NCBI RefSeq assembly: GCF_950066645.1
Contig: NZ_CATMFB010000004.1
Coordinates: 124,001 to 188,000 of the forward strand
From: an uncultured Thalassolituus sp.
GTDB taxonomy: Bacteria; Pseudomonadota; Gammaproteobacteria; Pseudomonadales; Oceanobacteraceae
Length of the DNA stretch: 64,000 bases
Reading direction: 5' to 3'
The translations under genes were made by a program, and so were the position numbers. The notes under the pieces are model-generated. The model saw nothing but the letters and a program-made list of their open reading frames with translations. It ran no database searches and was not told the origin of the DNA. Of the stretch, positions 1 to 64,000 are shown in pieces (position 1 is the stretch's first letter; each line of letters opens with the position of its first letter).

Positions 1-2
1 TA

Positions 3-110
3 GCCCGGGCGTTCCATGGCAACCCCGAACTGAATGGCATTGACGGCCCGCTCCTGGCCCAGTACCCCCTGGAAGGGTTCGAGGTCAGCGGTTGTGTTGA
101 ACTTAAGTGA
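3..110 (+). CDS. 3' end of an unidentified gene (partial)
   Basis: The window opens inside a reading frame that stays open for 35 codons and ends at TGA 108-110. The residues (ending GFEVSGCVELK) look like a real globular protein tail, more so than the overlapping reading in frame 1. I do not recognise the family and the 5' part lies outside the window. It could be a chance open frame, given its length. Confidence 0.4.
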   Translation, partial: ARAFHGNPELNGIDGPLLAQYPLEGFEVSGCVELK

Positions 111-332
111 ATCGTTGGAAATTGTCTGTGTCGCGAGACTGTGCGGAATCGATGTCGGTTTTTGTGTCATTTCACTGGAACAAATCAGAAAGAATATTCC
201 AACAGTATTGCGCCGGACCTCTTAAGGCAAGTCGTGAGGTTGCTTTTGCTGCCGTGCTTGGGATAATTGCGCCATTCAGTTGCAGGTTTATTGCCTGTGT
301 GTACCAGGCAGTTAAATCAGGCGGAGTGGTGG

Positions 333-602
333 ATGTCTGTCCAGCCCGAAGATCGTACCACGATAGATATGTTTTCCCCGTCGCGGCCCGGGCGCCCGCG
401 CAGCAATCCTTATGACCGTACTCAGCAATGCCGGTTTAATAAACGCAGTCAGCGGGTTCGTGACAAGCATGCGGGGTTGCACCGTCTTGAAGTCAAATTG
501 CCGGCCGACGTGATTGAGCGCCTCGATGAGGTTGCTGAAGACCTTGGGTTGTCCCGCGCTGAAGTGATAAACCAGGCGTTGCAGCAATGGCTTCACCTTT
601 AA
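333..602 (+). CDS. YbfE-like ribbon-helix-helix DNA-binding protein
   Basis: Encodes 89 residues from ATG 333, preceded by a GGAG ribosome binding site at 323-326. The opening (DRTTIDMF, then RPGRPRSNPYDR) and the middle (NKRSQRVRDK, GLHRLEVKLP) match the pattern I know from E. coli YbfE, a small LexA-regulated CopG/ribbon-helix-helix-like protein. The second half (ERLDEVAEDLGLSRAEVINQAL) is a typical ribbon-helix-helix core. An in-frame upstream start at 267 would add 22 unrelated residues, so 333 is preferred. It stands alone between a gene end and the 4.5S RNA gene. I could not find a canonical LexA box upstream, so SOS control is not supported here. DNA binding is inferred from the family; targets are unknown. 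Confidence 0.75.
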   Translation: MSVQPEDRTTIDMFSPSRPGRPRSNPYDRTQQCRFNKRSQRVRDKHAGLHRLEVKLPADVIERLDEVAEDLGLSRAEVINQALQQWLHL

Positions 603-606
603 CTTC

Positions 607-635
607 TTGATTTTAAAATCAGTTTTGGCTAATGT
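607..635 (+). promoter_or_regulatory. Sigma-70 promoter of the 4.5S RNA gene
   Basis: TTGATT (607-612), a 17-base spacer, and TAATGT (630-635) give a good sigma-70 promoter. The expected start near 642 lies about 24 bases before the mature RNA, which fits a precursor with a 5' leader removed by RNase P, as known for E. coli 4.5S RNA. The GC-rich stretch just after the -10 resembles stringently controlled stable-RNA promoters (inference). Confidence 0.65.
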
Positions 636-642
636 AGCGGCC

Positions 643-660
643 TCCTGAGGTTCCTCAGGA
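643..660 (+). other. Perfect hairpin in the 4.5S RNA precursor leader
   Basis: TCCTGAGG (643-650), a TT loop, and CCTCAGGA (653-660) form an 8-bp perfect inverted repeat filling most of the predicted 5' leader. It ends 6 bases before the mature RNA 5' end and may help processing or protect the precursor (inference). Confidence 0.5.
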
Positions 661-666
661 CGTTAT

Positions 667-778
667 GGTGGCCCTTGCCGGTCCCCTCGCAACGATACAC
701 CGCGAACCCCGCCAGGTCCGGAAGGAAGCAACGGTAGTGGTCGACTCGTGTGCCGGGGTGTGGCTGGTAGGGGTCATC
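667..778 (+). ncRNA. ffs: 4.5S RNA (signal recognition particle RNA)
   Basis: RNA partner of Ffh in the bacterial signal recognition particle, which targets inner-membrane proteins co-translationally. The conserved domain IV is plain: CAGGTCCGGAAGGAAGCA (713-730) carries the GGAA tetraloop and the symmetric loop that binds Ffh, and GTGTGCCGGGGTGT follows. The ends GGTGGCCC (667-674) and GGGTCATC (771-778) pair fully, with two G-U pairs, which sets the 112-nt boundaries; E. coli 4.5S RNA is 114 nt. It lies directly before dnaX, an arrangement common in gammaproteobacteria. Confidence 0.95.
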
Positions 779-856
779 TCCAGATAGTCACTGACTTTCC
801 CTTCACTAACAGTTATTATGCTCCCCAGATTTAACTTCCGGGGTGGCCCTAAATTC

Positions 857-2707
857 ATGAGTTATCAGGTACTTGCGCGCAAATGGCGTCCGCGTTTCTT
901 CGATGAAATGGTCGGCCAGGAGCATGTACTCAGGGCCCTCATTAACGCGCTTAATGAAGAGCGCCTGCACCACGCCTACCTGTTTACCGGTACCCGGGGT
1001 GTCGGTAAAACCACCATTGCACGTATTTTAGCCAAGTGCCTGAATTGTGAGCAGGGCGTCAGTGCACGTCCTTGCGGTGAATGCACATCCTGCCGGGAAA
1101 TCGCAGAAGGCCGCTTTGTTGATCTGATTGAGGTGGATGCCGCCTCCAGAACGCGTGTGGAAGATACGCGTGAGCTGCTCGACAACGTCCAGTACGCACC
1201 GACGCGCGGTCGCTTCAAGGTCTACCTGATAGACGAAGTGCACATGCTCTCGACCCACAGTTTCAATGCATTGCTGAAAACGCTTGAAGAGCCGCCTGCG
1301 CATGTGAAGTTTTTGCTGGCGACCACTGATCCACAGAAACTCCCTGTGACGATTCTGTCCCGCTGTCTGCAGTTCAGTCTGAAAAATATGACGCCGGAGC
1401 GGATAGTCGAGTATCTCGCCAAAGTGCTGGATGCCGAGACAATACAGTACGAAGAGCCGGCACTCTGGTCTCTGGGGCGGGCAGCGCAGGGCAGTATGCG
1501 TGATGCGCTCAGTCTGACCGATCAGGCTATTGCCTACGGTGAAGGTCATGTAGGTGAGAGTCAGGTCAATGCCATGCTTGGCACCATGGATCGGGGCCGG
1601 TTGTTCAGATTGGCCGAGCTCATGGCTCAGGCCGATGCTGGACGGGTTATGCAGGAAGTTGCAGAGATGGCAGAGCATGCTCCGGATTTTGATGAGGTGC
1701 TTCAGGGGATGCTCCATATCTGGCATCGGGCAGCTCTGGCCCAGGTCGTACCCGACGCCATTGAAAATTCAGAAGGTGATCGTGATGCCATTCTGAAACT
1801 GTCAATGGCAATGCCTGCAGAAGACCTTCAGTTGTATTACCAGATTTCGTTGCAGGGCCGCAAAGATCTTGCTCTGGCGCCAGACCCGCGCCAGGGTTTT
1901 GAAATGGTACTCTTGAGAATGCTGGCGTTCCGTCCGGCTCCTGAGCAGGTGCCTGAACTGGATCTTGAGAGTGCACTGCAAAAAAAAAAGCCTCTGAGCC
2001 CGCCGACTGACGTTTCCGTAACAGATCCTTCTACGCCTGCAGAACCGACGGTTTCCACTGCTGAGACAACGTCTCCTGACGCTGCTGCCTCTTATCAGGA
2101 GGCTGCCGTGGAGGTCGTCGAGGATGTTCCTTCTGATACAGCTCTGTCGATTGATGAGAAGACCGAGCCGGAGCCCGTGACTCAACTGGCGTCATTGATG
2201 GATTCGCCGGTGGCTGATGAGGTAGTAACTGACCCGGTCAGTGAGCCGGTAAGCGTAACTTCGGCTCCAGAGATTGCTGTTGAGGCGCCAGAAGCCGCGC
2301 CCGGTCAGTCGGATGAATTACCAGCGCTGGCACCTCATACCTGGTGGCAGTGGGTAGAGCACCTGCCGCTTGCAGGTCTGCCGATGGCGATTGCGAAAAA
2401 CTCAGCATTGATCACTCTTGACGGAGGGGTTGCTGTATTCGACGTCGACCCCGCTCAGGGTGCTCTTTACAATGAGTCTCAGAAATCCCGCGTGCAGGAT
2501 GCTCTGCAGACACTGGTGCCCGGTCTGACTATTGAAATGACGTTGACGCCGCCGCGCGGCGAAACGCCGGATCAGCGCCGGCACCGGCTGCGTGTCGAGG
2601 CGTTATACGCAGCTAAACATGCGATCGACAGTGACCCGTTGGTCAACCAGATTCTTAACGAAATGGGTGGGCGTGTGAACGAAGACACCGTTCGTCCGAA
2701 CTCTTGA
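857..2707 (+). CDS. dnaX: DNA polymerase III tau/gamma subunit
   Basis: Clamp-loader ATPase that loads the sliding clamp and, as tau, tethers the core polymerases. The 616-residue product starts [12 protein letters not shown], the conserved N-terminus; an ORF start at 818 is not homologous. Visible motifs: Walker A GTRGVGKT (45-52), zinc-module cysteines (C64, C73, C76, C79), Walker B LIDEVH (124-129) and the SRC arginine-finger motif (168-170). Residues 375-490 are a proline/acid-rich linker and the C-terminus is the tau polymerase-binding domain ([13 protein letters not shown]). A run of ten A bases at the start of the linker very likely produces the short gamma form (see separate entry). 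It is followed after 10 bases by ybaB and then recR, a conserved order. Confidence 0.97.
1980..1989 (+). promoter_or_regulatory. Poly-A slippage site in dnaX (tau/gamma switch)
   Basis: Ten consecutive A bases read in frame as CAA AAA AAA AAG. A -1 shift reads six further codons (A-S-E-P-A-D) and stops at TGA 2008-2010; a +1 shift stops even sooner. Either would release a gamma-like protein of about 380 residues containing the ATPase and collar domains but no tau region. E. coli uses ribosomal frameshifting at A AAA AAG; Thermus uses RNA-polymerase slippage on a nine-A run. The length of this run suggests transcript slippage is possible here. I see no strong downstream stem-loop. Confidence 0.75.
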
Positions 2708-2717
2708 GGAGAACAGT

Positions 2718-3044
2718 ATGATTAAAGGTGGTATGGGCAACCTGATGAAGCAGGCCCAGAAGATGCAGGAACAGATGACCAAGGCACAGGAAGAGCTTGC
2801 TCGTGCCGAAGTCACCGGAGAATCCGGTGCGGGCCTGGTGAAAGTTACGATGACAGGGCGTCACGATGTGAAGCGCGTTGAACTGGATGATGCGATTCTT
2901 GGTGAAGACAAGGAAATGCTTGAAGATCTGCTGGCTGCAGCGGTGAATGATGCCGTGCGCAAGATTGAGCAGAACAATCAGGAACATATGGCGAAAATGA
3001 CCGCCGGTATGGGCCTGCCTGCAGGAATGAAACTGCCTTTCTGA
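2718..3044 (+). CDS. ybaB: YbaB/EbfC nucleoid-associated protein
   Basis: A 108-residue small DNA-binding protein of the YbaB/EbfC family, known to bind DNA as a dimer with a tweezer-like fold. The sequence shows the family's long N-terminal helix ([22 protein letters not shown]), the central strand motif [15 protein letters not shown], and the C-terminal helix around [15 protein letters not shown]. Length is the usual 105-110 residues. A GAGGAG ribosome binding site lies 7 bases before the ATG. It sits between dnaX and recR, as in most gammaproteobacteria, and is probably co-transcribed with them. Confidence 0.95.
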
Positions 3045-3048
3045 CCTC

Positions 3049-3576
3049 ATGACACAGAATGCGCCTGCCTATCAGAAATTGTGTGAGCAGCTGGACGACC
3101 TGCCGGGAGTAGGTCCGTCTGGTGCCCGCCGTCTGGCCGAGTGGCTGATTTATCAGTCCCGTGCGGAAGCACTGGCAGAAGTTCTCACAGCAGCGGCGGC
3201 TGAACCTTTGTGTGCAGGATGTAATACCACTCACGATGTAGCGGCCGAGTGTCGCTACTGTCGTGATTCCTCGGGTAGAACCCTGACCGTGGTTGCCAAT
3301 ATGGATGACCTGGCATTGCTGAGAGACGCAGGTTGTCGCCAACCTGTCTGGTGCCTTCATGGTGAGTTGTCTCCTTCCCGGGGGATTGGTCCGTCACAGC
3401 TCAATATTGATGCTTTTGTATCCCGTTCCCGGGAGGTAGACAGCATTCTCGTCGCAACAGCGGCGACAGTGGAGGGGCGTGTGACGGCAGATTACCTGAT
3501 CAGAAAGAGCCATGCTCCCGGAGACACCTGTACTCTGGTGGAGCTGTTGGACAGATATCGGAAATCTCAGACATGA
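3049..3576 (+). CDS. recR: Recombination mediator RecR, short C-terminus
   Basis: With RecF and RecO, RecR loads RecA on gapped DNA. The 175-residue product has the helix-hairpin-helix (LDDLPGVGPSGARRLA, 15-30), a four-cysteine zinc finger (C55, C58, C68, C71) and a Toprim-like segment (LSPSRGIGP near 108-115; ATAATVEGRVTADYL, 136-150). E. coli RecR has 201 residues and ends with a conserved GVPVGGELE..D..TL block; here the chain diverges after about residue 152 and stops early, so that block is missing. The stop overlaps the rnd start (ATGA), so the end is not a window artefact. No clear frameshift restores the missing motif. Identity is sure; full function is less so. Confidence 0.88.
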   Translation: MTQNAPAYQKLCEQLDDLPGVGPSGARRLAEWLIYQSRAEALAEVLTAAAAEPLCAGCNTTHDVAAECRYCRDSSGRTLTVVANMDDLALLRDAGCRQPVWCLHGELSPSRGIGPSQLNIDAFVSRSREVDSILVATAATVEGRVTADYLIRKSHAPGDTCTLVELLDRYRKSQT

Positions 3577-4724
3577 GTATGTTAAATCTGCCGGCGCCTC
3601 AGTGGGTCGAAAGCGATGATGCATTGGCGCAGATCTGCCAGCAGTGGTTACAAGAAGCCTGCCTGGCGCTCGATACCGAGTTCGTGAGAATGACGACGTT
3701 TTATCCGCAGCCAGGGCTGATTCAGGTCGCCACTCTGGAGGACTGTTGGTTAATCGACCCACTCGCTATCTCGGACTGGCAGCCCTTTGCTGATGTGCTG
3801 ACGGCGCCTGATGTCGTGAAGATATTTCATGCATGTGCTGAAGACCTTGAGGTCTGTCGTCGCCTTTGTGGTGTTGTTCCGCAGCCTTTGTTCGATACGC
3901 AGCTGGCGATGGCGCTGGCAGGTGAAGGGAGCTCCGTCGGTTTTCAGAAGGCCGTAGAGTCGCTTCTGGGGATTGCTATTCCTAAAGAAGCCACTCGCTC
4001 AGATTGGTTGAAAAGACCCCTGAGTGACGTACAGATTGACTACGCCACGGCGGATGTTTACTTCCTGAGGCGCTTGTATCCGGGGCTGCGCGAGCGTCTG
4101 GAAGACACCGGGCGACTGGTCTGGTTGCAGGAAGAGGCTGAGCGTACGGTGCAGGCAGCAGCAGAAGCTGAAACCGATCTCAAGGCCAGCTATCGGCGTG
4201 TGAAACTCGGTTGGAAGCTGCGCCCGCTGGAACAGAACATACTTCAGTCGTTATCAGAGTGGCGGGAGCTTGAGGCCCGCAGGCTGGATGTCCCGAGGAA
4301 TAAAGTCGCCGACGATCAGACACTTTGGAATCTTGCTCGCTTTAAGGCACGCAATCGCGACCAGCTGAGTAAAGCTGGTATGCGCTCAAATATCATCAGA
4401 GAAAGTGCCCGGGAGGTGCTGAAACGCATCGAAGTGGCCCTTGGGCAACCTCCGGAGCAATGGCCGGAAGCTCTCACCAGACCTCTGTCTATCAGTGCTG
4501 GGAATCTGATGAAAACGCTGAAGAAAAAAGTGGTCGCCCGTGCGGAGGAGCTGCAGGTGCCTGCAGAAATCCTCGCGAATAAAAAAATGATCGAAGCCCT
4601 GGTCCGGGCCCGGGGAAAAACGGTGCCAGAGCCGTTGCAGGGATGGCGCTACTCTGTGATTACCCAAGAATTAACTGTGCTGCTTGAGCAGTCAACCGAC
4701 CCTGCGGAAGAGAGTGATGAGTAA
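3573..4724 (+). CDS. rnd: Ribonuclease D
   Basis: 3'-to-5' exoribonuclease involved in tRNA 3' maturation. The 383 residues begin with a DEDDy exonuclease domain: LDTEFVR supplies D34 and E36, HACAEDLEV supplies D91, and YATAD (157-161) supplies the catalytic Tyr and Asp. An HRDC-type RNA-binding domain follows around 210-290 (LEARRLDVPRNKVADDQTLWNLA). Length is close to E. coli RNase D (375). The ATG overlaps the recR stop by three bases, implying translational coupling, and the end overlaps ycgL by 8 bases. An alternative start two codons downstream cannot be excluded. Confidence 0.95.
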   Translation: MSMLNLPAPQWVESDDALAQICQQWLQEACLALDTEFVRMTTFYPQPGLIQVATLEDCWLIDPLAISDWQPFADVLTAPDVVKIFHACAEDLEVCRRLCGVVPQPLFDTQLAMALAGEGSSVGFQKAVESLLGIAIPKEATRSDWLKRPLSDVQIDYATADVYFLRRLYPGLRERLEDTGRLVWLQEEAERTVQAAAEAETDLKASYRRVKLGWKLRPLEQNILQSLSEWRELEARRLDVPRNKVADDQTLWNLARFKARNRDQLSKAGMRSNIIRESAREVLKRIEVALGQPPEQWPEALTRPLSISAGNLMKTLKKKVVARAEELQVPAEILANKKMIEALVRARGKTVPEPLQGWRYSVITQELTVLLEQSTDPAEESDE

Positions 4725-5001
4725 AATCCTTTGTGATGTTTTCAAAACGCGCAAAAAAGACGAAATGTACCTGTACGTGACCAAAAAAGATGGGATGTCA
4801 CGTGTGCCAGATGAGCTTAAAGAGATGTTTGGTCAGCCACAGCTGGCAATGACCATACTGCTCACCCCTGAGAAAAAGCTCGGGCGTGCGGATGCGGCCA
4901 AAGTCATCGAACAGCTGGAGGAAAACGGTTTTTACCTGCAGATGCCGCCCATGAGAGAGACCTATATGCTGGACCTCTTTACTAAGCGCGATCCTGAATG
5001 A
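4717..5001 (+). CDS. ycgL: YcgL domain protein
   Basis: A 94-residue YcgL (UPF0745) family protein of unknown biochemical role. The N-terminus KILCDVFKTRKKDEMYLYV and the centre RVPDELKEMFGQPQLAM and KKLGRADAAKVIEQLEENGFYLQMPP are characteristic. Start taken at ATG 4717, inside the rnd end with an AGAG-type ribosome binding site; an upstream start at 4684 adds residues not seen in the family. The rnd-ycgL-ycgN order is a recurring gammaproteobacterial arrangement, which hints at a link with RNA metabolism or cell division (inference). Confidence 0.92.
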   Translation: MSKILCDVFKTRKKDEMYLYVTKKDGMSRVPDELKEMFGQPQLAMTILLTPEKKLGRADAAKVIEQLEENGFYLQMPPMRETYMLDLFTKRDPE

Positions 5002-5438
5002 GTGACAAGGCTTTCTGGCTGACAACTCCGCTGGATAAAATGACGTCGTCACAGTGGGAGTCACTGTGCGATGGTTGTGCACTCTGCTGCCTGCATAAGC
5101 TCGAGGACGAAGACACCGGGGATGTTTACTACACCGATGTTCACTGTCGCTATATGGAGCAGGATACCTGCCGTTGTACTGTGTATCAGACCCGTCAGGA
5201 GAAAGTGCCGCACTGTGTCTGGCTGACACCCGATCAGGCAAAAGAATTTCATTGGTTACCAGAAACGTGCGCGTATCGTCTTGTAGCAGAGGGGAAGCCC
5301 TTGTTTGACTGGCACCCCCTGGTATCGGGAGATCGCGAGTCAGTTCATCTGGCAGGTATATCAATCAGAAATAAAGGGATCCCTGACGACAGGATCCCTG
5401 AAGAGGAATGGGAGGACCGCATCATATGGAAGGCCTGA
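4998..5438 (+). CDS. ycgN: YcgN/UPF0260 cysteine-cluster protein
   Basis: A 146-residue cytosolic protein of the UPF0260 (YcgN) family, related to YkgJ-type zinc/iron-chelating domain proteins. The key motif CDGCALCC supplies C24, C27, C30 and C31, and further cysteines occur at VHCRYMEQDTCRC and ETCAYRL, so a metal cluster is likely; no function is established. The sequence runs parallel to E. coli YcgN (WESLCDGC..CCLHKL..DED; WLP.TCAYRL.AEGK; WHPL). The start overlaps the ycgL stop by four bases (ATGA), consistent with coupled translation. Confidence 0.92.
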   Translation: MSDKAFWLTTPLDKMTSSQWESLCDGCALCCLHKLEDEDTGDVYYTDVHCRYMEQDTCRCTVYQTRQEKVPHCVWLTPDQAKEFHWLPETCAYRLVAEGKPLFDWHPLVSGDRESVHLAGISIRNKGIPDDRIPEEEWEDRIIWKA

Positions 5439-5830
5439 ACAGTTACTTTGCCTTCTGGGTTATCTACCTTGCTGCAGGGACACTGGGTTACTGGTGTTGG
5501 GGAAAAATGGCGTTCTGGGTGACCTCCCGCGGGCTGCCTTATCACCTCTTCAGTGCATTGGGCGCGGTCATTGTGTTTACGCCTGTTCCGGTTGCAGCGG
5601 AGTCTTCGTTTCTTGCACCGGGCGCGGTTGTTATCGCCTTTAGTCTGATCTCTGGCACGCTTGCTGAGCTGGACTACACCGCTATCTGGTATGCGGCGTC
5701 GGTGGCAACTGCATTTGGTATCACCCTGATTATGGCGCTGGCGGGACTGCTGCCGACGGACATGCAGACAACGGCGGAAAAGCCCGCAGAACCCCGTTCT
5801 AAAACACGCTCCGACAATCCTTTCAGATGA
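5426..5830 (+). CDS. Small inner-membrane protein, unknown function
   Basis: A 134-residue protein with four predicted membrane helices (about 8-28, 39-55, 63-80 and 88-108) and a short polar C-terminus rich in Lys, Arg and Pro. The start at ATG 5426 has a clear GGAGG site 10 bases upstream and overlaps the ycgN end by 13 bases, so it is likely the last gene of the rnd operon. I do not recognise a family with certainty. The membrane topology is a prediction from hydrophobicity read by eye. Confidence 0.7.
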   Translation: MEGLNSYFAFWVIYLAAGTLGYWCWGKMAFWVTSRGLPYHLFSALGAVIVFTPVPVAAESSFLAPGAVVIAFSLISGTLAELDYTAIWYAASVATAFGITLIMALAGLLPTDMQTTAEKPAEPRSKTRSDNPFR

Positions 5831-6111
5831 TCTTTCGCGGCCAGTCCGGTCGCGTTCTGTCTGCCGCTGGCTATGCCATGTCCACTCTCCCTGAGGGGGC
5901 GGTGGATTGGTTTTGTCCCTCTAATTGCATTCGTGACTATCCGTTTCTTAATTACTTTTCTGGCTAACCGCTAAAACTTTGCTAGCTTTAAATCATGGTG
6001 TGTTGCTGCGAGGCGCACTTCGTCGTGATGACAGAAAATCATCACAGTATCAGTGGGTCTGACAGGTGATAAGAAGTTCCGGCTTAACCGGAATTCACGA
6101 GGATTAGGACG
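5831..6111 (+). other. Intergenic region before the envelope cluster
   Basis: 281 bases with no convincing gene. It includes a small hairpin, TCCGG/CCGGA at 6078-6092, just before the GAGGATTAG ribosome binding site of the next gene, and an AT-rich patch around 5930-6000 that probably holds a promoter, although no -35/-10 pair stands out. Confidence 0.4.
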
Positions 6112-6780
6112 ATGGCAAATCATATTTTCATTCTTGCAACCGTAATGCTTCTGGCGGGCATTTTTGGGGGGCTGGTGAATTACTATTTATATGGGGACAA
6201 AGATCCGGATTCAGCAAGCTTGCCACGCTTTCTGGTGGTTGGTGTTGGTGCGTCTTTTCTGGTTCCTGTCGTGCTCGATATGGTCAACAGCGAACTGGTA
6301 CTGGAAAGCCAGGGTGATCCGTCTCAGCTGTTGATCTTTACCGGTTTCTGTCTGGTTTCAGCGCTGTTGAGTCGTTTTGTGATCGACAACATGTCTGATC
6401 GTATCCTCAACGAAGCGCATGTCGCACGCCAGCGTTCGGAAGAGGTAGAACAGAACCTGCGCGTTATTCAGAGTGAGCTGTTACCTCTGATTGATACGGA
6501 AACAGAGAAAGACATGAGCGGTTACGATAACCAGGCAGTGACTGTGTCGGATGAACTGGATATTACGTCGACCCAGGTGCTGAAAATTCTCTCAAATGGT
6601 CGCTATATTTTCCGCTCTCTGGCGGGGGTGTGCCGCGAATCTAATCAGGAAGAATCGACGGTTCTGAAAACACTCAATGTGCTGACTGCCCGTAGTCTGG
6701 CAGGCAAAGTAAGCGGCAAAAACGGTGTGCGCTGGCACATTACCGAGAAAGGTCGTCGGGTTCTGGAATCTAATCTCTGA
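6112..6780 (+). CDS. Membrane-anchored winged-helix-like protein
   Basis: A 222-residue protein with three predicted N-terminal membrane helices (4-26, 38-56, 73-90), a charged coiled-coil-like stretch (about 100-130, EEVEQNLRVIQSELLPL) and a C-terminal region (150-222) that reads as a winged helix: paired helices around DITSTQVLKILSNGRYIFR and ESTVLKTLNVLTARSL, then a wing-like GKNGVRWHITEKGRRVL. The helix-helix-wing pattern with ITEKGR is typical of MarR/ArsR-like folds, but DNA binding from a membrane protein is only inferred. It begins a long run of same-strand genes for an envelope machine, 19 bases before the VWA gene. I do not know a characterised homologue. Confidence 0.65.
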   Translation: MANHIFILATVMLLAGIFGGLVNYYLYGDKDPDSASLPRFLVVGVGASFLVPVVLDMVNSELVLESQGDPSQLLIFTGFCLVSALLSRFVIDNMSDRILNEAHVARQRSEEVEQNLRVIQSELLPLIDTETEKDMSGYDNQAVTVSDELDITSTQVLKILSNGRYIFRSLAGVCRESNQEESTVLKTLNVLTARSLAGKVSGKNGVRWHITEKGRRVLESNL

Positions 6781-6799
6781 GGCTGTCCCGGGAGCAGGT

Positions 6800-8965
6800 A
6801 TGCGTTTTTTCGGAATTCTGGCAACAGTTGTCGCTCTGGCTATCAGCGGAGTGGTCTCTGCGGAAGACAATAAACAACCGGATGTCAGGATTGTTATAGA
6901 TATCTCCGGCAGTATGAAAGATACCGATCCGGAGAATCTACGCCGTCCTGCTCTTAATCTTCTGACTGAATTACTCCCCGATGGTGCCCGGGCAGGTGTC
7001 TGGACCTTCGGGCGTTATGTGAATATGTTGGTTCCGCTGGAAACGGTGGATGCACAGTGGCGTACTAAGGCAAAAAAAGCGGCGGGCGATATTAATTCCG
7101 TTGGCCTGAATACCAATCTCGTGGGCGCACTTGATAAAGCACTCTGGCAGGCGACAGCCGACAGCAGTTTTGATCAGACCGTTATACTCCTGACGGACGG
7201 TCGCATAGATATGGACGGGTCGCAGGGGAATCCTGGTTCGCCTCCGAATGCCGCAGAGCGTCAGCGCCTGATGAAAGAAATTCTGCCGCGCTACACGGGC
7301 GCAGGCGTCCGCATTCATACCCTTGCGTTATCCGATGCTGCAGATGAAGCAATGTTGCAGCAGATTGCGATGGAAGCCGATGGTCTGTTTCTGAAGGCAC
7401 ATACGGCTGACGAGCTCATGCCTGCCTTCCTCAAAGCATTCGATCGTGCGGTGCCTGCAGAGCAGGTACCCATGGAAAACAACCGCTTCAGCATTGATCC
7501 AAGCGTAAAAGAGTTTACCGCGCTTATTTTCCGTAAATCGTCTGCGACGCCTACCGTTCTGATTTCTCCATCTGGTGAGCGTATTGGTCAGGCGGTGTCC
7601 GTCGATAACGAAAATGTCCGCTGGCATCATGATCTCAACTTCGATCTTGTAACGATTAAAAACCCGGAACAGGGCGAATGGTCTGCCGAGGCCGATCTCG
7701 ACCCGGAAAACCGGGTCCAGATTCTGTCGGATCTTAAACTGAGCGTGAAAGGTCTGCCGGGCAGTCTCTTCTCTGGTGTTCCGGTTGAGCTGGAAATGGC
7801 GCTGGTGAATGAAGGGGAAACGGTCGATGAGCCGACAATTCTTCAACTGACCGATGTGAGCCTTCAGGTGACTGCACCTGACGGCCGGACCGGCAGCAAG
7901 CTCTTATCCGACCCTGAAAGTCTTCCGGTTGACGGAGTTTTTCGTGAAGTCCTCAGTCGCTTGACACAGCCCGGGGAATACCGACTGGAAGTCAACGCCA
8001 TAGGTCGGACCTTTCAGCGGCGCCAGGTTCTGACCGCGACTCTGGCTGAGCCTCTGAGAGTTGAATCGGAAGCTGACGCCGATACGCAGACCTTCAGCGT
8101 GCGCGTTTACTCTGACAGCGATATGGTTGATACGACGCTGAGCAGGGTGATCGCCCGGGTGACGAGCCCTGACGGAAGCTCAGTCATAAACTCAATGGAA
8201 TTTGATGCGGCTGATAATGCCTGGAAGCTCGATCTGCAGGGTGAAAAAGGTGACGGCCAGTACGAGGTCATGCTCAATATCCGCGGAGTGTCGGGCAGCG
8301 GGATGACGTTCAAAAGCAAACCTGAAACTATGGTGGTCGAATTTCCGATTCCGGCGGCTGGCGGCGATACTCTGATTGATACTCCAGCTGTTGCTGAAGA
8401 GTCGCACGAAGCGCTGCAGCCGGTATCTGAACCTGCTGAAGAAAGCGTTGAAGAAGTCCCTGTTCCGCCTGAGCCTGTGGCACCGCCACCGCCTGCCAGT
8501 GAGCCGATAGCTCCGGATCTTGCAGAGAAATACGCGGATGAGTCCACCGAGTTGCCAGAGGAAGAGGAAGAAGGCATCCCGTGGTGGGTGTATGCCATTC
8601 TTGTTGTGGCGAATCTCGGATTGATCGGTGGCCTGGCGTGGTGGTGGCTGAGCCGCAGGAAAGCCTCGGCTGGCGATGCAGAAGATGCCGGCAAGTCAGA
8701 ACCGGTTGCGACGTCTGTGCCTGACCTTGATGTTGGTCCGCTGGACGATGCTGATCTGGATGAGGGCGATTTCGATGATTTTGCCGATGAAGCAGAAGAG
8801 GAAATCCCGGCTGCGTCTGATGAAGAAGATTCCAGGGTCCCGGCGTCTATGGGCGGTGATACTATGATGCCTTCGGCGCAGGAAGACGACTTTGATCTTG
8901 GTGATGAGGCGGCAGATGACGAATGGGGTGAATTCGACCTCCCGGATGAGGAAGATAAAAAGTAG
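6800..8965 (+). CDS. VWA-domain membrane protein with acidic cytoplasmic tail
   Basis: A 721-residue protein: signal peptide (1-21, cleavage near VSA-ED), a von Willebrand factor A domain with MIDAS residues in DISGS (34-38) and a later LLTDGRID, beta-rich Ig-like segments in the middle, a Pro/Glu-rich linker, one membrane helix (about 590-615, WWVYAILVVANLGLIGG) and a strongly acidic C-terminal tail of about 100 residues. The start at ATG 6800 has a GGGAGCAGG ribosome binding site; the upstream ORF start at 6725 overlaps the preceding gene. A VWA domain next to a MoxR ATPase and a second VWA protein is a recurring theme in complex assembly. Role inferred: a periplasmic adhesion or assembly factor of the cluster. 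Confidence 0.8.
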   Translation: MRFFGILATVVALAISGVVSAEDNKQPDVRIVIDISGSMKDTDPENLRRPALNLLTELLPDGARAGVWTFGRYVNMLVPLETVDAQWRTKAKKAAGDINSVGLNTNLVGALDKALWQATADSSFDQTVILLTDGRIDMDGSQGNPGSPPNAAERQRLMKEILPRYTGAGVRIHTLALSDAADEAMLQQIAMEADGLFLKAHTADELMPAFLKAFDRAVPAEQVPMENNRFSIDPSVKEFTALIFRKSSATPTVLISPSGERIGQAVSVDNENVRWHHDLNFDLVTIKNPEQGEWSAEADLDPENRVQILSDLKLSVKGLPGSLFSGVPVELEMALVNEGETVDEPTILQLTDVSLQVTAPDGRTGSKLLSDPESLPVDGVFREVLSRLTQPGEYRLEVNAIGRTFQRRQVLTATLAEPLRVESEADADTQTFSVRVYSDSDMVDTTLSRVIARVTSPDGSSVINSMEFDAADNAWKLDLQGEKGDGQYEVMLNIRGVSGSGMTFKSKPETMVVEFPIPAAGGDTLIDTPAVAEESHEALQPVSEPAEESVEEVPVPPEPVAPPPPASEPIAPDLAEKYADESTELPEEEEEGIPWWVYAILVVANLGLIGGLAWWWLSRRKASAGDAEDAGKSEPVATSVPDLDVGPLDDADLDEGDFDDFADEAEEEIPAASDEEDSRVPASMGGDTMMPSAQEDDFDLGDEAADDEWGEFDLPDEEDKK

Positions 8966-8990
8966 CCACCCGTCCTGAGTAATGCCATCC

Positions 8991-9018
8991 GGGCCAGTGT
9001 CTGACTGGCCCTTCTTTC
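8991..9018 (+). terminator. Rho-independent terminator after the VWA gene
   Basis: GGGCCAGT (8991-8998) pairs with ACTGGCCC (9004-9011) around a 5-base loop and is followed by TTCTTTCT. It separates the VWA gene from the MoxR gene, so the latter should have its own promoter in 9012-9138. Confidence 0.7.
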
Positions 9019-9138
9019 TGTACACATTGACCTTTGTGTCTGATTTCTAAGCGCTTTTCCTCTCGCCTGCCTTGCTGTAGTACATGCTGCTCCTTATACT
9101 CTGGCCAACGAAGTGATGAATACGGACAGGCCCAAGAG

Positions 9139-9987
9139 ATGACGAAGAAATTTGAAGGTACTGGCAGCTATGTTGCGACGCCTGAGCTGCAGATGGCAGT
9201 CAATGCTGCCATTACTCTGCAGAAACCACTGCTGCTCAAAGGTGAGCCTGGTACAGGTAAGACGATGCTGGCTGAGCAGCTGGCTGAATCTCTGGAGACT
9301 GATCTGATTCAATGGCACGTGAAGAGTACAACAAAAGCTCATCAGGGCCTGTATGAGTACGACGCGGTTTCCCGTCTGCGTGATTCGCAACTCGGAAATG
9401 ATAAGGTCCACGACATATCGAATTACATCGTTAAGGGTAAGCTCTGGGAAGCCTTTACGGCCGATAAGCCTGTGGTACTCCTGATCGATGAAATTGATAA
9501 AGCAGATATTGAGTTTCCGAACGACCTCCTGCTCGAAATCGATAAGATGGAATTCTTCGTGTACGAAACGCAGGAGCGTATCGTCGCAAAGCACCGTCCG
9601 ATCATTCTCATTACCAGTAACAATGAGAAAGAACTGCCTGACGCATTCCTGCGTCGTTGCTTCTTCCACTACATCGACTTCCCTGATCGTGACACGATGA
9701 AGGCGATTGTTGATGTTCATTATCCTGCGATTCAGAAAGAGCTCGTCTCTGAAGCACTCGAAGTCTTCTTTGATGTCCGAAAAGTGCCGGGGCTGAAGAA
9801 AAAGCCTTCCACGTCAGAGCTGATCGATTGGCTGAAACTGCTTATGGCTGATGAGCTGGGTGTCGAATTGTTACGCAACAAAGAAGCAACCAAAGCTATT
9901 CCGCCTATGGCTGGAGCGCTGGTCAAAAACGAACAGGACGTGCACCTGCTTGAAAAGCTTGCCTTCATGAGCCGACGTCGGGGCTGA
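9139..9987 (+). CDS. MoxR-family AAA+ ATPase
   Basis: A 282-residue AAA+ ATPase of the MoxR group, which typically works with VWA-domain proteins as a chaperone for complex assembly or metal insertion. Walker A is GEPGTGKT (35-42), Walker B LLIDEID (114-120), sensor I is in ILITSNNEKELPD and an arginine-finger region is LRRCFFHYIDFPD. The start is ATG 9139 (MTKKFEGTGSYV); the track start at 9034 adds 35 residues that do not look like the family. It lies 3 bases before the CoxE-type VWA gene, so the two form a unit, the usual MoxR-VWA pairing. Confidence 0.9.
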   Translation: MTKKFEGTGSYVATPELQMAVNAAITLQKPLLLKGEPGTGKTMLAEQLAESLETDLIQWHVKSTTKAHQGLYEYDAVSRLRDSQLGNDKVHDISNYIVKGKLWEAFTADKPVVLLIDEIDKADIEFPNDLLLEIDKMEFFVYETQERIVAKHRPIILITSNNEKELPDAFLRRCFFHYIDFPDRDTMKAIVDVHYPAIQKELVSEALEVFFDVRKVPGLKKKPSTSELIDWLKLLMADELGVELLRNKEATKAIPPMAGALVKNEQDVHLLEKLAFMSRRRG

Positions 9988-9990
9988 TGC

Positions 9991-11172
9991 ATGCTCATTG
10001 ATTTCTTTGAGACGGTCCGTAAAGCAAGAGTGCCTTGCTCTATCCGCGAGTACCTTGATCTCGTCGAAGCAGTAAGATCTCACGTGGCGTTCGCTGATCT
10101 CAACGAATTTTATGCTCTCGCGCGTCTTTGTCTTGTCAAAGACGAGAAGCATTACGATAAGTTTGATAAGGCGTTCGCCGCGTATTTTGAAGGTATCGAC
10201 GCGCTGCCGGGCCTGTTTGAAGACGCCAACATTCCTGCCGACTGGATGCGCAGCGAACTTGAACGTCTGCTCTCAGATGAAGATAAGGCCAAAATCGAGT
10301 CTCTTGGCGGGTTCGACGAGCTGATGGATACTTTCCGTCAACGTCTTGAAGAGCAGAAGAAACGCCATCAGGGTGGCAATAAGATGATTGGTACCGGCGG
10401 GACGTCTCCTTTCGGTGCCGACGGTTACAACCCTGAGGGGGTGCGTATTGAGCAAGGGCGCTCCCGTCATAAAAAAGCCGCTAAGGTCTGGGAACAGCGT
10501 AACTATCGCAACCTTGATGACAACATTCAGCTGGGCATCCGCAACGTAAAAGTAGCATTGCGACGCCTGCGCCGGTTTGCCCGTCAGGGGGCGGCAGATC
10601 AGCTGGATCTTGATGACACCATTTCATCGACAGCGCGAAATGCGGGATTTCTTGATATCCGTATGGTGCCCGAACGTCACAACGCGGTTAAAGTACTGCT
10701 GTTTTTTGATGTCGGAGGGTCTATGGACCCTCATGTGCGGGTCTGTGAAGAGTTGTTTTCGGCTGCCCGGACCGAGTTCAAGCATATGGAGACTTTCTAC
10801 TTTCATAACTGTCTTTACGAATCAGTCTGGAAGAATAATATCCGTCGCATGAACGAGCGCACAGAAACATGGGACATTTTGCGCAAATATGGCGGTGATT
10901 ACCGGGTGATCTTTGTTGGTGACGCCATGATGGCTCCCTATGAGGTGACCCACGTCGGGGGCAGTGTAGAACACTGGAATGAAGAGCCTGGTGCGCTCTG
11001 GATGGAGCGAATGGCTAACCATTTTGAAAAGTTGGTGTGGCTTAACCCGGCACCGGAAGCGCATTGGGGGAACGGGGGTTCGCTTGGCGCTATCCGGGGG
11101 CTTGTACGTGATAAGATGTACCCGCTGACCTTAGCTGGACTGGAAGACGCCATGCGTTTTCTGAGTAAGTAA
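9991..11172 (+). CDS. VWA protein of the CoxE-like family (MoxR partner)
   Basis: A 393-residue cytoplasmic protein (no signal peptide). The first half is helical and charged; the second half is a CoxE-like VWA domain with the MIDAS-type motif DVGGS (D240) followed by CEELFSAARTEF and later FVGDAMMAPYEV. The motif is DxGxS rather than the classic DxSxS, which is common in CoxE-type proteins. Directly coupled to the MoxR gene (3-base gap). In other systems such a pair activates or assembles a partner complex; here the neighbourhood points to the envelope machine downstream (inference). Confidence 0.85.
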   Translation: MLIDFFETVRKARVPCSIREYLDLVEAVRSHVAFADLNEFYALARLCLVKDEKHYDKFDKAFAAYFEGIDALPGLFEDANIPADWMRSELERLLSDEDKAKIESLGGFDELMDTFRQRLEEQKKRHQGGNKMIGTGGTSPFGADGYNPEGVRIEQGRSRHKKAAKVWEQRNYRNLDDNIQLGIRNVKVALRRLRRFARQGAADQLDLDDTISSTARNAGFLDIRMVPERHNAVKVLLFFDVGGSMDPHVRVCEELFSAARTEFKHMETFYFHNCLYESVWKNNIRRMNERTETWDILRKYGGDYRVIFVGDAMMAPYEVTHVGGSVEHWNEEPGALWMERMANHFEKLVWLNPAPEAHWGNGGSLGAIRGLVRDKMYPLTLAGLEDAMRFLSK

Positions 11173-11274
11173 AAAGAACAGACGGACAGAGGCTTAGCCT
11201 CGCAGCATGCAGATGCTGTATCGCCCGATCTCACCCGGGCGGCCGACTACGATAACAATAACAGGGCAGAACAG

Positions 11275-11982
11275 ATGATATTCAGAGGCTTTTTCAGGCC
11301 TTTAGCGACGGTGCTGGCGCTTCTGCCTGCGTTGTTCGCTGTTCAGAATGTGGCGGCTGAGCAGGACTATATAGGTCTGCGCAGTGGCCCCTCTTCGGCA
11401 TTTCCCGTCATATTTGAAGTCACAGGTGAGCGTGAACTGCGCCCGTTACAGCGACGCGGCAGTTGGTTGAAAATGACCGATGAGCGCAATGAAGGATGGC
11501 TTCATGTGGATGACCTGCATCGTGTCCGTTCACTGCCTGCCGATGAAATGTGGGCGCTGATTAATCAGGCCCGTCCGGGGAATACCCGCCTCGAATTTGG
11601 TCTTGTCACTCAGTCTGCCTGGAGTATTGGTCTGCTCACGCCTGTGTACGGACTTCCTCTCTATTTCCGGCATACACGCAACCCTGATGGCGACCAGAAC
11701 TGGGGACTCACTGAGGTGGGTTACATTAAACGCAGTCGTGACAACAGCGGCGGCGTTGCTCTGAACGTCGACCTTGGCCTTGGGTTGGCCAGCCAGACAG
11801 AGGGCAGTAACTACTGGAGTGACTCATCTTCCTCGGTACCGGTTCTCTCGGGAGGCGCGGAAGCAGTCTGGTCACCTGAACGTTACTTTGAAATTGGTGT
11901 ACGCGGGCACATCGCCGTGACACTCGACAGTGAGCCAGGTATCAGACCCGGGGCGTCACTAATCTGGAGAATCCGTCTATGA
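11275..11982 (+). CDS. Exported protein with SH3-like domain and barrel-like C-terminus
   Basis: A 235-residue exported protein: signal peptide (about 1-28), then an SH3-like segment (YIGLRSGPSSAFPVIFEV ... WLKMTDERNEGWLHVDDL, about 31-85) of the bacterial SH3 kind, then alternating strands ending in the aromatic/basic WRIRL, which suggests an outer-membrane barrel or barrel-associated domain. It opens the stretch of periplasmic genes and its last bases overlap the next gene (ATGA). A similar mix of small outer-membrane barrels occurs in Glt-type gliding clusters; the assignment is inference. Confidence 0.65.
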   Translation: MIFRGFFRPLATVLALLPALFAVQNVAAEQDYIGLRSGPSSAFPVIFEVTGERELRPLQRRGSWLKMTDERNEGWLHVDDLHRVRSLPADEMWALINQARPGNTRLEFGLVTQSAWSIGLLTPVYGLPLYFRHTRNPDGDQNWGLTEVGYIKRSRDNSGGVALNVDLGLGLASQTEGSNYWSDSSSSVPVLSGGAEAVWSPERYFEIGVRGHIAVTLDSEPGIRPGASLIWRIRL

Positions 11983-12584
11983 GAGCCTTGCTCTGTGCTG
12001 CATTGATAACAGCGGCGCTGCCTGCGTTTGCAGACAATGCCAGTGTCTATAAGCCCCGTGTTCAGGCTAATGGTCTGAAAGACATCAAAAGTGCAGGTAC
12101 GCAGCACGGTATGCTGGGTGCCGCCTATGCAAATACCTTAACTACCGGCAATGAAATTCAGGCTGGACTGTTACTGAACGGCCGCTACTTTGCCGGTGAT
12201 CGTTGGTACCTGCTGGGAGAATTTCAGTATGGCGAGTTCAACAGTGAAGATCTGTCGGATGGCGATACGCTGGTGATTGAAGAAGGTGAGGATGCTCTCC
12301 GCTATGCGTTTGGCGCGGGATACTCAGTGCTTCAGGGGAATGCCAGTACCTCAGGGCAGTACGCGGTGCCGTGGTCTATCGCGGCTGAGTTGGCGGTGGG
12401 TGAACAGACAACCGGCGATACCAGTGGGCAATACACGTCGCTAGGACTTTCTGTTCAGTTTCATGGTCCGAAAGTCTGGACTGCGGTAGGTGCTCGGCAG
12501 TTTGTCATCAGTGATGAGCGGCTGGAGCAGGTTGGAGCGGACAGGGGGATGCAGTGGGATATCTCGCTCGGTATGTGGTTCTGA
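11979..12584 (+). CDS. Predicted small outer-membrane beta-barrel protein
   Basis: A 201-residue protein with a signal peptide (1-18, cleaved at ALPAFA-DN) followed by alternating amphipathic strands (LGAAYANTLTTGNEIQAGLLL, WYLLGEFQYGEF, WSIAAELAVGEQ) and a C-terminal Trp-Phe, the hallmark terminal aromatic residue of BAM-assembled barrels. It starts within the stop of the previous gene and overlaps the next by 31 bases. Probable outer-membrane partner of the cluster's trans-envelope machine; no specific family recognised. Confidence 0.7.
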   Translation: MRALLCAALITAALPAFADNASVYKPRVQANGLKDIKSAGTQHGMLGAAYANTLTTGNEIQAGLLLNGRYFAGDRWYLLGEFQYGEFNSEDLSDGDTLVIEEGEDALRYAFGAGYSVLQGNASTSGQYAVPWSIAAELAVGEQTTGDTSGQYTSLGLSVQFHGPKVWTAVGARQFVISDERLEQVGADRGMQWDISLGMWF

Positions 12585-13066
12585 TACTGCTTTCCTGTGC
12601 CAGCTGGGCCGGAGAAACAATTGAACCAACAAACAGTCTGCGGCCGGGGGATCTGGTGCCTGACTTTACTCTGCCTGCGGTAAATGGGTTTGGGCAGAGG
12701 CTGGCCGAAGCTCGTGGTGCGCCCCTGATGATTGTCTGGCTTGGCCGTTGTGATGAATGTTCTGAAACCCTCGTCCGCTACCAGCTTCTGGCAGAGAGTC
12801 TGGCTATGGACGGACTGAAAGGATGGTTTGTCTGGACGCCAGAAGGTAAAGATCAGCCACCGAAAATGCGTCTTCCTGTGCTGAAGTATGAGCCCCGTTG
12901 GAATCAGGGCTGGCAGTTTGAAGGTCGTCCTGCCGTTTTGTTGATTGATCCGGATGGCGAACTCGACCACCTGATCACCGGAGATCTGGATGACAACTAT
13001 CCGGAGACTGAAAAAGTATTAATGCGCTGGCTGTCACTTGGTCGTGACGGTCAGATATCGGAGTAA
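12554..13066 (+). CDS. Periplasmic thioredoxin-fold protein (TlpA/AhpC-like)
   Basis: A 170-residue protein from a GTG start at 12554, with AGGGGG 5 bases upstream. The hydrophobic N-terminus ends in LLSC (C15), a weak lipobox, with an alternative signal-peptidase I site at SWA-GE. The body is thioredoxin-like: GDLVPDFTLPAVNGFGQRL, then MIVWLGRCDEC with a CxxC pair, then RPAVLLIDPDGELDHLITGDL, as in TlpA/ResA proteins. It overlaps the previous gene by 31 bases and precedes the next by 3. A redox or scaffold role in the periplasm is inferred; the CxxC suggests genuine thiol chemistry. Confidence 0.72.
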   Translation: MGYLARYVVLILLSCASWAGETIEPTNSLRPGDLVPDFTLPAVNGFGQRLAEARGAPLMIVWLGRCDECSETLVRYQLLAESLAMDGLKGWFVWTPEGKDQPPKMRLPVLKYEPRWNQGWQFEGRPAVLLIDPDGELDHLITGDLDDNYPETEKVLMRWLSLGRDGQISE

Positions 13067-13069
13067 GTT

Positions 13070-13567
13070 ATGAGATTGTTATTGATTATTGCACTGTTGC
13101 TGCCACAGCTTTCTCTGGCTGAAGACGCGGCGGTTCGTAAAGAAGTGCTCGCAGCAAAAGAAACGGTACTCGAACTTAACCGTGATCTTTACGAGCTGGA
13201 ACGGGAGTTGCTCAGCCCGGCGACAACGCGCGCAGCGTTCAATCTGACGCTGAATCACGGCGAATATTTTGAGCCCCTGTCGATTGAAATCTCGGTTGAT
13301 GACGAGCTGAAAGTTCAGCATCTGTATACCGAGCGCCAGGTGAAAGCGCTGCGCATGGGCGCCGTGCAGCCTCTGGGTGATATTAACCTCGCGCCGGGTA
13401 AGCATAGTGTCCGTGCGGTGGTCCGTGGTGTGGATCACCTGGGGCAGGGGCGTGAGCTGAGCGTGACTGAAATGGTGAATAAGACCAGCAAGCCTCTGAT
13501 TACTGAGCTGGTCATTGTCGATCGGGATGACCTGCAGAGCGCCCGTGTTCAACTGAAGTACTGGTAA
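13070..13567 (+). CDS. Small periplasmic protein, unknown
   Basis: A 165-residue exported protein: signal peptide 1-17 (LLPQLSLA-ED), a helical coiled-coil-like section (about 20-45, KEVLAAKETVLELNRDLYELERELL) and a beta-rich domain (50-165). I recognise no family. It is embedded in the tightly spaced gene run 11275-19486 (3-base and 4-base gaps on each side), so it almost certainly serves the same envelope complex. Its place between a thioredoxin-fold gene and the large TPR genes suggests a structural periplasmic part. Confidence 0.65.
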   Translation: MRLLLIIALLLPQLSLAEDAAVRKEVLAAKETVLELNRDLYELERELLSPATTRAAFNLTLNHGEYFEPLSIEISVDDELKVQHLYTERQVKALRMGAVQPLGDINLAPGKHSVRAVVRGVDHLGQGRELSVTEMVNKTSKPLITELVIVDRDDLQSARVQLKYW

Positions 13568-13571
13568 TCTG

Positions 13572-15506
13572 ATGCGCAGACTTTTTTTCCTGTTTCTGCT
13601 GCTGCCTCTGTGGAGTCTTGCTGCTGAAACGTCAGAAAATGAATTGCTCGATGACGCACTCGACGCAGAGCTTGCTGCTCTGGGGGTTGCGGATGGCGAG
13701 GAATTGCGGCTTCTGCGTGGAAACTTTTATTACAGTTATCTGAACGGCCAGTACTACAGGACGCTTTACTACCTGGATCAGTGGGAAAAGGCTGAAGGTG
13801 CAGAGGGTGCGCCGGAGCTTGAAGCTGAGGTGATGCGTGCAGCGGTATACCTGGCCCTTGGCCTTGAAGAGCAGGCTGAAGCAAAATTTTTCGCGGTCGC
13901 AGAGCAGGGTGGTGGAGCTTCTGGCGATGCCTGGTACTTTCTCGCTCAACGACTGTTGAATAATGCTGATTACGATGGGGCAGAAATTGCTGCCATCAAT
14001 TCTCTCCGTGCTGATCCTGCGTTGTCGCCGCGCTACGAACAGGAATTGCGCTCGATACTTGTCAGTGCGGTTGCGCAACAGAACCGGATCGAAGAAGCCA
14101 AAAGTGCCCTGGCAGGCATGTTGGATAAAAGTATCTGGACGGGTTATGCCCGATACAATCTGATCCTGGCGATGATCCGTCAGAACCACAAAAGCCGGGA
14201 TCTCGAAGCACTGATCGATGAAGCAGTCTACTACCTCCCAAAAGATGAAGAAGGGCGCTCGCTCCGTGATCGTGTTCTTCTGCTCGCCGGTATCGCCGCT
14301 ATGGAGCGGGAAAAGCATAAGCTAGCTAACCGCTATTTCCGTGAAATAAGCCTGGAAACCGTGTTCTCTGCCCCAGCCCTGCTGCACTACGGCTGGAATC
14401 TGCTGGCAGAGTGGAAATATGAGGACGCCATTCAGCCCTGGCGGATTCTCCAGCGCATGTACGATCCTTATCACCCTGCGGTTGTCGAGTCGCTCCTTGC
14501 CGTGCCTCATACTCTGGAGCTGGTTGAGGCCGTTAATCAGTCTGTGCTCGCGTATGAGCGTATTGAAGACAACCTGTCCGTCATGGTTGATGAGTTGCGC
14601 TCGTCTAATCAGCCTGAACTGCTTGATGCCTGGCTGGAAGAATGGCGACTGACTAATGCCCAGCAGGATTGGGGATGGGAAAGACAGCAGCTGACGGATC
14701 TGCAGGACAGTCCGGTCACCCGATTTACTCAGGGGCTGCTTGATGATGATGCGTTTGTGCGTCAGTTGGCAGTACTGCATGACCTTGACCGTATTCAGGC
14801 GGATCTCGCTGACATGCAGCGCACGCTGGCACTCTGGGATGAGGTGCTGGTCGTGCGCAGGCAACACCTTGAGAACCTGGGTGGAGACGCCTTGCTCGAT
14901 CAGATGGAAGAACGGCAGATGGATGTCCTTCGCAAAGTGCTTGCCGTTCAGGACAAGCTCCTTGACGAAGACGAAACCGTTTTTTCGTACGCCAGCGAGT
15001 CAGACAAAGTAAGAATTGAACGTCTGCGGAACGTCGTGGGTTATGTCACCAGTCTGCAGAAGATTGGTACGCCGACACGTGATCTGGCCCCATATAAAGA
15101 ACGCTGGCGCCGTATGCGTGGTATTCAGCTGTGGGATATCTACGAAGAACAGCCTCAGCGCAAATGGGACACCGAACGTGACCACATGAAATTGCGCTCA
15201 GAAACGGACAGCCTGTTTGCACAACTGGAACATACCCGCACATCTATGCAGTGGGCTGAAAGTTCATGGCGGGGTTTTCCTGAACAGGTCCAGAATATCC
15301 AGGCGCGTATCAGCGCAACCCAGGCGCTTATCTCAACAATACAGCTGCAGCAGGCGGATGTTCTCAAGCTGTACGCAAGTGAATATATGGACGATCTTGA
15401 TCGCCGCCTGACGCTCTATCTTTCCCAGGCCCGGCTTGCACTGGCCCGACTTTATGATGATTCGTTGCAAAAGCATGTTGTTGAAAATCCGGAGGTAGGC
15501 CAATGA
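13572..15506 (+). CDS. Large periplasmic TPR/helical-repeat protein
   Basis: A 644-residue exported protein with signal peptide 1-18 (LWSLAA-ET). Residues 40-330 are helical repeats of TPR type (FYYSYLNGQYYRTLYYLDQWEKAEG; AVYLALGLEEQAEAKFFAVAEQ; AWYFLAQRLLNNADYDGAEIAA; LHYGWNLLAEWKYEDAI), and the C-terminal half is long helices with coiled-coil character. TPR scaffold proteins are a feature of Glt-type trans-envelope complexes, where they span or organise the periplasm. Its stop overlaps the start of the lipidated TPR gene (ATGA), so translation is coupled. Function beyond scaffolding is not shown. Confidence 0.72.
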   Translation: MRRLFFLFLLLPLWSLAAETSENELLDDALDAELAALGVADGEELRLLRGNFYYSYLNGQYYRTLYYLDQWEKAEGAEGAPELEAEVMRAAVYLALGLEEQAEAKFFAVAEQGGGASGDAWYFLAQRLLNNADYDGAEIAAINSLRADPALSPRYEQELRSILVSAVAQQNRIEEAKSALAGMLDKSIWTGYARYNLILAMIRQNHKSRDLEALIDEAVYYLPKDEEGRSLRDRVLLLAGIAAMEREKHKLANRYFREISLETVFSAPALLHYGWNLLAEWKYEDAIQPWRILQRMYDPYHPAVVESLLAVPHTLELVEAVNQSVLAYERIEDNLSVMVDELRSSNQPELLDAWLEEWRLTNAQQDWGWERQQLTDLQDSPVTRFTQGLLDDDAFVRQLAVLHDLDRIQADLADMQRTLALWDEVLVVRRQHLENLGGDALLDQMEERQMDVLRKVLAVQDKLLDEDETVFSYASESDKVRIERLRNVVGYVTSLQKIGTPTRDLAPYKERWRRMRGIQLWDIYEEQPQRKWDTERDHMKLRSETDSLFAQLEHTRTSMQWAESSWRGFPEQVQNIQARISATQALISTIQLQQADVLKLYASEYMDDLDRRLTLYLSQARLALARLYDDSLQKHVVENPEVGQ

Positions 15507-18310
15507 TCCGCTTAGCTCTGATAATTTTTATTGCTGTGGGTATTACCGGGTGTAGTTGGTTCAGTAAAAAAGATGACACCCGCTATCTTGCTGACATCGG
15601 TACCTTAACCGTCCGCTTTGCTTCAGATGAGCCGCTCGATGTGGAACATGCTGATGTTATTCGTGCATATCAGTCGTATCTGGAAGTTGGTACAGATCCT
15701 GAGCTTCGGGTCCGTGTCGCTCATCGTATTGCAGGTCTGAAGCTGCAGTGGGATGAAATCCGTCTGGAACAGAATGCAGACGGTGATATTGATTCCATGG
15801 TCGAAGAAGATAAGGCCATGGCCGAAGCCTCGATTGGTGACTATGAAACGCTGATCAGAACCTATCCGAATCGTATCGATAATGACGCGATTTATTACCA
15901 GCTGGCTAAAGCGTATTCCCTCGCCGGGCGCCCTAATCAGGCGATAGCGGTTCTGGAGGAACTGACAGAACGTTACCCGGAGTCGCTCTATTATCTGGAA
16001 TCGCAATTCCGCCTGGGGCGCATGTTATATGCGGTAGGCGATTTCGAAGCGTCAGAGCAGAGATTTACTGAGGTCGTTAATTTCGGGCCTGATGGCAACA
16101 CGCTTTATTTTGACTCTCAATATCTTCGTGCGTGGGCGATTTTTAAACAGAACCGACTTGAAGACAGCCTGCTTTCATTTACGTTGATGCTTGATGAGCA
16201 TTTTCCGGATGATGAAACATTGCTGGCGGCTCAGGGCAGTAAACTCGAAATTCTCAATGATACTCTGCGTATCATGGCGCTTATGTTTGATTACATTGGC
16301 GACTGGACGGAAATCGCCCGTTTCTACGATGAGCATGGCCCCCGTTATTACGAGTACCGCCTCTACGCTGAACTGTCCAATCAGTATTACGACAAGAAAT
16401 ACTATAAAAGCTCGGCGTCTACGCTCAGGGCGTTTGTGGACCGCTACCCTGACGACGACAAAGCACCGCTCTATTATCGCCGTCTGATTACTGGCTATGA
16501 GAAGGCCGGATATCCGAATCTGCAGCGTAAGCACAAAGAGATTTTCATCGAGCGCTTTGGTGTCGGATCAGATTACTGGAACACTCACGGAGAAGATGTC
16601 CGTACTCTTATTACCGTTGCCCTTGGTGACTATATCTGGGATCTTGCGACCTTCGCGCACGGTTGGGGGCAGCAGAGTAAATCCCGTAATGAAAAGCGTG
16701 AACGCTACGAAGATGCCGCCCGGTGGTATCGCGAGTATATCCGTAGTTTCCCGGAAGCGCCCGATACGGTAAAAGCTCACTTTTTACTCGCAGAACTGTC
16801 GTTTGAACTGGGTAATTATGACGACGCCCGGAATAACTACGAAATTGTTGCGTATCAGTATCCCTTCTACGAAAACGCCGCCGAAGCCGGCTATGCGGCA
16901 CTGCTGGCCTATGCGAAGTATCGCCCGGAGCCTGACGATGCTTTGCGCTGGAGACAGCTGACCGTGGCGAGTGCAAAGCGATTTGTTCTTGAATTTCCGG
17001 ACGATGAGCGACGCGGCACTGTTCTTGTGAATTCTGCGGAAACACTACTTGGGGATAAATATTACGAGCAGGCGTTGTCGACCGCGCGGCTGGCCCAGAA
17101 AGCCGGCGTAGAGCTGCCTGCGCGTTATGCCTATGGCGCATCTCTCGTACAGGGGCATTCGGCCTTTGAAGTCGGCGAGTTTGCCGAGGCAGAGGATGCT
17201 CTGTTACGGGCGTCTGACTATGAAAAGCTGAGCAGAAAAGAGCGCGGTGATCTGCGCCAGAAAGCAGCGGCAGCTATTTATAAGCAGGGGGAAGCGTTGA
17301 AAGATTCTGACCCGGCTGCTGCGGTCGATCAGTGGCTGAGAATCGCGCAGGTCGTTCCGGAAAGTGATCTCAGGGAAAGTGCCGAATACGATGCTGCGAC
17401 GCTGTTGATGCAGACGGGCGACTTCGACCGGGCAGAAGAGGTGCTGGTAACGTTCCGTGATACGCACCCGCGCAGTAAGTTTATTGCAGATATACCGAGC
17501 AAACTGATTGTCGTTTATGAAGAGCAGGGCGAGTGGCGAAAAGCGGCTTTCGAACTGCAGCGTATTTCGGATGCGGGCAGCAACGATGAAGAAAAACGCA
17601 TTGCCTGTTTTCAGTCGGCCGAGTACTTCGAAAAAGCCGAAGACTTTGATAACGCAATCGTTATGTACAAGCGCTATGCACATACATTCAAACGTCCTTT
17701 TGATCCGGCAATCGAAGCGCATTTCAAGCTGGATCAGATTTACGCAACGGTCGGGGAAGAAGAGAAGCGCCGCTTCTGGCTGGATCGCATTATCCGTCTT
17801 CATAAAGGGGCTGGTGACGATAAGACTGAGCGCTCCCGTTACCTTGCTTCCAAGGCCGCGTTTGAACTCGGTGAGTTCGATCGTCGCCAGTTTGATAATG
17901 TGGCAATAAAACTCCCTCTGGCAAAAAGTATTGTCCGTAAAAATAATGCGATGAAAGAAGCGTTGCGCCGCTACACCCAGGCTGTGGAGATGGAAGTGCT
18001 TGAGTTTACGACGCCAGCGACCTTCCATATCGGAAATATGTATGCGGGTTTCAGTAAGGGATTGATGGATTCCGAGCGTCCGGCAGGAATGGATGAACTC
18101 GAAGCAGAGGAATATCAGTTTCTGCTCGAAGACCAGGCATTCCCGCTGGAGGAAGCAGCCATTGGCGTGCATCAGACGAATATCAGTCGTACTTACGATG
18201 GCATTTATGATGAATGGGTGAAGAAGAGCTTCGAATCCATGGCGACACTGATGCCGGGGCAATACGACAAGAAAGAAAAAGCGGTGACTTATGTTGATCA
18301 GATTCGCTAG
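15503..18310 (+). CDS. Large TPR lipoprotein
   Basis: A 935-residue lipoprotein with lipobox I-T-G-C at 14-17. There is no Asp right after the Cys (SWF follows), so sorting to the outer membrane is likely. The chain is a long array of TPR units, for example AIYYQLAKAYSLAGRPNQAIAVLEEL, LYFDSQYLRAWAIFKQNRLEDSLLSF, AHFLLAELSFELGNYDDARNNYE and AATLLMQTGDFDRAEEVLVTF. It recalls the large TPR lipoproteins of adventurous-gliding/Glt clusters and outer-membrane assembly scaffolds. The start has a GGAGGTAGGC site and overlaps the upstream stop; the end overlaps the next gene by 20 bases. Probably the periplasm-spanning scaffold of the system. Confidence 0.75.
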   Translation: MIRLALIIFIAVGITGCSWFSKKDDTRYLADIGTLTVRFASDEPLDVEHADVIRAYQSYLEVGTDPELRVRVAHRIAGLKLQWDEIRLEQNADGDIDSMVEEDKAMAEASIGDYETLIRTYPNRIDNDAIYYQLAKAYSLAGRPNQAIAVLEELTERYPESLYYLESQFRLGRMLYAVGDFEASEQRFTEVVNFGPDGNTLYFDSQYLRAWAIFKQNRLEDSLLSFTLMLDEHFPDDETLLAAQGSKLEILNDTLRIMALMFDYIGDWTEIARFYDEHGPRYYEYRLYAELSNQYYDKKYYKSSASTLRAFVDRYPDDDKAPLYYRRLITGYEKAGYPNLQRKHKEIFIERFGVGSDYWNTHGEDVRTLITVALGDYIWDLATFAHGWGQQSKSRNEKRERYEDAARWYREYIRSFPEAPDTVKAHFLLAELSFELGNYDDARNNYEIVAYQYPFYENAAEAGYAALLAYAKYRPEPDDALRWRQLTVASAKRFVLEFPDDERRGTVLVNSAETLLGDKYYEQALSTARLAQKAGVELPARYAYGASLVQGHSAFEVGEFAEAEDALLRASDYEKLSRKERGDLRQKAAAAIYKQGEALKDSDPAAAVDQWLRIAQVVPESDLRESAEYDAATLLMQTGDFDRAEEVLVTFRDTHPRSKFIADIPSKLIVVYEEQGEWRKAAFELQRISDAGSNDEEKRIACFQSAEYFEKAEDFDNAIVMYKRYAHTFKRPFDPAIEAHFKLDQIYATVGEEEKRRFWLDRIIRLHKGAGDDKTERSRYLASKAAFELGEFDRRQFDNVAIKLPLAKSIVRKNNAMKEALRRYTQAVEMEVLEFTTPATFHIGNMYAGFSKGLMDSERPAGMDELEAEEYQFLLEDQAFPLEEAAIGVHQTNISRTYDGIYDEWVKKSFESMATLMPGQYDKKEKAVTYVDQIR

Positions 18311-19184
18311 CCTTCTGCTGGCGGCGGTTCTCGCTGCGTGTGCGGCAAATAAACCGCAGGTACTTACCGAGACCGCGGCGCCCGGCGATACGAGGCCTCC
18401 GCTGCGCGAAGGGTTTGAGAGTGAGTACCGCGACGGACTTTTGCTGATGGAAGAGCAGAAGTTTGAAGAGGCGGTCGGGTTCTGGACTGCGTTGACACAA
18501 CAGAGCGGTGAAGAGTATCCCGGCGTGTGGACCAATCTTGGATTGGCTCTGCAACAGCTTGGGCGTACGGATGATGCACTGGCTGCATATGATTACGTCG
18601 TCAAACTGGATTCGTCATTTTGCCCGGTATACGCGCTCAAAGGCATTCTTGAACGGGATGCTGGTAAGTTCGACCAGGCGCAGGCCAGTTACGAAGCCGG
18701 GATTGAATGTCAGCCCGATCAGGGGGCACTGTACTTCAACCTCGGGATTCTGTTCGATCTGTATCGAAACGACCTTGCCAGTGCACTGGATAACTACCGG
18801 AAGGCTCGTCGCCTGATTCCTGACGAAGATATTCTTAACATGTGGATTACTGACCTGTCGCGGCGTCTGGATGTTGCCGAAGATGATCCCGAGAGTATCG
18901 ACATCTGGCAGCAGGATGTTCAGGCGGAGCTGGCGCGCCGTAAGGCGGCCGCGGCGGCTCTCGCAGTCACTGCTGCAGGCACAGGCGAGGATGTCCCGCA
19001 AGTGCAGGATGCTTCCTCTGACGCCACTGCTTCTGAAACAGAGCCTGTGGACACTACCAGCACAGACGAAGCAGCAGAGCCACAGGCTGAAGACGTTCAC
19101 TCCGGAGTTGATGTTTCACAGGAGCCCGCTGGTATAGGGGCAGAGCAGGAAACTCAGAGCACTGGTGAAGAGGTGACAGAATGA
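18291..19184 (+). CDS. TPR lipoprotein with acidic C-terminal tail
   Basis: A 297-residue lipoprotein with lipobox L-A-A-C (14-17). At least three TPR units lie at about 45-165 (GVWTNLGLALQQLGRTDDALAAYDYV; FCPVYALKGILERDAGKFDQAQASYE; ALYFNLGILFDLYRNDLASALDNYRKA). From about residue 215 the chain becomes Ala/Glu/Thr-rich and low complexity, probably an unstructured tether. It overlaps the previous gene by 20 bases. The single GltE-like lipoprotein of Myxococcus motility is a possible analogue (inference only). Confidence 0.75.
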   Translation: MLIRFASLLLAAVLAACAANKPQVLTETAAPGDTRPPLREGFESEYRDGLLLMEEQKFEEAVGFWTALTQQSGEEYPGVWTNLGLALQQLGRTDDALAAYDYVVKLDSSFCPVYALKGILERDAGKFDQAQASYEAGIECQPDQGALYFNLGILFDLYRNDLASALDNYRKARRLIPDEDILNMWITDLSRRLDVAEDDPESIDIWQQDVQAELARRKAAAAALAVTAAGTGEDVPQVQDASSDATASETEPVDTTSTDEAAEPQAEDVHSGVDVSQEPAGIGAEQETQSTGEEVTE

Positions 19185-19486
19185 AAGCAGTTATTGTAAT
19201 CCTTGCTATGCTCTTCAACGGTTATGCCTTAGCCGAAGACGATGTTGTGCGCCTCCAGGGGATGACAATTCACGGTAATAGTGAAAATCCGAATGTCCTC
19301 TATGTTAATGCGTGGCAACCACCACCGGGGACCGGGCGTCTGTATGAACCAGTGACCAGTTTTAACCGCCACTGGTTTACGCCTCTGACGCGGGAGAGTC
19401 TGCAGCGGGAAATTCGATACGGTAAGCGCTACACCGAAAAAGAGGACCACATCACACGACTGAATGAAGTCCTTGAAATTCAGTAA
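19181..19486 (+). CDS. Small exported protein of the TPR cluster
   Basis: A 101-residue protein with signal peptide 1-18 (GYALA-ED). The mature part has a beta-like start (DVVRLQGMTIHG), a Pro/Gly-rich loop and a basic helical end. No family recognised. Its start lies in the stop of the preceding TPR lipoprotein gene (ATGA), so it is co-translated with the cluster; 110 bases then separate it from the TolQ-like gene, where a second promoter may lie. Confidence 0.6.
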   Translation: MKAVIVILAMLFNGYALAEDDVVRLQGMTIHGNSENPNVLYVNAWQPPPGTGRLYEPVTSFNRHWFTPLTRESLQREIRYGKRYTEKEDHITRLNEVLEIQ

Positions 19487-19596
19487 GATACGGTTTTTTC
19501 GTTAACCGATTAGTGGTTAAATCAGGCAGGCTGGATGCGTAACGCATGACAGCGACATTTACAGAACAATAAAGCGATATACAGCGGAGATATCTC

Positions 19597-20253
19597 ATGG
19601 ATTCCATCATTCGTTTCCTTCAGGAAGGCGGCGTATTTATGTACCCGATTGCCATTATCATGGTGATTGGACTGGGCGTAGCTCTGGAGCGTTTCCTCGT
19701 CCTGGCAAAAGAAAAATCAGGAAATCGTCGTGCTTTCGACGACATGTATCCAATGTTGCAGAAGCGTGATCTGCGCTCAGCGCTCAATTACGCCAACAGC
19801 TCCGATACCCATATCGCTAATATTTTTGCGTCAGGTATTCAGCGTATTCCGACTGCGCAGCGTCGTGAAGAAGTCGAATATGCACTTGAAGAAGGGTTGA
19901 TGGAAGCGATCCCTCAGCTTGAAAAACGCACCCCTTACATTGCAACTCTGGCAAATATCGCAACGCTGATGGGACTGCTCGGGACTATTATGGGTCTGAT
20001 TGCAGCCTTTACCGCCGTAGCAAGTGCGCCTGCAGCGGAGAAAGCAGCGCTTCTGTCACAAAGTATTTCTGTTGCGATGAACACGACTGCATTCGGTCTG
20101 ATCGCCGCGATTCCACTGTTGCTCGCACATAGCTACCTGCAGACAAAAACCTCTGAGATTGTCGACAGTATTGAAATGGCAGGTGTGAAATTCCTGAATA
20201 CGATTACCGACAGAAAGCAAGGTCAGAACGGCACGCCTTCAAATAACGGTTAA
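19597..20253 (+). CDS. TolQ/ExbB/MotA-family proton channel protein
   Basis: A 218-residue inner-membrane protein of the MotA/TolQ/ExbB family, the stator that works with ExbD/TolR proteins to harvest proton motive force. Three membrane helices: VFMYPIAIIMVIGLGVALERF (about 14-34), PYIATLANIATLMGLLGTIMGLIAAF (about 113-138) and ISVAMNTTAFGLIAAIPLLLAHSYL (about 150-172). The TLMGLLGTIMGL and TTAFGLIAAIP motifs are the family signature. GGAG stands 9 bases before the ATG. It heads the motor block with two ExbD genes and a TonB/AgmX-like gene, the composition of Agl/Glt and Tol/Ton motors. Confidence 0.93.
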   Translation: MDSIIRFLQEGGVFMYPIAIIMVIGLGVALERFLVLAKEKSGNRRAFDDMYPMLQKRDLRSALNYANSSDTHIANIFASGIQRIPTAQRREEVEYALEEGLMEAIPQLEKRTPYIATLANIATLMGLLGTIMGLIAAFTAVASAPAAEKAALLSQSISVAMNTTAFGLIAAIPLLLAHSYLQTKTSEIVDSIEMAGVKFLNTITDRKQGQNGTPSNNG

Positions 20254-20270
20254 TCCGGGGAATTGTTCCG

Positions 20271-20780
20271 ATGAGACGCCATAAGAAACTCAAAGAAGAG
20301 GCGGAACTCAACGTAACATCCTTTATGAACCTGATGATCGTACTGGTCCCCGTGTTGTTGCTGAACATGGTGTTCTCACAACTGGCCGTACTTGATCTCA
20401 GACTACCGGCAGGTGATCAGCCAGGTGCTGTTGCCCCGGAGGATGTCACGCTTGAAGTGACGATCAGAAAAAGCGGCTTCACCGTAGCCCGTACCTATCA
20501 GGAACAGACAGAAGTGCTGGCCACTCTGCCTGCCAAACCTGATGGTCTGGATTACGCCGCATTGTCTACGACTCTGCAGGATGTGAAAAAGAATCCGGTA
20601 TTCGCGGACAAAAAAGATATCACTCTGCTTGCAGAGCCTGAAACAGACTATCAGACCCTGGTGACTGTCATGGATACTGTGCGTATCTATCCGGCGGTCG
20701 TGGCCGCGTCGTTGGTGGATGCTTTGCTGTTTCCAGATATCTCTCTTGGTGAAGCAGATGCACCGGAGGTGACACCATGA
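20271..20780 (+). CDS. ExbD/TolR-family protein lacking the conserved Asp
   Basis: A 169-residue biopolymer-transport protein: basic cytoplasmic N-terminus, one membrane helix (about 21-41) and a periplasmic domain. The membrane motif reads LNVTSFMNLMIVLVP: N20 stands where ExbD and TolR have the proton-carrying Asp (LNVTPFIDVMLVL pattern). This copy therefore should not conduct protons on its own. The neighbour ExbD keeps the Asp, so the two may form an asymmetric pair in one motor. The stop overlaps the next gene's start (ATGA). Confidence 0.88.
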   Translation: MRRHKKLKEEAELNVTSFMNLMIVLVPVLLLNMVFSQLAVLDLRLPAGDQPGAVAPEDVTLEVTIRKSGFTVARTYQEQTEVLATLPAKPDGLDYAALSTTLQDVKKNPVFADKKDITLLAEPETDYQTLVTVMDTVRIYPAVVAASLVDALLFPDISLGEADAPEVTP

Positions 20781-21280
20781 AAATGTCCCGCCGTGCTAAG
20801 CGTATGCACCGTAACCACAAGCGCAATGCCAATAAAAATGGCCTCAACCTGACGGCACTGATGGATATTTTCACCATTCTGGTGTTCTTCCTGATGGTCA
20901 ACCAGTCAGAAGTTGAGGTTCAGAACACAGACAGTGTTGAGTTGCCTGTGTCGGTTGCCGACAGTAAACCGGAAGAGCAGTTGAGTGTCCTGGTGACCAA
21001 AGACGATATTCTCGTTCAGGGTCGTCCGATCGCCAGCGTTGCTGAGGTCAAAGCGTCAGGGGACGAGCATATCGCTGCCTTGCAGAAGGAGCTTGAATAT
21101 CATGCCTCCCGTACGCTGTTGCCCCCGGAGCTGATCGAGGAAGGTCGTCCGGTAACCATTATTGGCGATAAAGAAACATCGTATGCTGTTCTTAAGCAGG
21201 TGATGACCACCTGTTCAAAGGCAGGATTTAACAACATTTCGCTTGCAGTGAACCAGAAACAGCCAGCGGGAGGTGCTTGA
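20777..21280 (+). CDS. ExbD/TolR-family protein with intact Asp
   Basis: A 167-residue ExbD/TolR protein with a very basic N-terminus (SRRAKRMHRNHKRNANK), one membrane helix (about 25-42) and a periplasmic domain. The motif LNLTALMDIFTIL carries the conserved Asp (D30), the proton-relay residue of the family. It follows the Asp-less ExbD with overlapping stop and start, and its own stop overlaps the start of the TonB/AgmX-like gene. A second ATG two codons downstream could also serve. Probably the active partner in the stator with the TolQ-like protein. Confidence 0.92.
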   Translation: MKMSRRAKRMHRNHKRNANKNGLNLTALMDIFTILVFFLMVNQSEVEVQNTDSVELPVSVADSKPEEQLSVLVTKDDILVQGRPIASVAEVKASGDEHIAALQKELEYHASRTLLPPELIEEGRPVTIIGDKETSYAVLKQVMTTCSKAGFNNISLAVNQKQPAGGA

Positions 21281-22242
21281 TGACAGGTATCAACCGCACT
21301 CCTGAGCTGCCCTGGACTGACGGGCGTGATGGTCAGCGGTTATGGCTGATCGTCGGTCTGTTATTACTGCTGGTGTTTGTTGTTGGTGTGGTCGTTCCAT
21401 TTATCGATCTTCCTGATAAAGATCGTTCTGAGCTTGAGAAACTGCCGCCTCAACTGGCCAAAGTGATTGAGCGTAAGAAGCTGGAACAGCCAAAACCAAA
21501 ACCTGAGCCTAAGCCAGAGCCCAAGCCCGAGCCTAAGCCGGAACCAAAACCTGAGCCGAAGCCCGAGCCAAAACCGGAACCTAAGCCCGAGCCGCCAAAG
21601 CCTAAGCCAAAGCCCGAGAAGAAGCCTGAGGTGAAAGCAACTGAGCAGCAGCGTGAAGCTGCACGGGAGAAAGCTAAGCAGGCGATTGGTGCTGATGCGC
21701 TGGCCGCTCTCAGTGCACTGCGCGACAGTGTGCCTGTTGCAGCGCTAAGCACTTCGAGCTCAAACCTCAGTACCAAGGGGAGTCAGGCTACGAATGTCGG
21801 TTCTGTTATTGACCGCAATGCAGCCTCCCGGGTATCTGGTGGGGTCGATGTCGCGACTCTCACAAACGTGACTGCGGGCGAGACGCTGAGCGATCGTGAA
21901 GTTACCGCTGTTGAATTGTCTGCCGAGCAGGTGGCTCAGGAGCAGGAATCCACGAAACGGAGCCAGGAAGAACTGCGACTGGTGTTCGAAACATACAATG
22001 TGCATTACGATCGTCTGTATCGCAGTGCGTTACGTAAGAATCCGACACTGGAGGGCACTATTCTGCTGGCCCTTACGATTCAGCCTGACGGTTCCGTCAG
22101 CGAATGTAAGGCAGCCAAAACAGAAATCAAAGATTCTGGGCTGGTTCGCCGGGTAGAGTCTAAGTGTAAGCAGATGGCTTTCGAAAATCGTCCTGGGCTG
22201 GAAGTGACGCGGGTTGAATACCCGATACGCTTCAATCCCTGA
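21280..22242 (+). CDS. TonB/AgmX-like energy transducer
   Basis: A 320-residue inner-membrane protein with one membrane helix (about 21-43), a Pro-Lys-Glu spacer (about 70-117), a Ser/Thr-rich middle, and a C-terminal domain (about 230-320: VFETYNVHYDRLYRSALRKNPTLEGTILLALTIQPDGSV ... CKQMAFENRP) in the style of the AgmX/PglI and TonB C-terminal folds. Two cysteines in that domain may form a disulphide. The start is ATG 21280, one base into the ExbD stop, with GGGAGGTG upstream. It completes a TolQ-ExbD-ExbD-TonB motor set and likely reaches across the periplasm to the TPR/outer-membrane components. Confidence 0.85.
   Translation: MTGINRTPELPWTDGRDGQRLWLIVGLLLLLVFVVGVVVPFIDLPDKDRSELEKLPPQLAKVIERKKLEQPKPKPEPKPEPKPEPKPEPKPEPKPEPKPEPKPEPPKPKPKPEKKPEVKATEQQREAAREKAKQAIGADALAALSALRDSVPVAALSTSSSNLSTKGSQATNVGSVIDRNAASRVSGGVDVATLTNVTAGETLSDREVTAVELSAEQVAQEQESTKRSQEELRLVFETYNVHYDRLYRSALRKNPTLEGTILLALTIQPDGSVSECKAAKTEIKDSGLVRRVESKCKQMAFENRPGLEVTRVEYPIRFNP
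21490..21632 (+). repeat. Coding tandem repeat, Pro-Lys/Pro-Glu spacer
   Basis: About 45 codons alternating PK and PE, the periplasm-spanning spacer typical of TonB-like proteins. The DNA repeat unit is about 12 bases (codons for PKPE) with many synonymous changes, so the length may vary between strains by slippage. Confidence 0.8.
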
Positions 22243-22247
22243 GGACA

Positions 22248-22282
22248 ACAGAAACCCGGCACTCGCCGGGTTTTCTGTTTTT
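22248..22282. terminator. Bidirectional terminator between the motor genes and maoC
   Basis: ACCCGGC (22254-22260), loop ACTC, GCCGGGT (22265-22271), flanked by A-rich and T-rich arms. It serves the transducer gene on plus and the MaoC gene on minus, whose stop codon begins inside its end. Confidence 0.85.
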
Positions 22283-22760
22283 AGTCGCCAGAAATAACGA
22301 CCTCGGGCAAAGGAGGGAGCGTCGTTGTTTCTTCTGTGCGTGGAACGAGTACCACTGACGTGCCCACGGTAACTGTGATTCCGTCCTGATTAACAATATC
22401 GCAGTGCAGGGTAGCAACCGGCTTTTCCGGATGGATGGATTCAACAGTCATATGAAGAGTCAGCTCATCGCCACAGTACACGGGAGCACAGAAGTCCAGG
22501 TGTTGAGACAGGTAGATGGTACCTGGGCCGGGGAATTGAGTGCCGAGCATCCGTGAGATAAGTGCGCCGCTGAACATTCCATGCATGATGGTGCGGCCAA
22601 AGCGCGTCTTCGATGCATAGTCTTCATCCAGGTGAACCGGATTATTATCACCGCTTGATGCGGCAAAGAGATCGATGTCCCGCCGTGTGACTGTGTGCTT
22701 CATGGTCTGCGCCTCGCCACAACGCAGCTCGGAGAAGGGGACGTTTCTGACTGTGCTCAT
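22281..22760 (-). CDS. MaoC-like (R)-enoyl-CoA hydratase
   Basis: A 159-residue hot-dog-fold protein of the MaoC/PhaJ group, which hydrates enoyl-CoA to (R)-3-hydroxyacyl-CoA. The signature FAASSGDNNPVHLDEDYA (about 32-49) holds the catalytic Asp/His hydratase motif, followed by RFGRTIMHGMFSGALIS and later a hot-dog strand VYCGDELTLHMTVE. The ATG has a GGAGAAACGT site upstream. It is convergent with the motor genes and divergent from the acyl-CoA ligase, so a shared role in fatty-acid or polyhydroxyalkanoate metabolism is plausible. The exact substrate is not shown by the sequence. Confidence 0.85.
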   Translation of the reverse strand: MSTVRNVPFSELRCGEAQTMKHTVTRRDIDLFAASSGDNNPVHLDEDYASKTRFGRTIMHGMFSGALISRMLGTQFPGPGTIYLSQHLDFCAPVYCGDELTLHMTVESIHPEKPVATLHCDIVNQDGITVTVGTSVVLVPRTEETTTLPPLPEVVISGD

Positions 22761-22876
22761 ACGTTTCTCCTGTTTCTCGGGGCATCATACCCCTGTCGAT
22801 GACAATTACCCTGCGCCTGGTCAATGACGTTGGTATGACATAGGGGCCTGCCTGGTCGTTCGGCAGTGACAGAGCT

Positions 22877-22905
22877 TTGCCGGAGAGGCCCAAACGGGCT
22901 AGAAT
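22877..22905 (+). promoter_or_regulatory. Sigma-70 promoter of the acyl-CoA ligase gene
   Basis: TTGCCG (22877-22882), a 17-base spacer, TAGAAT (22900-22905). The implied start near 22912 leaves a leader of about 84 bases before the ATG at 22996. An FadR- or PsrA-type operator could overlap, but none was recognised. Confidence 0.5.
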
Positions 22906-22995
22906 CCTTGGCTAATAATAATTCAGAAGCGTTTGTCACAGGGAGGCGGGCGCTTTCATCCTACCGGCATTTGCCGGGGTCTTACCGGAGGTGGT

Positions 22996-24675
22996 ATGAA
23001 CGAACAGTTCTTTCAGGATCGTTACCCTGAGGGTTTCCCAAAGTCAGTCGACGTCAATAAATTCTCTTCAGTCATTGAAATCTTTAACAGCTTTGTCAAA
23101 AAGTACGCAGACCGTCCGGCATTTACCTGTCTGGGGCAAACGCTGACGTACGCCGAACTGGACGAGAAAAGTGCTGCCTTTGCTGCTTATCTGCAGAATG
23201 AAACCACACTGCAGGCGGGCGACCGTATTGCGGTTCAGTTGCCCAACGTGCTGCAGTATCCGGTTGTCGTATTTGGTGCGATGCGTGCTGGGATGATTGT
23301 CGTTAATACCAATCCGCTCTATACCGAACGGGAAATGGAACATCAGTTTAACGATTCAGGTGCTAAGGCTCTCGTGGTACTCGCCAATATGGGCGATAAG
23401 GCCATGAAGGTTGTCCCCAAGACAGGTATTAAGCACGTTATCGTGACTCAGGTCGGCGATATGCATTGTCCGTTCAAGCGCCTGCTGATCAATGGCGTTC
23501 TCAAGTACGTGAAGAAAGAAGTACCGGCATTCAGCATTGCTGGCTCAGTGCCCCTGCGCTCTGCGTTGAGCAAAGGCGCCGGCAAACAGTACACGCCGGT
23601 ACCGGCAACGGCTGATGATATTGCCGTGTTGCAGTACACGGGTGGTACGACGGGTGTGGCTAAGGGCGCAATGCTGACCCACGGTAACCTGATGGCCAAT
23701 ATGATGCAGAGTGACGGTGTCTTTACTCAGATTCTGAACGAGGCTGAAGAGACGGTTATCTGCCCACTCCCGCTGTACCATATTTATGCATTTACCGTGC
23801 ATTGCATGGTGCTGCTGCAAACGGGTAATCACAACATCCTGATTCCGAATCCACGGGATATTCCTGGCTTTATTAAAACGCTGGAAAAGACCGAGTTCAC
23901 CGGATTTGTCGGCCTTAATACGCTGTTCGTGGCGCTCTGTGGTCAGGAATCTTTCCGGGCACTCGACTTCAGCAACCTGAAGCTTACTGTGTCTGGAGGT
24001 ATGGCACTTACGAAGGCAGCGTTTGACGAATGGAAACAGGTCACTGGTTGTGAGGTCGCAGAAGGTTACGGTATGACCGAAACTTCGCCAGTCGTTTCCT
24101 TTAACCCTCCGGGTGCCATTATTCAGGGCACAATTGGTATGCCTGTTCCGAATACTGTCTGTAAAGTTATCGACGAAGAAGGTAATGATCTTCCGGTTGG
24201 CGAGCCAGGTGAGCTGTGTGTTAAAGGCCCTCAGGTGATGAAGGGCTATTGGCAGCGTCCGGAAGCAACGGCCGAAACCATGACGGCTGATGGTTGGCTT
24301 AAAACGGGTGATATGGCCGTGATCCGTGAAGATGGCTATATGCAGATCGTTGACCGTAAAAAGGACATGATCATCGTTTCGGGCTTCAACGTTTATCCGA
24401 ATGAGGTTGAAGATATCATTGTTGGTCACCCTGATGTGATCGAAGCGGCTGCCATTGGTATCCCCGATCCGAAAAGCTCTGAGGCTGTCAAAGTATTCGT
24501 GGTATCGAAGAATCCGGCGCTCACTGAAAAGGACGTCATTGCCTATGCGCGGGAAAACCTGACAGCGTACAAAGTACCAAAGACAATTGAGTTCCGGGAA
24601 GAACTGCCTAAAACCAACGTTGGCAAGATTCTGCGTAGGGAGCTGCGTGATGAGGAGCTGGCGAAGCACAAGTAA
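22996..24675 (+). CDS. fadD: Long-chain fatty acid-CoA ligase
   Basis: A 559-residue AMP-forming acyl-CoA synthetase of FadD type that activates fatty acids to acyl-CoA on the inner membrane. Motifs: phosphate-binding loop YTGGTTGVAKGAML (about 213-226), GYGMTETSPVV, LKTGDMA, and the C-terminal FNVYPNEVED and PKTNVGKILRRELRD with the catalytic Lys. Length matches E. coli FadD (561). ATG 22996 has GGAGG 4 bases upstream; an upstream in-frame start at 22933 is not supported by the family. Related acyl-CoA ligases could not be excluded from motifs alone, but the sequence has strong FadD features. Confidence 0.93.
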   Translation: MNEQFFQDRYPEGFPKSVDVNKFSSVIEIFNSFVKKYADRPAFTCLGQTLTYAELDEKSAAFAAYLQNETTLQAGDRIAVQLPNVLQYPVVVFGAMRAGMIVVNTNPLYTEREMEHQFNDSGAKALVVLANMGDKAMKVVPKTGIKHVIVTQVGDMHCPFKRLLINGVLKYVKKEVPAFSIAGSVPLRSALSKGAGKQYTPVPATADDIAVLQYTGGTTGVAKGAMLTHGNLMANMMQSDGVFTQILNEAEETVICPLPLYHIYAFTVHCMVLLQTGNHNILIPNPRDIPGFIKTLEKTEFTGFVGLNTLFVALCGQESFRALDFSNLKLTVSGGMALTKAAFDEWKQVTGCEVAEGYGMTETSPVVSFNPPGAIIQGTIGMPVPNTVCKVIDEEGNDLPVGEPGELCVKGPQVMKGYWQRPEATAETMTADGWLKTGDMAVIREDGYMQIVDRKKDMIIVSGFNVYPNEVEDIIVGHPDVIEAAAIGIPDPKSSEAVKVFVVSKNPALTEKDVIAYARENLTAYKVPKTIEFREELPKTNVGKILRRELRDEELAKHK

Positions 24676-24704
24676 GTATTCGTCAGCCCTGACATGGTAA
24701 ACTT

Positions 24705-24734
24705 AACGCCCCGGAAATCCGGGGCGTTTTTTTT
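24705..24734 (+). terminator. Rho-independent terminator after fadD
   Basis: AACGCCCCGG, loop AAAT, CCGGGGCGTT, then a run of T. The stem is perfect and GC-rich. hrpA starts 18 bases later and must have a promoter overlapping this region or read through. Confidence 0.92.
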
Positions 24735-24752
24735 GGTAATAGCGGTAAACGA

Positions 24753-27700
24753 ATGATTTCTGATATTCATGCAGCTCTTGAATTCTGCCTGTTGAAAGAC
24801 AGGTTTCCAGTGCGGTCAGCGCTTAAACGGGCGGAGACTCTGCCGGAAGAAAAACGCCAGAAAAAACTGGCGGAGCTGTTGCAACGGGTTCAGAAAAGTC
24901 AGGAAATCGCGGGCTCACGCGAGGTGACGCCCCCTCTCAGGTACCCTGAAGGTCTCCCCGTATGTGAACGCAGAGAAGAAATTCTGGACGTTATACGAAA
25001 CCATCAGGTTGTTGTGATCGCTGGTGAAACAGGCTCCGGGAAAACCACGCAGTTACCAAAGCTGTGCCTGGAGGCCGGGTTAGGTCGCTACGGTCGTATT
25101 GGTCATACTCAGCCCCGCAGACTGGCTGCCCGCGCCGTTGCACAACGTATTGCAGAAGAGTTGGGTGGAGAGCTTGGTGGCCTTGTCGGATATCAGGTGC
25201 GTTTCACGGATCAGAGTTCGGATCAGAGCCGTATTAAGGTAATGACAGACGGGATTCTGCTTGCTCAGACACAACGGGATCGCTTTCTGAATGAGTACGA
25301 CTGCATCATCATCGATGAGGCTCATGAACGAAGCCTCAATATTGATTTCCTGCTGGGGTACCTCCGACAGTTGCTGCCGCAGCGCCCGGATCTTAAAGTT
25401 ATTATTACCTCTGCCACCATTGATGTTGAGCGGTTTTCACGTCATTTCAGCAACGCGCCCGTTATTGAAGTGTCAGGGCGTACATTTCCCGTAGAAGTGC
25501 GTTATCGCGGGCTGGTCAGGGCGGATGACGATCAGGAAGACCGCAGTCTTTTTGAGGGGGTGCGGGATGCCTTGAGTGAGCTGCGTGAAGAAGATAAGCG
25601 CAGTGGTCGCCCGGGAGATGTCCTCGTTTTCCTGCCCGGCGAGCGTGAAATCCGGGAATGTGCTGATTATCTCCGTCGTCAGGCGCTCCCAGCGACCGAC
25701 ATCCTGCCTCTTTACGCCCGTCTCAGCGGTGCAGATCAGCAGAGGATTTTTAAACCCCACGGCGGGCGTCGGATCGTACTCAGTACGAATGTGGCCGAGA
25801 CATCGCTGACGGTTCCCGGCATTCGTTATGTTATTGACTCTGGTGTGGCGCGGATAAGTCGCTACAGCTATCGCACCAAAGTACAGCGGCTTCCGGTTGA
25901 GGCCATCTCTCAGGCCAGTGCCAATCAGCGGGCAGGGCGCTGTGGTCGGACCGAGCCCGGTGTCTGCATCCGCTTGTATGAAGAAGAGGATTTCGCCAGT
26001 CGACCAGAATTTACTGACCCCGAAATCCGCCGGACAAACCTTGCCAGCGTCGTGCTTCAGATGTTGCACCTGCGACTGGGCGATATCCGTCACTTTCCTT
26101 TCGTTGATGCCCCCGACGAACGCTATATCAAAGATGGCTTTAATCTGTTGCAGGAACTACAGGCTGTCGATGCCTCACGGAAGATCACAGATATCGGTCG
26201 TATCATCGCCCGCCTGCCGGTAGATCCTCGTATCGGACGAATGCTGATTGAGGCCTCGGAACGTCAGTGCGTTAATGAGGTGATGATTGTGGCAGCGGCT
26301 CTGACCGTTGCCGACCCGAGGGAGCGTCCGCCTGAGAAGCAGCAGGCGGCGGCTGAAAAGCACCGGCTCTGGGCGGATGAAGATTCTGATTTTGTTTCAT
26401 TGATAAACCTCTGGAATGCCTACGAAGAACAGCGTCAGGAACTGTCACAGAATCAACTCCGTAAATGGTGTCAGAAACACTTTCTCAGCTATATGAGGAT
26501 GCGCGAGTGGCGGGATATCCACCGCCAGCTTCATCTGCTCTGTCGGGATATCGGTTTTACTGTTAATTCCACGGTTGCAGGGTATGAGGTTGTTCATAAA
26601 TCGCTACTCGCGGGAATGCTGAGTCACATCGGCTTCAGGGCTGAGCAGAAGGAATATCTGGGGGCCCGAAACCGCAGATTCGTGATGGCACCGGGCAGTG
26701 CCAGCTATAAAAAGCCACCTAAGTGGATCATGGCGGCAGAGCTTGTTGAAACCACGCGCCTGTATGCACGTACCATCGCAAAAATTGAGCCTGAGTGGAT
26801 TGAAGAGTGCGGACGCCATTTACTTAAGTATCAGTATTTTGAGCCGCACTGGCAGGAAAAACGCGGTCAGGTCGTGGCATCAGAGCAGTCGGCGTTGTAT
26901 GGGCTTATTGTGAACCCAAGACGCCGTGTTGATTATTCCCGTACTCACCCTGAAGAAGCGCATGAGATCTTTATTCAGGAAGCAATGGTTGCCCGGAATC
27001 TGCGTTCTGACGTTGCTTTCTATCAGAAGAATCTTCGGTTGCTTGATGAGGTGACTGAGTATGAGGAGAAGTCCCGGCGTCGTGATCTGGTTATTGACGA
27101 TCAGGTCATTGCGGGGCATTACCGTGAGAATATCCCTCAGCAGGTCTGCAGCCGGCGCAGTCTTGAAAGTTGGTATAAAAAAAGCAGCGCAGAAGAGAAG
27201 CAAAGACTCCTGTTCAGCCGCGATTTTCTGTTGTCTGATGCAGCCCGCGGCGTGTCTCAGGCCGATTATCCAACCGAGCTTGAGATCAATGGCCTGGCGT
27301 TCCCTCTCAGTTATGCATTTGCTCCCGGCGCCATCGATGATGGGGTCACCCTCAGTGTCCCTGTCGCTATGTTGGCGCAGGTGCCTGAGCCCCGGGCTGA
27401 ATGGCTGGTTCCCGGCTTTCTGCATAATAAAGTAGTGGCCTTACTGAAAGGCTTGCCCAAAACAGTGCGTAAGCAGTTTGTCCCCGTGCCGGATACCGCC
27501 ACCCGTTTTCTCCAGCAGGTCTCGGCAGGACAGGGCAGTCTCTATTCTGCACTCGCTGAGTTTCTCAATCAGACGTTGCGTCCGAAGATCTCTCCTGATG
27601 AGCTTAAGGCGATCGACCTTGAGCCGCACCTCCTGATGAACTACAGCGTTGTCGCTGAGGGTAAGTGTCTGGCACAGAGCCGGGACCTGAACCGTTTGCG

Positions 27701-28631
27701 TGACGAGTTCAGTGGTGCTGCTCAGACGGCTGTTGTAGAGCTCACTGATCAGCGCTATCAATTGAGTAATGTTGCTGACTGGAACTTTGGCCATCTTCCT
27801 GAGACGACCCAATCTGAAGTTGGTGGCTTACCTGTCCGGGCTTATCCATGCCTGAGGGCAACCAGAGAAGGTGTCGAGCTTACGGTCGAATCTGATGAGA
27901 ATGAGGCGAACGCGTCCCACAGGGAAGGGCTGCTGCGGTTGATCAGGCAGAACCTGCCGGACCTGGACCGTCAGCTTAAGCAATATATTCAGAAAACCAT
28001 GCGGCCACACTGGCTACTCGCGAAGGGAATGGGGAGCGAGCAGGAGCTGACGCAATCTCTGATTGATGCAAGCTTTACGCATGTTTTCCTCCCTCATGGG
28101 GAGCCCTTACCGAGAGCAGAAGAAGACTACCGGGCACGACTTGAACGTCGTGGTGATCTGAGTGACTTTGCTGAGTTTCTCGTTTCTCTCTTTATCGAGT
28201 GGCTGAAAATCCGTCATCGCACCTTAAAAAGTCTGCGTGGCGCGGTATCAATGGATAAGGCGATGGCGTTCAGTGACGCTAAAGCGCATATGGAACGACT
28301 GCTGGAGCCCGGCTTCATGGTGGCGACGCCGTTAGAAAAATTAAAATTTTTTACCCGCTACCTGAAAGGAATCGAATACAGGATCGACAAACTTCAGGGA
28401 AACCTTCCAAGGGACCGCCAATCAATGATCGAATTTGCGTCATTGTTTGAGCCCTGGCAGGAAGCGGTCCGACGTAATGAGCCGGAAAAGCGAGAGCTGC
28501 TGGAAGAATTTCGTTGGCTTCTTGAGGAGTGGCGGGTATCACTGTTTGCTCAACCTCTGGGGACGCAGGAACCGGTTTCCCTGAAACGACTGGAAGCGCG
28601 CTGGAAAGAATTGGTCCACTTTTCTTCCTGA
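24753..28631 (+). CDS. hrpA: ATP-dependent RNA helicase HrpA
   Basis: A 1292-residue DEAH-box helicase, close in length to E. coli HrpA (1300), which rescues stalled or collided ribosomes and remodels mRNA. Walker A is GETGSGKT (91-98), DEAH lies at 188-191, SAT in ITSATID, and the helicase C-terminal motif QRAGRCGRTEPG is present. The helicase-associated and OB-fold domains and the long HrpA-specific C-terminal region (DUF3418) follow. It stands alone between two intergenic regions. Confidence 0.95.
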   Translation: MISDIHAALEFCLLKDRFPVRSALKRAETLPEEKRQKKLAELLQRVQKSQEIAGSREVTPPLRYPEGLPVCERREEILDVIRNHQVVVIAGETGSGKTTQLPKLCLEAGLGRYGRIGHTQPRRLAARAVAQRIAEELGGELGGLVGYQVRFTDQSSDQSRIKVMTDGILLAQTQRDRFLNEYDCIIIDEAHERSLNIDFLLGYLRQLLPQRPDLKVIITSATIDVERFSRHFSNAPVIEVSGRTFPVEVRYRGLVRADDDQEDRSLFEGVRDALSELREEDKRSGRPGDVLVFLPGEREIRECADYLRRQALPATDILPLYARLSGADQQRIFKPHGGRRIVLSTNVAETSLTVPGIRYVIDSGVARISRYSYRTKVQRLPVEAISQASANQRAGRCGRTEPGVCIRLYEEEDFASRPEFTDPEIRRTNLASVVLQMLHLRLGDIRHFPFVDAPDERYIKDGFNLLQELQAVDASRKITDIGRIIARLPVDPRIGRMLIEASERQCVNEVMIVAAALTVADPRERPPEKQQAAAEKHRLWADEDSDFVSLINLWNAYEEQRQELSQNQLRKWCQKHFLSYMRMREWRDIHRQLHLLCRDIGFTVNSTVAGYEVVHKSLLAGMLSHIGFRAEQKEYLGARNRRFVMAPGSASYKKPPKWIMAAELVETTRLYARTIAKIEPEWIEECGRHLLKYQYFEPHWQEKRGQVVASEQSALYGLIVNPRRRVDYSRTHPEEAHEIFIQEAMVARNLRSDVAFYQKNLRLLDEVTEYEEKSRRRDLVIDDQVIAGHYRENIPQQVCSRRSLESWYKKSSAEEKQRLLFSRDFLLSDAARGVSQADYPTELEINGLAFPLSYAFAPGAIDDGVTLSVPVAMLAQVPEPRAEWLVPGFLHNKVVALLKGLPKTVRKQFVPVPDTATRFLQQVSAGQGSLYSALAEFLNQTLRPKISPDELKAIDLEPHLLMNYSVVAEGKCLAQSRDLNRLRDEFSGAAQTAVVELTDQRYQLSNVADWNFGHLPETTQSEVGGLPVRAYPCLRATREGVELTVESDENEANASHREGLLRLIRQNLPDLDRQLKQYIQKTMRPHWLLAKGMGSEQELTQSLIDASFTHVFLPHGEPLPRAEEDYRARLERRGDLSDFAEFLVSLFIEWLKIRHRTLKSLRGAVSMDKAMAFSDAKAHMERLLEPGFMVATPLEKLKFFTRYLKGIEYRIDKLQGNLPRDRQSMIEFASLFEPWQEAVRRNEPEKRELLEEFRWLLEEWRVSLFAQPLGTQEPVSLKRLEARWKELVHFSS

Positions 28632-28737
28632 GTTGAATCCGGTCGTACTTTACTAACGTATAGTTTGTAATCTTCGTGTGGAAGGTTAACTTGATGACGG
28701 GTTCGCCCGCTTATCCCAAACAGAAAAGGACAGAACG

Positions 28738-29064
28738 ATGAAAGATTCTAACAAAGCACTTGGCACAATCCTGGGTACTGCATTCGTTGCGGCTCTGGCA
28801 TCAACTCCTGCGCATGCGGCAGAAAACCCGTTTGCTTCAGCAGAGCTGCAGCAGGGTTACAAAGTTGCAATGCACCATGAAGGCAAATGTGGTGAAGGCA
28901 AATGCGGTGGTGAGAAGGCCGATAAAGAAGGTAAGTGCGGCGAAGGCAAATGCGGTGGTGAGAAAGCCGACAAAGAAGGTAAGTGTGGCGAAGGCAAATG
29001 CGGTGGTGAAAAAACCGAAAAAGAAGGTAAGTGTGGTGAAGGCAAGTGCGGCGGTAAGAGCTGA
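28738..29064 (+). CDS. hvfA: HvfA/bufferin-like copper-binding RiPP precursor
   Basis: A 108-residue exported precursor: signal peptide (about 1-28, cleaved near HAA-EN), a short neutral stretch, then eight EGKCG motifs in four pairs (Cys 51, 56, 67, 72, 83, 88, 99, 104) separated by GEKADK or GEKTEK. The EGKCG pentapeptide is the modified unit of HvfA from Haemophilus influenzae, where a multi-iron enzyme turns the cysteine and its neighbour into an oxazolone/thioamide copper ligand; bufferins of other bacteria are related. Here the maturase (DUF692) and its partner (DUF2063) follow in the same operon. Ribosome binding site AAAGGA lies 8 bases upstream. A role in periplasmic copper buffering or uptake is inferred. 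Confidence 0.93.
   Translation: MKDSNKALGTILGTAFVAALASTPAHAAENPFASAELQQGYKVAMHHEGKCGEGKCGGEKADKEGKCGEGKCGGEKADKEGKCGEGKCGGEKTEKEGKCGEGKCGGKS
28879..29052 (+). repeat. 48-bp coding tandem repeat (16-residue units)
   Basis: Codons 48-105 of the RiPP precursor repeat with a 48-base period, encoding EGKCGEGKCGGEKADK-like units (about 3.6 copies). Copies differ mainly at synonymous sites, so the array is old enough to have drifted at DNA level while the peptide was held constant. Copy number could vary between strains. Confidence 0.9.
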
Positions 29065-29069
29065 TCGTC

Positions 29070-29921
29070 ATGCCTTCTGCTGAACTGCGAGGTTCAGGCC
29101 TCGGGTTGCGGCGGGCCATGTGCCGGCCGTTGCGTGAGCGGATCGAGGGTGGTGAAACTCCACCCTTCGATTTTCTTGAGGTTGCACCTGAAAACTGGAT
29201 AGGCGCTGGCGGCAGGCTCGCTCAGCAGCTGCGCTGGTTCACAGAGCGCTATCCACTGGTCTGTCATGGCCTGTCACTGTCTATCGGAAGTCTCGATCCC
29301 CTGGATGAAGCCTTCGTCAGAGAGGTGGCTGAGTTTCTGAAGACACATAATGTAGCTCTCTACAGTGAGCATCTCAGTTATTGTTCAGATCATGGCCATA
29401 TGTACGATCTGATGCCGTTGCCCTTTACCCGGGAGACTGTCAGAAGGGTGTCTGAGCGTATCAGTAGAGTGCAGGATATACTTGGACAACGTCTGGTTGT
29501 AGAGAATGTCTCTGCTTATCTCGAACCTGGTAAAGAAATGAGTGAGCCTGAGTTTATCTGTGAGGTGCTTGCGGCGGCGGATTGTGATTTGTTGCTTGAT
29601 GTGAATAACGTGTACGTTAACTCGGTCAATCACGGCTACGATCCGATTGAATATCTTCGGGCCATGCCGACCGGGCGGATACGCTATATGCATCTCGCCG
29701 GGCATTACACCGAAAGCGAGAATCTGCTCATTGATACGCATGGCTCTGATGTGAGTTCCCCTGTCTGGGAGCTTCTTGAGCAGGCTTACCGCATACACGG
29801 TGTGCGCCCGACATTGCTCGAGCGGGACTTCAATATTCCTCCGCTCGACGATCTCTTTGATGAACTGAGCCAGTTACGACGAGTGCAGTCTTCTGTAGGG
29901 GAAGTCCGTGAGTTCAGCTGA
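29070..29921 (+). CDS. hvfB: DUF692 multinuclear iron oxidative enzyme (RiPP maturase)
   Basis: A 283-residue DUF692/MNIO protein, a TIM-barrel oxygenase that uses an iron cluster to modify cysteines in RiPP precursors. Metal-ligand and active-site motifs are all present: EVAPENWIG, CHGLSLSIGS, SEHLSYC, VENVSAYL, LLLDVNNVYVNSVNHG, MHLAGH, DTHGSDV and LLERDFNIP. It follows the precursor by 5 bases and overlaps the partner gene by 14 bases. By analogy with HvfB, it should install oxazolone/thioamide pairs on the EGKCG motifs; the exact chemistry cannot be read from sequence. Confidence 0.93.
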   Translation: MPSAELRGSGLGLRRAMCRPLRERIEGGETPPFDFLEVAPENWIGAGGRLAQQLRWFTERYPLVCHGLSLSIGSLDPLDEAFVREVAEFLKTHNVALYSEHLSYCSDHGHMYDLMPLPFTRETVRRVSERISRVQDILGQRLVVENVSAYLEPGKEMSEPEFICEVLAAADCDLLLDVNNVYVNSVNHGYDPIEYLRAMPTGRIRYMHLAGHYTESENLLIDTHGSDVSSPVWELLEQAYRIHGVRPTLLERDFNIPPLDDLFDELSQLRRVQSSVGEVREFS

Positions 29922-30642
29922 CGTTCAGAAGGCATTTGCGCGTGACATCCGCACTCAGGGTGGGGATGTCTATTCTGATGATCCGCGGATGCAGGTCTAT
30001 CGCGATCTGTTTTTCAATAATGTGCGTGGCTTTATTGATAATACGTTTCCTGTCTGCGCGGAAGTTGTGGGTGAATCGTACTGGACCAGCCTATGCGAGC
30101 GTTTTTTCCGGGAGCACGCCTGCCGCACACCTTATTTTCTGAAGATATGTGAGGAATTCATTACCTGGTTGTCTGCTGACACCTCCCATTGGAGTCCGCA
30201 TTATCCGTTTCTTGCTGAGCTTGCACATTACGAGTGGCTGGAACTCGCTGTGGACGTGCTCGAAGCAGGGGATGTGGTGATTGATGAAACCGCTGATGTT
30301 GAAAATGACTTTCCTGTGATCAATCCCGCGCACATTCTGGCGGGATATCAATACCCGGTTCATACGATTTCAGCCGACAGCCTGCCAGAAGTTGAAGCGC
30401 CGACAGTTATGGTTGTCTATCGGGACGCTGATCTGAACGTCCGCTTTCTCAACCTGAATGGCCTTGCGCTGTCCCTTCTCATGAAATTGCGGCAGGAGCA
30501 GGTGAGAGGCCGGGACGCTGTTACGGATGTACTTACTCAGGCGGGTATTCCGGTGAGCGAGGTTGCGCTTAATGGTGGAACGGAGATTCTCAAGGATTGG
30601 CTGCAAAAAGGGATTGTTGTGGGTGCTGTAAAATCATCCTGA
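29908..30642 (+). CDS. hvfC: DUF2063 partner protein of the RiPP maturase
   Basis: A 244-residue protein with an N-terminal DUF2063 helical domain (QKAFARDIRTQ, MQVYRDLFFNNVRGFIDNTFPVCAEVVGESYW) and a C-terminal region (about 130-244) that in related proteins contacts the MNIO enzyme and the precursor. Start is GTG 29908, overlapping the maturase gene by 14 bases. In HvfABC- and bufferin-type systems this protein is needed for full modification, acting as the precursor-recognition partner. No DoxX-like gene or other transporter follows; the next gene is mlaA. Confidence 0.9.
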   Translation: MSSADVQKAFARDIRTQGGDVYSDDPRMQVYRDLFFNNVRGFIDNTFPVCAEVVGESYWTSLCERFFREHACRTPYFLKICEEFITWLSADTSHWSPHYPFLAELAHYEWLELAVDVLEAGDVVIDETADVENDFPVINPAHILAGYQYPVHTISADSLPEVEAPTVMVVYRDADLNVRFLNLNGLALSLLMKLRQEQVRGRDAVTDVLTQAGIPVSEVALNGGTEILKDWLQKGIVVGAVKSS

Positions 30643-30686
30643 ATCTGAGAAGATTATCCCGCATATAAGAACAGGAGTTACAGGCA

Positions 30687-31424
30687 GTGAAAGCCTCTCT
30701 CAACCGTTATTGGCAAATGCCCGCTATCGTGACCGGTGTAATGACGCAGCTCTGTATGGCAGGCGCGCATGCCGCCGAAGAGTACGATCCGTGGGAGAAA
30801 ACCAATCGTAAGATTTTTGCCTTCAATGAATTCATGGACAGAAACCTGTTGGTTCCTGTGGCAAAAACCTATGATGCCGTGACTCCCGATGCTGTTGATG
30901 CCGGGATCACCAACGTATTTCAGAATGCCATGGAGCCGCTGACCACAGTCAACGGTGTGGCGCAGTTTAAGTTTTCGCAGGCTCTGTCGGATACGGCCCG
31001 GTTTATTGTTAATTCAACGGTCGGCTTCTTTGGTGTATTTGACGTCGCTACACATATTGGTCTTGAAAAACATCATGAAGACTTCGGTCAGACGTTAGGG
31101 TACTGGGGCGTGGGAACCGGCCCGTATCTTATGGTGCCGTTTTTTGGCCCGAGAACGGTACGCCATGCGGTAGGACAGGGGGGTGATTATTTTACCCATC
31201 TTTCTTACACCTACTTTGGTGATAACCTGGGCGAAGATGCTGCTATGTTTGGTCTTAAAGCCGTTGATTTCCGCTCGGATCTTATGGCTTCTGAAGAATT
31301 TATTACCGGCGATCGTTACCTGTTTATCAGGAGTGCATATCTGCAGCGTCGTGAGTATCTGACCAATGATGGCAAGGTAGAGAATGAATTCGAGGATGAA
31401 TTCGGGATCTTCGAAGACGAATAA
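30687..31424 (+). CDS. mlaA: MlaA/VacJ phospholipid-transport protein
   Basis: A 245-residue MlaA (VacJ) family protein, the outer-membrane part of the Mla system that keeps the outer leaflet of the outer membrane free of phospholipid. The family signature is clear: YDPWEKTNRKIFAFN (34-48), PLTTVNG, RFIVNSTVGFFGVFD, EDFGQTLGYWGVG.GPYLMVPFFGP. Start is GTG 30687 with AGGAG upstream. Oddity: the signal peptide has a Cys (MTQLC) but not a proper lipobox, and cleavage after AHA is likely, so this MlaA may not be lipidated, unlike E. coli MlaA. Mla partners are not in the window. Confidence 0.93.
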   Translation: MKASLNRYWQMPAIVTGVMTQLCMAGAHAAEEYDPWEKTNRKIFAFNEFMDRNLLVPVAKTYDAVTPDAVDAGITNVFQNAMEPLTTVNGVAQFKFSQALSDTARFIVNSTVGFFGVFDVATHIGLEKHHEDFGQTLGYWGVGTGPYLMVPFFGPRTVRHAVGQGGDYFTHLSYTYFGDNLGEDAAMFGLKAVDFRSDLMASEEFITGDRYLFIRSAYLQRREYLTNDGKVENEFEDEFGIFEDE

Positions 31425-31449
31425 AAAAAGGGCCAGAGGCCCTTTTTTT
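31423..31449. terminator. Bidirectional terminator, mlaA and DAHP synthase
   Basis: A-run, then GGGCC (31430-31434), loop AGA, GGCCC (31438-31442) and a T-run. A symmetric hairpin between convergent genes, working on both strands; it overlaps the mlaA stop codon. Confidence 0.9.
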
Positions 31450-31464
31450 ATTTGCAGCACCCGC

Positions 31465-32766
31465 TTAGCGCTGGGGCAGGACGTCTTTCAGTTTTTCCCG
31501 CATTTTGCGAATAGCGTCAGCTGTTTCTTCCCAGCTGATGCATCCGTCAGTGACTGACAGGCCATATTCCAGATCGTCGAGATTCGCAGGGATGTTCTGG
31601 CGGCCATGTTTGATGTTGGACTCCACCATCAGACCAATAATGGACTTGTTACCCTCAAGGATCTGATTGGTGACGTTCTCCATTACCAGCGGCTGCAGTG
31701 CCGGGTTTTTGTTGGAGTTCTCGTGAGAGCAATCCACCATAATGTTCTGCGCCAGATCCGCTTTTGCCAGAGCTTCTTCGGCGATCTTCACATTGACTGA
31801 GTCGTAGTTAGGTTTGCCACCGCCGCCGCGCAGAACGACATGAGCGTATGGGTTGCCTTTAGTTTCGACGATCGAGACTTTACCCTGCTGGTCAATACCC
31901 AGGAACCGGTGCGGATTAGCAACTGACATTAGCGCGTTTGTAGCGACCGTCAGGCTGCCGTCTGTACCGTTCTTGAATCCTACCGCTGATGACAGGCCTG
32001 ATGCCATTTCGCGGTGTGTCTGAGATTCTGTCGTGCGCGCACCGATGGCTGACCAGGCAATCAGATCCTGCAGGTACTGGGGTGAGATTGGATCCAGTGC
32101 TTCTGTCGACAGCGGCAGGCCGAGTTCTGCGAGATCCAGAAGCAGACGTCTGGCGATGTGCAGGCCATCCTGAATCTTAAATGTGTCGTTCATGTAAGGG
32201 TCATTGATTAACCCTTTCCAGCCTACCGTGGTGCGGGGCTTTTCAAAGTAGACACGCATAACAAGGCAGAGTGTATCGCTGACTTCTTCTGCCAGGTCGC
32301 GTAAGCGTTGCGCATACTCTTTCGCTGCATCAACATCGTGAATAGAGCAGGGCCCTACTACAACGAAAATACGGTGATCTTTCCTGTCCAGAATGTCGCG
32401 GACTTCCTGGCGTCCTCTCTGAACGCTGATGACAGCTGAGTCAGAGATCGGCATCTCTTCCTTCAGTTGTTGTGGTGTGATCAGCGTGCTGATGCTTTCA
32501 ATGTTTAAATCTTCTACGCGGTTGTCGGTCATGTAGCTACCCGTTGTGCTTTCTGTTTTTTCTGTAGGGGGTTGTTTGGGTTCGGCAGATGTCGCTGCTC
32601 TGAGAGCGCCCTGTGTGATGGCCTCAAGTTGTTTCTGTCGCCCTTGTGGCGGGGTGTCTCCCCACTGCGAAACTGCAGCCACAGTCAGAGGCCAGCCGTC
32701 GTCTGTGCAGGCTTTGGCAATGGCGCTTTTGGTGCGGAAGTGTGTAACGACGTCTGCTGTCTTCAT
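31465..32766 (-). CDS. Cro-like domain fused to class-I DAHP synthase
   Basis: A continuous 433-codon frame. Residues 1-58 look like a phage Cro-type helix-turn-helix (MKTADVVTHF, AIAKACTDDGWPLTVAAVSQWGDTPPQGRQKQLEAIT); residues 59-78 are a polar linker; residues 79-433 are a complete AroF/AroG/AroH-type 3-deoxy-7-phosphoheptulonate synthase, the first shikimate-pathway step, with VGPCSIHD, GARTTESQTHREMASG and KNGTDG. From M79 (codon at 32532) the length (355) equals that of stand-alone enzymes, so translation could also start there, although I see no strong ribosome binding site. The first start codon lies in a perfect inverted repeat. The DNA-binding domain could make the enzyme a self-regulator; this is inference. 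The feedback amino acid is not predictable. Confidence 0.9.
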   Translation of the reverse strand: MKTADVVTHFRTKSAIAKACTDDGWPLTVAAVSQWGDTPPQGRQKQLEAITQGALRAATSAEPKQPPTEKTESTTGSYMTDNRVEDLNIESISTLITPQQLKEEMPISDSAVISVQRGRQEVRDILDRKDHRIFVVVGPCSIHDVDAAKEYAQRLRDLAEEVSDTLCLVMRVYFEKPRTTVGWKGLINDPYMNDTFKIQDGLHIARRLLLDLAELGLPLSTEALDPISPQYLQDLIAWSAIGARTTESQTHREMASGLSSAVGFKNGTDGSLTVATNALMSVANPHRFLGIDQQGKVSIVETKGNPYAHVVLRGGGGKPNYDSVNVKIAEEALAKADLAQNIMVDCSHENSNKNPALQPLVMENVTNQILEGNKSIIGLMVESNIKHGRQNIPANLDDLEYGLSVTDGCISWEETADAIRKMREKLKDVLPQR

Positions 32767-32802
32767 AATATAAGTTAAGTTACCTTAAGTATGAAGACAG
32801 CA
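32755..32802. promoter_or_regulatory. Inverted repeat over the DAHP-synthase start
   Basis: TGCTGTCTTCATA (32755-32767) and TATGAAGACAGCA (32790-32802) are a perfect 13-bp inverted repeat with a 22-base AT-rich core. The left arm contains the start codon and first codons of the fusion gene (read on minus). It may be an operator for the Cro-like domain or a hairpin that hides the start codon in mRNA. The core contains repeated TTAAGT/ACTTAA half-sites. Confidence 0.6.
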
Positions 32803-32835
32803 TATTAAGCAGAAGAGTTTAAGTAAAGTTAAATT

Positions 32836-33012
32836 TTAACGAAGTTTGGCCTGAATCTCTTTAAATCGCTCTACTTTGCTTTTTTCGAAGACGGGAGGTT
32901 GTTCGCTGCCGGTAGAATCAAGCAGGCCCTCGCGGGCGTAACGCTTCACTGTTACTGGTTTGATTTCCAGGAATTCTGCAACTTCTTCGATGGACATTAG
33001 CTGGTCGGTCAT
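32836..33012 (-). CDS. Small MerR/excisionase-like HTH protein
   Basis: A 58-residue protein starting MTDQLMSIEEVAEFLEIKP, a helix-turn-helix of the MerR/excisionase (HTH_17) kind: VAEFLEIKPVTVKRYAREGLLDSTG. Start at 33012 has AGGAG 8 bases before it; an upstream start at 33039 adds nine residues. It lies 69 bases upstream of the Cro-domain/DAHP-synthase gene in the same direction, and beside a palindrome at 33067-33106. Probably a small DNA-binding regulator or cofactor; targets unknown. No phage genes are near. Confidence 0.75.
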   Translation of the reverse strand: MTDQLMSIEEVAEFLEIKPVTVKRYAREGLLDSTGSEQPPVFEKSKVERFKEIQAKLR

Positions 33013-33066
33013 GGAATGGCTCCTGATACGTTTGAGCATCAGAATAGACCTTGTGGGAGGAGCTGC

Positions 33067-33106
33067 CAGAGTCAGTCACATGTCATCCATGACATGTGTG
33101 ACTCTG
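33067..33106. repeat. Large imperfect palindrome between HTH gene and permease gene
   Basis: Outer arms CAGAGTCA (33067-33074) and TGACTCTG (33099-33106), inner arms CACATGTCA (33077-33085) and TGACATGTG (33090-33098), loop TCCA, with only a two-base bulge (GT at 33075-33076). No T-run follows, so it is not a classic terminator. It lies just after the permease stop on minus and 55 bases before the HTH gene start, where a regulator could bind. Confidence 0.55.
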
Positions 33107-33112
33107 TCTGTA

Positions 33113-33886
33113 TCAGTTGAAGACGTAACGCAGGCCCATGGTCAGAAGCAATGTTGCAAGTACTGGACGAAGTACTTTGTCGGGCATATAGCGGCTCAGA
33201 TGGCTGCCCACGTGAATGGCAGGGATAGAGCCAATCAGAAGTGCGCCGAGCAGGAAGAAGTCGACATTGCCCAGTGTCAGGTGAATAAGTCCGGCCGCCA
33301 GTGTCAGCGGAACCGCATGGGCGATATCGGTGCCTACGATATGTGTGCCTCGCAGTGCAGGATAAAGGATCATCAGAATGGCGGTGCCAATGGCGCCGGC
33401 GCCAACGGATGACAGGGTTACGAATATGCCGAGAAATATCCCCATGATGATGGTTGCGTGGGGTCTCAGGTGGGCCAGGCGTCCGGCTTTAGAGCGTCCT
33501 GCCAATGCCTGGATACGGCCTCGCAGAAGAATCACAATCGCGGTAAGTACCAGCATGATGCCCAGGGCATTTTTCAGCAGGTGGCCGTAGCTTTCAGCAT
33601 CGGTAAAGAAAAAGTGAAGCAGAAGCCCCGTGATGAGTGCAGCCGGGATGCTGCCTACGGCCAGAAGTTTTACCAGTCCCCACTTAACGTGTTTCTGTTT
33701 GTGGTGGCTGTATGCTCCGCCCGCTTTGGTCAGTGCGGCGTACAGAAGATCAGTGCCTACGGCTGTGTGAGGTGGAAATCCAAAGGAGAGCAGCATTGGA
33801 GTCATCAGAGCTCCGCCGCCGATGCCAGTGATGCCTACGACCAGGCCAACTACGGCACCGGCTGCTATATATAACAAAATATCCAT
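33113..33886 (-). CDS. TauE/SafE-family membrane permease
   Basis: A 257-residue inner-membrane protein of the TauE/SafE (DUF81) family, with about eight membrane helices in two repeats. Each repeat carries the family motif: GIGGGALMTPMLLSFGFPPHTAVGTDLLYAALTK (about 22-55) and GAGAIGTAILMILYPALRGTHIVGTDIAHAVPLT (second half). Family members move sulphite, sulphoacetate or other organic anions; the substrate here is not determined, but its neighbours cysB and cysH make sulphur metabolism a fair guess. The HTH gene and the DAHP synthase lie downstream on the same strand. Confidence 0.87.
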   Translation of the reverse strand: MDILLYIAAGAVVGLVVGITGIGGGALMTPMLLSFGFPPHTAVGTDLLYAALTKAGGAYSHHKQKHVKWGLVKLLAVGSIPAALITGLLLHFFFTDAESYGHLLKNALGIMLVLTAIVILLRGRIQALAGRSKAGRLAHLRPHATIIMGIFLGIFVTLSSVGAGAIGTAILMILYPALRGTHIVGTDIAHAVPLTLAAGLIHLTLGNVDFFLLGALLIGSIPAIHVGSHLSRYMPDKVLRPVLATLLLTMGLRYVFN

Positions 33887-33988
33887 TGGAATCGTCTAAA
33901 GTGAAAATATGGGTCTAAGCCCTTTGTGGGCGACAATGTATTGTCTGGCATCTATTCTGGAAAGGAATATTTGTTTATATTTTTATAA

Positions 33989-34987
<999 letters not shown>

Positions 34988-34992
34988 TTTCA

Positions 34993-35029
34993 GATAAGAA
35001 AAAAGGGCCGATGGCCCTTTTTTCTTATC
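34993..35029. terminator. Bidirectional terminator, cysB and cysH
   Basis: Long perfect stem GATAAGAAAAAAGGGCC (34993-35009), loop GAT, and the complementary arm GGCCCTTTTTTCTTATC (35013-35029). The cysH stop codon overlaps its last bases, so both genes end in the same hairpin. Confidence 0.93.
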
Positions 35030-35756
35030 AGGATTTTGAAATGATATTTCCTGCATGCAGGCCGCACTCTTTATGACCTGCGTCTTCCCACCACCAGCGA
35101 CCTTCCCGCTCGTGCTGGTTTGGCAGGACAGGGCGGGTGCATGGCTGGCAACCAATGGAAACAAATCCCCGCTGATGCAGAGGATTAAAAGGAACATCAA
35201 AAATTTTGATGTATTCCCATACCTGTGCTGAGGTCCAGTTGGCGAGTGGATTGTATTTGACCAGGGTGTCTCCGAGGCCGTTAAAGGTGGTGTCTGCTTC
35301 AACCGTGTTAACGTTCGAGCGGGTGCCGGGGCTCTGATCCCTCCGCTGACCTGTAATCCACGCGTCCAGGGTGGTCAGCTTCTCACGTAAAGGGGCGATT
35401 TTACGAATGTCGCAGCATTCCTTATGGCCATCCTCAAAAAAACTGAACAGGCCTTTCTCGCGCACGAAATCCTGCAGAGCCTTCTGGTCGGGGGTTCGCA
35501 CATCAATTGTGATTCCGTAATGCTTGCGAACGGTCTCAATGAACTCGTAGGTCTCAGGGTGAAGTCTGCCAGTGTCCAGGGTAAAAATGTCCACATCTTT
35601 ACGTAGTTTCACCGCCATATCGATCAGTACGACATCTTCAGCGCCGCTGAATGAAACGCCGATCTTATCGTGCTGTTCCAGAGCGTGCCTGATGATGTCT
35701 TTCGGGCGCTTTTCCGCCAACTGCCCATTGAGGGCTTCAAAATCCACTGAGGTCAT
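35028..35756 (-). CDS. cysH: Phosphoadenylyl/adenylyl-sulphate reductase
   Basis: A 242-residue reductase that makes sulphite from activated sulphate, using a cytosolic PP-loop fold. Motifs: [51 protein letters not shown] and the C-terminal KECGLHAG with the catalytic Cys. The CC...CxxC set is that of [4Fe-4S]-containing enzymes acting on APS (as in Pseudomonas) rather than the cluster-free E. coli PAPS reductase. Start at ATG 35756 is a choice: alternatives are ATG 35765 and GTG 35804, and no strong ribosome binding site decides. It is divergent from thrH. Confidence 0.9.
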
Positions 35757-35939
35757 CGTAATCATCCGGTTGTATCTGTATTTTTCCGGAATATTAGCAT
35801 GCACCTCTTATCTCAAATAAGACTAAAAAGTCATATTCTTAGTACCTGTGCCCATGAGAGGCGGTCTTGACGGTTGTGTTCGAAAGCGCATCTGGCTAGA
35901 GTACGCCGCATAAATCACCTGACATCCAATGGGGTATAC

Positions 35940-36557
35940 ATGGAAATCGCATGCTTGGATCTTGAAGGCGTACTGGTGCCTGAGATCTGGATTGAATTCG
36001 CAAATAAGACCGGTATTGAAGAGCTGAAAGCAACCACCCGGGATATTCCGGATTATGATGTGCTTATGAAGCAGCGTCTGCGTCTGCTTGATGAGCACAA
36101 CCTTAAGATTCAGGACATTCAGGAAGTAATTGCGACCCTGAAGCCTCTCGACGGTGCGCGTGAGTTTGTTGATTGGCTGCGCGAGCGCTTTCAGGTGATT
36201 ATTCTGTCGGATACTTTCTATGAGTTTTCACAACCGCTGATGCGTCAGTTAGGGTTTCCGACACTGTTCTGTCATCGTCTGATTACAGATGAGGAAGGCC
36301 GTGTAGTGGACTACAAACTGCGTCAGGCAGACCCGAAACGCCAGTCGATCCGGGCCCTGCAGACTATTTATTACCGCACCATTGCTGCGGGCGACTCTTA
36401 TAATGACACGACTATGCTGGCAGAAGCAGATGCGGGAATTCTGTTTCATGCACCGCAGAATGTGATTGATGAGTTTCCGCAGTTCCCTGCGGTACATACC
36501 TATGAAGATCTGAAGAAAGAGTTTATCAAAGCGAGTAATCGCGAGCTTTCTCTCTGA
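35940..36557 (+). CDS. thrH: Phosphoserine phosphatase/homoserine phosphotransferase ThrH
   Basis: A 205-residue HAD-superfamily enzyme of ThrH type, known from Pseudomonas aeruginosa as a phosphoserine phosphatase that can also transfer phosphate to homoserine. Motif I is LDLEGVLVPE (D7 nucleophile), motif II ILSDTFYEF, and motif III/IV AAGDSYNDTTML. Start is ATG 35940; the upstream in-frame start at 35874 has no family support. Length matches ThrH (205). It links serine and threonine metabolism, close to cysteine genes. Confidence 0.93.
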   Translation: MEIACLDLEGVLVPEIWIEFANKTGIEELKATTRDIPDYDVLMKQRLRLLDEHNLKIQDIQEVIATLKPLDGAREFVDWLRERFQVIILSDTFYEFSQPLMRQLGFPTLFCHRLITDEEGRVVDYKLRQADPKRQSIRALQTIYYRTIAAGDSYNDTTMLAEADAGILFHAPQNVIDEFPQFPAVHTYEDLKKEFIKASNRELSL

Positions 36558-36585
36558 TTCTGTCCACTCTGGGCTGTGTTGCAGC

Positions 36586-37851
36586 TCAGAGTGGAAACTC
36601 CAGTATCATACCCACCTTATTGAGTATTTCCTGATACTCGTCGTCCGCAGTGCTGTCGGCAACTACGCCGCCGCCCCCCCAGCAGACTGCTTCTTCTCTG
36701 GTTGCAATGATTGTCCTGATCAGGATGTTGAATTCACTGCGCCCACTGTCGTCGATGTAGCCGAAAGATCCGCAGTAAGCGTTTCGCTTTCGTGATTCCA
36801 GGGAGTCGATGATCTCCATTGCCCTGCGTTTTGGAGCGCCGGTAATCGACCCTCCCGGAAATGCATTCAGAATAGCCTGACTGTGACTGATGTTGTCGCG
36901 CAGTTCAGCGCTGATGGTAGATACAAGATGATGAACGTTCTTGTGGCTTTCAATATTGAACAGTTTTTCCACTTTGACGCTGTGAGGCTTGGCGCTCAGG
37001 CTGAGGTCATTTCTCAACAGATCGACAATCATCAGGTTTTCCGCCTGATTTTTAGAACTTCCTTCCAGGAGTCTGATGTTCTCTACGTCGGCATCAGGGA
37101 TTGAGGAGCGCGGGGCGGTACCTTTAATAGGGCGTGTTTCCAGTCGTTTCCCGGTGATGCGGATGAACAGTTCTGGGGATACTGACAATATCGCCCGCTC
37201 CGCCGTCTTGAAGTACACGCTGAATGGTGCATTGAAGTGCGCAATCAGCGGGAAGGGGTTTGCTTCCGTTAGATCATCCTGGCAGATAAAGGGCATGGTG
37301 AGATTGATCTGATAGCAGTCTCCGGATAACAGATACTGCTGCACCCTTTGAAACGCTTCTGTATAGGAATCCTTGCTCCATTCTCCGGACCAGTGGCGCA
37401 CCTGTGCTTTTACGGCAGGTTTTGAGGTTGCGCTGGCAATATCAGACTGAAGGGCGGTCAGCTCGGAATCATCCATTCTGGTTGGTGACTGGATGATGCA
37501 GCGGTCACTGTTTATATCAATGAGGATGCTATAGCTGAAGTAATAGAATTCCTGCTTCGGGCGCTGCGTGGGGGAGGATGGGTAGTCGATGATGCCAAGC
37601 CATCCACTGACAAAGCCCTGGTTGTTTCTTTCCGAGGTACGCTGATCTGAGCGTTGTTCTGTCGGAGGAAGGGTATTTGATTTCTGCAGCGGCCTGACTG
37701 TCACGACATGTGTGGCGCAGAAAGAGGAGTTATCTGTCAGATTTTCGTAATCCTCCTGGTGCTCTGGCATGGGCATTAAAGCAGCGACTTGAAAAAACTG
37801 TAGTGAATTCAAAAGCTTAACTGCACTGCAGGAAAGGGGGGTATGGAACAT
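36586..37851 (-). CDS. pabB: Aminodeoxychorismate synthase component I
   Basis: A 421-residue chorismate-binding enzyme of the PabB/TrpE group, giving 4-amino-4-deoxychorismate for folate synthesis. Motifs: PIKGTAPR (K274 region), DLLRNDL, FPGGSITGAPKRRAMEIIDSLE and the C-terminal GGGVVADSTADDEYQEILNK. The first 90 residues are divergent. PabB rather than TrpE is favoured by the PIKGT motif, in which Lys is the catalytic residue of ADC synthase. A glutamine amidotransferase partner (PabA) is not in the window. The 323 bases upstream are a shared intergenic region with the FilA-like gene. Confidence 0.88.
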   Translation of the reverse strand: MFHTPLSCSAVKLLNSLQFFQVAALMPMPEHQEDYENLTDNSSFCATHVVTVRPLQKSNTLPPTEQRSDQRTSERNNQGFVSGWLGIIDYPSSPTQRPKQEFYYFSYSILIDINSDRCIIQSPTRMDDSELTALQSDIASATSKPAVKAQVRHWSGEWSKDSYTEAFQRVQQYLLSGDCYQINLTMPFICQDDLTEANPFPLIAHFNAPFSVYFKTAERAILSVSPELFIRITGKRLETRPIKGTAPRSSIPDADVENIRLLEGSSKNQAENLMIVDLLRNDLSLSAKPHSVKVEKLFNIESHKNVHHLVSTISAELRDNISHSQAILNAFPGGSITGAPKRRAMEIIDSLESRKRNAYCGSFGYIDDSGRSEFNILIRTIIATREEAVCWGGGGVVADSTADDEYQEILNKVGMILEFPL

Positions 37852-38174
37852 TTTAAGCCACTTTGTATTATGGGTTTTGATTGCAACCCATTGAATTTAA
37901 AGGGTTTTATGGCATCGATTTACGATCATTATACATATGTTGCCTGTTTTGTGACCACCCTCCGTAACTTTGTGTAAAAAAGAGGTAGACAAGGTCAGAT
38001 CTAAGTAATAGATTGATCGCAAGTCTCGTGTAGCGGGGCTTACTGAGAAGGCCCCTTGGGGTCAAATCAACGATCAAACTACTTAGTGACTCAAAGATGA
38101 GGATCTTGTAGGATGATCAAACGGGTACAAGACCCGCTGTACTACAAAAGAAAAATAATCAGGAGTGTGCACAA
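37852..38174 (+). other. Intergenic region with possible promoter and long leader
   Basis: 323 bases without a gene between divergent pabB and the FilA-like gene. A candidate sigma-70 promoter on plus is TTGTGA (37949-37954), 18 bases, TGTAAA (37973-37978), which would give a leader near 190 bases. In it, GGGGC...GCCCC (38036-38056) and CGGGT-ACAAG-ACCCG (38122-38136) can form hairpins. A structured leader for a highly expressed surface protein is likely; nothing else was seen. Confidence 0.4.
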
Positions 38175-38963
38175 ATGAAATTCCTCAAAAAAGCTTCTCT
38201 GGCTGCTTCCATCGCTGCAGTGTCTTTCGCAGCAAATGCTGAACTGGTAGCAATGGATGAGTCTGCACTGGCTGCAGCAACTGGTCAGGCTGGTATCGAT
38301 ATCGACATCAACTTGGGTGACTCTGCCTCTGCAATCAGCATCGGTTCTGTAACCTGGACTGATACTGCAGACGGTACTGGCTCAGACATTTCTGGTGGTG
38401 GTGTTTCTCTGTCTACCATCACACTGGGTTCTGCGACTGGTGATGACGTTGTTCTGACTAATGTTATCGACGTTAACGCTGACGGCGAAATCGTGATTCA
38501 GACTGGTTCTGTAAACAACCTGCGTCTTGGTATTGCGAGCATCGACACTGTCGGTACTAACTCTGCCAACCTGGCTCGTAACGTATCTCTGGATATGAAC
38601 CTGACTGGTTCTACTATCACTATCGGCGCTACTGCTGATAACGATGGCGACAGCAATGCTGATACTCTGATCACTACTCGTGGTGGTTCTGTTGAGATCA
38701 CTGATGGTTCTGCTGACCTGCTGAACGGTGCAATCGGCCTTTCTGGTATTCAGGCTTATGGTCTGGATGCGAGTGGTAACCGTTCAGGTGGTCTGTCTAC
38801 TGACGCAGACATCCTGTTCAACAGCAACGGTATCACCGTTTCTAACCTGAACCTTGCTGGTACTATCGAACTGGGTGACGTTGCTCTGGGTGACGCTTCT
38901 ATTGGTTCTGTTGCAATCAGCAACATCGAAATGTCTGCTTCTCTGACCATCTCTGGTCACTAA
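38175..38963 (+). CDS. filA: FilA-like secreted surface protein
   Basis: A 262-residue exported protein: signal peptide 1-22 (SFAANA-EL), then MDESALAAATGQAGIDIDINLG, a start shared by FilA/DUF6160-type proteins, and a mature part very rich in Thr, Ser, Gly, Asp and Ile (TITLGSAT, ATADNDGDSNADTLIT). There is no Cys. GGAGTG precedes the ATG. Codons are heavily biased to a few (GGT, TCT, CTG, AAC), as in strongly expressed genes. It opens a surface cluster with a C39-like peptidase and outer-membrane barrels, as in the Acinetobacter fil genes. Role inferred: a major surface or fibre component. Confidence 0.75.
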   Translation: MKFLKKASLAASIAAVSFAANAELVAMDESALAAATGQAGIDIDINLGDSASAISIGSVTWTDTADGTGSDISGGGVSLSTITLGSATGDDVVLTNVIDVNADGEIVIQTGSVNNLRLGIASIDTVGTNSANLARNVSLDMNLTGSTITIGATADNDGDSNADTLITTRGGSVEITDGSADLLNGAIGLSGIQAYGLDASGNRSGGLSTDADILFNSNGITVSNLNLAGTIELGDVALGDASIGSVAISNIEMSASLTISGH

Positions 38964-38976
38964 GAGCAGCCTTCGG

Positions 38977-39002
38977 AAAAGCCCGCTTCGGCGGGCTTTT
39001 TT
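38977..39002 (+). terminator. Terminator after the FilA-like gene
   Basis: AAAAGCCCGC, loop TTCG, GCGGGCTTTTTT. A strong UUCG-loop terminator 14 bases after the stop. Downstream genes of the cluster would be expressed at lower level by read-through or from their own promoter near 39005-39105. Confidence 0.92.
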
Positions 39003-39132
39003 GTGTTTGCTGTTTACAAAAAACTTAAAAAAAACAACCAATTGGCTTGGTCGGGTGTGTGATTTTATGTAACATGTGTATTGGCAATAAATATTATAAT
39101 AACAATACGGGAGGGGCTGCGGCCTTTTTACA

Positions 39133-40065
39133 GTGCTTGTCATTTTATTGGGATCAATCATCGGCTTCGCCATGGTGCACGAGTTTGCACTGGTGAATGA
39201 CCGTCAGCAGGGCGACACGATCGTTCGTGTGGCTGTGAATGAGGACTTCCAGGAAGATAAAGTCGTTAATGTAGAGCCACTATCGACAAAGCGTTTTAAA
39301 AACGTTGTTCGCCAGGCCTACGACTACTCCTGTGGTTCCGCCGCTCTTACAACGCTTCTTGATTATTATCTTGGTAGAAACTTCCAGGAGCGTCAGGTAA
39401 TGGAAGGTCTTCTCCGCTTCGGCGAAACAGAACGAATTGTTCAGCGCCGCGGTTTCTCACTTCTCGACATGAAGCGCCTGGTCACCGCGCTCGGTCATCC
39501 ATCAGGAGGGTTCAAGGCGGAAGCATCCGACCTTGAAAGCTTAGATCACCCAGCTATCGCACCGATTCAGTATGCGGGATTCAAACACTTTGTTGTTATC
39601 CGCACGGTGTACGATGGCCGGGTCTATGTTGCCGACCCTGCATTGGGCAACATTTCTTTTACTCTGAATCGTTTTCTCGAAGTCTGGGACAACAATGTTC
39701 TCTTTATAGTGTTTCCGAACGGCCACAAGCCTGCCAGCGGGTTAGAGCTGCACGAGGAGGATATGCGTTTTGTGTCTGACTACGTGATCGCAGAAAATGC
39801 ATTTAAAGAGTTTCCGCACTTCATGATTGCAGATACCCATAAGCTGAATAACGCAATAGCGGCGTCGTACAATAATGTTCAGTCAAGCTATGAAGTTCAG
39901 CGGGACGAAAACGGCGATATCGTTCGCGATGATAACGGTAACGCGGTTTATGAATATGTTTCGAGAGACGCCAGTGATGGTGTCAGTTCTGATGATTTCA
40001 ACCTGGCTGTACCGGCCGCTGAAGGCGACGTGATCTCTAAAGAGTTGCGCTTCAGAAGAAAATAA
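39133..40065 (+). CDS. C39-like cysteine peptidase-fold membrane protein
   Basis: A 310-residue protein with an N-terminal membrane anchor (1-16) and a C39 bacteriocin-processing-like peptidase fold: AYDYSCGSAALTTLLDYYLG holds the nucleophile Cys, FKHFVVIRTVYDGRVYVADPALGN the His and Asp. The order (Cys, His, Asp) matches papain-like C39 enzymes. Start is a GTG at 39133; GGGAGGGG stands rather far upstream (39108-39117). A position right after a FilA-like secreted substrate suggests it processes cluster proteins (inference). Similar genes occur as FilB in Acinetobacter clusters. Confidence 0.78.
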   Translation: MLVILLGSIIGFAMVHEFALVNDRQQGDTIVRVAVNEDFQEDKVVNVEPLSTKRFKNVVRQAYDYSCGSAALTTLLDYYLGRNFQERQVMEGLLRFGETERIVQRRGFSLLDMKRLVTALGHPSGGFKAEASDLESLDHPAIAPIQYAGFKHFVVIRTVYDGRVYVADPALGNISFTLNRFLEVWDNNVLFIVFPNGHKPASGLELHEEDMRFVSDYVIAENAFKEFPHFMIADTHKLNNAIAASYNNVQSSYEVQRDENGDIVRDDNGNAVYEYVSRDASDGVSSDDFNLAVPAAEGDVISKELRFRRK

Positions 40066-40092
40066 TAACGATAAGGATTACAGGTTAGTACC

Positions 40093-41142
40093 ATGACTAT
40101 TCGAATTAAAGCAATCGCACTGTCTGTTCTTCTCGCGTCCGTGCCGTTCGCACAGGCCGATGAATCTGCTGATCTTGATCGGGCTCGTGAGGCGCTTTCA
40201 AAGCAGGATAACGATGCTGATACAGAAAAAGCGCTTGAACAGGTTTTTGAAGCTGCAGAAAAAAACTACTCCTTGTTGAAAAAGGGCGGGATGGCGCTGA
40301 ATTATGGTGTTGATTACACCTACTATGGTGATCAGCGAATCGGTCTGGAAATCGAAAACCAGGATGGTAATGCCGTAATCCGTAATGCGGATGTTACTCC
40401 GGTTGCAAGCCATACCATTACCAATACTTTCACATTTGATTACGGTCTGCTCAATAACCTGACGATCAGTGGACGATTGCCACTCGTTGCCAAGTTTGAG
40501 ACTGAAGATGAACTTACTGGTTACGGTATTGGGGATATCTCGGGCAGCCTGCGCTGGCAGCCATTTGAATATATCCCAGGTCGTATGTCTCATACTGTCT
40601 TTGGCTCCTTGCGTCTTCCTACCGGCGATAGTCCGTATGAGATTGATGAAGACACTTCGCTGGCAACTGGCTCGGGCTCCTGGGGTTTGACCGGTGGCTG
40701 GAGCGTGTCAAAAGTATTGGACCCTGTTGTCCTGTTTGGATCGAGTTCAATCGGTTACACCTTGCCTGTGACCGGCCTGAATCAAGTCAAGGATGGCGGT
40801 AACGTCCTTCGTGAAGTAAACAACGGCCTGAACCTGTCGTTCTCTATGGGCTTCGCATATTCACTCTCTTACGATGTATCTCTGAGCGCGTCTTTTCAGG
40901 GGTCATACAGCCTTGAGTCTGAGTTCACTCTATATGATGGTGTTAATGGAGGAGAGCGTACCTCCACCGTAGGAAGTCAGATGAGCGGCATAATGAACTT
41001 CGCACTTGGTGTGCGGGTGTCTCCAAAAACAATTGCTAACGTAAACGTTGGCTTTGGTGTTACTGAGTTGTCTCCGGATATTATTCTCGGCCTCTCTCTG
41101 CCTATCGATATCGAAGGTGTGAAGCCAGCTGAGGGCAACTAA
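40093..41142 (+). CDS. Predicted outer-membrane barrel protein of the fil cluster
   Basis: A 349-residue exported protein: signal peptide 1-22 (SVPFAQA-DE), a helical segment (DLDRAREALSKQDNDADTEKALEQVFEAAEKNYS, about 26-60) and a beta-barrel-like remainder with alternating strands (ALNYGVDYTYYGDQRIGLEI, NTFTFDYGLLNNLTISGRLPLVA). No C-terminal Phe. It follows the C39-like gene by 27 bases and precedes the FadL-like gene. The barrel resembles putative outer-membrane transport proteins; I recognise no narrow family. FilC is a possible counterpart. Confidence 0.7.
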   Translation: MTIRIKAIALSVLLASVPFAQADESADLDRAREALSKQDNDADTEKALEQVFEAAEKNYSLLKKGGMALNYGVDYTYYGDQRIGLEIENQDGNAVIRNADVTPVASHTITNTFTFDYGLLNNLTISGRLPLVAKFETEDELTGYGIGDISGSLRWQPFEYIPGRMSHTVFGSLRLPTGDSPYEIDEDTSLATGSGSWGLTGGWSVSKVLDPVVLFGSSSIGYTLPVTGLNQVKDGGNVLREVNNGLNLSFSMGFAYSLSYDVSLSASFQGSYSLESEFTLYDGVNGGERTSTVGSQMSGIMNFALGVRVSPKTIANVNVGFGVTELSPDIILGLSLPIDIEGVKPAEGN

Positions 41143-41193
41143 TCAGTCATGACTGATAAAACGATAAGAACTAACAGTTTATGGCGGTTTGAT

Positions 41194-42825
41194 ATGCGGA
41201 AGTTAGCACTTTTAGCGATGATGATTCCGGGGTTGGCTAATGCTGAGCTTCTCCAGAATATGTTTATCGACAATAAAGCTATGTCCCTGGGGAATGCGGT
41301 AACAGCCGACCCAACGGGGATTATGGATATTCATTTTAATCCAGCGGGTCTTACCAAGCTGGAGGGGCGTCAGTTTCAACTGCAGTTGCATTCTATTATT
41401 CTCAAGTCAGAGGCTGAGTTCAGTCTTCCTGACGACTACGATGCGAACAACGCAGGCTTGCTGGACATTTCAGAAGACCCCGTAATTAACGAAGGAAAGA
41501 GTCGCGCCCATGTGGCTGCCTACTTTCCTTTTGTCGGAACGGTAGGCATCCCTTTACCGATTGTGGCGCTTCCTTCCGTTGGTATTTCTGTTAAGCCGCC
41601 TGGCTCTAAATTTACTTTTGCTAATGGCTTGTATGCACCTATGGCTGCAGGCTTCTCTAAGGACGATGACGACCCTGGTCGATATCAGGCAAAAGAAGTT
41701 GCGATTCAGCGCCTCACCTACCTGTCACCGTCTTTCGGGTATCAGGTAACGGACGAATTCTCCGTGGGGGGAAGCCTCCTGTTCTCGCATCAGGCAGTCG
41801 CCCTTGAGCAGGATATCCGTGCGCCTAACGTTCTGGTGGGTGTACTTGAAGAGCTTCAGGATGCTTTTGGGTGTTTTGATGATGAAGGTAACACCGTTGG
41901 GTCGGATCCGCTTGCGCCGTTTATCCTCCTTTGTGGTGGTAATGTCGGCCCGTATGATGATGTTGGTACGCTCAATATTGAAATGACCGAAAGCCTGTCC
42001 CCATCGTTTAACCTTGGGATGCTTTGGGAACCGAATAGCTGGTTTAAATTCGGCGCGGTGTATCAGAGTGAAGCAAAGAGTCGCCTGAAAGGTGATTTTG
42101 ACCTTCAGTACACAGACGACTTCGCAGAGTTCTTTGAGACGTTTAACTCGTCAATTATCGGTGCGGTTACTGGAGCAATCTTCTCTTTTCCGCGTGGTCA
42201 GAAATATGAGGCTGGACATGTCAGCACCGAGCTGACGTATCCACAGCACTTCCAGGCGGGTGTGAAGTTCAGGTATTTCGATATCTTTCACCTGAATCTG
42301 GATGCAGGTTGGACCGATTTCGATGAGTGGGACAGTCTCGATCTGAAGTTTGATCGCAACGTAAGCTTCCTTTCTACAGCTCAGTTGATGTCACCTGGTA
42401 TTGTGACCCCAAACACTCTGGAGATGCCTCTTAACTTCCGCAGCGTCTGGACCTACAACATCGGTATGGCGATGGATCTGAACTCACGTATTCAGTTGCG
42501 TGCGGGTATTGAGCCTCGTAAGAGTTCAATCCCGGATGATTCTCGCAGCCTCCAGGCGCCGATTGGCTTTGCGCGGCTTTACGCTGTTGGTCTTGGCTAC
42601 CAGTGGGACCTTGATACTGTGATTGATCTGTCGATGAGCTTTATGAAGTCTGTTGAACATATCAAAGCAGACCCTCAGAGCAATGAGGACGAGTATCCTA
42701 ATTCGAGTAACTCTCTGAACCGGAACTGTATTACATGCGTAGTAACCAACCCGTACCCAGGACTCGACGTCGATACCAAGTTAACGATCGGTCACGCGGG
42801 TATCAGTTTCCGCACCAAGTTCTGA
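41194..42825 (+). CDS. OmpP1/FadL-family outer-membrane protein
   Basis: A 543-residue outer-membrane barrel of the OmpP1/FadL/TodX family, which moves hydrophobic molecules across the outer membrane. The signal peptide is MRKLALLAMMIPGLANA; the mature start AELLQNMFIDNKAMSLGNAVTADPTGIMDIHFNPAGLTKLEG contains the family NPAG signature, and the end GISFRTKF carries the terminal Phe. The start at 41194 (RKLALL) is preferred over the track start at 41149 because it gives a clean signal peptide. A hydrolase follows three genes on, so a lipid substrate is possible. FilD is a possible counterpart. Confidence 0.85.
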   Translation: MRKLALLAMMIPGLANAELLQNMFIDNKAMSLGNAVTADPTGIMDIHFNPAGLTKLEGRQFQLQLHSIILKSEAEFSLPDDYDANNAGLLDISEDPVINEGKSRAHVAAYFPFVGTVGIPLPIVALPSVGISVKPPGSKFTFANGLYAPMAAGFSKDDDDPGRYQAKEVAIQRLTYLSPSFGYQVTDEFSVGGSLLFSHQAVALEQDIRAPNVLVGVLEELQDAFGCFDDEGNTVGSDPLAPFILLCGGNVGPYDDVGTLNIEMTESLSPSFNLGMLWEPNSWFKFGAVYQSEAKSRLKGDFDLQYTDDFAEFFETFNSSIIGAVTGAIFSFPRGQKYEAGHVSTELTYPQHFQAGVKFRYFDIFHLNLDAGWTDFDEWDSLDLKFDRNVSFLSTAQLMSPGIVTPNTLEMPLNFRSVWTYNIGMAMDLNSRIQLRAGIEPRKSSIPDDSRSLQAPIGFARLYAVGLGYQWDLDTVIDLSMSFMKSVEHIKADPQSNEDEYPNSSNSLNRNCITCVVTNPYPGLDVDTKLTIGHAGISFRTKF

Positions 42826-43637
42826 TTCTACTCTTATCTCTGATTGCGTTGCCGGCGTCCGCCGGCGACGGCTATTACACCTGGGTTGATGCCCAGGGGC
42901 GTATTCACAATACCCCCGTGTCTGACAAAAGTTCTGCAAAAGAAGTTGTCGCATCACCTGCCGATTCCAAGTCGGTGGAGTCTGAAGAGTTTCTTACTGA
43001 AGAGCAGCTTGAAGAGAAAATCCGCAAATATAACGAGGAAAACCCGTCGTTTTATATTTGGGTAGATGCTCAGGGTGTTACAAGGTCACAAGCTTATGAT
43101 GCGGACGCGGAACAGGCTGCAGCCGACGAGGTGGCCGAAGATAGTGAAGCTATTCTCGGGTGGCATACTATTCTGGCGGTGCCGTTCCGTGTTCCTGGTG
43201 AGGTCACTCAGGGAGCATGTTGTGTTGGATTTAAGACGCAGTTTCAACCTGCTTTAAAACCATTCCGCTCAGTTCAGTTATTTGATCCTACGCGCTATCG
43301 GTCGTTTGAAACCGGTGAAGGTAAGCGCCCAGCCTGGTATCTTGAAATCGGTAAAGTGAGCAATGACAATCGACCAAGATTCGTCGTGCTCCGGTTGCGT
43401 GGTGCAGAGGTTTCTACCAATCTTGTGGCTGTAAGTTCAGACTATCGGCCGCTTTACGTTGAGTTTGACATGCCTTCGTCATTTATTCCGGAAAGCTGGC
43501 ATGGCCAGGCTTATCAGGAGTATAAAATCCTCATTGAAGACGCTGAGGTAACAGGGTTGATTGTATTCCCTGAGCTTAAGCCTGCTGAGGATATGTCTCT
43601 CGAGATTCGCTGGGCTTCCGGTGAACCACCTTTCTGA
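42735..43637 (+). CDS. DUF4124-domain exported protein (FilE-like)
   Basis: A 300-residue exported protein with an unusually long N-region (about 25 residues with many Arg) before a hydrophobic core (QVLILLLSLIALPASA). The mature start GDGYYTWVDAQGRIHNTP is a DUF4124-like motif and a second copy-like piece (FYIWVDAQGVTRSQAYDADA) follows at about 105; a MalM-like domain continues to the C-terminus. It overlaps the FadL-like gene by 91 bases, with no other plausible in-frame start downstream. A partner of the barrel proteins is likely. Confidence 0.72.
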   Translation: MRSNQPVPRTRRRYQVNDRSRGYQFPHQVLILLLSLIALPASAGDGYYTWVDAQGRIHNTPVSDKSSAKEVVASPADSKSVESEEFLTEEQLEEKIRKYNEENPSFYIWVDAQGVTRSQAYDADAEQAAADEVAEDSEAILGWHTILAVPFRVPGEVTQGACCVGFKTQFQPALKPFRSVQLFDPTRYRSFETGEGKRPAWYLEIGKVSNDNRPRFVVLRLRGAEVSTNLVAVSSDYRPLYVEFDMPSSFIPESWHGQAYQEYKILIEDAEVTGLIVFPELKPAEDMSLEIRWASGEPPF

Positions 43638-44451
43638 ATTCAGCAGTGCTGCTGCGCTGATAAGGTATTCCCGTCTCCGCTCTGGCAACCCGGGTCAGAA
43701 GCTACTTATGCTTCACGGGGCTGGTGTTGCTGGGGATCTGACCTGGCGTTTTGTTACGTCCTATCTTGAGGGTTGGAGCGAGATCGTAATTCCAGACCTT
43801 CCAGGTATGGGGCAATCTGACTTTCTGTTTGATCGTGCGCCTCTGACAGAGGACTATCTCGATGCAGTCTGTGGGCTTGTAAAGCAACTCGGCTGGGAAG
43901 ACATAGCTCTGGTTGGATATTCTTTTGGTGGGTTGCTGGCAATTGAGCTCCTAAATGCTCTGAGCGCGGTAACGTCGCTGGTATTGATCGAGCCCGCTGC
44001 ATTGTTGTCAACTGAGGCGGCAGATCTGAGTATGAGGGCGACCCAGTATGACAGTCTGGCGGCGGCGATAAGAAAGGACCCGGCGGCGCCGGCACCATAC
44101 CTTGAGTTCTTAAATACGGTATCGCCACGTCGCGTGCGTAACGCATCCATCGATAAAATGGCAGTTGAGCGATTGATGCATCGTGGAACTGGGCTTGCCG
44201 ATGGGATCGGTGCAGTGTCTGAATCGCTTAATAAGCGCGCTGCAGAGTACGCAGGCTGGGTATCACCAGTGGCTGGCTGCAGTTTAGTTGGTGGCCTTTC
44301 CTCTCAGTCGATGCACCAACGCCACGAAAAGCTTTCCCAGCAGAGTCCGGACTGGACATCACATGTTATCGACGCCAGTGATCATGGCCTCGTTTATACG
44401 CGTCCGCGTGAGATCGCAAAAATCATAAACGCGCGGATATTAATCGGTTAG
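43621..44451 (+). CDS. Alpha/beta hydrolase (fil cluster)
   Basis: A 276-residue alpha/beta-hydrolase-fold protein. Oxyanion-hole region MLHGAGVAGDLTWRFV, nucleophile elbow GYSFGG (Ser), and the acid/His region near DASDHGLVYTRPREI. Start is GTG 43621, overlapping the FilE-like stop by 17 bases; the track's TTG at 43561 extends into the previous gene. No signal peptide, so cytoplasmic. The esterase or lipase substrate is unknown. It is the last gene of the cluster; the gene end is convergent with ppsR, and 128 bases with two weak hairpins (44452-44579) separate them. Confidence 0.8.
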   Translation: MNHLSEFSSAAALIRYSRLRSGNPGQKLLMLHGAGVAGDLTWRFVTSYLEGWSEIVIPDLPGMGQSDFLFDRAPLTEDYLDAVCGLVKQLGWEDIALVGYSFGGLLAIELLNALSAVTSLVLIEPAALLSTEAADLSMRATQYDSLAAAIRKDPAAPAPYLEFLNTVSPRRVRNASIDKMAVERLMHRGTGLADGIGAVSESLNKRAAEYAGWVSPVAGCSLVGGLSSQSMHQRHEKLSQQSPDWTSHVIDASDHGLVYTRPREIAKIINARILIG

Positions 44452-44579
44452 GGGAGCTATACGTCCCCTGAATGTAAAGCCTGGCGTCTGCGAGCCCGTG
44501 ATCGGGTAGGGCTCTTAGAGCACTAAAGACTCACAGGACTCTTGGTTCACTTTCCCTGTCACCTGATTCAGAATTAGCC

Positions 44580-45398
44580 CTAGCTCTGGGATCGTTTCAG
44601 GCCGGTTGTCTGAAGAATTCTTGTCGAAATTTCTTCGATGGATTTATCGGTTGTGCTGATGAACGGGATGTTCTCGCGTTCGTAAAGCATTTCAACCTCG
44701 TCTACCTCATGGTAACACTGCTTGAGCGACGCATATCGGCTGTTGGCTTTGCGCTCAGTTCTGATTGCTGACAGACGTTCTGGGTCAATGGTCAGGCCGA
44801 ACAGCTTGTGTCGGTGTTTTCTCAATGACTCGGGCAGACTCAGTTCCATCATGTCTTCTTCTGTTAATGGGTAGTTCGCAGCTTTGATGCCGAACTGCAT
44901 GGCCAGATAAAGACAAGTTGGTGTCTTTCCAGAGCGTGATACCCCGACGAGAATTACGTCGGCGTCCTCGTAGTGTCGGGTTCTCGCTCCGTCATCGTTG
45001 TCCAGTGCGAAATTGATTGCATCAATTCTGTGGAGATAACTCGCGCTGTTCGCCGATGAGTGTGACTTACCGACAGAGTATGAGCTTTCTACGCTCAGTT
45101 CCTGCTCAAGTGGTGACAGGAATGTTTCGAAGATGTCGACTTTGAAAGCGTCTGCGGTATCAATGATCGAACGGATGCTTTTATCAATAATGGTATCGAA
45201 AAGAATCGCCGGTGCCCCCGATTCTTTTGCAGCTTCATTGATTTTGGCCACAGCGGCGTTGGCTTTCTCTGGTGAGTCGATGTAGGGCAGAGTGACACGG
45301 GTAAACTGGATTTTATCGAACTGAGCAAGTAATGCGTTTCCGAGTGTTTCTGCGGTGATCCCCGTGCCATCGGAGATGAAATAGGCGTAGCGCTTCAT
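44580..45398 (-). CDS. ppsR: PEP synthetase regulatory kinase/phosphorylase
   Basis: A 272-residue DUF299 (PSRP) protein that switches PEP synthase off by ADP-dependent phosphorylation and on by phosphorolysis. The P-loop GVSRSGKTP (about 152-160) and the start [19 protein letters not shown] are characteristic, as are [15 protein letters not shown] and [16 protein letters not shown]. It is divergent from ppsA across 92 bases, the conserved arrangement, so both share one regulatory region. Confidence 0.95.
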
Positions 45399-45490
45399 GT
45401 GGTAATTTGTCCTGCGTGCACTTAGTATTACGCAGTCCCCATTATGGGCGATTCATCCGTTCGTTAAAAGTATCACTAAGGAGAAGGGCG

Positions 45491-47860
45491 TTGACCGATT
45501 ACGTACTTAAGTTTGATCAGGTTTCGATACACGACGTAGAAAAGGTCGGTGGTAAGAATGCTTCTCTTGGTGAAATGATCGGAAATCTGTCCAGCGTTGG
45601 TGTCTCGGTACCTATGGGGTTTGCTACAACCGCCGACGCTTATCGTGAGTTTCTTTCACATGAAGGGTTGGATGCCCGTATCAATCAGGCCCTCAGCAGT
45701 CTAAATGTTGATGATATCCAGGCCCTGACGAGTACCGGTCAGCAGATTCGCGAGTGGATTCTTGATGCGCCACTGCCGCCAGCTCTCGAGGCCGCTGTCA
45801 GACAGGCATTTGTTGAATTGCAGGCTGGGAATGAATCTGTTGCTGTCGCTGTCCGCTCTTCGGCTACCGCAGAAGATCTGCCAGATGCTTCATTCGCAGG
45901 TCAGCAGGAAACCCATCTGAATATCGTCGGTATTGATAACGTTCTGCACGCTATCCGCGACGTGTTTGCATCACTGTTCAACGATCGCGCGATTGCTTAT
46001 CGCGAACACCAGGGGTTTGATCATCATAAGGTGGCTTTGTCTGCCGGTATCCAGCGAATGGTTCGTAGCGAAACGGCTTCCAGTGGTGTGATGTTTACGC
46101 TCGATACTGAGTCTGGTTTTGACGATGTTGTGTTTGTTACTTCGTCTTATGGTCTGGGTGAAACCGTTGTGCAGGGCGCGGTTAACCCTGACGAATTCTA
46201 CGTTCACAAACGCAACCTCGCGGACGGTCGCCCAGCTATCCTGAGGCGCAACCTCGGCGCAAAAGCGATCAAGATGGTTTATAACACTGAAGCCGCAGTG
46301 GGCAAGTCAGTTGAAACGCAGCGCGTTGATCGAGACCTCAGACGTATTTTTTCGGTGACAGACGATGAGGTGGAATCTCTGGCCCGTCAGGCTGTGCTTA
46401 TCGAAAAGCACTATGGCCGCCCGATGGATATCGAGTGGGCAAAAGATGGTGATGACGGTCAGCTCTATATCGTGCAAGCCCGCCCTGAAACGGTAAAAAG
46501 CCGAGCCAGTAAGCAGGTGATGGAGCGCTATCTCCTGAAAGAACAGGGTAACGTGCTCGCGGAAGGCCGGAGTATCGGTCACCGGATTGGCAAAGGCCGG
46601 GTGAAAGTCATTGATCGTATTGAAGATATGGATCAGGTTCAGGAAGGCGATGTGCTTGTCGCAGATATGACAGACCCTGACTGGGAGCCAGTCATGAAAC
46701 GCTCAGCCGCGATCGTCACGAATCGTGGGGGGCGTACCTGTCATGCCGCGATCATCGCGCGTGAGCTGGGCATTCCTGCCGTAGTTGGATGTGAAGATGC
46801 TACTGATCGCCTGAGCGATGGCCAGGAAGTCACCGTTTCTTGCGCAGAAGGTGATACCGGATTCGTTTATGATGGTGCTCTGGATTTTGATGTTCGGACA
46901 AACAGTGTTGAGTCCATGCCAGATCTGGACCTCAAGCTTATGATGAATGTTGGTAACCCGGATCGCGCTTTCGATTTTCAGGCACTGCCTAATGCTGGTG
47001 TAGGGCTCGCCCGACTGGAATTTATTATCAACCGCATGATTGGTGTTCACCCTAAGGCACTGCTGAACTTCGATCAGCTTCCGGATGATCTGCGGCCCAC
47101 GGTTGAGAGACGTATTTCCGGATATCCCGGGCCTGTTGATTTCTACGTCGAGAAACTCGTTGAAGGTATTTCGACTCTGGCTGCGGCGTTCTGGCCTAAG
47201 CGGGTCATTGTTCGTTTATCGGATTTTAAATCGAACGAGTATGCCAACCTGATTGGCGGGCGCCTTTATGAGCCGGAAGAAGAAAACCCGATGCTTGGCT
47301 TCCGGGGTGCTTCCCGGTATATATCGAAAAATTTCCGCGACTGCTTCGAACTCGAATGTCGGGCAATGAAGAAAGTCCGGAATGAAATGGGGTTCACCAA
47401 TGTCGAGATCATGGTTCCATTTGTGCGTACCGTGGGTGAGGCGGAGCAAGTGGTCGATCTTCTTGCAGAACATGGGCTGAAGCGTGGCGAAAATGATCTT
47501 CGTCTGATCATGATGTGTGAACTGCCAGCGAACGCGATTCTTGCGGATAAGTTTCTTGAACACTTCGACGGTTTTTCAGTTGGTTCCAATGATCTCACCC
47601 AGTTAACGCTGGGGCTTGATCGTGATTCAGGCATCATCGCTCATTTGTTTGATGAGCGGAATGAAGCGATTCTGGCGCTGCTTGAAAATGCCATTGATGC
47701 CTGTAAACGGGCCGGCAAATACATTGGGATATGTGGGCAGGGGCCATCAGATCACCCGGACTTTGCTCGTTGGCTGATGGACAAAGGAATCGACAGTATC
47801 TCATTGAACCCGGACTCTGTTCTCGATACCTGGTTTTTCCTTGCAAATAAGCAGGACTGA
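45491..47860 (+). CDS. ppsA: Phosphoenolpyruvate synthase
   Basis: A 789-residue enzyme that converts pyruvate and ATP to PEP, AMP and phosphate for gluconeogenesis. Domains: N-terminal ATP-binding ([38 protein letters not shown]), the swivelling domain with the catalytic His in [17 protein letters not shown] (H418), and the C-terminal PEP-binding barrel ([27 protein letters not shown]). Start is TTG 45491, with AAGGAGAAGG 7 bases upstream, not the track's 45407 start. PpsR, its regulator, is encoded on the other strand next door. Length agrees with E. coli PpsA (792). Confidence 0.95.
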
Positions 47861-47875
47861 AAGGGCGGTAATTGA

Positions 47876-48826
47876 ATGAAGAGCAGCAGTGCGCTGTTTC
47901 CAGTCACATTGATGAGGGCGGATATCCTCGGAGATCTTTCTGAGGATATCTATCTCGTTAAGCATAACCGCGATCCGGATCAGAGTGTTCAGATTGCTCT
48001 GACGCGGGTTGGTCTTGCGGAATTTCCCGAGAAAAGCGGCTTTCCCCTGGTTCTTGTTCACGGTAGTTTCACTAATCGTGGGTTCTGGCTCTCGCCGAAA
48101 GGTCAGGGCTTTGCCCGATACCTGGTTGAACAGGGCTTCGATGTCTGGTTGTTTGAACAGCGGGGCCATGGTCTGTCGCCTCGCAATCAGGACTACAGCA
48201 GAAATACTGTTGAACGCTACGCACGGTACGACGTGCCTGCAGTGCACGAATTTATCGAAGAAAAAACAGGGCGCTTTCCCGCCTGGGTTGGTCACTCTCT
48301 CGGTGGCACTATGATCGCAACAGCCGTTGCTGCAGGTTTCTGTGATAATACGATTCCTGCGTTCGTAATGTTCGGGACACAGGTCGTTCGCCCGAATCTG
48401 GCGTTGCAGGTGCCTCTGCTGAGTCAGATCACACGAGGAGTGGTTTACTTTAAGCAGGAACTCGATGGCCGCAAACTTAAGATCGGGCCTGAAAATGAAC
48501 CTGCAGGCGTCATTAATGAGTATCTTGCTCGCCATAGTCTGCTTGGTCGCTGGAAACTTCCCTCGACGAATGAACCTCTGCTTCCGCGTTGGAAAGAAGA
48601 GTGTATTCCAATGCTCGGTGTTTCCGCAGCGGGGGATACAACGGATCCTGCAAAATATTGTCAGCGGTTTTACCGTATGTATGGTGGTCCGAAAGAGGAG
48701 CTGTTGCTTGGTACCGAGAACGGCTTCAGTAAGGATTTTGCCCATATAGACATGGTTGTCAGTAAGGAAGCAGAACTTGAAGTCTGGCCGAAGGTCAGTA
48801 ATTGGTTAAAGGCTTATGCCGGCTGA
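47876..48826 (+). CDS. Alpha/beta hydrolase, lipase-like
   Basis: A 316-residue cytoplasmic alpha/beta hydrolase. Oxyanion region VLVHGSFTNRGFW, then FEQRGHGLSPRNQDYS, nucleophile elbow GHSLGG (Ser), and a C-terminal His near KDFAHIDMVVS. The family is typical of lipase-like or lysophospholipase enzymes; the substrate is unknown. It sits 15 bases after ppsA and overlaps the next gene by 11 bases, so it may share its transcript. The ATG has AAAGGG upstream. Confidence 0.85.
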   Translation: MKSSSALFPVTLMRADILGDLSEDIYLVKHNRDPDQSVQIALTRVGLAEFPEKSGFPLVLVHGSFTNRGFWLSPKGQGFARYLVEQGFDVWLFEQRGHGLSPRNQDYSRNTVERYARYDVPAVHEFIEEKTGRFPAWVGHSLGGTMIATAVAAGFCDNTIPAFVMFGTQVVRPNLALQVPLLSQITRGVVYFKQELDGRKLKIGPENEPAGVINEYLARHSLLGRWKLPSTNEPLLPRWKEECIPMLGVSAAGDTTDPAKYCQRFYRMYGGPKEELLLGTENGFSKDFAHIDMVVSKEAELEVWPKVSNWLKAYAG

Positions 48827-49490
48827 CCAGCAGCGCAATGTCGCAGTGCTCGCTGGAGCGACAGGTTTGATTGGTGCGCATCTTCTGGATCTTCTGATTG
48901 CCACAGGCAAATACACTCAGGTAGTGGTTTTGGCGCGCAGAAAACCGACAGATCTCTCTGTCACTGCTCAGGAGGCGCTCAGCACAGGGTTGCTTCGCTG
49001 GAATGCGTTCGATCAGTCTTTTCCTGGGCATGTTGATCATTTCTTCTGTGCTCTGGGAACAACACAGAAGGTATCCGGTAAGTCTGGCCTGGCTGCAGTG
49101 GATCGTGATCTGGTGATTGATCTTGCGGGGAAATCCGTCGCTGCTGGCGCTCGGTTGTTGTCGATTGTCAGCGCGACAGGTGCGAATGCGGGTTCGATGT
49201 TTTTCTATAACCGTATCAAGGGCGAAATGGAGCAGGGGGTCGGTCGACTGAGTGTTCCTTGTATTCAGTTCTGGCAGCCCTCGGTTTTGCTTGGTGAGCG
49301 CGATGATTTTCGTCTCGCAGAGGCACTGGCAGGTTTAGTATTGCGGCCACCTTTGCCAAAAAATATTCAGGCCCGGAAAGGAGCGGCAGTTGCCTCTGCC
49401 ATGGTAGTGGCTGCCGGTCAGGATTTAACTGGCTTACACCGATTTAAAGTACGTGAAATAGATATGTTTAACTCAGGAGAGATTCTATGA
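48816..49490 (+). CDS. NAD(P)-binding Rossmann-fold protein
   Basis: A 224-residue short-chain dehydrogenase-like protein, extended/atypical type. The nucleotide motif is [16 protein letters not shown] (GxxGxxG type, about 13-28), then VVVLARR for the adenine/phosphate side, and [11 protein letters not shown] carries the YxxxK-like site (Y-N-R-I-K). It resembles small NAD(P)H-binding oxidoreductases of the Htatip2/YwnB type. It overlaps the hydrolase by 11 bases and the rraA gene by 4 (ATGA). Substrate unknown. Confidence 0.8.
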
Positions 49491-49978
49491 CTCAATATAT
49501 TACCCCAGACCTGTGCGATGAATATCCGGACCTGATTACTGTTGTTGAGCCAATGTTCAACAACTACGGTGCCCGTGAATCATTCGGTGGAGAAATCGTT
49601 ACTGTTAAATGCCACGAAGACAACTCTAAAGTAAAAGAGCTGGTTGATACCGATGGCAAAGGCAAAGTGATGGTGGTTGATGGTGGCGGCTCAATGCGCC
49701 ACGCTCTGCTGGGCGACATGCTGGCAGAGAAGGCCGCTAAAAATGGCTGGGAAGGCATCATTATCTACGGCTGCATTCGCGACGTTGACGTGATCATGGA
49801 AACCGAACTGGGCGTTCAGGCTCTGGCAACTAATCCGCTGAAGACCGATAAGCGCGGTCTGGGTGACGTAAATGTCAAAGTCAAATTTGGTGGTGTAGAG
49901 TTCGTGCCGGGTCAGTTTGTCTATGCAGATAACAACGGCATCATCGTTTCTCCACAAGCGCTGAGCATGCCTGAATAA
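49487..49978 (+). CDS. rraA: RraA-family ribonuclease activity regulator
   Basis: A 163-residue RraA family protein. In E. coli RraA inhibits RNase E by binding its scaffold domain; many relatives are HMG/CHA aldolases. The motif [36 protein letters not shown] and the end DNNGIIVSP are the family pattern, and the size matches E. coli RraA (161) rather than longer aldolases. Its start overlaps the preceding stop. RNase E itself (rne) is encoded about 13 kb downstream in this window. Confidence 0.92.
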
Positions 49979-49988
49979 ATTGCCGACA

Positions 49989-50909
49989 CTACGTTTCGGG
50001 CTGGGTCAGTCCGAAACGTAATCGTGGTTCTCTGAGGCTGTGATCATCAGCAGCAGAAGGGGAGTCATCAGATCGCCCCGACACCCAGCTTCCTCCCAGT
50101 TTGTCCCATATTGCCAGGCAGGTGCCAAAGTTTTTGTCGACATGTGCCGGAGCACTACTGTGATGTATCTGATGTTGTACCGGGCTGATAAACCAGCGCT
50201 CAAAAGGTCCGAAACTCAGTGGAATGTGAGAGTGCCTGAGATTCGCCCCCAGAACATTAAACAGAAAGCCCAGTGCGTCAACGCCGAGTATGTGCAACGC
50301 TGTCAGTTCCCTGCCCGCAAGATAGAGGAATGCACCAGAGACCAGGGTGAACACCAGCCACCCTCTTAATGCGTAGAGTGTCATTTCTACAGGATGAATC
50401 CGATGCAGCGTCAATGGAGTAAGTGTTGTGGCACTGTGGTGTACTTTGTGAAGATGCCATAGTGCAGGAACTTTGTGCATCAAACGATGCAAACCGAAGC
50501 GGCTGATATCCTCCAGCAGAAAGAAAGTCAGCGAAAAGGCGACGGCAATGCCCCATGTCGGCAGCTCGATGGCCGATGGGCTATCAAAATATTTCTGAAG
50601 CAAACCGGCAAACCAGACTGCACCAAGTAAATGGGAGCCGAATAGTGGTACCAGAATGAGCAGTTTAATCAAACTGTTTGCTATCAGGTACGAGGTGTCA
50701 GTAAGCGTTGATTTCGTCAGCCAGTAGCGACGAGAAAAGAACGTCTGCTGAACACGATGCCAGGTGACCGGATAGGGGCTTATCCACCAGTAGATCAGAA
50801 TTAATACAATGCTACTGGCGATAAACCCCCAGAACAGGCGCTTGCTGGGATCGGTGATCTGCCCCAGTGTGAGTGACAGAAACTCACTTGCACCTGTGTC
50901 TGCAATCAT
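49989..50909 (-). CDS. Fatty-acid hydroxylase / sterol-desaturase family membrane protein
   Basis: A 306-residue inner-membrane di-iron enzyme of the fatty acid hydroxylase superfamily. Metal-binding His boxes are seen as HRLMH, HKVHH, HRIH and HQIHH in the second half, after about four membrane helices. Known members hydroxylate or desaturate fatty acids, sterols or alkyl lipids; the substrate here is not shown. Only 4 bases separate it from the TonB receptor gene on the same strand, so it is likely co-transcribed with the iron-type uptake cluster; the functional link is unclear. It converges with rraA. Confidence 0.87.
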   Translation of the reverse strand: MIADTGASEFLSLTLGQITDPSKRLFWGFIASSIVLILIYWWISPYPVTWHRVQQTFFSRRYWLTKSTLTDTSYLIANSLIKLLILVPLFGSHLLGAVWFAGLLQKYFDSPSAIELPTWGIAVAFSLTFFLLEDISRFGLHRLMHKVPALWHLHKVHHSATTLTPLTLHRIHPVEMTLYALRGWLVFTLVSGAFLYLAGRELTALHILGVDALGFLFNVLGANLRHSHIPLSFGPFERWFISPVQHQIHHSSAPAHVDKNFGTCLAIWDKLGGSWVSGRSDDSPSAADDHSLREPRLRFGLTQPET

Positions 50910-50913
50910 ATTC

Positions 50914-53112
50914 TCAGAAATCCCAGCGTATGGCCGCTTTAACGGTCAGAGGCTGACTGGGACGTGCGCCGAAGGGTCTGCGCGAGACAATAACCTGCTC
51001 ATCCGTCAGATTTTCGCCAATAAGGCGAGCCTGCACCGCATTTGTCGCTTGCCATGAGACACTCAGATCAAACAGGGTATGAGCTTCAGTACTGATGCCT
51101 GAAGAATAGCTACCTTGCCCGGGAGCTTCTCTGGCCTCTCCTGTGTAGCGAATCGCGCCTGCAACATTCCAGCGATCAAATTCAACACCGGTGCTTAGCC
51201 TGGCCTGATGTTTTGGCAGATAAGGAAGTTCATCCCCCTCGTCAACAATGCCCCACTGGGAAAAACCCGACTGAAAACTACTTTGGAAAGCCGACTCAGT
51301 ATAGGTGTATACAAGCTGCACGGGGAAACGGTAGCGTCCATGGAGCAGCGCATGATTGATTGTGGATTCAAATCCAGCAACCTGGACTTCTCCACCATTG
51401 AATTCGTCACCAACGGTACAGCCGCTGTCGGAGGCGCGGCAGCGACCGATCAGATTTGAATAATCACTGAAGAAACCGACGATCTCTGCATGAAGCTCGC
51501 CTGATTTATATCGTGCACCATACTCATAATTGATGCTTTCCTCCGGTGAAACGCTGTCGTCCGACGCCGGACCGGCAGGGGAGAATCCCTTATAGACGCC
51601 CGCCAGTAATCCGAAATTATCGGACCATTGGAAGAAAACCCCAGCGCCCGGTGCGAGTATGCTTTGATTGCGATCACTCTCGGTTTCTGTCAGATAGTCT
51701 TTTACCTGTCCTGATATGGTTTCATATCTCATACCGAGATTGATGAGCCAGTCGTTGACGCGAAGTTCGTCGCTCAAGAACAGAGCAACTGCATCCGACT
51801 CTGCTCTGTTGAGAGTCTTGGCTTCCCGGTCCTCGATACCATCAAATTCCAGAGTGCCATCAACCATAAAGTATCCTCTCTGGGTATGGTGGCGACTGAC
51901 ATAATCATGATGGTAGCGCAGGCCAGCTCTGAGGTAATGCTCAACCGATCCTGTATATGCGAGGTAGTCAGCGGTCAGTGATATACCCTTGGAGCCATAG
52001 GTTCTGTCATTGTCGGTGACGTCAATAGTGATGTCTTCACTGTCTGATGTGGCAATGTCGCCTCGCAGGGCGGACATTTCCTTAATGAAAATATCTGGAT
52101 TGGCAAGGACATCCTGAGCAGATACGCCATCTATGAAACCATCGAATTTATTCCAGGAGCGATTGAATGTCTGGTCGTAAATTCGCGTGGATATGCTCAG
52201 TGATGATGACAATTCGATGCCATGAATAAAGTGAACCTGGCTGTGATCTGAATTGAACTGGTCGAGTTGGCTTGCGGCGTAGCGGCGATTGGGATTTGCA
52301 CTGAAATCATCATCACTCAGACCAAGATATGTTTCGTCTGACGTTTCTTCAGCGTATCCAAGTTTCAGAGTGGCAAACTGAGCGTATTCTGCGGAGGGGG
52401 CGCTCTCCCAGAATAGCTTTGCATTTACATCATTTCGGGCAAAACCGGTGTCATCTCCATTGTCCAGTTCCTTGAATCCGTCAGCGCCGTAGGAGAGCAG
52501 ATCAATGTGATAGCCCCATTGTTTATTTAATGCTTCAGGAGTGTCGCCATACTGAAGACGCCCTTTATAGTAATTGTCACTACCATAAGTGAGGTCCAGA
52601 CTACCTTCATCGGTGTAGGGCGTCGGAAGGGTCACCATATTTATGGCTCCACCAATGGTGTGCGGGCCGTATTGAATGGCCGCGGGGCCTTTTACAACTT
52701 CAACACTCTGCATCCGGTTTACATTCGGAATGTAATACGCTGCAGGGGCGGTGTATGGTGCAGGGGAGATGAGAATTCCATCTTCCATCAAGGTGATCTT
52801 CTGGCTCCGGTCGGAGGTGACACCCCGGATACCTATATTGGGGCGTAGCCCGTAACCGTCTTCATAACGAATATAGACACCAGGCGTTCTCGTCAATAAA
52901 TCATTGAGGTCGGTGCTGTCAAATTCGGAGATCATGCTCTCGTCGATTCTCGTTGCAGAGCCCGCGATGGTTGCCAGCTCCTGCTCAGAACCAATAATAG
53001 TCATCGTGTCCAGGTGAACAGCTTCTTCGGCAGCAGTCGTGTGCATCGGAACAGAGATCAGAAGTCCTGCAGATACCGACGCCTTTAATAAATTAATCCG
53101 ATAAAAATTCAT
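50914..53112 (-). CDS. TonB-dependent outer-membrane receptor (FecA-like)
   Basis: A 732-residue outer-membrane receptor: signal peptide, TonB-box-like DTMTIIG, plug domain (SATRIDESMISEFDSTDLNDLLTRTPGVYIR ... SVEVVKGPAAIQYGPHTIGGAINMVT) and a 22-strand barrel with the end LTVKAAIRWDF, the terminal Phe. No N-terminal signalling domain. The start at ATG 53112 follows the imelysin stop by 13 bases; track start 53163 is upstream and lacks support. The plug PxxxxGxxGGAINxVT motif is the FecA/siderophore-receptor pattern. Neighbouring imelysin and DUF4856 lipoproteins point to iron or iron-chelate uptake. Confidence 0.9.
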   Translation of the reverse strand: MNFYRINLLKASVSAGLLISVPMHTTAAEEAVHLDTMTIIGSEQELATIAGSATRIDESMISEFDSTDLNDLLTRTPGVYIRYEDGYGLRPNIGIRGVTSDRSQKITLMEDGILISPAPYTAPAAYYIPNVNRMQSVEVVKGPAAIQYGPHTIGGAINMVTLPTPYTDEGSLDLTYGSDNYYKGRLQYGDTPEALNKQWGYHIDLLSYGADGFKELDNGDDTGFARNDVNAKLFWESAPSAEYAQFATLKLGYAEETSDETYLGLSDDDFSANPNRRYAASQLDQFNSDHSQVHFIHGIELSSSLSISTRIYDQTFNRSWNKFDGFIDGVSAQDVLANPDIFIKEMSALRGDIATSDSEDITIDVTDNDRTYGSKGISLTADYLAYTGSVEHYLRAGLRYHHDYVSRHHTQRGYFMVDGTLEFDGIEDREAKTLNRAESDAVALFLSDELRVNDWLINLGMRYETISGQVKDYLTETESDRNQSILAPGAGVFFQWSDNFGLLAGVYKGFSPAGPASDDSVSPEESINYEYGARYKSGELHAEIVGFFSDYSNLIGRCRASDSGCTVGDEFNGGEVQVAGFESTINHALLHGRYRFPVQLVYTYTESAFQSSFQSGFSQWGIVDEGDELPYLPKHQARLSTGVEFDRWNVAGAIRYTGEAREAPGQGSYSSGISTEAHTLFDLSVSWQATNAVQARLIGENLTDEQVIVSRRPFGARPSQPLTVKAAIRWDF

Positions 53113-53125
53113 AGTAATGCTCGGG

Positions 53126-54343
53126 TCAGTCATTGTCAGATTGGCTTCGTTCCGGAAGATCAAGATTTACAGCGGCAATAAAATCTACGCGCAGTCTGTC
53201 AGTAATCCGCTTTAACAGGCCATAAAGGCTGCACATGTCGACAGAGCCGCTATCCGGGTTTGCTGCACTGTTTGTACAGGCTGTTTCATCTCCGGACAGG
53301 AGTTGAGCTTCTGCCTGATCAAGCAGAGACTGGTCCATGGAGTCGATAAAGGACACTGCGGCACCCGTATCTGACAGCAGGTTTTCAATGATCCCACTGT
53401 CTGAAAACTCAGTTCTGGCGATAACGTCGTCGAACCCCAGGCCGGAACCTCCGGTGAGCAGGGTTTTAAAGGTCTGGAGGTTGATGCGGATATTCGCAAA
53501 AGATGTTTCGGTGTATGGAGACTCGACGTCGTCAGGGCATGCAGCATCGTCGCACCCTGAATTGATAATGCTGGTTGGAATTCCTGCCTTTGTGTCCTTT
53601 ACATATTCTTCAATGTAGAAAAGTGCATCTGACAGGGCTCCGAGGCTTTCACTCGTATTGACCGGGTTGAGGAAATCGGAGCGCTGTGCATCCCATTGTT
53701 CAAGCAGCGTTTGTGCTTGTTGGGTGATGTCTGCCGAGACGAACTTTGCATAGGCGCAACGTTGGGTCTTTCTCTCTGAATCGGTCAGGTCGTTCCAGTC
53801 CTGAGTTGCTTCTGTTGTTGCAGGGCACGAGTGGTCGAGGTCTTGATTGAAAAGAAGATATTCAAGTGCATCTAGCCCCCGCGCGCTGTTTCGCCGCGTG
53901 ACTATGCTGAAATCTGGCTCGGTAGCTGCAATGACCGCTTGGTCGACAGCGCAGGCGTTATGGGAAAAGTTGCTCCCGTAAGAGAGAATTCTGTTTCTGA
54001 GACTCATGTCGCTGCTGGCAAGAGGGCCGATTATCATCATTTCATTAGCTTGCCAGGATGCCATGAGATCGAGCCATTCGTGTTGGGCGGCATCCAGCGC
54101 TGAGGACTCGCCGTCACTGCCGATGGCATCGCAGTAGGAGCTGACACTGATGGTCTGACTCAGTTCTGCGAATGATCGGTAAGATGGTTCGATGATGTTG
54201 TCGGTGTAATTTGCAAGCATTTCAGTAAATGGGAAGTCATCCAGACTTTCCGACTGACCAGAGCCCGAACTCCCGACACAACCTGTCATCAGAAGTGGTG
54301 ATGCTGTAATCAGGGTCGCGAGTGAAATATAGCGGCGGAACAT
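53126..54343 (-). CDS. Imelysin-family lipoprotein
   Basis: A 405-residue lipoprotein (lipobox M-T-G-C near residue 21) of the imelysin/EfeO (peptidase M75) type. The hallmark GxHxxE-like site of imelysins is here the RNSARGLDALEYLLF segment, and YSFAELSQ and the helical body match the fold. Imelysin lipoproteins act in iron uptake in Vibrio and Pseudomonas relatives. Start is ATG 54343 with GGAGAGG upstream; a start at 54406 lacks a signal-like beginning. It precedes the TonB receptor by 13 bases on the same strand. Confidence 0.85.
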   Translation of the reverse strand: MFRRYISLATLITASPLLMTGCVGSSGSGQSESLDDFPFTEMLANYTDNIIEPSYRSFAELSQTISVSSYCDAIGSDGESSALDAAQHEWLDLMASWQANEMMIIGPLASSDMSLRNRILSYGSNFSHNACAVDQAVIAATEPDFSIVTRRNSARGLDALEYLLFNQDLDHSCPATTEATQDWNDLTDSERKTQRCAYAKFVSADITQQAQTLLEQWDAQRSDFLNPVNTSESLGALSDALFYIEEYVKDTKAGIPTSIINSGCDDAACPDDVESPYTETSFANIRINLQTFKTLLTGGSGLGFDDVIARTEFSDSGIIENLLSDTGAAVSFIDSMDQSLLDQAEAQLLSGDETACTNSAANPDSGSVDMCSLYGLLKRITDRLRVDFIAAVNLDLPERSQSDND

Positions 54344-54404
54344 GTACCTCTCCGTGATAGAGATGATGTAAATAAGAATTGCTAGTATTAAGGAATTTCC
54401 ATAC

Positions 54405-54432
54405 AAAAACGCCCGCGATATCGCGGGCGTTT
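54405..54432 (-). terminator. Terminator between DUF4856 and imelysin genes
   Basis: ACGCCCGCGAT and its complement ATCGCGGGCGT form a 22-base palindrome (54409-54430) followed on minus by a T-run. It should end transcripts of the DUF4856 gene before the imelysin gene, so partial read-through or a separate promoter is expected for the receptor. Confidence 0.87.
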
Positions 54433-54449
54433 CTATTCAAAGCTGGTAA

Positions 54450-55898
54450 TTACCAGTTCGCTGCATTGTCGGCGTGGAAGCCATACGCATCGCGAAGCAA
54501 ATCGCGGGCTGCCAGCAGGTCTGTACGGTACTGGCTAACACCACCAGTGAAGGCTTCGCCAGCCTGTGTTCCATCAGCAAGTACTGGTGCATCACCCATC
54601 AGAGAGTGGACCTCTTCGAGATTGGCGACTGCTGCTTCGCTGACACGGAATGGTGACAGTGGGTTGAACTGGAGGCCCAGAGCAAAGCCTTTCATTTCAC
54701 CCCAATGCTTTGCCAGGTCAGTAAAGTTGGCAACGTCGGCAAACTTGGTACCGTCAAAGTCATCCATATCTGCAATGGTATCGTTGATGTAGTGGATAAC
54801 CGTTGCTGCAATACATTTTTCCCAGGTAACAGCTGCAATCTGAATCTGTGATTCGAGATCGGCGGCAGCTTCGGAGGTCAGCTCACCAGCAGCAGAGGCT
54901 TCGGCGATGATGGCGCGACCAGTCAGGAATGCATCAAAAGCTTCTTTCGTGAGGTCTGTTTCAACGGTGGCGCCGCGGTCACGCTTGGCACAGTTGGCAG
55001 AATTACCGAAGATAACTTCGCTTCTCAGGTCCAGCAGGCCGTCACCGTTGGCATCGTTGTAGCCCTGGAATTCAGGACGACCACCTTTGATTGCAATTTC
55101 GTCGTCGGTGAAATCATTAAAGTTACGCGTTGCACCAAAGTAACCGAATGCTTCGTCCCACTTATGCTCTGCAGCGGTGTAGTTTTTGCCGTCAACGAGC
55201 GCAAGATTAGACGCGTCTGCGAAATCTGTCTGAAGGTAATCTGCCGTTCCCTGAGAGAAGGTGACTGCACCAAGCAGGAACTTCTGAATCAGTTGCACAT
55301 AGTCGAGGCCTTCAGGAGAAACATATGCAACTTCAACAGCGGTTGTGTCGCTGGCGGTTGTTGCGATAGTGAATCCAGTGTCTGCATTAAGCACGAGATC
55401 ATCGAAGAACTGATCGACAAGATCAGTAGGGCTTGCTACGTCGCCCCAGCCGAAGAAGCCCTCGCCCAGAACATGCTCTGCCTTGTCTTGTCCGGCAATT
55501 TTGCTGATCAGATCTTTACCTGATGAAATTGAGTTGTAAGTGTCTTGGACAAGGGTCTGGCCGTCGATCGCGAAATCAAATGCGTTATCTCCGTTTGCTT
55601 CACTGTCGAAACGGAAGAAATAATCAAATGCGGCTGTTTCTGTTGTGTCGGTGACGTCTGCAGTCGCCGCCTTAAGATCTGAGATAAGGATGTGGCGAGC
55701 AGTCTGGCCGCTGTAGCTGACGGTGTCGTTGCCACTGGCGTCCGTAAACGTATAGGTCTCCGGGACGTTGTAGCTGCTTTCAGGAACAACAGGCGTTGTT
55801 ACGTTGTCGTCATCGTTGCTGCTGGAGCCGCCACCGCAACCGTAAAGAGCGATAGACATGGTTGCTACGGCAAGAGCGCTTACCTTAGGGAGTTTCAT
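54450..55898 (-). CDS. DUF4856-domain lipoprotein
   Basis: A 482-residue lipoprotein: lipobox L-Y-G-C (18-21) and a Gly/Ser/Asp-rich linker. The body is DUF4856: YSYTFT-like start with SGQTARHILISDLK (about 62-75), EGLDYVQLIQKFLLGAVTFSQ, the central AAEHKWDEAFGYFG and DANGDGLLDLRSEV, and WEKCIAATVIHYIND near the end. Related lipoproteins occur next to imelysin and TonB receptors. The DxNxDG loop may bind calcium. Function is unknown; iron-linked co-localisation is the best clue. It is the first gene of the cluster on minus. Confidence 0.85.
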   Translation of the reverse strand: MKLPKVSALAVATMSIALYGCGGGSSSNDDDNVTTPVVPESSYNVPETYTFTDASGNDTVSYSGQTARHILISDLKAATADVTDTTETAAFDYFFRFDSEANGDNAFDFAIDGQTLVQDTYNSISSGKDLISKIAGQDKAEHVLGEGFFGWGDVASPTDLVDQFFDDLVLNADTGFTIATTASDTTAVEVAYVSPEGLDYVQLIQKFLLGAVTFSQGTADYLQTDFADASNLALVDGKNYTAAEHKWDEAFGYFGATRNFNDFTDDEIAIKGGRPEFQGYNDANGDGLLDLRSEVIFGNSANCAKRDRGATVETDLTKEAFDAFLTGRAIIAEASAAGELTSEAAADLESQIQIAAVTWEKCIAATVIHYINDTIADMDDFDGTKFADVANFTDLAKHWGEMKGFALGLQFNPLSPFRVSEAAVANLEEVHSLMGDAPVLADGTQAGEAFTGGVSQYRTDLLAARDLLRDAYGFHADNAANW

Positions 55899-55970
55899 TT
55901 TCAGATCCTTTTTATTGAATTCTTACAAAAACGCGGAGCAGTGTATGGATTTGAAAATTAATGTCAAACG

Positions 55971-55991
55971 TAATGCGAATTCTTCGTATTA
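55971..55991 (-). promoter_or_regulatory. Fur-box-like palindrome before the iron cluster
   Basis: TAATGCGAA (55971-55979) and TTCGTATTA (55983-55991) around a TTC centre form a near-perfect 21-base palindrome with one mismatch, in the AATGCGAAT style seen in gammaproteobacterial Fur boxes. It lies 73 bases before the DUF4856 start. Iron control of the cluster is inferred. Confidence 0.45.
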
Positions 55992-56013
55992 AAAATGTTA
56001 ATAATAAAAATGG

Positions 56014-56025
56014 ATTGTATACAAT
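56014..56025. promoter_or_regulatory. GntR-type operator 1
   Basis: ATTGTATACAAT is a perfect 12-bp palindrome of the TNGTATACNA kind used by FadR-subfamily GntR regulators. It lies 66 bases before the GntR gene start and 63 bases (about six helical turns) from a similar site at 56077. Confidence 0.6.
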
Positions 56026-56076
56026 GAGGTGGATGCGGGGAGTGAATTGCCTTAGAATTGCGACCTCTCTTACTAT

Positions 56077-56088
56077 ATTGTAGACATT
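56077..56088. promoter_or_regulatory. GntR-type operator 2
   Basis: ATTGTAGACATT matches operator 1 in 10 of 12 positions and ends 2 bases before the GntR start codon, where bound regulator would block initiation. Probably an autoregulatory site. Confidence 0.5.
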
Positions 56089-56090
56089 GC

Positions 56091-56750
56091 ATGTCAAAGA
56101 CTCTTGCCGACAAAGTGTTTAATGAGTTGACAACGTCAATCGTCCGAGGGGAGCTTGCTCCGGGCGAAAAGCTGTCTGAGCAGGCGCTTGTTGAGCGTTA
56201 TGGCGGGAGTCGTGCTCCCATCAGGGAAGCTATACAGAAACTTGAGGCTCGCAACCTCGTTGTCCGTGTTCCTCACGCGGGTGCCAGAGTGGTGTCATTG
56301 TCTCTTGAAGAGTTGCGGGATATTTACGAAGTCCGTCTTGAACTGGAAAGTATGGCCTGTCGTCTGGCCGCTGAACGTATGACGGATGAAGAGGTGGCTG
56401 ACCTTGAGTCGCTGCTGGCTGAACATGCCCGCTCAATTGAGGCGGACCAGGGCCTCAGTTATTACCAGAAGTCCGGCAATCTCGATTTTCATTACCGCAT
56501 TATTGAAGGCAGCAAGAATGGTCGCTTGCATCAGATGTTGTGTGGTGATCTTTACCACATCATTCGTATGTATCGTTACCGCACCAGCACAAGTACCGAA
56601 CGGCCACTGCTTGCACTGAAAGAACATCAGCGGATTGTGGAGGCGATAAAAGGTCGTGATCCGCAGCTCGCCGAATTATTGATGAGGCGCCATATTCAGG
56701 CGTCGCTGACTAACCTTGAAACTCGTCTGGCTCACGAGGCCCGACATTAA
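56091..56750 (+). CDS. GntR-family regulator of the 2-methylcitrate genes
   Basis: A 219-residue FadR-subfamily GntR protein: N-terminal winged helix (LADKVFNELTTSIVRGELAPGEKLSEQALVERYGGSRAPIREAIQKLEARNLV, about 4-56), then an all-helical effector domain (EVRLELESMACRLAAERM; NLDFHYRIIEGSKNGRL; MRRHIQASLTNLETRL), with likely metal ligands Asp/His. It lies 24 bases before prpB and has two ATTGTA(T/G)ACA(A/T)T sites upstream, so it probably controls its own and the prp genes in response to a methylcitrate-pathway intermediate (inference). Start ATG 56091 is preferred over 56058. Confidence 0.87.
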   Translation: MSKTLADKVFNELTTSIVRGELAPGEKLSEQALVERYGGSRAPIREAIQKLEARNLVVRVPHAGARVVSLSLEELRDIYEVRLELESMACRLAAERMTDEEVADLESLLAEHARSIEADQGLSYYQKSGNLDFHYRIIEGSKNGRLHQMLCGDLYHIIRMYRYRTSTSTERPLLALKEHQRIVEAIKGRDPQLAELLMRRHIQASLTNLETRLAHEARH

Positions 56751-56774
56751 TACATATGGCACAGGAGACCTGAT

Positions 56775-57653
56775 ATGACCCCAGGCCAGAAGTTCCGTAA
56801 GGCGCTTGAAGATAACAAGCCGCTGCAGATTGTAGGTACCATCAATGCGTACGCCGCAATGATGGCTGAAAAGATCGGCCACCAGGCGATCTATCTCTCC
56901 GGCGGTGGTGTTGCAAACGCCTCTTACGGTCTGCCAGACCTCGGTATGACGTCTCTGAACGACGTTGTTGAAGACGTGCGTCGTATCACGTCTGCCAGCT
57001 CTCTGCCGCTGTTGGTAGATATCGACACCGGTTGGGGTGGTGCATTCAACATCGCTCGCACCATCAAAGAGATGGAAAAGGCTGGTGCTGCCGCTGTTCA
57101 TATCGAAGATCAGGTTGCTCAGAAGCGTTGTGGTCACCGTCCGAACAAAGAAATCGTTTCTAAAGAAGAAATGGTTGACCGTATCAAGGCGGCTGTAGAC
57201 GCTCGTACTGATCCGGATTTCTTCATCATGGCTCGTACCGATGCGTTTGCTCAGGAAGGTCTGGAAGCCGCGATCGACCGTGCTAAAGCGTGTGTTGAAG
57301 CTGGCGCTGACGGCATCTTCGCAGAAGCTGTGAAGACTGAAGTGCACTACCGCGCATTCGCTGAAGCGCTGGATGTGCCGATTCTGGCGAACATCACTGA
57401 ATTCGGTCAGACCGAACTGTGGAGCCGCGAGCAGCTGGGCGAGTGGGGCGCCGCTATGGTTCTGTACCCACTGAGTGCTTTCCGTGCAATGAACAAAGCC
57501 GCTGAAACTGTCTACAAGAGCCTCCTTGAAGAGGGTCATCAGCGTAAGGTGATCGACATTATGCAGACCCGTATGGAGCTGTACGATTACCTGAACTACC
57601 ACGATTTTGAACAGAAGCTCGATGCGCTGTTTGAAGAAGGAAAGAATAAGTAA
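56775..57653 (+). CDS. prpB: 2-Methylisocitrate lyase
   Basis: A 292-residue enzyme that splits 2-methylisocitrate into pyruvate and succinate, ending the propionyl-CoA pathway. The isocitrate-lyase-superfamily motif KRCGH (117-121, catalytic Cys) and the Mg-binding VDIDTGWGG and HIEDQ are visible, and the length matches PrpB (about 295). A AGGAGACC site lies before the ATG. prpC follows after 86 bases, then acnD and prpF, the standard AcnD/PrpF version of the pathway. Confidence 0.96.
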
Positions 57654-57739
57654 GTTGCCGATGGGAGATATTCCTCCTGTTATAAAAATTAATAATTTCA
57701 GATAGTTACGTTAAGTATCTAAAGTTATAGGAGAAGCAC

Positions 57740-58867
57740 ATGGCTGCTGCAAAAGAACTCTCTGGGGCGGGCCTGCGTGGTCAGGTCGCCGGTAAAACTG
57801 CTCTGTCGACCGTAGGTAAATCAGGTTCTGGTCTGACCTATCGTGGCTACGATGTTAAAGACCTTGCTGCAAACTGTGAGTTTGAGGAAGTTGCGTACCT
57901 GATCCTGAAAGGCGAGCTGCCAAACCAGGCTGAACTGGATGCATACAAGAGCAAGCTGAAAGCAATGCGTGGCCTGCCACAGGCGCTGAAAGAAGTGCTT
58001 GAGCGTATCCCTGCGTCCGCTCATCCAATGGATGTGATGCGTACCGGTTGTTCTATGCTCGGCAACCTCGAAACCGAAGAAAGCTTCGATGAGCAGCAGG
58101 AAGCGACTGATCGTATGCTGGCTGTCTTCCCGGGCATGATCAACTACTGGTACAACTTCTCTCACAATGACAAGCGCATTGATGAGAATACCGATGCTGA
58201 TTCCATTGCAGAGCAGTTCCTGTGGACTCTGCATGGCGAGAAGCCGTCTGAACTGCACGTTCGTGTCATGCAGGCATCTCTGATTCTGTACGCAGAGCAC
58301 GAATTCAACGCGTCTACCTTCACCGCACGCGTATGTGCGTCAACGCTGAGCGATATGCACTCCTGCATCACTGGCGCTATCGGCTCTCTGCGTGGCCCAC
58401 TGCACGGTGGCGCTAACGAAGCAGCGATGGATCTGATCGAAGGCATGGACAACCCAGAGCACGCTGAAGAAACCATCATGGGTATGCTGGCGCGCAAAGA
58501 TAAGATCATGGGCTTCGGTCACGCGATCTACCGCGAATCTGACCCGCGTAACGCTGTGATCAAAGAGTGGTCTGAGAAGCTGGCGAACGAGAATGGCGAC
58601 ACCAACTTGTACGACATTTCTGTACGTTGTGAAGCCGTTATGTGGCGCGAAAAGAAGCTGTTCTGTAACGCTGACTTCTTCCATGCGTCTGCGTACAACT
58701 ACATGGGTATTCCAACCAAGCTGTTCACTCCGATCTTCGTATGTTCCCGCCTGACTGGCTGGGCAGCACACGTAATGGAGCAGCGTGCTGACAACCGTAT
58801 TATCCGTCCAAGCGCTGAATACACTGGTGAAGAGAACCGTGCGGTTCCGGCGATTACTGACCGCTAA
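57740..58867 (+). CDS. prpC: 2-Methylcitrate synthase
   Basis: A 375-residue citrate-synthase-family enzyme condensing propionyl-CoA and oxaloacetate to 2-methylcitrate. Key residues are in GPLHGGANE (His), GFGHAIYRESDPR (His, Arg) and NADFFHASAYNYMGIP (Asp). The short type (375 residues, no N-terminal extension) and the prp context favour 2-methylcitrate over citrate synthase. TAGGAGAAG precedes the ATG. A GC-rich repeat-rich gap of 333 bases separates it from acnD. Confidence 0.94.
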   Translation: MAAAKELSGAGLRGQVAGKTALSTVGKSGSGLTYRGYDVKDLAANCEFEEVAYLILKGELPNQAELDAYKSKLKAMRGLPQALKEVLERIPASAHPMDVMRTGCSMLGNLETEESFDEQQEATDRMLAVFPGMINYWYNFSHNDKRIDENTDADSIAEQFLWTLHGEKPSELHVRVMQASLILYAEHEFNASTFTARVCASTLSDMHSCITGAIGSLRGPLHGGANEAAMDLIEGMDNPEHAEETIMGMLARKDKIMGFGHAIYRESDPRNAVIKEWSEKLANENGDTNLYDISVRCEAVMWREKKLFCNADFFHASAYNYMGIPTKLFTPIFVCSRLTGWAAHVMEQRADNRIIRPSAEYTGEENRAVPAITDR

Positions 58868-59200
58868 GTCGCTGCGCCGCTAAAAGTTAAATGTGAGAGG
58901 CGGCTATTGCTCTCTGGCGCGCCGTGAACCCATCCCTGGGGGCTTGGGCGCTACATCCATGTGGTGCACAGCCAGATCGCAACAGTCGCTCTCACTTGAG
59001 TACTCCGAAGTCCCCGCCATATTGAGCGGTGATTTCAGCGGCCCACCCGGTGTAAGGGGGGTGGGTGGAAGCCGGTTTTCAACCCTGCATGCCATGGATG
59101 GCATGCGGGAGTCTCCATGGATGGATTCACGACGAGTTGAAAACCGGCTTTCATCCACGCACCGAATCGAGTGCGCCAAAACCGTGATGAGAAATTGAGT
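58868..59200 (+). other. Intergenic region with a branched inverted-repeat element
   Basis: 333 bases between prpC and acnD with no gene. The core is a palindromic element (59061-59160): AAGCCGGTTTTCAAC (59069-59083) pairs with GTTGAAAACCGGCTT (59136-59150), and the arms extend outward with a few mismatches. Inside the loop, GCATGCCAT/ATGGCATGC (59087-59106) and TCCATGGA (59114-59121) form two more hairpins, giving a cruciform or three-way shape. It resembles mobile intergenic palindromic repeats (REP-like); no transposase is nearby. Confidence 0.6.
59069..59150. repeat. REP-like branched palindrome
   Basis: The perfect 15-bp arms at 59069-59083 and 59136-59150 enclose two smaller hairpins at 59087-59106 and 59114-59121. 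Length, nested structure and intergenic location are those of a short interspersed palindromic element. It may attenuate read-through from prpC or stabilise the upstream mRNA end. Confidence 0.6.
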
Positions 59201-61798
59201 ATGAATACTGAATTCCGTAAGAATCTTCCGGGCAGCAGCCTGGACTACTTTGATACCCGCGCGGCATGCGAAGCCATCAAGCCGGGCTCATACGACACAC
59301 TGCCTTATACCTCGCGTATTCTGGCAGAGCAGCTGGTTCGCCGTTGTGCACCAGAAGCACTGAACGCCAGCCTTGAGCAGCTGATCGACCGTAAGCGTGA
59401 TCTCGACTTCCCTTGGTACCCAGCGCGCGTTGTCTGTCACGACATCCTCGGCCAGACCGCTCTGGTGGATCTGGCGGGTCTGCGTGATGCAATTGCAGAG
59501 CAGGGTGGTGATCCGTCTAAAGTGAACCCTGTGGTTCAGACTCAGCTGATTGTTGACCACTCTCTGGCTGTTGAATGTGGTGGTTTTGATCCGGATGCAT
59601 TCCAGAAAAACCGTGACATCGAAGAGCGTCGTAACGAAGATCGTTTCCACTTTATCAACTGGACCAAAACCGCGTTCGACAACGTCGACGTGATTCCAGC
59701 GGGTAACGGCATTATGCACCAGATCAACCTGGAGAAAATGTCTCCGGTGGTTCAGGCGCGTGAAGGCGTTGCCTACCCAGATACCTGTGTTGGTACCGAC
59801 TCTCACACCCCGCACGTTGATGCGCTGGGCGTAATCTCTGTGGGCGTGGGTGGTCTGGAAGCCGAAACTGTCATGCTTGGTCACCCATCCATGATGCGTC
59901 TCCCGGATATCGTGGGCGTTGAGCTGAAAGGTAAGCGTCAGCCAGGCATTACTGCCACTGACATCGTACTGGCTCTGACGGAGTTCCTGCGTAAGGAGCG
60001 TGTGGTCGGTGCTTATGTCGAGTTCTTCGGCGAAGGTGCATCCAGCCTCTCCATCGGTGACCGCGCTACCATCTCCAATATGACGCCAGAGTACGGTGCG
60101 ACTGCAGCGATGTTCTACATCGACGAGCAGACCATTGACTACCTGAACCTGACTGGTCGTGAGCCTGAGCAGGTCGCTCTGGTAGAACAGTACGCGAAAG
60201 AGACTGGTCTGTGGGCGACAGCCCTGGAAACTGCGGAATACGAACGTGTTCTGACGTTCGATCTGTCGACTGTTGGCCGTAACATGGCTGGTCCATCCAA
60301 CCCGCACGCACGTCTGGCAACGGCAGATCTGGCAGCCAAAGGCATTGCTGGCAACCTGGATGCAGCAAAAGCTGAAGAAGCAGAAGGCCTGATTCCGGAT
60401 GGCGCAGTCATCATTGCGGCGATCACCTCCTGTACCAACACCTCTAACCCGCGCAACGTAGTCGCTGCTGGTCTGCTGGCTAAGAAAGCCAACGAACTGG
60501 GTCTGATCCGTAAGCCTTGGGTGAAATCGTCTTTCGCGCCGGGCTCTAAAGTGGCTGAGCTGTACCTGAAAGAGTCTGGCCTGCTGCCAGAGCTCGAGAA
60601 GCTGGGCTTCGGTATTGTGGCGTTCGCATGTACTACCTGTAACGGTATGTCTGGTGCGCTCGATCCAGTGATCCAGCAGGAAATCATCGATCGTGACCTG
60701 TACGCCACAGCGGTACTGTCGGGTAACCGTAACTTCGATGGTCGTATCCACCCATACGCTAAGCAGGCGTTCCTGGCGTCTCCACCACTGGTAGTTGCTT
60801 ACGCGATTGCTGGTACCGTACGTTTTGATATCGAGAAAGACGTACTGGCCGTGGTTGATGGCAAAGAAATCCGCCTGATGGACATCTGGCCATCTGACGA
60901 AGAAATCGACGCGATCGTTGGTGAATTCGTTAAGCCGCAGCAGTTCCGTGATGTATACATCCCGATGTTCGATCTGGGTGAAGCTGAGAAGGCACCAAGT
61001 CCGCTGTACGACTGGCGTGAGATGTCGACCTACATCCGTCGTCCTCCATACTGGGAAGGCGCGCTGGCAGGTGAACGTACTCTGAAAGGCATGCGTCCAC
61101 TGGCGCTGTTGCCAGACAACATCACCACTGACCACCTGTCTCCGTCTAACGCGATTCTGATGAACAGTGCTGCCGGTGAATACCTGCACAAGATGGGTCT
61201 GCCAGAAGAAGACTTCAACTCTTACGCAACTCACCGGGGTGACCACCTGACTGCTCAGCGTGCGACCTTCGCTAACCCGAAACTGATGAACGAAATGGTT
61301 CGTGATGAAGACGGTAATGTGAAGCAGGGCTCTCTGGCGCGTATCGAGCCGGAAGGTCAGGTAACCCGTATGTGGGAAGCCATCGAGACCTACATGAACC
61401 GCAAGCAGCCGCTGATCATTGTTGCCGGCGCTGACTACGGTCAGGGTTCTTCCCGTGACTGGGCGGCCAAAGGTGTTCGTCTGGCAGGTGTTGAAGTGAT
61501 TGTTGCTGAAGGCTTCGAGCGTATTCACCGTACCAACCTGATCGGTATGGGTGTATTGCCGGTACAGTTCAAAGAAGGCACCACCCGTAAGACACTGGAG
61601 CTGGACGGCACCGAGACATACGACGTCGTGGGTGAACGTACTCCGCGTGGCGATCTGACACTGATCATCAACCGCCAGAATGGCGAAACCGTTGAAGTGC
61701 CAGTGACCTGTCGTCTGGATACTGCTGAAGAAGTAGTGACCTATAACGCAGGTGGTGTGCTACAAAAATTCGCCAAAGACTTCCTTAAGTCAAACTGA
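59201..61798 (+). CDS. acnD: 2-Methylcitrate dehydratase, Fe/S-dependent AcnD
   Basis: An 865-residue aconitase-like [4Fe-4S] hydro-lyase that, with PrpF, dehydrates 2-methylcitrate to 2-methylaconitate, replacing PrpD. Cluster ligands are in AAITSCTNTSN and FACTTCNGMSG. DNITTDHLSPS, YGQGSSRDWAAKG and the N-terminal DHSLAVECGG match the AcnD/aconitase A type. Start is ATG 59201 with GAG upstream; 59171 adds ten residues. Very strong codon bias produces a 746-codon open frame on the opposite strand, which is a shadow. Confidence 0.95.
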   Translation: MNTEFRKNLPGSSLDYFDTRAACEAIKPGSYDTLPYTSRILAEQLVRRCAPEALNASLEQLIDRKRDLDFPWYPARVVCHDILGQTALVDLAGLRDAIAEQGGDPSKVNPVVQTQLIVDHSLAVECGGFDPDAFQKNRDIEERRNEDRFHFINWTKTAFDNVDVIPAGNGIMHQINLEKMSPVVQAREGVAYPDTCVGTDSHTPHVDALGVISVGVGGLEAETVMLGHPSMMRLPDIVGVELKGKRQPGITATDIVLALTEFLRKERVVGAYVEFFGEGASSLSIGDRATISNMTPEYGATAAMFYIDEQTIDYLNLTGREPEQVALVEQYAKETGLWATALETAEYERVLTFDLSTVGRNMAGPSNPHARLATADLAAKGIAGNLDAAKAEEAEGLIPDGAVIIAAITSCTNTSNPRNVVAAGLLAKKANELGLIRKPWVKSSFAPGSKVAELYLKESGLLPELEKLGFGIVAFACTTCNGMSGALDPVIQQEIIDRDLYATAVLSGNRNFDGRIHPYAKQAFLASPPLVVAYAIAGTVRFDIEKDVLAVVDGKEIRLMDIWPSDEEIDAIVGEFVKPQQFRDVYIPMFDLGEAEKAPSPLYDWREMSTYIRRPPYWEGALAGERTLKGMRPLALLPDNITTDHLSPSNAILMNSAAGEYLHKMGLPEEDFNSYATHRGDHLTAQRATFANPKLMNEMVRDEDGNVKQGSLARIEPEGQVTRMWEAIETYMNRKQPLIIVAGADYGQGSSRDWAAKGVRLAGVEVIVAEGFERIHRTNLIGMGVLPVQFKEGTTRKTLELDGTETYDVVGERTPRGDLTLIINRQNGETVEVPVTCRLDTAEEVVTYNAGGVLQKFAKDFLKSN

Positions 61799-61979
61799 GG
61801 CTAGTTGCGTTGCTGCAACTTTGTTGCGTCCTCGCTCGCCCCGTCGCCTACCAGTTGGTATGTCTCGGGGTCTCGCTGCGGGGCGCCTCGTTGCAGCGGC
61901 CTCACTGACGCCTCCCGAGCGGACGTGTTTTTCGTCGTTGGGGCTGTGAGGTGTTAGCGATATAAAGCTGAATCGGTAG
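61799..61979 (+). other. Intergenic GC-rich stretch with short repeats
   Basis: About 180 bases between acnD and the prpF leader. It holds GTTGC repeats (61804-61826), the paired TACCA/TGGTA (61849-61860) and several CCCG/CGGG arms, so it may fold. No gene or clear regulatory site was recognised; it could be a decayed repeat element. Confidence 0.4.
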
Positions 61980-62001
61980 GGTGGGCATTGCCCACCTTAT
62001 T
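61980..62001 (+). terminator. Terminator-like hairpin before prpF
   Basis: GGTGGGC (61980-61986) pairs with GCCCACC (61990-61996), followed by TTATTTTTATT. It may end acnD transcripts or act as an attenuator 24 bases before the prpF start. Confidence 0.6.
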
Positions 62002-62024
62002 TTTATTATTTAATGGGGCATCTT

Positions 62025-63203
62025 ATGACTCATAAACCACAAGTTAAAATCCCGGCGACTTACATGCGTGGCGGTACGTCTAAGGGTGTTTTCTTCAGTC
62101 TGACGGATCTGCCAGAAGCGGCTCAGGTGCCGGGTGAGGCGCGCGATAAGATTCTGCTGCGTACCATCGGCAGTCCTGATCCTTATGGACAGCAGATCGA
62201 TGGTATGGGTGGTGCGACCTCCAGCACCTCTAAGACCGTGATTCTGGCGAAAAGTGAACAGTCTGATCACGATGTTGATTATCTGTTCGGTCAGGTGTCG
62301 ATCAACAAGCCTTTCGTTGACTGGTCTGGCAACTGCGGCAACCTCACGGCGGCGGTTGGTGCGTTTGCCATTGCTAAAGGTTTGGTGAGTGCTGATCGTA
62401 TTCCTGAAAACGGTATTTGTACGGTTCGCATCTGGCAGAAAAACATCAGCAAAACCATTATCGCTCATGTGCCGATCACCAACGGTGAAGTGCAGGAAAC
62501 GGGCGATTTTGAGCTGGATGGCGTGACCTTCCCGGCCGCTGAAGTTGTGATTGAATTCATGGATCCGGCCGATGGCGAAGGTTCTATGTTCCCAACCGGC
62601 AACCTGGTGGATGATCTTGAAGTTCCGGGTATCGGTACGTTTAAGGCGACCATGATCAATGCTGGCATTCCAACCATCTTCGTGAACGCTGCAGATATTG
62701 GCTACAAAGGTACTGAGCTGCAGAAAGATCTGAACTCAGATGCAGACGCGCTGGCTCGCTTTGAAACCATGCGTGCCTATGGCGCGGTAAAAATGGGCCT
62801 GATCAAAGACGTTGCCGAAGCGGCTGATCGCCAGCACACGCCGAAAATTGCATTCGTTGCACCAGCAACAGCGTATGAATCATCAAGTGGCAAGCAGATT
62901 TCAGAAGGTGATGTCGACCTCTGTGTTCGTGCGCTGTCGATGGGCAAGTTGCATCACGCCATGATGGGTACCGCCTCCGTTGCAATCGCGACTGCTGCAG
63001 CGATTCCAGGCACTCTGGTGAATGAAGCGGCCGGTGGTGGTGATCGTGATGCTGTCACCTTTGGTCATCCGTCCGGTACGTTGCGTGTTGGTGCGGCGGC
63101 TGAAGAAGTGAACGGTGAATGGACAGCTAAAAAAGCCGTAATGAGCCGCAGTGCGCGTATTATTATGGAAGGTAATGTCCATATTCCGGGTGGAACGTTC
63201 TGA
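62025..63203 (+). CDS. prpF: 2-Methylaconitate cis-trans isomerase
   Basis: A 392-residue PrpF-family protein (DapF-like fold) that isomerises 2-methylaconitate in the AcnD-dependent branch of propionate use. The pattern IPATYMRGGTSKGVFF, then SGNCGNLTAAVGAFA and VTFGHPSGTLRVGA, is diagnostic. Start ATG 62025 has GGGG 7 bases before it; 62013 gives four extra residues. It ends with a bidirectional terminator facing rne. Confidence 0.95.
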   Translation: MTHKPQVKIPATYMRGGTSKGVFFSLTDLPEAAQVPGEARDKILLRTIGSPDPYGQQIDGMGGATSSTSKTVILAKSEQSDHDVDYLFGQVSINKPFVDWSGNCGNLTAAVGAFAIAKGLVSADRIPENGICTVRIWQKNISKTIIAHVPITNGEVQETGDFELDGVTFPAAEVVIEFMDPADGEGSMFPTGNLVDDLEVPGIGTFKATMINAGIPTIFVNAADIGYKGTELQKDLNSDADALARFETMRAYGAVKMGLIKDVAEAADRQHTPKIAFVAPATAYESSSGKQISEGDVDLCVRALSMGKLHHAMMGTASVAIATAAAIPGTLVNEAAGGGDRDAVTFGHPSGTLRVGAAAEEVNGEWTAKKAVMSRSARIIMEGNVHIPGGTF

Positions 63204-63242
63204 TCAGCGATTTCTGATCGGATCGTAGAAACGTCCGGACAT

Positions 63243-63270
63243 AAAAAAGCCCGCAATCGCGGGCTTTTTT
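63243..63270. terminator. Bidirectional terminator, prpF and rne
   Basis: AAAAAAGCCCGC, loop AATC, GCGGGCTTTTTT: a symmetric hairpin with A- and T-runs on both sides. Two more palindromes follow (GCTTGCCGGT/ACCGGCAAGC at 63278-63301 and GGGCGATCAAT/ATTGATCGCCC at 63309-63331, over the rne stop). Confidence 0.93.
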
Positions 63271-63317
63271 ATGTCTGCTTGCCGGTAAGGACCGGCAAGC
63301 AGGGGCAGGGCGATCAA

Positions 63318-64000
63318 TTATTGATCGCCCTGGTTCTCTTCTGCTACAGCTTCCTGTTTCTCAGGCTGGTCGCCTTGGGCTGCGTTGTCTCCGCTGTTAC
63401 GCGGGTCATTTGGAGCCCGACCGGTGCTGTTGGTGCGACGGCGACGACGCGGACGGGAAGCGCCCTTGTCATCGGATGCATCCGGCGTGGTCTCAGGCGC
63501 AGCCTCTGGAGCAACTGGGGCCTTCTGGGCCTCTGCAGTCTCAGGAGTAGCCTTGGCTTCGGTTGGGGCTGTTTCAGTCTTCTCTTCGACTTTCTCGGTC
63601 GCAGGTTTTACTTCAGCTTCCGGAGCGGGGCTATCTTCTGTCTTTGGCTCAGGCTTCACAGCTCTACGTGCAGCAGGCTTTGTTTTGGTTTCTGCTTTTT
63701 CTTCAGAAACGTCCGCTTTTACCTGAGCAGCAGGCTTTTCTTCCTTTGCCGTATCCGCGGCAGCATCTGCAGAAACTACTTCAGTTTCAGTCGCTGCAGT
63801 TTCAGTTGCTGCTTCTGTCGCTGTTGCTTTTTCTGACTTTTCGTTGCTGTCAACTTTTACTGGAGCTTCCGGCGCAGTTTCAGAAGCACCAGCTTCGGTC
63901 GAAGCCGTTTCTGGCGTCTGATTGCTGTCACTTGCTCCGCGTTCACTGCGGTTGTTACGGTTGCGACGACGACTACGGCGACGTCCGTTACCGCTTGATG
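63318..64000 (-). CDS. rne: RNase E C-terminal scaffold region (5' part outside window)
   Basis: A minus-strand frame open from the window edge to the TAA at 63320-63318, about 227 codons, entering with an Arg-rich patch (RRRSRRRNRNNRSER) and continuing in a low-complexity Glu/Ala/Pro/Thr region (KATATEAATETAATETE, EAKATPETAEAQ). Near the end RPRRRRRTNSTGRAPNDPR is the conserved RNase E C-terminal motif. This fits the unstructured degradosome scaffold of RNase E, the main endoribonuclease of mRNA decay and rRNA processing; the catalytic half is outside the window. The shorter track frame starting at 63659 is only its tail. Confidence 0.8.
   Translation of the reverse strand, partial: SSGNGRRRSRRRNRNNRSERGASDSNQTPETASTEAGASETAPEAPVKVDSNEKSEKATATEAATETAATETEVVSADAAADTAKEEKPAAQVKADVSEEKAETKTKPAARRAVKPEPKTEDSPAPEAEVKPATEKVEEKTETAPTEAKATPETAEAQKAPVAPEAAPETTPDASDDKGASRPRRRRRTNSTGRAPNDPRNSGDNAAQGDQPEKQEAVAEENQGDQ

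Follow-up and report, generated by a model that had tools for sequence, protein, structure and literature searches.

Does the short operon at positions 28738-30642 of a 64,000-nucleotide stretch of Thalassolituus DNA (hereafter the window) make a copper-binding modified peptide of the HvfABC type, as an earlier note had proposed, and if so of which class and with which accessory genes?

The operon and its three proteins

The hvfA-hvfB-hvfC operon lies on the forward strand and consists of three intact reading frames. According to the ORF coordinates, hvfB starts 5 bases past the hvfA stop and hvfC overlaps hvfB by 14 bases, so that every coordinate of the layout first described (a precursor, a DUF692 gene 5 bases on and an overlapping DUF2063 gene) was reproduced. 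A MlaA gene 45 bases downstream (30687-31424) was left outside the operon and is not mentioned with captophorins in the literature examined. In the profile search that the earlier note had suggested, each of the three proteins scored above the cut-off of an NCBIfam model of its class.

The hvfA-like gene (28738-29064, forward, ATG start) encodes an EGKCG captophorin precursor of 108 residues with eight exact EGKCG motifs, starting at residues 48, 53, 64, 69, 80, 85, 96 and 101. Every motif is paired, giving four EGKCGEGKCG pairs at pair-to-pair distances of 16, 16 and 16 residues, and the underlying 48-nt tandem repeat (28879-29059, forward; TRF, 3.8 copies, 88% matches) encodes one pair plus a six-residue spacer. 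The N-terminus resembles a signal peptide when judged by eye (basic start, hydrophobic core and a site between AHA and AENPF); the eight-motif precursor with a 16-residue period was thus confirmed, and it looks exported. Against NF050137 (KCGExKCG_twice) the precursor scored 74.7 bits (cut-off 19.5), its match to the HvfA equivalog NF050188 stayed below the cut-off (55.9 vs 95 bits) and Pfam gave no match. Judged from these profiles, it shares the HvfA domain but falls outside the narrow HvfA equivalog. An AlphaFold2 model built on 16 similar sequences was disordered (mean pLDDT 45.8, pTM 0.14), which speaks neither for nor against the beta-helix that has been published for a family member whose repeats are 17 residues long.

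The hvfB-like gene (29070-29921, forward, 283 residues) encodes an MNIO (DUF692) enzyme that scored 414.7 bits against the HvfB family model NF003818 (cut-off 360) and 346.1 bits against PF05114 (cut-off 25). The poor DUF692 profile score that had been named as evidence against the proposed operon was therefore not seen. The closest solved structure is 3BWW (E 8.3e-64). The score of the enzyme against the BufB model NF050167 was under the cut-off (278.7 vs 310), therefore HvfB/Buf_EGKCG is the right class, not bufferin 1 or 2. Residues of functional weight have been reported in FonB (R15, R16, D249, F250) and HvfB (N175, D242, H244; PMC13097082; PMC13419390), and their counterparts, set by motif context rather than by alignment with FonB or HvfB, are strongly conserved: the Arg pair is kept in 108/110 (R14) and 109/110 (R15) loci, and both D253-F254 and the candidate metal ligands N179/N180, D222 and H224 in all 110.

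The hvfC-like partner (PME type 1; 29908-30642, forward, 244 residues, GTG start) combines a DUF2063 domain with an NGO1945_C/RRE-type domain, scoring 239.6 bits against NF050145 (HvfC family; cut-off 142), 85.1 against PF09836 (cut-off 27.2) and 68.6 against PF22106 (NGO1945_C; cut-off 27). Its AlphaFold2 model (mean pLDDT 84.6) found 3DEE (NGO1945) as best PDB match (E 6.7e-11), followed by TglHI 8HCI. Neither HvfB nor HvfC matched anti-phage defence models. Because the profile scores lie above their cut-offs (NF050137, NF003818, NF050145, PF05114, PF09836, PF22106), the repeat of the precursor is not a chance pattern.

Spread of the cluster among relatives

Of 55 genomes examined, 46 encode a relative of the MNIO; the EGKCG precursor domain occurs in 35 of 50, and both counts include the window's own genome. 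At 109 of 110 MNIO loci (window included) an HvfC-like gene was present, the sole exception (L087) being a contig that stops 430 bases past the MNIO gene. A precursor with at least two EGKCG/DGKCG motifs accompanied the enzyme at 82 of these 110 loci and was not found at the other 28. By its sequence the operon falls among the EGKCG-class captophorin clusters (Buf_EGKCG/oxazolin), a three-gene kind already known and widespread, to which it adds one species; MNIO-PME1 clusters as a whole have been reported from about half of the Pseudomonadota reference genomes (PMC13097082).

Two features that had been thought to set the operon apart did not survive this comparison. Tandem pairs are the hallmark of the family, the commonest repeat periods among the loci examined being 15, 16 and 17 residues, and eight motifs is the most frequent count (17 of 82 precursors); the smallest substrate reported to be modified by FonBC has two (PMC13097082). 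Likewise, the missing DoxX-like gene is no distinction, since, of the 58 named loci that extend 2.5 kb or more in both directions (named loci being the best 80 of 579), 16 have an adjacent DoxX gene and an HvfX-family gene is present elsewhere in the genome.

HvfX is encoded in an unlinked sigma-factor module

The HvfX-family (DoxX-like) gene, absent from the window operon, lies at a locus unlinked to hvfABC (C1:262569-263174), behind genes for an ECF sigma factor and a zf-HC2 anti-sigma factor, and scored 229.5 bits against NF050144 (cut-off 80). Although its gene stands away from hvfABC, HvfX probably serves the same pathway. A linked HvfX gene was equally absent from all eight same-genus operon stretches re-read (L147-L154). 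Among the 41 genomes that encode an HvfB-class enzyme, 16 have HvfX at an unlinked locus, so DoxX counts taken from local neighbourhoods underestimate it. Fourteen of the unlinked loci were read as sigma/anti-sigma/HvfX modules, leaving out three (L132, L136 and L146, from genomes G036, G044 and G048) whose stretches gave no sigma or zf-HC2 match. Eight of the 14 carry a second EGKCG-type precursor, which is the case in five same-genus relatives (G001, G002, G003, G006, G008), whereas the window genome has a single precursor gene. G003 also encodes a second, distant MNIO. The unlinked precursors beside an ECF sigma gene suggest substrates modified in trans, as has been raised for bufferin precursors that lack an MNIO gene nearby (PMC12452194).

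Upstream regions and regulation

In the intergenic region between hrpA and hvfA (28632-28737, forward) no consensus sigma-70 site or ECF-type TGTAAG-N-CGAC site was recognised. A sigma-70 promoter scan found none before hvfA, its lone match in the region falling inside hvfC and its count below that of shuffles. Inspection by eye recognised no copper-regulator sites before hvfA; a CueR-type dyad was considered and rejected.

A motif resembling the Neisseria sigmaE site (TGTAAGAA...CGAC) was first spotted by eye on module and hvfA upstream regions jointly, so that its test by a position weight matrix (PWM) is post hoc. The PWM was built from 11 module sites only; no site was present at L130, and the near-duplicates L121 and L129 were excluded. 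The motif precedes 11 of 14 modules and 10 of 27 hvfA genes, the latter drawn from 30 relative loci minus L018, L020 and L027, which had no recognised precursor; these 10 are not independent, as L017 and L019 are near-identical and L010, L014 and L015 belong to one genus. In five genomes the motif stands at both the module and the hvfA locus. Within the window genus it precedes hvfA in one of eight cases. The highest-scoring PWM site ahead of the window hvfA (8.6 bits, p 0.075) falls within hrpA, about 175 bases from the start codon; ECF control of the operon is therefore not claimed.

Across 29 genomes the strict pattern gave 47 matches vs 72 for its reversed control, and in the window's own genome one match, before hvfX, vs two for the control. 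The pattern being no commoner than its control, position alone speaks for the motif: eight of the 47 matches stand before hvfA or module genes (G000, G001, G002, G003, G008, G014 and two in G016). The matches that G001, G003 and G008 show some 980-1020 bases ahead of hvfB are outside these eight and were not taken as promoters; translation places the G003 match in the hrpA coding sequence, and the other two were treated alike because they share its position.

For this genus and its neighbours we tentatively propose a captophorin system divided between two loci, a possible rather than a probable reading when all its parts are taken jointly. Here hvfABC would make the modified peptide at its own locus, while the module would contribute sensing, a further substrate for the HvfBC pair to modify in trans, and the membrane step of HvfX; in some relatives the module's sigma factor would drive the two loci together. 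The window species would have lost the second precursor or never received it, and hvfABC would have left sigma control, as mostly in the genus, while HvfX stayed. We found no published description of this arrangement, although the sigma link itself is known from Neisseria and Haemophilus. Such unlinked modules make HvfX function approachable by co-regulation and gene removal.

Probable product and role

Given the gene content and order, family membership, residue conservation and the HvfX-family gene at another locus, all observed directly, we are highly confident that the whole is best explained as a captophorin operon that would install 5-thiooxazoles on a periplasmic, Cu(I)-sequestering peptide with a role in envelope stress. 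The product is very probably a periplasmic peptide whose cysteines are converted to copper-binding rings, as in characterised homologues, to which we also owe the proposed chemistry and stress role. The precursor would be synthesised in the cytoplasm and presented by HvfC (the DUF2063/RRE partner) to the diiron MNIO HvfB, which with O2 would turn Lys-Cys units into 5-thiooxazoles at a mass change of about -4 Da per site, or as much as about -32 Da if all eight react. Sec would then carry the modified peptide into the periplasm, where, under metal stress or oxidative stress of the envelope, its sulfur-bearing rings would bind Cu(I) and keep it sequestered. That export follows modification and that all eight sites are used is what we infer. 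Points that weigh against this explanation are the NF050188 score below its cut-off, the lack of a recognisable sigma-70 or ECF site before the window hvfA, the unlinked position of HvfX, the disordered precursor model and the 28 loci that yielded no precursor.

An unlikely but still serious alternative is that the chief role is envelope defence against oxidative or hypochlorite stress through thiol/HOCl buffering, with copper binding secondary. This would fit the RpoE2-dependent, HOCl-induced doxX-DUF692-DUF2063 genes of Haemophilus (PMC7907618), the Neisseria operon under sigmaE with a ZAS anti-sigma factor (PMC2893595) and the position of HvfX here behind an ECF sigma/zf-HC2 pair; however, family members are reported to bind copper, the MBP-FonA product as many as four Cu (PMC13097082), and the ECF site is missing at the window hvfA and at seven of eight hvfA upstream regions of the genus.

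As for the chemistry, the earlier note had expected oxazolone/thioamide pairs, and this part of its reading is superseded. Such methanobactin-type pairs were the original assignment for oxazolin and differ from 5-thiooxazole only in swapped O and S positions, and the two are hard to tell apart (PMC13097082). Alkylation-assisted HMBC has nevertheless led to reassignment of oxazolin, and assignment of fontiphorin and gonophorin, to 5-thiooxazole (PMC13097082), covering the HvfA, FonA and NgoA products, and for oxazolin the group working on HvfB later came to the new assignment as well (PMC13419390). As a member of the HvfB family (NF003818) that scores far under the cut-off of the MbnB model TIGR04159 (57.1 vs 325 bits), the window enzyme is very unlikely to form oxazolone/thioamide pairs; 5-thiooxazoles are the expected product by analogy.

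Equally improbable is a decaying or inactive copy, to which the lack of a linked DoxX gene and of an ECF-like site and the single precursor gene, against two in the five relatives named above, might point: the reading frames are intact, the residues conserved and an intact HvfX gene lies elsewhere, and linked HvfX is missing throughout the same-genus stretches as well. It is about as improbable that the precursor works unmodified, as a Cys-rich protein of metallothionein type, and that the DUF692 and DUF2063 genes have another purpose: its eight thiols alone could bind Cu(I), but the precursor clusters with an MNIO and its partner, carries the exact substrate motif and meets an enzyme with conserved active-site residues. 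The HvfABC-like, copper-peptide core of the earlier reading thus stands on curated profiles, conserved active-site and specificity residues and published family biochemistry, without its oxazolone/thioamide, motif-pairing and DoxX points.

Comparison with known systems

Among the closest parallels is HvfABCX/oxazolin of Haemophilus influenzae, with which the window genome shares a paired EGKCG precursor, an HvfB MNIO, an HvfC DUF2063/RRE protein and an HvfX-family gene; where the window precursor has four pairs, HvfA carries three AEGKCGEGKCG motifs (six Cys), and HvfX is part of the hvf operon, whereas it is unlinked here (PMC13419390). Fontiphorin (fonABC, Fontimonas thermophila) and the captophorins share the EGKCG (Lys-Cys) substrate, the MNIO plus PME1 pair and, by motif context, counterparts of the Arg-Arg and Asp-Phe specificity residues, FonA having seven sites and the window precursor eight (PMC13097082). 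The Buf_EGKCG/oxazolin family is described as having a signal peptide (here judged by eye), repeats that vary in number and each contain two EGKCG, and core genes in varied combinations, with or without DoxX, much as here, although its stated unit is 17 residues rather than 16 (PMC12452194). Bufferins 1 and 2 (BufA/B/C) likewise pair an MNIO and DUF2063 partner with an exported precursor and a copper role, but use other precursor families (DUF2282, 6/12-Cys; PMC12452194), and the window enzyme is under the BufB cut-off. Lastly, the Neisseria sigmaE (rpoE/MseR) operon NMB2140-2145 / NGO1944-1948 ties an ECF sigma factor and a zinc-binding anti-sigma factor to DoxX, precursor, DUF692 and DUF2063 genes, and its promoter (-35 GTMAGBWTT, -10 CGTCTAAH, spacer 12-13 nt) resembles TGTAAGAA...CGAC; what is one operon in Neisseria is here divided between the sigma/anti-sigma/HvfX module and an hvfABC locus whose hvfA has no recognisable site (PMC2893595, PMC2954202).

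Operon structure and family assignment

The operon occupies 28738-30642 on the forward strand, and its three ORFs have exactly the coordinates assigned in the earlier note: an hvfA-like precursor of 108 residues (28738-29064), an MNIO gene beginning 5 bases past it (29070-29921) and a DUF2063 gene overlapping the latter by 14 bases (29908-30642). An hrpA-like helicase gene lies upstream (24753-28631) and an mlaA-like gene follows after 44 bases. Judged by eye, the precursor N-terminus resembles an export signal ending in AHA, followed by AENPF. Its eight EGKCG motifs (residues 48, 53, 64, 69, 80, 85, 96 and 101) form four EGKCGEGKCG pairs with a 16-residue period, encoded by a 48-nt tandem repeat.

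The HvfABC-like identity proposed earlier was borne out by profile search, since the three proteins passed the NCBIfam cut-offs of the KCGExKCG_twice HvfA-family metallophore (74.7 vs 19.5 bits), HvfB family maturase (414.7 vs 360) and HvfC family (239.6 vs 142) models. Pfam agreed for the MNIO and DUF2063 proteins and matched no model to the precursor, and the MNIO scored under the NCBIfam cut-offs for BufB, MbnB, ApyH and ChrH. The precursor matched the narrow HvfA equivalog NF050188 under its cut-off (55.9 vs 95), so its sequence places it in the domain family rather than among close HvfA copies. The nearest solved MNIO structure is 3BWW, 72.4% identical to HvfB according to the Haemophilus paper (PMC13419390). 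For HvfC, sequence comparison points to 3DEE as a relative, and the same structure was the best match (E 6.7e-11) to an AlphaFold2 model of the protein (mean pLDDT 84.6), followed by TglHI 8HCI. The class is known and abundant and the operon an ordinary representative of it; the observation that drew attention to it was a good one.

Other genes in the window also deserve mention. The MlaA-like gene directly after hvfC (30687-31424, forward) has by eye no clear lipobox and instead a signal-peptidase-I-like site (AHA before AEEY); its PRK15091 score is under the cut-off (119.9 vs 375). On the reverse strand, a DAHP synthase ORF (31465-32766) includes a Cro-like domain in frame at its N-terminus (PF14549, 42.1 vs 30.2 bits), which may reflect either a fusion of regulator and enzyme or a start codon placed too far upstream. 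Further on, a forward-strand cluster (38175-42825) comprises a DUF6160 gene (38175-38963), a peptidase C39-family protein (PF03412; 39133-40065), an ORF with no Pfam match (40093-41142) and a FadL/TodX-like outer-membrane protein (41149-42825).

Repeat, MNIO residues and expected product

Conservation was counted in a set of 110 loci made up of the window's own locus, 29 loci of relatives and 80 named ones, the best 80 of 579. Of these, 82 have a precursor carrying two or more EGKCG/DGKCG motifs. Motif number varies between 2 and 14, with eight the most frequent value (17/82); tandem pairs occur in 76 of the 82, and successive pairs are most often spaced at periods of 15 (34 intervals), 17 (25) and 16 (24). 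The eight paired, evenly spaced motifs, which had been taken as distinctive, are thus not unusual. The AlphaFold2 model of the precursor (16 homologues) is disordered (mean pLDDT 45.8, pTM 0.14) and speaks neither for nor against the beta-helix published for another member.

Across the same 110 loci (named ones being the best 80 of 579), the MNIO residues N179, N180, D222, H224, D253 and F254 are invariant, and R14 and R15 are kept in 108 and 109, respectively. Judged by motif context, R14-R15 and D253-F254 probably correspond to FonB R15-R16 and D249-F250, and the Asn/Asp/His set to HvfB N175, D242 and H244; published variants tie specificity or activity to these FonB (PMC13097082) and HvfB (PMC13419390) residues.

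Fontiphorin (the FonA product), oxazolin and gonophorin bear 5-thiooxazoles, with a loss of 4 Da per Cys, which supersedes the oxazolone/thioamide product of the earlier note (PMC13097082; PMC13419390). FonBC given one-motif or two-motif substrates modified only the two-motif one (PMC13097082); every motif of the window precursor lies within such a pair. By analogy with homologues, an HvfC partner-dependent diiron oxidation would convert Lys-Cys to 5-thiooxazole, giving an expected product with up to eight such groups (about -32 Da) if all eight sites are used. The peptide may bind Cu(I), copper binding having been shown for homologues only; after modification it would be exported through Sec, and sequestration would take place in the periplasm. 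HvfX, the DoxX-like partner, may act in the same pathway, as neighbourhood and a promoter motif suggest here.

An unlinked sigma/anti-sigma/HvfX module

The DoxX-like gene described as lacking is indeed absent beside the operon, but an HvfX-family gene lies elsewhere in the genome (C1:262569-263174; NF050144, 229.5 vs 80). The only other DoxX gene of this genome resembles it just distantly (32% along some 95 residues). The HvfX gene is preceded by genes for an ECF sigma factor and an anti-sigma of the zf-HC2 type (64 aa); the three together span C1:261716-263177 (5717-7178 of locus L155) and adjoin a universal-stress-protein gene. An HvfB-class enzyme (>300 bits) was found in 41 of 55 genomes, own included; in these 41, HvfX (>150 bits) lies within 4 kb of the enzyme in 20 and elsewhere in 16, the window genome included, and was not found at that score in five (G018, G026, G045 and, at 80% and 84% completeness, G004 and G005). 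The enzyme is near a contig start in G036 and G044, hence their unlinked HvfX is less sure.

Seventeen unlinked HvfX loci were examined, counting that of genome G028, and 14 (L117-L130) were read as modules. Sigma and zf-HC2 hits fall within the stretch in 13 of these (exception L126), the sigma hit of L127 being on the opposite strand; L132, L136 and L146 had neither hit in the stretch. In eight modules (L118-L121, L123-L125 and L127), a second EGKCG-type precursor, whose motifs in L125 are mostly GSCG, is encoded between the anti-sigma gene and HvfX, and no MNIO lies in the stretch examined around it. The other six, the window genome's among them, have no second precursor; NF050137 matched this genome only three times, overlapping and all in the operon. 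One of the 80 named loci (best 80 of 579), from Methylococcales bacterium STB_1 (L087, 1559-4813), encodes sigma, anti-sigma, KCG-repeat precursor, a long (413-aa) DoxX-like ORF and MNIO consecutively; the contig stops 430 bases past the MNIO, leaving too little sequence to judge a following HvfC gene. In G043 (L134), the hvfA/hvfB genes are separated from a divergent HvfX by sigma and zf-HC2 anti-sigma hits. The module also occurs in G028 (L130), a 93%-complete genome in which neither MNIO nor EGKCG domain was found, which counts against strict dependence. As a variant of arrangement the split module is modest, and it offers the strongest reason for a second look. The literature searched, as far as available and with queries not worded for it, gave no description of a module with second precursor and HvfX apart from hvfABC.

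A shared promoter motif and known sigma systems

A search of the window's 3.7-Mb genome gave a single match to TGTAAGAA-N12..16-CGAC, which stands 32 bases before hvfX; as the reversed control has two matches, the count says nothing and the position alone is informative. The looser TGTAA[GT]-N15..18-CGAC is present in 11 of 14 module and 10 of 27 hvfA upstream regions (relatives' set), compared to means of 0.02 and 0.03 regions after dinucleotide shuffling (none of the 400 shuffles exceeded 1). A weight matrix derived from 11 module sites gave 13-25 bits at the ten motif-bearing hvfA regions, several from near relatives, with p 0.005 for nine, the smallest allowed by 200 shuffles, and 0.015 for the tenth (L021); the test is post hoc, since the motif was first seen by eye on both sets together. 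Five genomes (G007, G014, G016, G024 and G032) carry it at both loci. In the window's own hvfA upstream region the motif was not found with the matrix (best 8.6 bits, p 0.075). A captophorin system split over two loci, with one sigma factor driving both in some relatives, is a tentative reading that we consider rather unlikely, its probability being lowered because in the window's genus the motif stands at only one of eight hvfA regions (G007).

The motif is similar to the consensus for Neisseria sigmaE, -35 GTMAGBWTT and -10 CGTCTAAH with a 12-13 spacer (PMC2893595). Furthermore, the Haemophilus DoxX-hvf genes are described as RpoE2-dependent and HOCl-responsive, RpoE2 being encoded elsewhere together with a ZAS anti-sigma (PMC7907618). 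Therefore, the sigma link is already known.
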